From IMG/VR virus record IMGVR_UViG_3300020198_000101, positions 1 through 24,125 of that record: a stretch of DNA of 24,125 nt. One strand, written 5' to 3'. This document shows, piece after piece, positions 1 through 24,125 of the stretch; position 1 is the stretch's first letter; each line of letters opens with the position of its first letter. The DNA comes from a virus. The notes beneath the pieces are model-generated. The model was given only the letters and a program-made list of their open reading frames with translations. It searched no databases and was not told the DNA's origin. Both the position numbers and the translations under genes were made by a program.

Positions 1-19
1 AGAAGCGCCTAAAGGGCGT

Positions 20-175
20 CTAGCGGCCCCGGCTTCTGCGCAGCATCTGCAGGCCCTGGAACACCAGCTGGATAATGCTGTTGCTCTTCAGGCGGCTAAT
101 CCCAATCAGCTCGCTGGCCGCGGCCACCACGATCCACGTGGCTGGGCTGTTGAGCACCGATTCAATCCCTTCCAT
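20..175 (-). CDS. Small hydrophobic/basic protein, possible membrane or holin-like protein (51 aa)
   Basis: A 51-codon frame runs from ATG at 175 to TAG at 22-20. The start is supported by a strong Shine-Dalgarno sequence (AAAGGAGC) about six bases upstream of the ATG. It overlaps the end of the upstream 84-aa gene by 14 bases. Residues 11-26 form an apolar stretch (PATWIVVAAASELIGI), followed by a polar KSNS turn, a second apolar segment (IIQLVFQGLQML) and an Arg-rich tail ending RRSRGR. A short protein with one or two hydrophobic helices and a basic C terminus, just after the tail fiber genes, fits the position of the T7 gp17.5 holin. That role is inferred from layout only. The frame is seen directly; the function is uncertain. 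Confidence 0.6.
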   Translation of the reverse strand: MEGIESVLNSPATWIVVAAASELIGISRLKSNSIIQLVFQGLQMLRRSRGR

Positions 176-416
176 CTAAAGCTCCTTTGTTGTGTGTTGT
201 TGTACCGCGGGTGGCCGTGTAGGCCTCTGCCAGGTTATCCGCGGCTTCCTTTGCTAGCCATTTGGCGATGGCCGATTGCTGATGCCAGGCTGCGTTAAGG
301 ATCTCAGCCGCTTGCATCAGACTGTCCCACTCTTGCTCTTCGTAAAACGACTGCAGCAGCCGCTGTATTGACTCTTTGCGGAGAGCCAGCTCCAGCGGCA
401 TCTCCGTCAGGTTCAC
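162..416 (-). CDS. Hypothetical small phage protein (84 aa)
   Basis: The frame starts with GTG at 416 and ends with TGA at 164-162. The GTG overlaps the TGA of the upstream 81-aa gene (GTGA), which argues for translational coupling, and a GAGGTG lies about ten bases upstream. An internal ATG at 401 is an alternative start. The protein is mostly helical-looking: a leucine-rich N terminus (residues 7-25), then an acidic/aromatic patch (FYEEQEWDSL) and an Ala/Trp-rich segment (AAWHQQSAIAKWLAKEAADNL), with a polar tail. There is no membrane segment or catalytic motif. I do not recognise a function. Similar short helical proteins sit between tail fiber and terminase in cyanophages, but I cannot name the family. 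Confidence 0.6.
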   Translation of the reverse strand: MNLTEMPLELALRKESIQRLLQSFYEEQEWDSLMQAAEILNAAWHQQSAIAKWLAKEAADNLAEAYTATRGTTTHNKGALDGRD

Positions 417-658
417 TGGTGCGGCACCTCAAGCCGCGCCACCCGCTGCTCAAGGTTGTTAAGCCGAGAGAAGGTTTCCCTGCCATCGGCCTTGATGTCT
501 ACGTGCAACTGCTCCAGGCGTGCTGCCACGTTGTCCACGCTGGAAGTCAGACGAATCACGGCGTCTCGGCCTTCGCGGTTACGGGAACCCATGGACCCCA
601 TGCCCATAGCGCCCACGGTGATCACTGCACCCGCAACCGCTGCCGCTACTTCGATCAC
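413..658 (-). CDS. Small putative membrane-anchored coiled-coil protein (81 aa)
   Basis: The frame begins with GTG at 658, because an in-frame TGA blocks extension further upstream, and ends with TGA at 415-413. Residues 2-24 are strongly apolar and small (Ala, Val, Gly, Met) and look like an N-terminal membrane helix. Residues 37-78 have a heptad-like pattern (VDNVAARLEQLHVDIKADG, then FSRLNNLEQRVARLE) typical of a coiled coil. A single membrane helix followed by a coiled coil, placed after the tail fibers, suggests an envelope-associated lysis protein (holin or spanin-like) or a small virion membrane protein. The sequence gives no proof of either. No clear Shine-Dalgarno precedes the GTG, so the exact start is uncertain. 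Confidence 0.6.
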   Translation of the reverse strand: MIEVAAAVAGAVITVGAMGMGSMGSRNREGRDAVIRLTSSVDNVAARLEQLHVDIKADGRETFSRLNNLEQRVARLEVPHQ

Positions 659-709
659 TGGTCTTGTTCTTGTTCAGGCAAAGCGTATCGCGGACTGTCC
701 AGACCCGCT

Positions 710-847
710 TTAGCGGCCCTGACCAATCCGCTTCTTACGCCCAGGCCTGGCCTTAGTCCTGACGGAGTTGCCAATGCTGGTCTTTTTGTAAGCCGCACGG
801 GATACGTGCTGGACCTTGGCAACCCCTTGCTTAGCTTTGACCGCCAT
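710..847 (-). CDS. Very small, highly basic protein (45 aa)
   Basis: A 45-codon frame runs from ATG 847-845 to TAA at 712-710. The ATG overlaps the stop of the upstream 82-aa gene as TGATG, which supports translation. About a third of the residues are Lys or Arg, with the core KKTSIGNSVRTK and a C terminus RPGRKKRIGQGR; Asp and Glu are absent. Short basic proteins with a KKTSIGN-like core are, from memory, common in marine cyanophages; no function is known to me. A nucleic-acid-binding or packaging role would be a guess from charge alone. Its coupling to the neighbouring gene and lack of acidic residues make it more likely a real gene than a chance frame. Confidence 0.6.
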   Translation of the reverse strand: MAVKAKQGVAKVQHVSRAAYKKTSIGNSVRTKARPGRKKRIGQGR

Positions 848-1095
848 CAGAGCACCGCTTCAATCGCCTCACGGCTGTTAAATCCCCAAGCTGCTGCTGC
901 CCCAGCGTTCCATTCCTGCCGCAGCACCGGGACCACATAACCTTCGTCACCGGGCTGCAACTGACGGTCGTAGCCCTCGGGATACTCCGCATCGTCAAAG
1001 GTGGTGTAGTCGTTCAGCAGGTTCTGCAAGAACGCAGAGCGTTCAGGGCTAGCTTCTGTTGCCGCAAGATCGGTAGCAGTGTTGATAAGTGTCAT
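847..1095 (-). CDS. Hypothetical protein following the lectin-type receptor protein (82 aa)
   Basis: ATG at 1095 lies five bases after the stop of the lectin-fold gene, and the frame ends at TGA 849-847, overlapping the next start. The protein is acidic and soluble, with an EASPERSAFLQNLLNDY helix and a Tyr/Asp-rich middle (YTTFDDAEYPEGYDRQL). It ends in an Ala-rich helix. By position it takes the place of the XkdW-like partners that follow the two upstream fiber-tip genes, but I see no similarity to them. A chaperone or accessory role for the lectin-fold protein is therefore only a positional guess. No known domain is recognised. Confidence 0.6.
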   Translation of the reverse strand: MTLINTATDLAATEASPERSAFLQNLLNDYTTFDDAEYPEGYDRQLQPGDEGYVVPVLRQEWNAGAAAAWGFNSREAIEAVL

Positions 1096-1100
1096 GGTGA

Positions 1101-2150
1101 CTATCCGCAGATAAGGTGATCACAGGCAAAACGCGCCGAGACGTTGCCGTGACCGACCGACGGAACGACGCTCCAGTCGGCGGCCCGAGACCCGGAACCA
1201 GCACCGTCGGTCCAGCCGCCACCCAGGACGACGGCGCGGGGGGTGTCGGCGTTTTCCGTGCCTCGACCGCCTGTGTTGGTGTTGGAGCCGCTGGTGTAAA
1301 TGCCAACGCGCTCAGTGCCCCAGATAAACAGCGTCCCTGTGGCCTGTGCCAGGCCCCATTTGCTTTGCCGCTCCCACTGCACGGTGCCGGGATCAGAACC
1401 ACGGCTGCCGGCTTCAGGGGCGCCAAACGCGGCGGCTTGTAACTCCCAGCTGAACATCAGCCGCTTGCCAAAGCTGTGTGCCACTTCAAAGAAGTTATAC
1501 CAGCTACCAGGATTGTTGCCGCTGGTCAGGCTATAAGCCGTACTGCCATTGCCGCCGTAGAAGCTAGGGATTAAAGGTGGGCTGCTGTTATCAGCGATAG
1601 TGAGGCCAATCTTGCTGGATTGAACGGCACTGAAAGTCGTGCCTGCGAAGCTGGTAGAGCCGCATAGGTATAGGTCGCACCAGAACCGACCATCAATGTT
1701 TGCCATCCCACGAGGGTCGGGACACTCAGGTCGCCAGGTCAAATCCCAGATGCTGTACTCCAAAATCTCAGCACTAGCAGTTGGGCTGCCGCTATTCACT
1801 GCTGTGGGGCGACCGCTGGGGATGTAGTGGAAGCCGCCAACTACAGAACCGCCTGTGGCGCTCGCTGGTGCCGTGGTAAAGCTGGCATCACCCACCAATG
1901 CGCCCGTAGTGGGATGCTGCCAGATGGCGTAATCGGTGTTGTTGGTAAAGCTGCCGGGCATCGTCACAACTGTCGCGGAACCGTAATGGAAACCGTTGAG
2001 TGAGCTGTTAGCAACGATGCTGATTGCCGTGGCGCTGGTCTTGAAGAACAGTGGTCCACGGTGAAGTGGCGGGCGGCGATTAAAGCCCTTAATGATGTTG
2101 ACGCCACCACCACTGCTGGACTCGATGGAGTTAACTTTAAGTGTGCTCAT
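1101..2150 (-). CDS. C-type-lectin-fold receptor-binding protein, Mtd/DGR-target-like (349 aa)
   Basis: The start is ATG 2150, overlapping the upstream gene by four bases and preceded by a near-perfect Shine-Dalgarno (GGAGGTGA, four-base spacer). The N terminus (MSTLKVNSIES) is a typical short fiber-attachment leader. Residues from about 70 onward match the pattern of phage C-type-lectin-fold tropism determinants: YAIWQHPTTGALV, VVGGFHYIPSG, DPRGMA, KIGLTIADNSSPP, GGNG, GKRLMFSWELQAAAFG, TGTLFIWG, NTGGRG, VLGGGW, SGSRAADW and a final SARFACDHL. In this family the protein binds the host receptor at the tip of the tail fiber, and the last ~45 residues are often diversified by a diversity-generating retroelement. 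Codons there have the expected form (see the variable-region entry). No reverse transcriptase or template repeat is present in the window, so active diversification is unproven. Confidence 0.85.
   Translation of the reverse strand: MSTLKVNSIESSSGGGVNIIKGFNRRPPLHRGPLFFKTSATAISIVANSSLNGFHYGSATVVTMPGSFTNNTDYAIWQHPTTGALVGDASFTTAPASATGGSVVGGFHYIPSGRPTAVNSGSPTASAEILEYSIWDLTWRPECPDPRGMANIDGRFWCDLYLCGSTSFAGTTFSAVQSSKIGLTIADNSSPPLIPSFYGGNGSTAYSLTSGNNPGSWYNFFEVAHSFGKRLMFSWELQAAAFGAPEAGSRGSDPGTVQWERQSKWGLAQATGTLFIWGTERVGIYTSGSNTNTGGRGTENADTPRAVVLGGGWTDGAGSGSRAADWSVVPSVGHGNVSARFACDHLICG
1128..1211 (-). other. Candidate hypervariable region (DGR variable-repeat-like) at the 3' end of the lectin-fold gene
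   Basis: This covers codons 314-341 of the lectin-fold protein. All 18 codons at positions I expect to vary in the family (314-318, 323-325, 327-329, 332-337, 341) end in C or T. They include ACC, GAC, GCT, AGC, GTC, GTT, CAC, AAC and TTT. Most interspersed scaffold residues use codons ending in G (G320 GGG, R322 CGG, W326 TGG, P330 CCG, S331 TCG, S338 TCG, A339 GCG). NNC/NNT codons at exposed sites are what adenine mutagenesis of AAC/AAT template codons produces. Six of the 18 amino acids can only be encoded this way, and the genome likes C-ending codons, so the signal is suggestive rather than decisive. Confidence 0.5.
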
Positions 2151-2162
2151 GGGGTCACCTCC
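2144..2162. repeat. 19-bp exact repeat at the XkdW-like/next-gene junction, copy 1
   Basis: The 19 bases tgctcatggggtcacctcc recur exactly at 3075-3093. On the minus strand they encode the last codons of an XkdW-like protein (EVTP, stop) and the first codons of the next receptor gene (MS). They contain the Shine-Dalgarno GGAGGTGA. Confidence 0.9.
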
Positions 2163-2458
2163 GCAGGGTAGGGATAGCGGCTGCGGATCTCAGCAACCTT
2201 TGCTTGCCACTCCTCAACAGTGGCTTCACCACGCTGCGACTTGAAGAACAGCGGGTCGGCTTCAGCGGTGTAGGCGGTGGCGCGGTTGCGTTGAGCGGAT
2301 GCCAGTGCCTGCTCCTGGGCAACGATGACCGCTGCTGCATCGACCTTGGCCTGATCGAGCTGGACGGGGTTGCCAGCGGCGTCGAAGGCTCCAGTGCCAT
2401 CGTCAATAAAAATGACGCTGGGATAAGCCTTGCGGATAGCTTCGTGATTGAGGGTCAT
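2147..2458 (-). CDS. XkdW-like small tail-fiber-associated protein, copy 2 (103 aa)
   Basis: ATG at 2458 overlaps the stop of the upstream fiber-tip gene (ATGA), with GGAGGT six bases upstream. The gene overlaps the next start by four bases. The protein has the XkdW-like layout: an N-terminal (I)RKAYP motif, a short strand with a D-rich turn, a central Ala-rich helix (AAAVIVAQEQALASAQRNRATAY) and a final motif AKVAEIRSRYPYP followed by EVTP. It is paralogous to the protein at 3078-3413. Members of this group are found after tail fiber genes and are thought to help fiber assembly or attachment; the exact role is not known. It sits between a fiber-tip gene and the lectin-fold gene. Confidence 0.7.
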   Translation of the reverse strand: MTLNHEAIRKAYPSVIFIDDGTGAFDAAGNPVQLDQAKVDAAAVIVAQEQALASAQRNRATAYTAEADPLFFKSQRGEATVEEWQAKVAEIRSRYPYPAEVTP

Positions 2459-3081
2459 GCTGCTACCTCCATAACGGTAATCGAAGATGCAGTTCTGTAA
2501 CGATTGAAAGTATCAGTATCGGTGCTACTTCTGTTTATGTAATAAGTCACTGAACCATTGTCACCATTCATACCTCTCACAGAATAAGTGAGCGAACTTG
2601 TTGAGGAAGGACTATCTAAATATAAAGCGTTATGATTGATTGGAACAAACGCATAACCAGGATTATTGTTCACAGTTGTAGACCTAGGTCGAGAGCCCGC
2701 AGAATCTCCCCTAAAAATAACACTACCGCCCCTGCACAAAACAGTTCCCTGATAGTCATAGGATGCCCCTATGTTCACATTGTAAAAAACTAAAATTTTA
2801 TTACTAGACGAGCTTGGCGTAATTGATACTGAAATTAAATCGGTGGATCCAACTGAATTAGCACTAATAGATTCGGAGGCTGTGTCAGTTTTAGCGGTTT
2901 GAGCCACCTGCAGAATCTTCCCCGCACTAGCAAAACTCAGCGCACCACTGCCGTTGGTCTGCAGGAACTGCCCAGCCGTGCCATTCCCCGTAGGCAGGGT
3001 CAGGGTGTTGGATCCTGCCACTGCAGGTGCAGTCAGCTCTGTGAAGCCGCTGGTGGATCCGGTAAGTCGTAGCTTGCTCAT
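2455..3081 (-). CDS. Tail fiber tip / receptor-binding domain protein, KILQV family, copy 2 (208 aa)
   Basis: ATG 3081 has GGAGGTGA four bases upstream and overlaps the upstream XkdW-like gene by four bases. Residues 1-54 are a short attachment segment typical of fiber subunits (TLPTGNGTAGQFLQTNGSGALSF begins near residue 29). KILQVAQ at about 55 opens a beta-rich domain with SITPSSSSNKILVF, RGDSAGSRPRS and YLDSPSST. The final segment is YYINRSSTDTDTFNRYRTAS followed by ITVMEVAA. This KILQVVQ...NRS...T(I/V)MEV domain is a recurring tip module in marine phages. The DNA for the C-terminal domain is near 40% G+C (33-48% per 60-base line), against 67% in the line just beyond its border. That fits an exchanged cassette. 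Confidence 0.75.
   Translation of the reverse strand: MSKLRLTGSTSGFTELTAPAVAGSNTLTLPTGNGTAGQFLQTNGSGALSFASAGKILQVAQTAKTDTASESISANSVGSTDLISVSITPSSSSNKILVFYNVNIGASYDYQGTVLCRGGSVIFRGDSAGSRPRSTTVNNNPGYAFVPINHNALYLDSPSSTSSLTYSVRGMNGDNGSVTYYINRSSTDTDTFNRYRTASSITVMEVAA
2459..2482. repeat. Fiber-tip 3' boundary repeat, copy 1
   Basis: This 24-base stretch matches 3417-3440 with two mismatches, the first 14 bases being identical (gctgctacctccat). It encodes the shared C terminus ITVMEVAA of the two tip proteins and contains the GGAGGT ribosome site of the following gene. Confidence 0.85.
2904..2919. repeat. Fiber-tip 5' boundary repeat, copy 1
   Basis: Sixteen bases (ccacctgcagaatctt) recur exactly at 3886-3901. 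They encode the KILQV junction between the GC-rich attachment segment and the AT-rich tip domain. Confidence 0.85.
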
Positions 3082-3093
3082 GGGGTCACCTCC
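3075..3093. repeat. 19-bp exact repeat at the XkdW-like/next-gene junction, copy 2
   Basis: Exact second copy of 2144-2162. It again spans the EVTP-stop end of an XkdW-like gene and the MS start of the following receptor gene, with GGAGGTGA inside. Confidence 0.9.
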
Positions 3094-3413
3094 AGGGGCT
3101 TGGGATACTTAGCTTTGACAGCAGCACAAGCTGCGTAATAGGCGTCCAGCTTGCTGGTGTCACCCTCTGATGCCCAATACAAGGCGTCTGCTAGCTCGGT
3201 AACTGGCGGGTATTCAGGTTGCCGTTGGCGTTGGTAGGCAGTGGCTGCGGCTGCAGCTGCGATTGCGTTCCAAGCAGATTGAGCTAGAGCCTGGTCAAAC
3301 TCAAACGGTTCCCCAGTCTCCTGATTGGTGACGACAAGATCGTCAAGGGTGTTGCCTTGAATGGTGAGAAGCGCATCTGGATACGCAGCTCTGATGCCTG
3401 TATGCCAGTCCAT
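3078..3413 (-). CDS. XkdW-like small tail-fiber-associated protein, copy 1 (111 aa)
   Basis: The frame is open from 3443, but I place the start at ATG 3413-3411, which overlaps the upstream TAA as TAATG and has GGAGGT nine bases upstream. The resulting N terminus MDWHTGIRAAYP matches the usual start of this family. Next come a GEPFEFD turn, an Ala-rich helix, YQRQRQPEYPPVTELADALYW and DAYYAACAAVKAKYPKP, then EVTP. The pattern (RAAYP; D-L-Y-W; KYP-K-P) is that of XkdW-like proteins found beside tail fibers in many phages; their role is probably in fiber assembly. It is a paralogue of the protein at 2147-2458 and pairs with the fiber-tip gene just upstream. Confidence 0.75.
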   Translation of the reverse strand: MDWHTGIRAAYPDALLTIQGNTLDDLVVTNQETGEPFEFDQALAQSAWNAIAAAAAATAYQRQRQPEYPPVTELADALYWASEGDTSKLDAYYAACAAVKAKYPKPLEVTP

Positions 3414-4036
3414 TACGCTGCTACCTCCATGACCGTAATCCAACTGATGCCTCTTTCATAACTAAAACTATTACCATCGACTACAGTTCTGTTTAAGTAA
3501 AACGTGGTAGCTGTTGCTTGAAGAGCCGTTGGAGTATATGTAATTGTGTTTGTATTTGCTGGTCGCCCAGAGTCAGGAAACATATGACAGAAAGCACTGT
3601 CAGGTGTTGATGCGTGATCATCTGCATAAGTCATTGCAAACGAAACTATGCCGGGATTTCTTGATCCATAAGACGATGGCAGCACAACTGTTCTTGTGCC
3701 AGAAATAGTACGCGCAAACGCTGCCATTGCGTTATAAGAAGGGCCTCCCGTTTCTCCCATAAGGGAGAATGAAACCAACATCAAACTGGTGGATGTTGTT
3801 GGCGTGATGTTCACGCTAAAAGGCATATCAGTATGAGTCTGCGCTGATTGACTGACTGTGGTTGCTGTTTCGTATTGAGTGCTCACCACCTGCAGAATCT
3901 TTCCCCCAACACCTGCTGCCAACTTGGCGGCGGTGACTGCACCTGCTGCAAGGTCATCAGATGTAATGGAACCGTCAGGAAGACCGCCTGCGCTGATGCC
4001 AGTAACAGTGCCGGACCCGTTGATAGTGATAGGCAT
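3413..4036 (-). CDS. Tail fiber tip / receptor-binding domain protein, KILQV family, copy 1 (207 aa)
   Basis: ATG 4036 starts two bases after the stop of the main tail fiber gene. Residues 1-45 (MPITINGSGTVTGISAGGL, then SITSDDLAAGAVTAAKLAAG) form the common short fiber-attachment leader. GGKILQVV at 44-51 opens a beta-rich tip domain with SVNITPTTSTSLMLVSFS and ends TTFYLNRTVVDGNSFSYERG then ITVMEVAA, parallel to the protein at 2455-3081. Between the shared ends the two sequences differ strongly, so they probably recognise different ligands. The DNA of the tip domain is about 42-45% G+C in three lines counted, lower than the leader. The product is probably carried on, or alternates with, the main fiber; free-standing tip subunits are inferred, not shown. 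Confidence 0.75.
   Translation of the reverse strand: MPITINGSGTVTGISAGGLPDGSITSDDLAAGAVTAAKLAAGVGGKILQVVSTQYETATTVSQSAQTHTDMPFSVNITPTTSTSLMLVSFSLMGETGGPSYNAMAAFARTISGTRTVVLPSSYGSRNPGIVSFAMTYADDHASTPDSAFCHMFPDSGRPANTNTITYTPTALQATATTFYLNRTVVDGNSFSYERGISWITVMEVAA
3417..3440. repeat. Fiber-tip 3' boundary repeat, copy 2
   Basis: Second copy of 2459-2482, with two mismatches over 24 bases. Confidence 0.85.
3886..3901. repeat. Fiber-tip 5' boundary repeat, copy 2
   Basis: Exact second copy of the 16 bases at 2904-2919. Confidence 0.85.
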
Positions 4037-4038
4037 GA

Positions 4039-5430
4039 TCAGACCACCACCCAGTTGGAATTGTTTGGAATAGTCACGGTGACCCCGTTGTTAATTACGA
4101 TAGGCCCTGCACTGAGGGCGTTTTTTCCTGCCGTGATGGAATAGCTGGTAGTGATAGTGGACGAGTTCTCGTAGAACACGTCATCCGTACCACCACCTGC
4201 TGCCCCACCAGCAGTGCCCCAGCTCAGTACGCCAGCGGCGTTTGACTTCAGGGCATGACCAGAGACCGTGGCATCCGTAGCGGGCAGCGTCCAGGTGACG
4301 TTGGCTGCAATCGCGCTCGGAGCTTGGAAAGCTACATATTGACCACCTTGGCCAGTTGCCTCACCAAAGCGTAGGTCTGACTGGTTATCAAGCAACACGT
4401 CACCAGTGACCGTACCACCTGTCAGGTTCAGCTTCTCGTCAACCAGCTCCTGGATCGCCCCCTGCACATTGTTGGAAGCAATCGTGCCAAAGGGAGCAAA
4501 TACAATGTTGGCAGCATCACCAGGCACATAAGCCGTCACCCAGATAGTGCCGGTGTAGACCCGCATAGCCGACAGCGTGGTGCTGAAGTACAGGTCACCA
4601 GCGTTCAGCGGATCGCCGTCGTTATCCAGGGTTGGATCAACGGCAAAGCTGCCTAGGTAGCGGTCGTCAAACTGATCAAACGCTGCCAGTGCTGAGGCAG
4701 CAGAGTTAGCAGCAGCAGTTGCGCTGTTAGCTGCGTTTGTTTCACTGTCAAAAGCGTTGTCTTCGCTTGTGGCTGCGTTGGTGGCCGATGTGTTGGCAGC
4801 TGTAGCTGAGTTTGCAGCAGCTGTTGCGCTGTTGGCTGACGCTGTGGCGCTGTTGGCTGACGCTGTGGCGCTGTTTGCAGATGCAGTTGCGCTGTTAGCC
4901 GAAGCGGTAGCGCTGTTGGCTGCGTTAGTTGCCGACGTGCTAGCAGCGCCAGCGCTAGCAGCTGCAGCCGTTGCGGATGCACTGACTGCGCCGACGTTAG
5001 AGTCGACATACGTCTTTGTTGCTGCGTCATTGGCGCCAACGGGTGCGCCGACGTTGATGATTCGCTGGTTGCCAGCCGTTGGCAGGCCCGTAGCCGAGTC
5101 AATGCTGACCGTTTGCTTCAGGCTGTCGTCCAGCTCCTGCTCCAAGAACAGGTGCTGCAGGTTGCTGGTGTCCAAGTCACTGGCTACCAGCGTGGACCCG
5201 TCGACAAAGTCGACCAGGGGGGTGTTAGCCGGGGTGATCCGGCGCACCTCCACCCTGATCCCGTTTGCTGGCGCAGAGGCCAGCAGCACCGTGGTGTTGT
5301 TGACGTAGGTGTACGCCGTGTCAACGAAGTTGACGAAGACCTTGACGTGCTCCTTCTTGATGTACTGGAAGGGGATGGCGTACTGGGTGGTGGCCCCGTT
5401 GCCGGTGTAGACGACGTAGGAGTAGGCCAT
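4039..5430 (-). CDS. Tail fiber protein with T7 gp17-like N terminus (463 aa)
   Basis: ATG 5430 overlaps the stop of the giant internal protein as TGATG, with AGGTGA seven bases upstream. Residues 1-105 match the T7 gp17 N-terminal virion-attachment domain: YTGNGATTQYAIPFQYI, VEVRRITPANTPLVDF, DGSTLVASDLDTSNLQ. Residues ~120-150 contain NVGAPVGANDAATKTYVD, a usual linker. Residues 150-247 are an Ala/Ser/Thr/Asn-rich stalk with heptads NSATASA (about 172-212), expected to form a trimeric coiled coil. Residues 258-303 (YLGSFAVDPTLDNDGDPLNA, then GDLYFSTTLSAMRVYTG) and 330-405 are standard fiber modules, and the end is a short beta-rich cap (VTIPNNSNWVVV). It is shorter than T7 gp17 (553 aa) and lacks a large tip, which may be supplied by the separate tip proteins downstream. 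Confidence 0.9.
   Translation of the reverse strand: MAYSYVVYTGNGATTQYAIPFQYIKKEHVKVFVNFVDTAYTYVNNTTVLLASAPANGIRVEVRRITPANTPLVDFVDGSTLVASDLDTSNLQHLFLEQELDDSLKQTVSIDSATGLPTAGNQRIINVGAPVGANDAATKTYVDSNVGAVSASATAAAASAGAASTSATNAANSATASANSATASANSATASANSATASANSATAAANSATAANTSATNAATSEDNAFDSETNAANSATAAANSAASALAAFDQFDDRYLGSFAVDPTLDNDGDPLNAGDLYFSTTLSAMRVYTGTIWVTAYVPGDAANIVFAPFGTIASNNVQGAIQELVDEKLNLTGGTVTGDVLLDNQSDLRFGEATGQGGQYVAFQAPSAIAANVTWTLPATDATVSGHALKSNAAGVLSWGTAGGAAGGGTDDVFYENSSTITTSYSITAGKNALSAGPIVINNGVTVTIPNNSNWVVV
4828..4932. repeat. Tandem 21-bp repeats encoding the fiber stalk heptads
   Basis: Five consecutive 21-base units begin at 4828, 4849, 4870, 4891 and 4912. The first two are identical and the others diverge at a few positions. 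Each encodes one seven-residue period (NSATASA/AANSATA) of the tail fiber stalk. The unit length equals one coiled-coil heptad, so gain or loss of units would lengthen or shorten the stalk in frame. Confidence 0.9.
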
Positions 5431-8400
5431 CAGTAGTTCACCTGTTCAGTAAAGGCACGAGGATTTCTGGACGCTGGAGCGGTCGCCCCACCGTACTGAT
5501 TATCGCCGCCCATCCGCTTGCGCAAGTAGTCTTTTTTATCTTTGTCTTCTTGAGCGGCCTTTTCTTCTTTGGCAATTTCCTGGCCCTTAGCGGTTGTGGC
5601 CTTGTACTCCTTCTTGGCCAGCTCCTTGTATTTGGCAATTTCTGCTTGCAGGGCGGCGGCACGCAAGCTCGTGTACTTGCTGGAAGCCCCTTCGATTGGC
5701 CAGGACTTGTACTGCTGCGACTCGATCAAGGCGGTAGCTGACTGCAGGAACGTGCGGCCAGTCAACTCATCCTTTACTGTGGCAAAAATCTGGACGTAGT
5801 CCTCCAGCTCGCTTGGCTTAAGACGCATTTCAGTGCCAAAGTCGGAAGCGCGAGGACCGCTGAAGGTAGTGCCCTTGCCATGCAAGAGGGCCATTTCCTC
5901 ATGTACTGGGGTCATTATTTGGCGCTTTACCTGCATGGAGGACCATGGCGCAAACTGCAGTAGGCCTTGCAGCCAAGGCATTTCAGCAGGAATTTGGTCA
6001 GAGCCCAGGATGCCAACGGTCAAGATGGGGGCCCCAGTAATGAAATCCCTGCGTGCAGGCAAGGTGTTTGAGAAGCCAGGTACTCCATTGCGCACTTCGT
6101 CCAACGTTTCCTGGAAGAAGCCCATTAAACCGCCAATTTCGCTGGGGTCGACGGAGCGGGCTATTTGATCTGTTTCACGGCGAGCTGCACGCAAGGCAGA
6201 GCTGTAAGGCACCATGCTGGCCGCAAGACGAGCAAAGTACCGGGACCAAGCGTCTCGCTGGTTAGCGCCAGTCATGACCTTGCTGGGGTTAAAAGCAGCT
6301 TCGTAAAACTCAGTAAATCCTTGGAAATAGGCTTTGCTTAAAACGCCCATGGTCGACATGCGAACCACAGTCAACGTTAAGGCGGCGCCAAGGCGATTGC
6401 GGTTTTCATCTGACAAGCTGTTGGCAATGTCAACGTAGTCCCCAATGCCTCCAAAAAGGGTAGTGAACGGCTCAAAGGCCCGCATGGAGATTGGTTCTGA
6501 CCACCGACCTTCTTCGTCGCTCCAGACTTGGACTGTATAAGGAGCGCGTTGTTCAATATCTGTCCATTTTCTTCTTAGTTCAGGGTCTATGGGACCACCA
6601 CCGTTAAAGCGGATGTAACCCATTCCCGCGGCCATGCTTGCAAGGGCTAAAGCCGCAGTGCCAGTTGCCATTTCGCCCAAGGCTCGATCTCTAGTAAAGG
6701 CGTCTGCGCTAGTAATGTCTCGCCAGAAAGTATCTACAAAAACTGCAGCGGGCGTATTGCGTGCTGCGCCTTTAATAATGTTGACGCCAACTCGCATGAA
6801 AGGCTGAACAAACCTAACAACAGGGCCAATTCCAGGTACATTGGCAGCCCGGTTAAAAATTTCGCCAGGGTAAGATGTAAGGCGACCTGCAACTTGCAAA
6901 GGCCCTTCAGTCATAACTCCAGCTAGCTTGTCTCCAAACATGCCTTCGTTAATATATTTTTTTGCAAAATCTTGCAGTTCTTGCCCCTCAAGGCCGCGGC
7001 TCATTCCCAGTCGCACGCCTTCGTTGTAAGTGCGAGGCTCTAGCTGAGCCCAAATTGAGTCGGTGAAATTCACCGAATCCATAAATTTCTGAGCGTGTGG
7101 GCTGTCTAGGTGAACGTCAGCCAGGCTTTTGCCGTTAATTACGGCATCTTTGATTGCCTCATCCGTTCTGGCTGCAGCGTATTGCTGTGCCCATTTCCAA
7201 GCCTCAGGGCTCATGTCTTTCATGCCGCGCTCTACTGCCAGCTCCATGCCACGAGGCAAGTGGCGGACGTGCTCAAAAGACTGGCCGGCCAATGTGGAGT
7301 TAAAGGTGTCGACAGTCAGCGCAAGGCGAGTGGCGCCAGTGCCAAGAACACGCCACAGATGATTTGCAAGTTGCCCCAGAGGCGTTTTGGCGTATTCCAC
7401 GCCCATGTCCATGGTATTGACTGTCCAGCCAGTCATGGCCTTAGGGCCTTGCATCAACTCCAGTTGCGCTTCTTCTTTGGCAACACGCGCTAAATAGTCG
7501 ACAGTGCTGTTTTCAAGGTTAAACAGCGACTGGCCAGCTTTGAACGCATGCCCAGCGACTCGCAAGGCGTTGGACATGTTCATCCAATACTGCTGGTACA
7601 TCATTAACGAATACATTGCCCGCTTTGATTCACCCGTCAGGGCTGCCCCTGCAGCTTGCTGCAAGGGAAGACGGGCCAAGTTAAACATGCCGTTTGTAAG
7701 GTTAGTAGTAAGGGTTACGCCGCTGCTAATCAGGTTGTTAGTGCGCAGCATCAACAACGCATTAGGTTCAAGCGTTTTCACGTCGTCAAAGTTGCGATAA
7801 AACTTGGTGCGAGCTTTGCTGTCTGCGCCAATAGACACAAGTGTCTGCGCAAAAGCGTCAGCCGCTGCCATTGCCTTAGGCGTAATTTCACCGCCGTTGA
7901 CTGCCGCAGTCAGCTCTGGGTCAATCTTGTCGGTAATGGTCTCATCAATAGATTTACCTTGTTCGACCTCAAGTTCTTTTTTGATCAAGCCATCCACAAA
8001 CAAACCATCCACGTCAGTCCTTGCGGCGTCACCAGCGTCTGGTACTGCCGTGGCTGGCACGTCAACGGCGCCTTTGCCGTCGATGCGGTAAGGCGGGATC
8101 TCGTAATCCCTGGACATTTGCATTTCAAGGCCCATTTGGCCCCATGGGCGGGTAACGCGCATTACGGCTTGGTGTACCGCTCGGCTGGATTCTGCGGCAG
8201 AGATCAAGCGGGCCAGTCGCTCTGATTCGTTAAGGCCATCAAAGCTGGCACTGTTAAGCCACAAAGCCGCTTCACGCGATGCCTCTACTTGTTTCAGGTC
8301 GGCGTAAGCCATGGCGCGGTTGAGAGCGCCTTGCTCGTACTCACTGAATCCACGAGTTATCGCGTCAAGGCCTTTCATGATTGACTCGCCATCTTCGCCG

Positions 8401-11400
8401 TGGCGGTCAAACCAATCTTGGTTAGAGCGACGTAGTTGCTCAACGTTCATCACCGGTATGCCCGATTCCGTGGCCCGATCAGGCAGGACCTTGGACATGG
8501 CGTTGAGGCCTTCAACCAAGTTCTCTCGTTGTACGACGTAAATCGTTTTGCCAGAAGGCGATTGCACTTTTTGGAAGTTGTTGGCCATCAGGTCTTCCAA
8601 GGTGACCTCGCCGTTTTGCAGGGCTTTCTCGTTATTTACAACTTCTCGCGCAAACTGACGTACCCAGTTTTCATTGTTTGCAGGACCAGGAGGAGGGTCA
8701 ACAGGTACAGGACCCTCGGGCTCATCTGGCCTGATGCGAACGCGACCGCCTGACAAGGTTTCTTGTAAAGGCGCAAATTCACCAAGAGGGCGGCCTGCCA
8801 TCTCGCCTTGGTAAATGCGCTCAAAGACGTCATCCCAAGTCTGGAAGCCGTTGCCCTGAGCCCAGTTCCTGGTCGCCTCCAGGAATTTCAAGAACTTGTC
8901 AAACAAGGCTCGGACGCCTTTTGTCGTTTTGATAGGTTCGCCAGCTTGACGAGACAGGCTGTAGACAGCCGCAGACTCAGCAATAATTTCAACGTCATCT
9001 GCCAGCGCTAGGTCGGGTTGACCGCCGCGGGCAGCAATCTTTTCCAGCTCAGGACGGGCTGCACGCAGTACCGCTTTTTCTTGCGGGGTAGCAAGGTAGT
9101 CAATTACAAAGTGGACTGCCTCGTGGTAGCCAGTTCCCCGCAGCTGGTGGGGGTTTTTACCTGCAAGGGCAATACGAACCAGGTTTGTCACAGGGTCGTA
9201 CAGGCCAGCAGTAGTGATGTCCTTATCGGGCACGGAGTCGGGGATGCCCCAGTCCCTGCGTGCAGCAGCAATTTCGGCAGGAGTCAGCTTAATTTTGGGC
9301 TCAAAATTGACACTCAACTCTGGCCCTGCAATGCGCTTAAGCTCAGCGCGTAGATCGTTAAGGATCCGCCCTTGAGAAATAACCGGTCGCTTCCACAGCG
9401 GGGTTCTGAAGTCAGCAATCGCGTCACGTATTTCATTGGTAAGGCGTGCCAGCTCTGGGCCTTCGGCTGCCTTGGCTTGCTTGCTTAGTTCGCTCAGGCG
9501 GCGAATTAGGCGGGCGCCTTCGCCAACAGCGTTGAAGTCAGACCTGTCGATCTTTGCCCGGCTGGCGGTGCCGCCTTCTGCCGCAGCATCTGCGCGTTGG
9601 GCAAGGATCTGATCGCGCAGGGCAATGCGGTCTGCTGGCGGCATGTCGGCCAAGCCAGCAGCTAGAGCGCTGTCAATATCGGCAATTTGCTCGCGTGACG
9701 CGGCTGTAGCGGCTGTAGCGGGTGCGGGAGGCGCGGCTGTAGCGGGTGCAGTTGCCTCGGCCTCAATGGCATCGCGCTTGGCGTAGTAATCGTTGTAAGC
9801 CTTGAGCTGAGCCTCGTATTCGTCTCTGGCTTCAGGTGATACGCCCGCCTTGCCAGGCTTAATAGTTTTAACTTCTAGTTGGTTTTCGGCGTCCCAATAA
9901 ATTCGGACTGAATGAGTGCGTCGACCGCCGCCAGCGCGGATGCCTCCTTGATGCGCAAGGCCGCCATAGCCAAGTTTGGCCAGTTCAGCGTTTATTCCAT
10001 CAAACAGTTCTGTTAAATCACTGGCGCTATAACGCATGTTGTAACTAGCTCCGCGGGCGGTATCCAACATTTCGCCATAGCTCATTAACCCAGACTTTTC
10101 CCAGTCGCCCAGGATTTCATCCCACACTTCGCTGCCAGATTGCTTTTTAAGAGCGGCAACCTCGGGATCAGCGCTGTTCCAATCCAGCATTTCGTCTGCA
10201 TCAAAAAATTTGACCGGTTTCTTTTCTTTAGTCAAATAAATAATTGGCTTGTATTCTTTTGCCTGCGGCGGGTTGTCAGCCAGTTCCCGAAGGCGATTTG
10301 CCAGGTTAGTAGCTTGCTCAAGGTTGCCGAGCTTGGCGCCAGGGCGCAGGTCCGCCAGCAAAAACTGAACACGCTGCCTCAGTGCGTCGTCGATTGTGCG
10401 AGCCTCTTGGCCTGGGCGTTTTGTAATAACATCCAAATAGTTTTGAACAAGTTCATCGCCTCTTGCGCCTTGTAGCCATGCCCTGAACATGGCCTGCTCT
10501 TCAGCAAACCGAACCTTGCCTAGCCCCTGTTCATCTAAGGCTGCTGCAATTTCTTGCAGTCGTTCAGGTGCTGGTATGCCTTTATTCCGAAAACCAAGCA
10601 AAGTAATTTCTTCGCTAGTAGCACCTGCTTTTTTTAGAAGCCTTGTTAGGGGTTCGCCTCCGTATTCCCTTAATGCAGGAACGGGAATTTCGTTTTTAAT
10701 AGCAGCTTCTTTGCCTTTAGCTGTGTACGACCCTGCGGTGCTGAAATCGTCAGTCGTATAAAAACCGTTGCCAAACAGGTTGGTATTGGTCCAGTAATCG
10801 CCAGATTCCACACTCTTAGGAATACCGCCAGGAATCTCCTGGGCAGTTCCGTGGAAATACAACCCTTGGCCGCGAGTGTCGCCAGTGGCAACGGTTTTGC
10901 CACCAGATACAAGTTTGGGAGCAACCGGAGGTTCAGGCTCAGGGCCCAGGGCTGCAATGCGAGCCTGGATGTCAGACGACGCAGCAGCGGGGGTAGGCGC
11001 AGCAGCTGCAGCCGGCGGCTGCTCTAGCGGAAGCCGCGGCCCATTGATCTCATCCTCAATGGCTTGGCGCAGGCGGCCTACGTTTTCTTTGACGACCACA
11101 GCAGCGGTGCGCTTGCCCTTTACCTGGCCTGCCATCTCATTCAGCAGGTCGCGGACTGGGCCGGTGTAACCAGTCACCCGGTTAAACACCTCAACGGCAG
11201 CAGCGGCCTGCTCACGAGCGGCCTGACTGCCGGCCACGTCGATCACATTGCCAGCTGCCTCCATAACCCCTTTGCGGCCAGGAATCGCTGCAGACGTAAG
11301 CGCAACCATCTCCTCGCGCAGCGCCTTAAAAGCCTCTGTGCGGACGTTTAGCAACTGGTCAAAGTTGGAGGTTTTGAACATGTCCTCCATGCCAGGCAGG

Positions 11401-13172
11401 ACACCGCCAGACGGGCCACTGGTCTGGGCAAACTTGGCCTCCTGCATGGCCTGCAGGATCTTTTCAGCCGACCATTTGCTTTTGCTAGCAGCAGCAGCGA
11501 CGTCACGGACAATGGCCTCATCCAACGGCTCAGAGCCCAGGGCCATTGCCTTGGCCAGGTCCAGCTTGCCGGTGGCGCCCTTGTCAAAGATGTCCTGCGG
11601 CAGGCGGCTCAGGGGGATGGCCTTTTCTGCAACGGGGCCACGGACGTCAATGCTGCGCTGTCGCAGTTGGTCGACGCCTACGCCCATGTCGCGCATGATC
11701 TTGGCGGCATCCCATGGGGTGCCCATGCCTTCGGCCATGTTTTCCATGGCGCCAATAGCGCGAGCCTGCTCAGCAGACGGCGCCTCAATCTCCCAGGTCA
11801 GGATGTTCTGCCGGCCAGATCGCTTGGCCAAGTCAAGGCGGTTGTGGCCATTAACCACATACAGCAGGCCGTCGGCTGGATCGCGCCAGACGCTGACGAT
11901 TTTTCCAAACAGCGGGTCGTATTCGGTGGCTTTTGCAAGAGAGCCAGATGCGCCAGTTTTGTTAAGGCGGCCCGCCTCCTTGAATTGGAAACGCTGCGGG
12001 TCGGTGGCAATGTCAGCTACCGAGGTTTCCCGTACCTGGCTGTACGAGGGCAGGATGGTGCCACGGGCTTCAGGAGTTACAGCGCCAACCGAGTCAGGTA
12101 CGGTGCCAGCAGCACGGGCAACGGCTACCTCAACGTCGTCAATCGCTTTCTTGTAGTCAGCTTCAGCCTTAAGGGCAGACTCTTGCGCCGGCAAACCTGG
12201 CTCAGCTATTTCAGCAGCGGGGGGCTTGCCAGGCTTAGCAGCAGCAGGAGGAGCGCCTGGTTCGGTAACAGCCTTGGCTGTTGTCTCAACGGTTTGCTCA
12301 GCAACAGGTTTGGCGCCCCGAAATGCCTTGCCCCAGGCCACCGCAGCCTTAGCGGCAAAGCCCAAGGTCTGAATAATTCCGTTAGCTGCAGGCTCAAGAA
12401 ACAAGCTCTCAACTGCGTTTTTCCAGCGAGCTTCTGTCGCCGTGTCGCCAGGCTGGGAGCGGACCAGATCTGCCAGTGGACGACCAAGAGGGGTGTCAAT
12501 CTGACTTTCGACCCACTGCAATGCTTGGCTTGATGTGCGGACTGCGTCCGAAACAATGCCGCCATCAGGATCAGCAGCCCGATCCTCCAGATACCCCAAT
12601 GCGCTATCTGATAGGCGCTTCTCTTCAGGCTTAAAAGCGGCATAGGCCGTAACCATGCCGGCAGGTGCCTCTTTGACGCTGGAGACAGCAATACGGCCAG
12701 CCAAGCCCTTCGCGCCTGGCGCCGACCTCATGGCCTGAGCTGTTTGGCTAACAACTGCTCGGGCGGGAGCCGTGACACGAGCAGCCGCTCCTGCCCCAGG
12801 AAGGCGCCTTGCAGCAGCTGCGCCTCTTCCTAGGCCAAATCTGGCCAGAGCAAACCCCAGGCCAGCTTGGACAAAACCAGCTACAAAGCCCTCTGCAGCG
12901 TTGACCTCTACCTCTGGTAAAGCCGGGAACACGCCGAGGATTTTGGCGTCAGGGGCACCAGGCTTTCGGGGAGTGCCCAGCTTAGAAAACTCATCAGCCG
13001 GCAGATTGCCCAACAGCTCTTGGGTAAGGTCGCGGGCCCCCTTAAGAATGACCCGGCCGGTGTCAAAAGGGATTCGGGTGTCGCGCTTTTTCTTGGGATC
13101 TGGAAAGCTCTGCGGGACATTAGCCTCGACAACCGCGGCTCCCTGGGAGTCAGTGGTGACCTTGTAAGGCAT
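5430..13172 (-). CDS. Giant polyvalent internal virion protein at the gp16 position (2580 aa)
   Basis: ATG 13172 follows the gp15-like stop by two bases, with AAAGGGAT upstream. It is about twice the size of T7 gp16 (1318 aa). Domains in order: an Ala-rich N terminus (90-180); a ParB/sulfiredoxin-like domain (~370-500) with VVNGHNRLDLAKRSG at 439-453; an ADP-ribosyltransferase-like domain (~768-1105) with LYFHGT (H774), GNGFYTTDD (Y805) and a late HSVRIYWD strand; a zincin-like domain (~1300-1410) with GYHEAVHFVIDYL (H1350, E1351, H1354) and a possible third ligand in EIIAES (1395-1400); and a conserved-looking C-terminal region (1800-2450) with PFMRVGVNIIKGAARNTP and a hydrophobic helix at 2168-2188. 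Ala/Pro linkers lie at ~719-733, 1138-1159 and 1485-1500. This layout is the 'polyvalent protein' class of phages. By position it should be ejected with the DNA. I see no transglycosylase domain like that of T7 gp16. Confidence 0.85.
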   Translation of the reverse strand: MPYKVTTDSQGAAVVEANVPQSFPDPKKKRDTRIPFDTGRVILKGARDLTQELLGNLPADEFSKLGTPRKPGAPDAKILGVFPALPEVEVNAAEGFVAGFVQAGLGFALARFGLGRGAAAARRLPGAGAAARVTAPARAVVSQTAQAMRSAPGAKGLAGRIAVSSVKEAPAGMVTAYAAFKPEEKRLSDSALGYLEDRAADPDGGIVSDAVRTSSQALQWVESQIDTPLGRPLADLVRSQPGDTATEARWKNAVESLFLEPAANGIIQTLGFAAKAAVAWGKAFRGAKPVAEQTVETTAKAVTEPGAPPAAAKPGKPPAAEIAEPGLPAQESALKAEADYKKAIDDVEVAVARAAGTVPDSVGAVTPEARGTILPSYSQVRETSVADIATDPQRFQFKEAGRLNKTGASGSLAKATEYDPLFGKIVSVWRDPADGLLYVVNGHNRLDLAKRSGRQNILTWEIEAPSAEQARAIGAMENMAEGMGTPWDAAKIMRDMGVGVDQLRQRSIDVRGPVAEKAIPLSRLPQDIFDKGATGKLDLAKAMALGSEPLDEAIVRDVAAAASKSKWSAEKILQAMQEAKFAQTSGPSGGVLPGMEDMFKTSNFDQLLNVRTEAFKALREEMVALTSAAIPGRKGVMEAAGNVIDVAGSQAAREQAAAAVEVFNRVTGYTGPVRDLLNEMAGQVKGKRTAAVVVKENVGRLRQAIEDEINGPRLPLEQPPAAAAAPTPAAASSDIQARIAALGPEPEPPVAPKLVSGGKTVATGDTRGQGLYFHGTAQEIPGGIPKSVESGDYWTNTNLFGNGFYTTDDFSTAGSYTAKGKEAAIKNEIPVPALREYGGEPLTRLLKKAGATSEEITLLGFRNKGIPAPERLQEIAAALDEQGLGKVRFAEEQAMFRAWLQGARGDELVQNYLDVITKRPGQEARTIDDALRQRVQFLLADLRPGAKLGNLEQATNLANRLRELADNPPQAKEYKPIIYLTKEKKPVKFFDADEMLDWNSADPEVAALKKQSGSEVWDEILGDWEKSGLMSYGEMLDTARGASYNMRYSASDLTELFDGINAELAKLGYGGLAHQGGIRAGGGRRTHSVRIYWDAENQLEVKTIKPGKAGVSPEARDEYEAQLKAYNDYYAKRDAIEAEATAPATAAPPAPATAATAASREQIADIDSALAAGLADMPPADRIALRDQILAQRADAAAEGGTASRAKIDRSDFNAVGEGARLIRRLSELSKQAKAAEGPELARLTNEIRDAIADFRTPLWKRPVISQGRILNDLRAELKRIAGPELSVNFEPKIKLTPAEIAAARRDWGIPDSVPDKDITTAGLYDPVTNLVRIALAGKNPHQLRGTGYHEAVHFVIDYLATPQEKAVLRAARPELEKIAARGGQPDLALADDVEIIAESAAVYSLSRQAGEPIKTTKGVRALFDKFLKFLEATRNWAQGNGFQTWDDVFERIYQGEMAGRPLGEFAPLQETLSGGRVRIRPDEPEGPVPVDPPPGPANNENWVRQFAREVVNNEKALQNGEVTLEDLMANNFQKVQSPSGKTIYVVQRENLVEGLNAMSKVLPDRATESGIPVMNVEQLRRSNQDWFDRHGEDGESIMKGLDAITRGFSEYEQGALNRAMAYADLKQVEASREAALWLNSASFDGLNESERLARLISAAESSRAVHQAVMRVTRPWGQMGLEMQMSRDYEIPPYRIDGKGAVDVPATAVPDAGDAARTDVDGLFVDGLIKKELEVEQGKSIDETITDKIDPELTAAVNGGEITPKAMAAADAFAQTLVSIGADSKARTKFYRNFDDVKTLEPNALLMLRTNNLISSGVTLTTNLTNGMFNLARLPLQQAAGAALTGESKRAMYSLMMYQQYWMNMSNALRVAGHAFKAGQSLFNLENSTVDYLARVAKEEAQLELMQGPKAMTGWTVNTMDMGVEYAKTPLGQLANHLWRVLGTGATRLALTVDTFNSTLAGQSFEHVRHLPRGMELAVERGMKDMSPEAWKWAQQYAAARTDEAIKDAVINGKSLADVHLDSPHAQKFMDSVNFTDSIWAQLEPRTYNEGVRLGMSRGLEGQELQDFAKKYINEGMFGDKLAGVMTEGPLQVAGRLTSYPGEIFNRAANVPGIGPVVRFVQPFMRVGVNIIKGAARNTPAAVFVDTFWRDITSADAFTRDRALGEMATGTAALALASMAAGMGYIRFNGGGPIDPELRRKWTDIEQRAPYTVQVWSDEEGRWSEPISMRAFEPFTTLFGGIGDYVDIANSLSDENRNRLGAALTLTVVRMSTMGVLSKAYFQGFTEFYEAAFNPSKVMTGANQRDAWSRYFARLAASMVPYSSALRAARRETDQIARSVDPSEIGGLMGFFQETLDEVRNGVPGFSNTLPARRDFITGAPILTVGILGSDQIPAEMPWLQGLLQFAPWSSMQVKRQIMTPVHEEMALLHGKGTTFSGPRASDFGTEMRLKPSELEDYVQIFATVKDELTGRTFLQSATALIESQQYKSWPIEGASSKYTSLRAAALQAEIAKYKELAKKEYKATTAKGQEIAKEEKAAQEDKDKKDYLRKRMGGDNQYGGATAPASRNPRAFTEQVNY

Positions 13173-13174
13173 AA

Positions 13175-15952
13175 TCAGATCCCTTTCTGCAAGAGTTTTC
13201 TCAGCTGATCGTATCGGCTTCCGAAGATTCGTCTCCCCTCTGCCGCGCTAACGACCTGCTGCCTGGTGTAGCCAAAGACTCCCTCGTACTGACCAGGGGC
13301 TTTTGCAATATCAACAATAGGCTTGTTGCCCGCAACCGCCGAACGGTTGATTAGGTTGGCTGCAACCTCAAACTTGCCTGCGGCTGTTGGGCCCGCTTCC
13401 GTCAAAACCGTAAAAGTAAGGGCGTTAAGGTCTTGTGGCGAAAGTTTGCCAGCGCGGCTAAGGGCAAGCGGTACGACCCTGGGGTTGAAGTCAAAGAAAA
13501 AGTTTTCTCTGGGGTCGCTTTGGTAGTCGCCTGCTTGCTTGAAGCGTATTTGGGTAGTGCCACGGAATGAGTTAGCTCCACGCAAAGCACGAATTGCGCC
13601 TAGCAAACTGGTAGAACCAACGGCCATTGGACCCATTGTTGCCAATGGCATCTCTCTTGCACTGGCGGACGGCACAATGGCGTTTAATGCAGATTCGGTC
13701 AGCCCAAGGATCCTGCGACTTAGCCGCTGAGCCAAGCCAATGTCGGGGTTGACCATGGCCAGTCCTAGGCTGGATCCGCCTGCGCTGGGTTGAGCAGAGC
13801 TAATTTTCTGGCCTTGCAACTGTTGAATTCGTTTCTCGTATCCCTTGGGAAATGGAACGCCAGGATGGACCATCTTGAATTGATCCAGGAAGAACTGAAC
13901 AGGGTTGTTCCCGTAACCAGCTCTTTTGATCATTAACTGCATTTGCGGGCTTATCCGGCCGTTGTCTAGGTAGTCGTTAAAGTTTTTGTCAAAAACATCT
14001 TTGCTGAACAAAACGTTGGCCTTGACCTGGTCCGCCAGTTGCTGGTTTTGCTGTGGATTGCCACGGCCTGTGCGCTCAACAATTTTTAATTTGTTAAACC
14101 ATGCCTCTGGGGAAACATACTTTGGCGCTTGCAGTTCTTGTTGAACTGCCTGCTTAGTAGGCGCGGCTTCAGTCTCTTTTCTTTGTTCAATAGCAAAACC
14201 CTGAACCTGCTGCATCATCTGAGCAGGCGTCAATTTGTTAGCCAGCCCACTGCGGCGGATAGATTCAAGTCTTTGGTCAATTTCAACGCCGCGTTGTATT
14301 AGTCGAGCTTCCTCTTCTCGTGTAACAGTTTGACCTCCAGGCGAATTTTGCAATACAGTTAAAGCTATTTCATCATCCATCAAGTCTTTTCGAACTTTTG
14401 CAGCGGCATTAGTAAATGGTTTCATGTCCGCTTTTAGCAGCTCTTCGTAATTAGCAATTAACGAGCGGCCGGTGGCAGGATCCATTAATCCACTTGCTAC
14501 CAAACTTTGAATTCTGGGGATTTCAGTCCTTGGATTTTTAGCGTAGGAAAATACGTTTTCACGCGCAACCCGCGCCTGCTCTGCTGCAGAGATCGTTCGG
14601 CCAGCTGCGCCTGCATTATTGATTTGGGCTAACGCGCTAGCTTGCTGATCCATAGGCACGTTTTGTAATACATAAGCTGTTGCGTTAGCTTCGGCTTGCT
14701 GCCGTTGAGCAGGAGTTAGGCTTGGATCGCCAACTCGAAACCGAGTAACAATATTTTGACCTTGCTCCTCGCCTGCCTCCTTTTCAAAATACTCTGTTTT
14801 TTCGTTATAGCCTGCATAAGCAGACATCAACTTTTCAGACAGCCTAATTAAAGCAGACGGGCCGCCCTTAGCGCCAAGTTGATCAATTAACTTTGTTCCT
14901 TCAGGGCCAACAGTAATTTGTGAATAAATTTGCAGAGCTTCGCCAGATAAATAATTAAACCTATCACGATTTAATTTGCCGTCCGGCCCTATTGAGTTAG
15001 TCATTACGGCAGCAACTATATCCTCATCCGTGCTTTCAATAAGTTTCTGGTATTGAGGAATTCCTAGCTGTTGGCGAGCGTCAGTATTCTGTTGACTCAA
15101 AGTAGCAACGACCGCAGCGCGATCAATTTTTGTTGCACCGAATAGGCTGGTGTAGTTTTTTTGCCTTGCAGACTCAGCCTTGCGGGCGTTGGCAGCTACT
15201 ACATCAGCGTTGTGTTCCCTGTTCAACTCGCCATATTTAGCTTCTATTAGCGGAAGTAATTCCTTGCGCAGCACTGGGTCGTCAGGGATGCTTACCAGCG
15301 ACGATATTGCTGATAGCACTCGTGGATCGCCTGGGAGAATCTCGTCACGAGGTGTGTCGCCGATTTTGTTTATTAAGGCAAATCGGCTTGAGGCTGTATT
15401 GAGCGTATTAAGAGTAAATGCTCTGGCGTTGTAGCGGTTTGTATAGGCCAACTGCAGAGGGCTGAGCGCCTGCAACCGTTCGTACAATGCACGAGCTTCA
15501 GAGTCGCCAGCAGTCGCCTGCCTATAAAGCTGGTCGCGCACGTCTGCAAATGTTTGCCCTGGGAACTTAGCTTGAAGATCACGGTTGATTTGCTCCCCTA
15601 CGATGCTGGCCTTTTCTTGGCGCATCTTTTCCATGGCCACATAGGTGTCACCAAATCTGCCAAGAGTTTCGCTAAAGCTGCCTAAGGATTTTGCCAGTGC
15701 AGCCATGTCTCCCGACGGCTGGGGCAAATCAGGTGGCCTAGGAATAACTGTTGCGCCACCCAGGATTGGACCCCTTGACTGAAAAAAGGTATCAACTGGC
15801 CTTGCCGCAGGACTAAGGGCAGGGAGGTCAAAAGACCTGCCGCCGATAGGCGTACCTGCTCCCATCTGGGGAGTGCCGCCGATAAGACGGCTTGCGTCCT
15901 CTGCACCAGTGACGGTGCCAAGCGCTTTGCCGGTGCCAAGTTGCGATGCCAT
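13175..15952 (-). CDS. Internal virion protein at the gp15 position with C-terminal SleB-like cell-wall hydrolase domain (925 aa)
   Basis: ATG 15952 lies seven bases after the gp14-like stop. The first ~810 residues are largely helical and polar, as in T7 gp15 (747 aa), which forms part of the DNA-ejection channel. There is a Pro/Gly-rich opening and long Lys/Glu/Gln-rich helices. The last ~90 residues match the SleB/Hydrolase_2 pattern: LNALTFTVLTEAG with the likely catalytic Glu852, AANLINRS (N869-R870) and GQYEGVFGY (Q888-Y889). This domain cuts peptidoglycan in spore and phage proteins. In T7 the muralytic activity sits in gp16, so here it appears moved to the gp15 partner. Some lines in the middle (14881-15000) fall to 35-40% G+C. 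It is probably delivered to the periplasm during infection. Confidence 0.8.
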   Translation of the reverse strand: MASQLGTGKALGTVTGAEDASRLIGGTPQMGAGTPIGGRSFDLPALSPAARPVDTFFQSRGPILGGATVIPRPPDLPQPSGDMAALAKSLGSFSETLGRFGDTYVAMEKMRQEKASIVGEQINRDLQAKFPGQTFADVRDQLYRQATAGDSEARALYERLQALSPLQLAYTNRYNARAFTLNTLNTASSRFALINKIGDTPRDEILPGDPRVLSAISSLVSIPDDPVLRKELLPLIEAKYGELNREHNADVVAANARKAESARQKNYTSLFGATKIDRAAVVATLSQQNTDARQQLGIPQYQKLIESTDEDIVAAVMTNSIGPDGKLNRDRFNYLSGEALQIYSQITVGPEGTKLIDQLGAKGGPSALIRLSEKLMSAYAGYNEKTEYFEKEAGEEQGQNIVTRFRVGDPSLTPAQRQQAEANATAYVLQNVPMDQQASALAQINNAGAAGRTISAAEQARVARENVFSYAKNPRTEIPRIQSLVASGLMDPATGRSLIANYEELLKADMKPFTNAAAKVRKDLMDDEIALTVLQNSPGGQTVTREEEARLIQRGVEIDQRLESIRRSGLANKLTPAQMMQQVQGFAIEQRKETEAAPTKQAVQQELQAPKYVSPEAWFNKLKIVERTGRGNPQQNQQLADQVKANVLFSKDVFDKNFNDYLDNGRISPQMQLMIKRAGYGNNPVQFFLDQFKMVHPGVPFPKGYEKRIQQLQGQKISSAQPSAGGSSLGLAMVNPDIGLAQRLSRRILGLTESALNAIVPSASAREMPLATMGPMAVGSTSLLGAIRALRGANSFRGTTQIRFKQAGDYQSDPRENFFFDFNPRVVPLALSRAGKLSPQDLNALTFTVLTEAGPTAAGKFEVAANLINRSAVAGNKPIVDIAKAPGQYEGVFGYTRQQVVSAAEGRRIFGSRYDQLRKLLQKGI

Positions 15953-15959
15953 GGTTCTA

Positions 15960-16721
15960 CTAATACAGTTTTAGGCCTGGGGTAAATGCTCTTTGAGTGA
16001 TACTTGCAGTTTTACCGTCTGTTAGTTTCTTAAATGCGTCAACTCCTGGCGGTGGCTTTGGAAGGTTGCTGTATAGGGTTGCGCCGCTTGAAATGCCGCC
16101 CATTACAGCACTTGCACCTCCCAGGACATATGGCAATGCGCTTGGCGCTGCTCGTTCTATTGGCCTGATCGGATCTAAGTTCACCTGTTTAAGGTACGGC
16201 TGGTTCTGCGCCATGCGATTCGCGTAGTTCGCTGCAGCACCGCGCTTGTCCTGCTGTTGCTGGTTGATGGCAAAGGCCAGGTTGCGGTCTGTCGCAAAGT
16301 CAAACTGCGCTCGCTGCCTGTAGTAGTCGGCAATCAGGTTGTCGACGGTGTTGCCGATTCGACCAGCTGCGCTGACCTCCCCCTTGGCCTGCAAGAACGC
16401 CTTGCCTGTCTCTTGCTTCTTCTGTGCTGCAGCCTCCTGCTCTTGCATGATTCGCAGGTTTAGCTGGCTGATGTCGTTTGCGTAAGCAAGACCTGCCAGC
16501 TCTGCGTTCTGCTGGTTCAGGGTCTCCTGCATCATTTGTTTCTGGTTCTCGTAGGCGTTGGCAGCATCGGTTTGCATCATTGCAAACTGATAGTTCTGCT
16601 GCGCCACAGCGTTCATGTATGCCGTCTCTTGCTGCGCCTGTTGGTACGCCGCAACCTGCTGGCCAATGCCAAGGCCGGCAGAGACAACGCCAAAAATAAT
16701 GGGAACCGCTGGGCCGCACAT
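15960..16721 (-). CDS. Internal virion protein B, gp14-like (253 aa)
   Basis: ATG 16721 is three bases after the gp13-like stop and is preceded by GAGG at good spacing. The N terminus MCGPAVPIIFGVVSAGLGIG resembles the start of T7 gp14 and of cyanophage homologues: an initial Met-Cys, then an apolar helix rich in Gly. Residues 25-120 are a Gln/Ala-rich helical region (AAYQQAQQ, QKQMMQETLNQQNAE, RIMQEQEAAAQKKQ), followed by AAGRIGNTVDNLIADYYRQR. A second apolar stretch lies at ~200-218 (LPYVLGGASAVMGGISSG). In T7 gp14 is ejected into the outer membrane to form the start of the DNA channel. The protein is somewhat longer than T7 gp14 (196 aa). Position between gp13-like and gp15-like genes supports the call. 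Confidence 0.8.
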   Translation of the reverse strand: MCGPAVPIIFGVVSAGLGIGQQVAAYQQAQQETAYMNAVAQQNYQFAMMQTDAANAYENQKQMMQETLNQQNAELAGLAYANDISQLNLRIMQEQEAAAQKKQETGKAFLQAKGEVSAAGRIGNTVDNLIADYYRQRAQFDFATDRNLAFAINQQQQDKRGAAANYANRMAQNQPYLKQVNLDPIRPIERAAPSALPYVLGGASAVMGGISSGATLYSNLPKPPPGVDAFKKLTDGKTASITQRAFTPGLKLY

Positions 16722-16724
16722 GAT

Positions 16725-17192
16725 TTAGATCCTCACGAACTCGTAGAACAGGCGGCTTTCTGGCCCCCAGTTTGGATGCTTACGGATAAAGGTAAAGCCC
16801 ATGTACTTCAACCAGCGGACGTGGACCACGTTGCGGGCGTCCACCACGTTGAACAGCACTGGGTAGTCAGCGTGCAGCTTGCGCAGCTGCAGCTTGGATT
16901 CCTTGAGAAATGCCCGGCGATCACCGTGGTCGTCAAGCATGGCCTGGCATCCCAGCATCCAGATCCGGCCAGCCCTGGTGCCCTCTGGTATCACGCCCCA
17001 AGCGCCCACCACGTTGCCGTGCCTGCTGACCATGGCCATGCACGGACGGCTGGAAAAGAAGCAGTGCAGCATGGTTTCCCGTGGGCTGCTGCCTGACTGT
17101 GCTTTAACCTCAGCCACGTCCTCTGGTCGCATGCCGTCAGCCACAGCAACGACGTCACGAACAGTGGCAGGGCGCTGGTGGCTCCCCTTCAC
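16725..17192 (-). CDS. Internal virion protein A, gp13-like, acetyltransferase-fold-like (155 aa)
   Basis: The frame is open from GTG 17249, with an ATG at 17228. I prefer GTG 17192-17190, because it overlaps the tail-tube B stop by four bases (GTGA) and makes the N terminus (RPATVRD near residue 7) match where T7 gp13 begins (RPTKSTD). No start has a clear ribosome site. The rest follows gp13: an AEVKAQSG segment, GNVVGAWGVIPE, RIWMLGCQAM, RAFLKESKLQLRKL, FNVVDARNVVHVRWLKYMGF and a final strand LFYEFVRI. The HVRWLKYMGF motif also occurs in GNAT acetyltransferases, so databases may label it so. T7 gp13 is needed for virion morphogenesis; catalysis here is unproven. Confidence 0.8.
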   Translation of the reverse strand: MKGSHQRPATVRDVVAVADGMRPEDVAEVKAQSGSSPRETMLHCFFSSRPCMAMVSRHGNVVGAWGVIPEGTRAGRIWMLGCQAMLDDHGDRRAFLKESKLQLRKLHADYPVLFNVVDARNVVHVRWLKYMGFTFIRKHPNWGPESRLFYEFVRI

Positions 17193-19813
17193 ATCCGTGA
17201 CGCACGACTGTGATACCACCCTTCCCATTCGCAGGACTGCACTCTGCACGGTAATGGACTGTTGCTGAGTAATTCAATCTTGGCACCTGTATTGCGTGTC
17301 ATCACAGGGGCGCGGAACTGGCCTTGTTTTAAGGCAGGTGCGCCCAGTGGCGTGCTGCCCAATGTGTAGCCCTCAAACGTGTAGGTCTGGGCATCGCGGC
17401 CTTCTGCTGTCACCCGCAGCTGGAAGTGAGCAGTCTTGTCAAATACCACGGTCCAGGTGCGCAGCTGCAACCTGGGACCTGCAGCTACAGCGACACCACC
17501 GCCTGCTGGCTGTTCCTTAATAAAGGGCGTGGAGAACTCATACGTCATCTGGTACAGCTCACCCACAAAGAACTTGGCTTGGCTCAGGTCGCCACGCACA
17601 ACAATCGTTCCGTTGCCACCAGCCCCGCCTGTAAGCGTCTCTGACACGATCTGGAGGGTTTGGCCGTGCTGCAGTGTGTTGCCAGCCACAAGCCTGCCTA
17701 CAAGGGCCATGGTGCCCGTAGCGGTCATGGGGTAGGGCAGGGTGATTGTCGACTGCACATCCAGGCCAGCGGGCTGTGTTACTGCCACCGTGCATGCCGC
17801 CTCAGATACCTTGCGATCCAGCAGCAGCTCAAACGAGCTGCCTGTGTCAGTGGTCTCAGGGCGCAGTGCAATGCGCTCCATGTAGACACCGTCGCCGTAC
17901 TGGCACAGCAGGTACAGGTCGCTGTCCAGGATGTCGGCACCAATGATTTGCTTGCCGGGCTGGAACTGCCAGAAGGACCAGGACGACTGCAGCTTGGTGT
18001 CCTCCTCAAAGAAGAACTTGTAGAAGTAGACCCGGTCGGTCTGGTTCTTGCTGATGGCAATGACAGTTTCTTCCGACACCGACGCTGCCAGGGTGGCCAG
18101 GTTTGCCGGGATAAAGCGGGGGATCGCTGCTGTCACCTCCTCAGACATAGGCACAGGGCCACTGGCGTCTGGCAGGAAGAACTCGCGCAGGCCTGAGAAC
18201 TCACCCTTAGGGATGGCGAAATAGATGGTGCGTCCAACGCCCACTGGGTCGACGTTGGATTGCATGTCAAAGGTGGTGATGGCCGTGACCGTTGCGGTCT
18301 TTGGTGTCAGCGGCGAACCCAGCGTTGTGATGCCAGTGTCAAGGCGGAACTGGCCATGGCGGCTGAACAGCAGCAGCGTGTTGGCAAAGGCCAAGCTGCT
18401 GACCAAAAAGTTGATCTCGGTGCCGCCTGTGCTGATGTCAATGGGGTCACTGTCCACGACGGTCTGCACTGTCTCTGGCCAGAACCGGTCGTAGCTATCC
18501 GCTGCAGACAGGATCACGTTCTCGTCAGCCAGGAACACCAGCCTGTTGCGGAACAGGTTGATGTTCTGGATCTGCTTGCCGACAAAGGTGGGCTCTGGGG
18601 CGGTGATCGTGTCACCTGCCACACGAGTAGACCAGTCGAACTTCTTAAACGTGAACGTGCCGTTTGTGTTGCGCATCAACACGTGCGGCATGGTCGTTTG
18701 ATCCAGTTTGTACTTGGAGCCAGGCGCAGCACATTCGCGCCACACGCCCTTGCCAAACCCGCTGCCAGCTGTGGTTTCAAACCGCAGGTAGTAGTCGTCA
18801 AAGCTGGTACTGGCGCTGCCCTGCACCTTGACGATGAAGCCATGATCGCCAATCAGCGGCAGCCTGGTCACTGCATCGACAGTGCCCTTGATCGCAATGA
18901 TGCCTTCTGCGGTCCTGGTGTCCGTAGCTTCCAGCGTGTAGTCACCGCCGTCGTTTTTGGTGATCCGCACGATGTACTCGTTTGCGGTCACCGTAAAGCC
19001 ACCGCCCAGGGCTGACTGCAAAGACGTGGCCAGGTTGCTGGCAATCGTCACGGTGCTGGGGTTGGGGCTGCCACCTGTATTAACGGTGGTGGTAGAGACG
19101 GTGTTGCCGTTGACGGTGATGCTGTAGGTGGTGTTGTAGTCCGCGCTGCGCACAAACACCATTGACCTGGTGCCCCAGTCAGCAGACAGGTTGAACGAGT
19201 AGCGCCGGCCAATGGCTGAAGCTGCTGAGGCTGCCGGTGCAAACGTCACCGTGGTGGCGTTCACAGCAGTGACAGTTGCATTTGCTGGCACGTCTGGGCC
19301 AATGACGCTCATGCCGACAGAGACCCCCGTGGTGCTGGCAAACACTGCAGTGGTGGTGGTGCCTGCTGCTGAGCTGGTCAGGGCGACGCCGTCCAGCATG
19401 CTGACGGTCTTCTCGCGGTTGACGATGAAGGTGGCGTCAGCAACGGAGGCAACGCGGAACTGCGCTGAAGGGTCTGAAGCGTTATTGATGTCCAGGTAGC
19501 CCACGCCGTCGGGCACTGTGACCGTCTGTGCGGCACCGTTCAGGTCAAAGACCTTGATGTCCCCGTCCCTGATGTAGACCATGTAGCGGATGGTCCCGTC
19601 ACGGTCGACGATGTTGACAAACGGGCGACCAGTGCCTGAGGACCCAGAGAACAGTTTGCCCAGGTTGTAGGAGGGTGGGCGCTTCTTGAGGCCCTCTACG
19701 GGGCTAGGAAGGCAGTTAATAACCGACTCAGCCTGCGATGACAGCCGCAACGCCGCAGGCTGCTGGCTGACCCCATTGATCAGGTTGGGGATAGAGCTGC
19801 TGACAAGAGGCAT
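17189..19813 (-). CDS. Tail tubular protein B, T7 gp12-like (874 aa)
   Basis: ATG 19813 directly follows the tail tubular A stop. The N terminus VSSSIPNLINGVSQQPA, with NCLPSPVEGLKKRPPS, is the signature of T7 gp12, the nozzle of the tail to which the fibers attach. Further matches include ADATFIVNR, SMVFVRSADYNTTYSITVNG, FKKFDWSTRVAGD, NLFRNRLVFLADENV, DSDPIDIS and WSFWQF. The protein is about 80 residues longer than T7 gp12 (794 aa). Part of this is an apparent Ala/Thr/Val insert at ~143-205 (GTTTTAVFASTTGVSVGMSV and on), placed between VNREKTV and the NLSADWG strand. It overlaps the gp13-like start by four bases. It acts as part of the tail through which DNA and ejection proteins leave. 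Confidence 0.93.
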   Translation of the reverse strand: MPLVSSSIPNLINGVSQQPAALRLSSQAESVINCLPSPVEGLKKRPPSYNLGKLFSGSSGTGRPFVNIVDRDGTIRYMVYIRDGDIKVFDLNGAAQTVTVPDGVGYLDINNASDPSAQFRVASVADATFIVNREKTVSMLDGVALTSSAAGTTTTAVFASTTGVSVGMSVIGPDVPANATVTAVNATTVTFAPAASAASAIGRRYSFNLSADWGTRSMVFVRSADYNTTYSITVNGNTVSTTTVNTGGSPNPSTVTIASNLATSLQSALGGGFTVTANEYIVRITKNDGGDYTLEATDTRTAEGIIAIKGTVDAVTRLPLIGDHGFIVKVQGSASTSFDDYYLRFETTAGSGFGKGVWRECAAPGSKYKLDQTTMPHVLMRNTNGTFTFKKFDWSTRVAGDTITAPEPTFVGKQIQNINLFRNRLVFLADENVILSAADSYDRFWPETVQTVVDSDPIDISTGGTEINFLVSSLAFANTLLLFSRHGQFRLDTGITTLGSPLTPKTATVTAITTFDMQSNVDPVGVGRTIYFAIPKGEFSGLREFFLPDASGPVPMSEEVTAAIPRFIPANLATLAASVSEETVIAISKNQTDRVYFYKFFFEEDTKLQSSWSFWQFQPGKQIIGADILDSDLYLLCQYGDGVYMERIALRPETTDTGSSFELLLDRKVSEAACTVAVTQPAGLDVQSTITLPYPMTATGTMALVGRLVAGNTLQHGQTLQIVSETLTGGAGGNGTIVVRGDLSQAKFFVGELYQMTYEFSTPFIKEQPAGGGVAVAAGPRLQLRTWTVVFDKTAHFQLRVTAEGRDAQTYTFEGYTLGSTPLGAPALKQGQFRAPVMTRNTGAKIELLSNSPLPCRVQSCEWEGWYHSRASRM

Positions 19814-19815
19814 GG

Positions 19816-20421
19816 CTAGCGGATGATGGCGCGGCTGGGCATGTAGGTCCGTATTACGCCAGTGTGGTTGGGATTGCCACGCAGCATGTTGTGCTCAGAC
19901 AGCTGGGTCTCTTCCTCCAGGAACTGACTCCGAGCCTCTAGCTCAATCTGCAGGTTGATCTTGGTCAGGTCTGCTGAGCCAATGATTGCTTCCTGCAGCG
20001 TGCGACCAGCCCTGGCAATGATGTACTGCCTGGCGTGCTCAGGCAGATCGTCGTAGTCAAAGATGTAGGTGACGTTGGCCTTGAGGTCAGCGGTGAACAC
20101 ATAGCTCTTGGCCCGGCGGTCGTAGAGCTTGGCACCGCGCTGGACGACCTCCAGGCTGGAGAACAGGTATGGGTCAACCACGACGCGGCTGACGTTGGTG
20201 CCGACGGTGATCGTGCCGTCGTTAGCCCGGACCAGCGTTGCCTCATAGTCAGTGTTGAAGCTCCAGCCTTCCGCTTGCAGCCGGCGGCTGGATTCATCCA
20301 GTGCATCCTGTGCTTGCTTTGCCAGGCCAAGCTGCGATTGCAAGCTGCTGATCGGCGCCTCGCCAATCATCTGCAGCACGCGGTTGACGGCCTCTAGCAG
20401 TGTGGTCCTAGCGCTTGCCAT
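19816..20421 (-). CDS. Tail tubular protein A, T7 gp11-like (201 aa)
   Basis: ATG 20421 lies just past the capsid terminator. The length is close to T7 gp11 (196 aa). The N terminus LLEAVNRVLQMIGEAPISSL is the hallmark of this family, followed by ALDESSRRLQAEGWSFNTDYEATL, YLFSSLEVVQRGAKLYDRRAKSYVF and LPEHARQYIIARAGRTLQEAIIGS. The protein forms the gatekeeper ring between the portal and the tail nozzle. The next gene starts immediately after its stop, so the two tail-tube genes are probably translated from one message by read-through of the upstream terminator or from a promoter not visible here. Confidence 0.95.
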   Translation of the reverse strand: MASARTTLLEAVNRVLQMIGEAPISSLQSQLGLAKQAQDALDESSRRLQAEGWSFNTDYEATLVRANDGTITVGTNVSRVVVDPYLFSSLEVVQRGAKLYDRRAKSYVFTADLKANVTYIFDYDDLPEHARQYIIARAGRTLQEAIIGSADLTKINLQIELEARSQFLEEETQLSEHNMLRGNPNHTGVIRTYMPSRAIIR

Positions 20422-20430
20422 GGCTTAAAC

Positions 20431-20461
20431 CTAAGAAAAGAAAGGGGGCCCGAAGGCCCCC
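20431..20461 (-). terminator. Intrinsic terminator after the major capsid gene
   Basis: On the minus strand a perfect 7-bp stem GGGGGCC / GGCCCCC encloses a TTCG tetraloop closed by C-G (very stable). It is followed by TTTCTTTTCTT. It lies seven bases after the capsid stop codon, the same place as the T7 T-phi terminator after gene 10. Confidence 0.92.
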
Positions 20462-20467
20462 GGCACC

Positions 20468-21442
20468 TCACGCGGTGGTGAAGGTGAGTTCGATGGCGCA
20501 ATCAGGGCGCAGCACGTTGGAGCCGCAAGCCATGGAGCCGACCATGAACGTGCCTTGCCACAGGGCATGGATGTCAGAGCCGGTCTGTTCCATCTTGAGG
20601 TCCATCAGCTTCACCGTACCAACAGCCTGCTTGTTGAACACCAGGGCCACGCTATTGGTGTAGTTGGCGCTGTAGGTGTTGTTCTCACCAGACACCGCAG
20701 AGCGGTTGGTGGTGGGCAGGTGGTTGGACTTCAGCACCGTGATGCCAGCAACCTTGAGGACGGTGCCGTCGGCGTAAGCGCCTTGGCCGCCCCAGTCGCG
20801 GTTGATCACATCGGTGGTTTGCACCAGCTTGTAGTACTGAGCTGGGGCAAGCACGCAGTAGCGATCATCCTCGGGCAGGTTGTTCTCGTCCATCTTCTGC
20901 GCTGCAGAGAACAGCGCAGTAGCCAGTTGAGCACCAGTGATGGCGGCTTTACCGCCAGCCTGCACGATGTTGATCTGCGAGCCACCAGGCAGATCGGTGT
21001 TGAAGTTGGTGGCGGTACGAGCTGCCTTGGCGATCATCGCAGCAACGTTCTGGTCAAAGCGATAGGCAAGTGCGTTGCCCATCTCAACCGAATACTGCGA
21101 GCGCACGTCGTAGTGGTTCTTGGCTTCGTCAATGTCAGCCAGGAACACTTGGCTCACCAGCTTGTCATCGATGTTGATGACAGCTTCGGCGTGCTTGATC
21201 GACGTACCAGTCAGCATCGTGCCGGGGGTGTGATACCCGGTAGAAGCAAGGCCAATGATGGGGAACTGCGCTGACTTGCCCGACGCAATGGTGCGGACAG
21301 TGTGCAGGCTCTCAAAGATGGTCGCCTTGCGGAAGGCAGTCAAAACCTCACCGGCAAAGACCTTCAGAAAAAGGTCATCAAAGCCAGAGGCGCCGGCGTT
21401 AATTACGCCTAGCCGGGAGGGGTCAAAATTAGGGGCAGCCAT
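20468..21442 (-). CDS. Major capsid protein, T7 gp10-like (324 aa)
   Basis: ATG 21442 has AGGAG seven bases upstream. The protein is close in size to T7 gp10A (345 aa) and has the family pattern: FLKVFAGEVLTAFRKATIF, HTVRTIASGKSAQFPIIG, TPGTMLTGTSIKHAEAVINI, DDKLVSQVFLADIDEAKNHY, NALAYRFDQNVAAMIAKAAR, and a late CVLAPAQYYKLVQTTDVINR. It has the HK97-type capsid fold by family and forms the icosahedral shell around the scaffold. The gene is flanked by intrinsic terminators on both sides, so it is set apart transcriptionally from its neighbours. I see no sign of a frameshifted longer form like T7 gp10B, since the terminator follows the stop at once. Confidence 0.96.
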   Translation of the reverse strand: MAAPNFDPSRLGVINAGASGFDDLFLKVFAGEVLTAFRKATIFESLHTVRTIASGKSAQFPIIGLASTGYHTPGTMLTGTSIKHAEAVINIDDKLVSQVFLADIDEAKNHYDVRSQYSVEMGNALAYRFDQNVAAMIAKAARTATNFNTDLPGGSQINIVQAGGKAAITGAQLATALFSAAQKMDENNLPEDDRYCVLAPAQYYKLVQTTDVINRDWGGQGAYADGTVLKVAGITVLKSNHLPTTNRSAVSGENNTYSANYTNSVALVFNKQAVGTVKLMDLKMEQTGSDIHALWQGTFMVGSMACGSNVLRPDCAIELTFTTA

Positions 21443-21570
21443 TGCTGTACTCCTAGAGAAGTTGGGTTGTTACCCCGACCTCGCCTCCTTCCACTGGGGG
21501 TGTCCTCCGCAGAGGGCCGTCGCTTCTGTGAGAAGGTCTAGGTGCATAAATGATAAGCACCTCTGCCAGC
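21443..21570 (-). promoter_or_regulatory. Capsid gene leader with inverted repeat (candidate promoter/operator)
   Basis: This gap lies between an upstream terminator and the capsid start, so a promoter is expected. An inverted repeat with exact 6-bp arms (AGGTGC / GCACCT) and an 11-base AT-rich spacer occupies 21540-21562. The spacer includes TATCAT, five of six matches to a -10 box, but no proper -35 element is seen at usual spacing. A short stem CCTC-TGCG-GAGG follows in the leader. The capsid ribosome site AGGAG sits next to the start. Promoter function is inferred from position only. Confidence 0.35.
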
Positions 21571-21598
21571 AATAAAAAAGCCCCCTGACTAAGGGGGC
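21571..21598 (-). terminator. Intrinsic terminator between scaffold and capsid genes
   Basis: On the minus strand a perfect 6-bp stem GCCCCC / GGGGGC with loop TTAGTCA is followed by TTTTTTATT. It lies 23 bases after the scaffold stop. The stem and T-run are classic for Rho-independent termination. Confidence 0.93.
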
Positions 21599-21620
21599 AA
21601 GAGACAGCGCGACTCTGGTG

Positions 21621-22448
21621 CTAGAAGACGCTTGACCGTGCCAGGCGTTCTTGCACTTTGCGGCGGTACGCAGGATCAGATTTGTACTTCGGATCAGACA
21701 TAGCTTCGACCAGCTGTGCTGTGGATTCGTACTTCTCGCCGGCGCTGCGAGTAGAACGACCAGCCAGCAGCCGTGGCTCACGCCCCTCCGCTGCTGTGTA
21801 GCGGCTGTGCAAACCGGCTACGGCCAGCTTGACCTGGGCCATGTCGTTGCTGCCGTTCACAATCTTGTTGAAGGCGTTGATCTCCTCCTGGCTCAGGTTC
21901 TGCCCCGCCCACTGCAGCATCTCGCTGTAGCCCTGTTCGCCGCCGTACTGCGACTTAACATCCATCACCTCCCTAGCGGTCAGCGCAGTGTCCTGTGCAG
22001 CCTTGTACTGCAGGCCTGAGAGGTAGGCGTCCACCATCTGGCGGGTAAAGCCTGCACCCTCCAGCTGTTTGTAGTCGCCGTCGGACAGCTCACCGGTCTG
22101 TTGCCAGCGGACGTTGATGTCGTTGTAGTCAATGCCCGCCTCCTCTAGGCGGCTGCCGACAAAGTCGCCGTAGATCTCAGACGCAGACTGGGTCTGCTCC
22201 TCAGCCTCAGCCTCTTCGTCAGCCTCAGCCGGCTCATTGTCAACTTCATTGTCAACAGGCTCGCGGCTGCCAAGCTTGGATTGCAGCTCCTTGTAAGCCT
22301 TTTCCAGCTCGCCCACTGACTTGTACTTGCCAGCCAGCAGCTGGCCGTCTGGGCCTTTCAGTTCAACTTGTTCGTCGCCTGACAGGTCAATGGCATCAGG
22401 TGCCATTGCGCCAGTCGGCTCTTGCTTAATTACCAGGGGTTCAGGCAT
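21621..22448 (-). CDS. Capsid assembly scaffolding protein, T7 gp9-like (275 aa)
   Basis: ATG 22448 follows the overprinted proline-rich gene by six bases and has GAGGAC close upstream. The protein is acidic and hydrophilic with no cysteine, as expected for a scaffold. Residues ~40-60 (GKYKSVGELEKAYKELQSKL) are a typical scaffold motif. Residues 63-92 are a Glu/Asp-rich linker. The C-terminal half is helical and ends in a basic segment (YRRKVQERLARSS), the kind of tail that binds the capsid protein in other phages. Its place just ahead of the capsid gene matches T7 gene 9. It is a little shorter than T7 gp9 (307 aa). The mature virion should lack it. Confidence 0.88.
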   Translation of the reverse strand: MPEPLVIKQEPTGAMAPDAIDLSGDEQVELKGPDGQLLAGKYKSVGELEKAYKELQSKLGSREPVDNEVDNEPAEADEEAEAEEQTQSASEIYGDFVGSRLEEAGIDYNDINVRWQQTGELSDGDYKQLEGAGFTRQMVDAYLSGLQYKAAQDTALTAREVMDVKSQYGGEQGYSEMLQWAGQNLSQEEINAFNKIVNGSNDMAQVKLAVAGLHSRYTAAEGREPRLLAGRSTRSAGEKYESTAQLVEAMSDPKYKSDPAYRRKVQERLARSSVF

Positions 22449-22454
22449 AAGTCC

Positions 22455-22712
22455 TCACTTGATTTGAATGACGCCGTTTTCGTCCACGGATACTTCCGAG
22501 AATGGGAACGGGGTAGGGGGGATGTCGGGGATCTCTGGGATCTGGATGATCTCAGACGGGGGATGCGGCGGCACCAGGGATGGGCCCCCCAATGTCGCCG
22601 GTGGGTTCTCCTGCTGGTCCGGTGGGGCCGGCAGGTCCGCCTCCAGTGATGTCGGGGAGGGAGTTGGGGACGATGCCTGGGGCACCCGTGTCTTCTGAGT
22701 ATTGCGGGCCAT
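22455..22712 (-). CDS. Proline-rich small protein overprinted on the portal 3' end (85 aa)
   Basis: ATG 22712 lies inside the portal gene in another frame and is preceded by AGGAG at six bases, a strong ribosome site. The first ~53 codons overlap the portal end; the remaining third is unique and stops six bases before the scaffold start. The N terminus is MARNTQKTRVPQASS, the middle is very Pro-rich (PPHPPSEIIQIPEIPDIPP), and the end is SEVSVDENGVIQIK, a short beta-like tail. The unique, non-overlapping 3' end filling the gap up to scaffold argues for a real gene. I recall small proteins of this kind between portal and scaffold in cyanopodoviruses, but the function is unknown to me. Confidence 0.7.
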   Translation of the reverse strand: MARNTQKTRVPQASSPTPSPTSLEADLPAPPDQQENPPATLGGPSLVPPHPPSEIIQIPEIPDIPPTPFPFSEVSVDENGVIQIK

Positions 22713-24125
22713 AAGGGGCTCCTGGTTGTGTGTAGTTGCCGGCCACTTGGGCCATGGCTGGTGACTTGAGACCAGCCATCAGCATCTCTTGCTGCTGTTG
22801 TTGTTGCATCATTTGCATAGCAGCCTGCTGCTCCTGTGCCAACTGCTCAGGCGACTTGACCAGGTTTGTCGTATCAATCGAGCCGCTTGCTGCCAGCCTG
22901 CGCAGTGCCTCATCCACGTTGATGTACTTGGCCATGACCTCAGGGCCCAGGGCCTGCTGTGCTGTGGCAATGAACTCCATCAGCTTGTTGCGGTCATCGC
23001 CGCGGCCAATGGCCTCAAGCCCTGTGACTGGCTTGGCATTGACCAGGGGCTCGCCGTTGGCACTGCTCTTGGGGAACTGGGGCAGCTTGCGCTTCTTGCG
23101 CAAGACGTGCATCAGACGACGTGCCAGTGGTAGCTGCAGTTCTTGGGTCAGGATTGAGTACAGGCCGCCAATGCCTGCCTCCAGCTCCTGGCTCATGTAG
23201 CGGATCTCCTCCGCAGTCACCCGTTCGCCAGGCCTTTGAATTGCCGTGTTGAGCAGGAACGCAAAGGCCAGCCGCCCCTCGATGCGGTCGATGGTGCTGT
23301 TGGCAATGCTTAGGTCCTGCGCCTTCTGCGTCTGGATGACAGTCACATCAGCGGCGTTGCCTTGGACGATGGCACCGTTGGCTGCATTGGCCAGGGTCCT
23401 GGGTCTGGTGGTGCCGTTAGGGTTGACCAGGAACAGGACCTTGGCCGCGGCTGCACTGCCCTCAAGCACCGATTGGTACAGGGATTCAAGAGCAATCAGG
23501 TCGCCGTAATACTGCTCAACGTAGGAACGTCCGAAATCTTCGGTGTCGATCCGATCAAAGCGGAGGGGGATCCATGGCGACACCTCCTGGTCGCACATGC
23601 CGTGGGTGCCTGGCACCTCCTTGCCCTTGGCCTCTTGATACCAGTGGCACTTGCCGTCGTGGTAGCAGACGTGGGTGTAGAGCTTTACGGTCTTCTTGGT
23701 CGGCTTGTCGTAGTCCTCTTCTTCATCGGCTTCTGGGAGAAAGCCGGCAGGGAGGGCTTCGGGGTAAATCTCTTCTTCCACCAAGATCTCAGTGACCGAC
23801 CCCATGGGGTCACGGCACACAACGAACCGATCCAGGTGGACAACGCGGATGCCATCTTCCGAGACATAAAGCAACACGTTGCCAGCCACAAGCAGGTGCT
23901 TGAAGGCTTCGTGCATAGAGGCCCGGCCGTTAGCTGTCTCCAGCACTTGCATCACTGCTAGCTCGACCTTGACCAGGGCAGTGTCCAGCTCTGTCTTGAT
24001 CTCAGGCCCAGCCTCCATGACGCGCAGCGCCAGGCTGTCTACCTCCAGCTTGAAAAACGCAGAGTTAGGGGGGAACAGGGTGATCAGCAGCTTGCTGGCC
24101 AGGTAGTTGACACCCCTAGCCCCAA
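22552..24125 (-). CDS. Portal (head-tail connector) protein, T7 gp8-like, 5' end outside the window
   Basis: The frame is open from the stop at 22554-22552 to the window edge, giving 523 visible residues. T7 gp8 has 536, so roughly 40 N-terminal residues are probably missing. The first visible part GARGVNYLASKLLITLFPPN, then FFKLEVDSLAL, is the portal signature. It continues past the Met at 24018, so that Met is internal. Other matches are HEAFKHLLVAGNVLLYV, RFDRIDTEDFGRSYVEQYYG and NTAIQRPGERVTAEEIRYMS. The C terminus has a Gln/Met-rich helix (QMMQQQQQQEM) and a Gly/Pro-rich low-complexity tail (~44 residues), which overlaps the next gene. It forms the dodecameric channel at the capsid vertex. 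Confidence 0.95.
   Translation of the reverse strand, partial: GARGVNYLASKLLITLFPPNSAFFKLEVDSLALRVMEAGPEIKTELDTALVKVELAVMQVLETANGRASMHEAFKHLLVAGNVLLYVSEDGIRVVHLDRFVVCRDPMGSVTEILVEEEIYPEALPAGFLPEADEEEDYDKPTKKTVKLYTHVCYHDGKCHWYQEAKGKEVPGTHGMCDQEVSPWIPLRFDRIDTEDFGRSYVEQYYGDLIALESLYQSVLEGSAAAAKVLFLVNPNGTTRPRTLANAANGAIVQGNAADVTVIQTQKAQDLSIANSTIDRIEGRLAFAFLLNTAIQRPGERVTAEEIRYMSQELEAGIGGLYSILTQELQLPLARRLMHVLRKKRKLPQFPKSSANGEPLVNAKPVTGLEAIGRGDDRNKLMEFIATAQQALGPEVMAKYINVDEALRRLAASGSIDTTNLVKSPEQLAQEQQAAMQMMQQQQQQEMLMAGLKSPAMAQVAGNYTQPGAPYGPQYSEDTGAPGIVPNSLPDITGGGPAGPTGPAGEPTGDIGGPIPGAAASPV

Follow-up and report, generated by a model that had tools for sequence, protein, structure and literature searches.

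Diversity-generating retroelements (DGRs) are usually described where all of their parts are present. In the Mtd/Avd/TR/Brt system of Bordetella phage BPP-1, the variable region (VR) lies at the 3′ end of mtd, is changed at template adenines, and is followed by a GC-rich hairpin, avd, the template repeat (TR), and the reverse transcriptase (RT) gene; the hairpin is required for efficient homing in this phage (PMC3240598). The locus described here shares the target family, the VR position and the changes at template adenines, and its relatives have the BPP-1 gene order, but the locus itself holds only the VR-bearing target, without hairpin, avd, TR, or RT. The mtd genes of the cultured Synechococcus siphophages S-CBS1 and S-CBS3 encode proteins 66–68% identical to the one studied here and are followed by the same 82-aa open reading frame (ORF), in complete genomes where no RT was found; these phages keep a hairpin and an RT 3′ fragment, whereas our locus keeps neither. 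Likewise, Marinomonas phage P12026 has a Mtd-domain tail protein with a CDHLI-type end and no RT in its complete genome, but it retains a shortened avd-like frame, shares 35% identity, and infects a gammaproteobacterial host. A T7 gp17–BPP-1 Mtd chimera (LR745708, L168) also combines a T7-like virion with a Mtd receptor tip. It is an engineered laboratory construct with a Mtd-like gene 17 and was rejected as a natural relative.

The virus record analysed here (the window) is 24,125 bases long and encodes a T7-type major capsid, a tail tube, and a gp17 N-terminal domain (PF21703, PF17212, PF03906), matches that agree with the initial annotation of a T7-like phage. The capsid is 75% identical to that of the Prochlorococcus phage P-SCSP1 and its group of cyanophages. 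The record derives from a natural T7-like phage, and its host is likely cyanobacterial; no bacterial genome encoding a close Mtd relative was found when one was sought to name the host. A 2580-aa ORF at 5430–13172 occupies the place of the T7 internal virion genes and has no Pfam match at E 0.01. The receptor-binding protein gene is located as follows.

1101–2150, minus strand: mtd-like receptor-binding protein gene, 349 aa (Pfam, phrog, tblastn, and PDB homology)

The protein matches mtd_2nd (PF21916) over the cut-off in a Pfam profile search (E 2.9e-19), the tail protein family phrog_11262 (E 6.7e-107), and solved Mtd structures (PDB 1yu4 and others, E 7e-51). By tblastn it is 66–68% identical to the Mtd proteins of S-CBS1 and S-CBS3 (68% for S-CBS1) and 39% identical to that of BPP-1. 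It is a member of the Mtd (major tropism determinant) family, with a mtd_2nd domain and a lectin-fold C terminus, in keeping with the lectin-fold receptor gene, frame, and residues annotated initially. Its homology and its position after the tail fibre genes suggest a role in host recognition and tropism. Upstream of mtd (2147–4036) are two fibre-like ORFs of 208 and 207 aa, paralogues with the common ending ITVMEVAA, each followed by one of a pair of paralogous ORFs (103 or 121 aa).

The last ~40 codons of the gene can be assigned as a true DGR variable region. The decisive evidence for this identity is comparison with the TRs of relatives. As template we used the TR of relative L007; the phage's own genome holds none.

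1126–1235, minus strand: DGR variable region core, from codon 306 (comparison with the L007 TR)
1142, 1144, 1145, 1147, 1148, 1150, 1151, 1156, 1157, 1161, 1168, 1169, 1171, 1172, 1177, 1178, 1183, 1198, 1199, 1203, 1207, 1208, 1210, 1211, 1216, 1217, and 1229: the 27 L007-template adenine sites in the window VR

The window VR differs from the L007 TR at 20 of the 27 template adenines and at one of the 83 other bases (Fisher p 3.9e-15). The single non-adenine difference is the T in a TAC codon, where the TR of another relative, L012, reads AAC. Template adenines fall at base 1 or 2 of 14 codons (308, 312, 314, 315, 318, 323, 325, 327, 328, 332, and 334–337), and the template fixes codons G316 (except its silent third base), A317, A324, V329, G333, F341, and A342. 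Two of the adenine changes fall on silent third bases (GGA to GGT and CCA to CCG), which selection at the protein level would not favour. Between the window and L007, pN is 0.218 and pS 0.067 in the VR, and 0.056 and 0.381, respectively, in the gene body. The near restriction of change to adenines bears out the earlier proposal of a past or present DGR variable region. All 18 codons between the conserved frame residues do end in C or T, as had been noted, which is suggestive and not decisive; such endings make up 69% of codons elsewhere in the window mtd (18 of 18 by chance, ~0.001), and for this reason codon endings alone were rejected as proof of a DGR. The further statement that most frame residues use G-ending codons was too strong, as 8 of 19 do. 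The window protein is a new Mtd whose VR is genuinely the work of a DGR.

Related mtd genes were found at 56 loci in a scan of viral contigs. RT (PF00078) was present in 25 of the 50 records tested, the BPP-1 control being one of the 25. Four DGR-bearing relatives (L007, L009, L012, and L014) encode Mtd proteins 81–86% identical to the window protein and have the gene order mtd, hairpin, avd, TR, RT (324 aa), and 82-aa ORF, with the TR ~440 nt past the mtd stop. The avd genes of L009 and L012 encode 134 aa; that of L009 is recognised as DGR Avd above the cut-offs of both NCBIfam and Pfam, and the L009 RT is 38% identical to BPP-1 Brt and has the motifs YMDD and IGALTSQ. A GC-rich hairpin with a GNNA loop follows the mtd stop in all RT-bearing loci examined, and the cassette adjoins mtd in the DGR-bearing relatives seen. 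The DGR reading had been made to depend on a template or RT in some close relative, and close relatives have both. In a separate observation, the near-identical DGR-bearing contigs L015 and L012 differ in that the L015 VR has a large internal frame-keeping deletion.

Comparison of the gene order in these four loci with that in the window, L003, L004, L005, L008, and L010 places the missing cassette at a short junction.

1101–1125, minus strand: DGR-less 3′ tail CTGTGATCACCTTATCTGCGGATAG, coding for ...CDHLICG and stop, which replaces the IMH 3′ part TGCCGGGCACCTGGT... of DGR-bearing relatives
1096–1100, minus strand: 5-nt junction TCACC, at the site occupied in relatives by the hairpin, avd, TR, and RT (~1.67 kb; synteny)
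847–1095, minus strand: 82-aa ORF (phrog_30757), which comes after the RT in DGR-bearing relatives and directly after mtd here

The 82-aa ORF starts 5 nt past the mtd stop in the window and also in L001–L006, L008, L010, and L011. The junction finishes with TCACCATG, which is also how the L012 RT gene ends, and it may therefore be located at this point. The window retains an intact VR body and GC-rich stretch TCGGCGCG, and CTGTGATCACCT stands in place of the IMH end TGCCGGGCACCT throughout the window group except in L005 and L006. The 3′ part of the tail, together with the spacer and ATG, occurs in nine viral contigs, seven of which have the FACDHLI form. All belong to the DGR-less group, and the tail was therefore rejected as a marker of another DGR type with a remote RT; similar ends occur in BPP-1 and P12026. 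The window group has no post-VR hairpin. Specifically, no perfect stem of at least 5 bp follows the window stop, and a candidate hairpin at the junction was rejected because its 4-bp stem is within the range of shuffles.

No RT was identified in the window record, no RT fragment longer than ~8 nt in the window, and no template copy of the VR in an adenine-tolerant search for a second copy on either strand of the window and the population contigs. Avd is likewise missing: PF22296 is absent in G003, G050, and G091, and the L009 Avd and RT have no tblastn match in the loci of the window population. Over the ~32 kb covered by the window and contigs of its population, the phage lacks the RT, TR, Avd, and hairpin-flanked IMH of a complete functional DGR. 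The initial annotation had found neither RT nor template in the window and had supposed them to lie to the left, to be supplied in trans, or to be lost; the searches agree, and relatives carry avd, TR, and a DGR-type RT on exactly that side. Loss in cis in the window lineage is the best supported of these branches, because the 82-aa ORF starts 5 nt after the mtd stop and the hairpin is gone too.

We consider it very probable that a DGR wrote the Mtd VR, that the cassette was lost in this lineage, and that the VR is now fixed. According to this explanation, the RT would have frequently miscopied adenines of the template, and the resulting cDNA would have replaced the VR at the C-terminal end of Mtd. 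A DGR-less allele would then have joined mtd directly to the next gene, without the IMH 3′ part, hairpin, avd, TR, and RT. The VR would now be a fixed surface for receptor binding, altered through ordinary mutation and recombination and no longer by retrohoming.

A difficulty for this explanation is that VRs across the DGR-less group still differ at 12–24 of 28 template-adenine sites despite the common tail, and this divergence needs recombination, several losses, or activity in trans. Besides loss, DGR-less phages could refresh the VR by homologous recombination, with DGR carriers as a group-wide source of variants; this addition is possible, although we do not favour it. The L004 gene body is nearest to that of DGR-bearing L009 (94.1%), and in L005 and L006 the DGR-type IMH end TGCCGGGCACCT is joined to the orphan end. 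L008 shares with L009 the fibre N-terminal family and a 95% identical 82-aa ORF, yet its mtd has the orphan tail. The same mtd type occurs on a T7-like backbone (the window) and on siphophage-type backbones with a J-like fibre (L004 and L011), the cassette is found on both kinds of backbone, and in L015 mtd with its DGR lies beside a tape-measure gene. However, the genomes are few, and the VRs could predate the spread of the tail. The distribution suggests that mtd moves as a module, with or without its DGR, and the DGR-less tail may have spread between phages by recombination. We hypothesize, more tentatively, that DGR-bearing phages serve as a common source of new receptor variants, and that DGR-less phages acquire a diversified mtd tip by recombination along with a “locking” tail, which abolishes the homing site and so keeps a successful variant. 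The locked allele would pass between podophage and siphophage backbones.

It is unlikely that the VR is still diversified in trans by a DGR of a co-infecting phage or of the host that supplies RT, Avd, and template RNA. Such activity would be consistent with the strong differences at template-adenine sites among VRs of the DGR-less group, with the existence of DGR-bearing relatives with near-matching TRs, and with the intact VR body and GC-rich stretch. However, the IMH 3′ part and the post-VR hairpin are gone, and efficient homing in BPP-1 depends on the hairpin (PMC3240598). In addition, L005, L008, and L010 have 4–6 non-adenine changes relative to the L007 TR. Variation within populations also argues against it: all near-identical DGR-less pairs show 0 of 106 VR differences and 8 to 59 differences elsewhere, a comparison of four contigs of one population and two other pairs in which minor variants are masked by consensus assembly. 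The window, L001, L002, and L003 have the same VR, with 34 differences at other sites between the window and L001 and 59 between L001 and L003. The L005/L006 and L010/L011 pairs also have identical VRs (9 and 20 differences elsewhere). The comparison does see DGR activity, since the DGR-bearing pair L029/L031 has 8 of 106 VR differences, all at template adenines, with 4 elsewhere; another DGR-bearing pair, L017/L018, has identical VRs and two differences in all. The window VR is most likely now frozen, and we infer that it is not diversified in trans.

Even less probable is a DGR of the phage's own that lies elsewhere in its genome. The record is a fragment, and some DGR targets are far from their RT (PMC3521204). 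Contigs of the same population, however, reach ~4.1 kb further than the portal gene (L091) and 4.3 kb further than the left end of the window (L003), and no RT, avd, or TR was found in the ~32 kb of this population covered by the window and contigs. If the genome is near 38 kb, ~5 kb with early genes and polymerases would lie outside this coverage. T7-like relatives of ~40 kb identified by way of the portal lack an RT, and where DGR-bearing relatives were seen, the cassette sits next to mtd. The search beyond the window that had been proposed found neither RT nor a near-copy of the VR in these ~32 kb of the population, and the TR was present in relatives.

A gene body under purifying selection and a VR rich in amino-acid changes can both arise from selection alone. 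The idea that the VR was never a DGR target, and that its pattern comes only from strong positive selection on the lectin loops, is nevertheless refuted by the restriction of change to adenines: the changes include two silent third bases, affect template adenines whether silent or not, spare the other bases (1 of 83), and are ongoing in near-identical DGR-bearing relatives.

Cassette loss, the explanation we prefer for the window, also appears elsewhere among Mtd phages. In S-CBS1 and S-CBS3 (L023 and L058), a hairpin and an RT 3′-end fragment directly follow mtd; this is an unannotated remnant of a deleted DGR. In L047 and L050, 60 and 23 avd codons, respectively, are joined to the RT end, L024 keeps the start of avd, and L039 has a whole avd without TR or RT. 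The shortened avd-like frame of P12026 (L167:3301–3500) follows a Mtd with a CDHLI end. Most fragment-keeping orphan VRs fit a relative's TR better at non-adenine sites than at its adenines, and some have added non-adenine changes. A tree of 45 Mtd bodies (VR left out) shows at least 12 changes of DGR state but by itself gives no direction of gain or loss; cassette fragments give the direction where present. S-CBS1 and S-CBS3 have the same kind of fragment yet stand apart on the tree; if recombination is allowed for, there may have been fewer events. Also present among the loci is a contig without RT (L013:2743–4940) that carries two tandem mtd genes, each with a VR-like end, followed by the 82-aa ORF. 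Repeated DGR loss has been mentioned as a possibility (PMC3521204), and no report of it in Mtd phages was found in the literature searched, which omits most subscription journals.

DGR loss happened repeatedly in related water phages, apparently with a single fixed form of the protein as the result. That one family has lost the DGR more than once, leaving fragments in cultured phages, is more interesting than the single orphan. Active, partly deleted, and fully deleted cassettes stand side by side in one Mtd family, even in cultured phages, and the cassette fragments reveal which way the change went. Genes shaped by DGRs escape searches that are anchored on the RT. It can now be tested whether phages give up hypermutation after reaching a good receptor tip, and how fixed tips spread.

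Follow-up and report, generated by a model that had tools for sequence, protein, structure and literature searches.

A polyvalent effector block between the conserved flanks of a gp16-slot ejection protein in a T7-like podovirus

The DNA analysed here, a 24,125-base IMG/VR virus record that we refer to as the window, encodes on its minus strand a polyvalent ejection-type protein of 2580 aa in the slot of T7 gene 16 (5430..13172), an assignment that draws on the open reading frame, its neighbours and homology to internal virion protein D. Its middle carries three predicted domains, resembling ParB, an ADP-ribosyltransferase (ART) and a zincin metallopeptidase. Because both ends of the protein are homologous to internal virion protein D, this effector block is, as far as can be judged from sequence, embedded within the gp16-slot ejection protein, between conserved flanks. 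The reading that we favour, and consider likely, is that a water-borne T7-like podovirus has a gp16-slot ejection protein whose interior has grown into an effector cassette, which would be delivered with the DNA and whose domains would act in the host.

Genomic context

The preliminary description of this DNA had claimed one unbroken 7.7-kb frame, and we found an ATG-to-stop run of 2580 codons with no internal stop (13172..5430) on the minus strand, a strand that the description had not given. Read along that strand, the genes follow the T7 order: portal, scaffold, capsid, gp11-like protein, nozzle, gp13-like, gp14-like and gp15-slot proteins, the 2580-aa protein and a gp17-like tail fibre. 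The first four were named by eye, from position and sequence. Profile matches identify the nozzle (minus strand; PF25675, 1e-246), the gp13-like internal virion protein (16725..17249, minus strand; phrog_308, 2e-35), the gp14-like internal virion protein (15960..16721, minus strand; PF24072, 1.1e-13) and the gp17-like tail fibre, which has an N-terminal T7 tail-fibre domain (4039..5430, minus strand; PF03906, 3e-36). The gene for the 2580-aa protein lies between those for the gp15-slot protein (925 aa; 13175..15952, minus strand) and the tail fibre, in the gp16 slot that had been proposed for it and among late or virion genes, as is characteristic of polyvalent proteins. In the complete related loci where both neighbours could be recognised, the homologue likewise has the gp15-slot gene and the tail-fibre gene as its immediate neighbours, one on each side, all on one strand.

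Within the window, at 1101-4036, a 58-residue C-terminus ending in ITVMEVAA is common to two proteins of the fibre region (3413-4036 and 2455-3081; 38% identity), and a short gene of similar type comes after each of them. A tail module appears to have been duplicated locally.

Conserved flanks of the ejection protein

Searched directly and in full length against Pfam, NCBIfam and PDB sequences, the 2580-aa protein gave nothing useful, and relatives and profiles were therefore needed. Near the N-terminus, residues 122-276 (12345..12809, minus strand) show homology to internal virion protein D at its N-terminal part, aligning with residues 153-277 of the CRP-114 protein (hhalign 96.7%, E 4e-10). 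At the opposite end, residues 1497-2558 (5499..8684, minus strand) form a C-terminal ejection-protein body that is almost wholly helical in the AlphaFold2 (AF2) model. Within it, residues 2117-2383 are matched by phrog_6651, 'internal virion protein' (1e-21), and the body aligns over 608 columns with a profile of five proteins of the internal virion protein D type (hhalign probability 100%, E 8e-50). With tblastn, the matches annotated as internal virion protein D came from Roseobacter and Desulfovibrio phages; a Synechococcus phage contributed an internal virion protein.

The internal virion protein D of marine and environmental Autographiviridae (the Roseobacter phages CRP-114, CRP-125 and CRP-804, S-TIP28, and the Desulfovibrio phage ProddE) occupies the same slot and has both the homologous N-terminal segment and the body, but these proteins are only 1192-1334 aa long and gave no match to our ParB, ART, zincin or SDLD profiles (SDLD being a recurrent domain described below). 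In these proteins a few hundred residues rich in Pro and Ala lie between the two homologous regions. The 2580-aa protein had been described as standing in place of the T7 gp16 layout; it does occupy the gp16 slot, but with both ends homologous to internal virion protein D it is not a simple replacement.

The single hydrophobic helix of the preliminary description was not recovered. We found no single clear membrane helix but several mildly hydrophobic stretches, with Kyte-Doolittle 19-mer maxima of 1.51 at residue 96, 1.38 at residue 2261 and 1.25 at residue 2169; a long predicted helix with a mildly hydrophobic, conserved stretch (AF2 model and hydropathy; residues 2158-2183; 6624..6701, minus strand) lies just before the motif NGGGP. 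The Ala/Pro linkers reported earlier can be seen in the translation at about residues 715-740 and 1140-1180, although none reaches 20 Ala/Pro per 30 residues. A fold search with the C-terminal body produced membrane-protein matches at E 0.4 and above, which we disbelieved at TM-scores of about 0.1, and a search of solved structures with the predicted body gave no match. The body was also without relatives in the bacterial and archaeal genomes searched, and therefore offers no hint of the host.

T7 gp16, the largest internal core protein of its virion, sits in the same position, and by analogy an ejection role would be expected for the 2580-aa protein. The two differ in that T7 gp16 has 1318 aa, an N-terminal transglycosylase and no effector block. 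Comparison of the two by hhalign detected no homology, and we rejected a relationship to T7 gp16 by sequence; the protein is therefore a 'T7 gp16' by slot and relatives only. The missing similarity is unremarkable in view of the fast evolution of gp16-type proteins, and gp16-like proteins have been reviewed as ranging from 609 to 1337 aa, with T7 gp14, gp15 and gp16 being ejected to build a conduit (PMC8954989).

A Pfam search of the 2580-aa protein for a transglycosylase gave no SLT match. The C-terminal part of the gp15-slot protein (13178-13675) is endolysin-like (phrog_12490, 5e-4), and its counterparts carry SLT_3 in P-SCSP1g (1e-13) and SLT in L021 (0.004). Wall cutting, the job of the N-terminus of T7 gp16, probably falls here to the gp15-slot protein, through its C-terminal domain; a swap of this activity from gp16 to gp15 is already known in K1E/K1-5 (PMC8954989). 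The gp15-slot C-terminus looks exchangeable among endolysin-like, SLT and SLT_3 types, on comparison of the window with L009, L021 and L022 (P-SCSP1g).

Domains of the effector block

The first domain, at residues 366-720 (11013..12077, minus strand), is ParB/Srx-like with a helical extension. Residues 367-546 are matched by phrog_21 (8e-37), a family labelled 'portal protein', within the C-terminal part of its profile (positions 1005-1183 of 1362), and relatives match phrog_1033, 'ParB-like partition protein', in a phrog profile search. The window's domain is 40.7% identical over about 85 residues to gp43 of a Salisaeta phage, a protein on record as structural, and Pfam ParB_N scores above its cut-off at exactly that segment (gp43 1812-1896). 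The domain has an NGHNR box at residues 441-445, of which N441, G442, H443 and R445 are invariant in the 32 relatives aligned; the GHxR box is kept in 46 of the 48 ParB-bearing members. These observations uphold the ParB-like motif noted earlier. A Pfam search of the window's protein gave no direct ParB match, with no ParB model at E up to 1, and the link to curated ParB profiles runs indirectly, through the phrog matches of relatives and through gp43. An hmmsearch of the PDB with the ParB profile placed chain-length determinant proteins on top, which we rejected as chance matches between helical proteins, with ParB at E 0.06. The ParB-like regions of L042 and L044 are without the GHxR box and are perhaps inactivated copies.

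The second domain, residues 762-1115 (9828..10889, minus strand), resembles ADP-ribosyltransferases of the HYD type, its candidate triad being H774, Y805 and D1094 in the motifs FHGT (773-776), GFYTTDD (803-809) and RIYWD (1090-1094). All three residues are invariant in the five relatives aligned, and their placement on strands 1, 2 and 5, as in the ART-PolyVal / Tox-ART-HYD2 active site, follows from the order of the motifs and not from a confident model. Pfam DUF3990 matches all five of these ART relatives (best 1.3e-6) and ART-PolyVal three of them (best 6e-4). The set of ART-like motifs seen earlier is borne out in this way by relatives, while the window's own copy taken alone stays below Pfam cut-offs, matching DUF3990 only (E=0.08, 13.1 bits against a cut-off of 32.2). 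A PDB search with the ART profile returned six weak matches, none credible as an ART. A second site of ART-like insertion, equivalent to residues 1692-1743 of the window's protein and thus inside the C-terminal body, is found in L062 (12276-12820; Pfam PARP 2.6e-6, ART-PolyVal 0.012) and, by eye only, in P-SCSP1g. ARTs occurred in only about 3% of podoviruses in a 2022 survey of viral NAD and ADP-ribose systems (PMC9503650).

The third domain, residues 1271-1475 (8748..9362, minus strand), is zincin-like, as indicated by alignments, AlphaFold2 and BFVD. The HEAVH motif, reported earlier and located at residues 1350-1354, stands up well: H1350, E1351, H1354 and a downstream glutamate, E1395, are invariant in 27 relatives with identities down to 22%, and all 58 profile-matched zincin domains contain HExxH, against 0.6% of shuffled copies of the 2580-aa protein. 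Structure prediction gave a divided answer for the block, with AlphaFold2 confident in the zincin part (pLDDT of about 90-97 across most of it) but mostly of low confidence in the ART part, where the N-terminal half was poor and the remainder fair to good. A PDB fold search yielded many matches to the zincin region of lethal factor, all weak (E 0.15 and above). A match to FtsH (E 0.012) in a PDB search with the zincin profile was set aside, its likeness being confined to the surroundings of HExxH.

Exchange of the middle among relatives

Domain profiles applied to at least 70 related viral loci, of which over 30 include the entire ORF, show that the flanks persist and the middle varies. In other words, comparison of gp16-position proteins in related phages revealed the same slot, constant flanks and exchanged middle domains. 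The window's lineage has ParB, ART and zincin. Other combinations are ParB and ART (L009), ART and zincin (L043), ParB, SDLD and zincin (for example, L010 and L014), and ParB and zincin (many loci); there are also members with ART (L040), ParB (L056), zincin (L061) or SDLD (L060) as the sole domain, and one in which none of the four was found (L059). On a tree of the body from 33 members, the minimum numbers of changes are 2 for ParB, 3 for ART, 7 for SDLD and 4 for zincin; the tree is a quick one, so that these counts are approximate, and gains are not told apart from losses.

L009, for example, has a body 70% identical to that of the window and yet is without a zincin. Since such members exist (L009, L040, L056, L059 and L060), the zincin is dispensable for the core role of the protein. 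Every complete member with a zincin carries it as the final domain ahead of the body, at a gap of 11 to about 90 residues. Of 33 members, 13 have the uncharacterised SDLD domain (signature F(A/T)(S/N)DLDRAAY(I/M)L) ahead of the zincin; carriers of this domain include L010, L014, L021, L038, L044 and a gene of the uncultured marine phage MedDCM-OCT-S31-C1 (P0017, residues 1058-1159).

A split version and other known systems

In MedDCM-OCT-S31-C1 (Nohivirus), ParB, SDLD and zincin domains occur in the same order just upstream of the gp16-slot gene. Whereas the window has one fused gene, this phage has two separate ones, an effector gene of 1484 aa ending 2 bases before a gp16-slot gene of 1145 aa. 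The S31-C1 gp16-slot protein shows a marginal likeness to the window's body, and among predicted structures (BFVD) the effector block is matched best, at 2e-8, by the S31-C1 'large polyvalent protein associated domain' protein. From this arrangement it follows that effector block and gp16-slot protein are linked as neighbouring modules, which are fused in the window's family.

The gp16-slot gene of Prochlorococcus phage P-SCSP1 (MPP-C) is a true member of the family, with 28% identity and a ParB, zincin and body layout, and with an ART-like insert, seen by eye, at another site. It has been annotated as 'hypothetical' and functionally unannotatable, 'internal virion protein' being a guess from size and position (PMC9860041). 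Our sequence comparison now supplies predicted domain content for the P-SCSP1 homologues.

Polyvalent proteins such as P1 DdrB and the RNA polymerase-ART protein of a Roseovarius podovirus combine several unlike effectors in one late-gene product, and ParB, ART and zincin domains all belong to their repertoire (PMC5512222). The 2580-aa protein likewise joins at least two biochemically unlike domains in one polypeptide, namely ParB, ART and zincin, and its description as polyvalent agrees with these sequence features. The description of polyvalent proteins in that paper does not include a T7-type ejection-protein chassis, and a search of its text for gp16, internal virion and Autographiviridae found no mention (PMC5512222). 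In the open-licence full-text literature that we searched, we came across no previous account of an internal virion protein combined with ParB, metallopeptidase or ADP-ribosylation. On sequence grounds, this is a known kind of protein embedded here in a T7-like ejection protein.

The top PDB fold match (probability 0.93, E 0.054) was gene 27 of Anabaena phage A-4L, or cyanophage A4, a pre-ejectosome protein of 1717 aa (PDB 9k3a chain B) from a different phage family. Near its C-terminus (residues 1371-1449), motifs resembling ART (YHGT...GTYF) and ParB (VVDNH) can be seen by eye. We rejected it as a homologue, hhalign to the ART and ParB profiles not being significant, and keep it as a lead only; the protein may be an independent parallel.

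Proposed mechanism and alternatives

The published model for polyvalent proteins has them packaged and injected, and the ART Alt of T4 is reported to be packaged and injected (PMC5512222). For the present phage we propose that the capsid would incorporate the 2580-aa protein together with the gp14- and gp15-slot proteins, and that this protein would exit ahead of or together with the DNA. The C-terminal body would join the trans-envelope conduit and take the effector block as far as the edge of the cytoplasm or inside it. At that site the zincin, as the last domain before the body, might cut the polypeptide and free the block, the ART would modify a host protein, and the ParB domain could target host or incoming DNA as an NTP-dependent nuclease or binder. 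Release is the weakest of these steps, because zincin-less members exist and because the S31-C1 zincin already terminates a separate effector gene, so that a place beside the body need not mean that the zincin cuts that junction.

The constant position of the zincin before the body could also be read in another way, in which the central domains work in the producing cell at assembly and only the gp16-like body is ejected. Processing of the ejection protein, or of other head proteins, would then fall to the zincin, and the ParB and ART domains would serve DNA packaging or late takeover. A precedent exists in P1 DdrB, a polyvalent protein with ParB and peptidase domains that is processed to a shorter form before it is packaged (PMC5512222). 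However, the zincin-less L009, L040 and L056 keep ParB or ART, late structural genes would be an odd site for assembly-only functions, and fusion within the ejection protein favours co-delivery. We consider action at assembly unlikely.

The loss of the GHxR box from the ParB-like regions of L042 and L044, together with the wide variation in size known to be tolerated in gp15 and gp16 (PMC8954989), would suit a further alternative, that the ParB-, ART- and zincin-like folds are mainly structural, as non-catalytic spacers or as DNA- or membrane-contacting parts of the conduit. Against this, the ART H/Y/D residues (5 of 5), HExxH (58 of 58) and GHxR (46 of 48) have been retained while the remainder of the domains diverged to 25-40% identity, a pattern that makes a purely structural role quite improbable.

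That the frame is a chance ORF, an assembly chimera or another annotation artefact can be dismissed with near certainty, no point in its support having been found: four other IMG/VR contigs (L002, L003, L004 and L006), possibly from one phage population, contain identical stretches of the protein, so that the ORF is no assembly accident, more than 60 homologous ORFs exist, mostly in the same gene context where this is visible, and isolate genomes carry a homologous ORF of 2563 aa.

Implications

The usual description of T7-like ejection proteins is of a conduit for DNA that includes a wall-cutting domain. In the present case, proteins of the same class have interior domains that are predicted to be host-directed enzymes and that are exchanged among relatives. 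With delivery of the effector block as the preferred reading, the apparatus of infection probably has a second use, as a vehicle for enzymes that attack the host. A broader picture, which we put forward tentatively and hold to be somewhat doubtful, is that widespread environmental T7-like phages use the gp16-slot protein as a carrier with constant conduit ends and swapped enzymes, released by the zincin after entry and modifying the host before phage genes are expressed.

If the enzymes are delivered, small lytic podoviruses, which are short of room for early genes, could hit host proteins and DNA at time zero. The analysis also proposes a function for proteins of cultured marine cyanophages that have so far been annotated as 'hypothetical', and the presence of homologues in these cultured phages makes the idea directly testable. 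Such proteins would provide a natural test of the amount of folded cargo that a podovirus ejectosome can pass.
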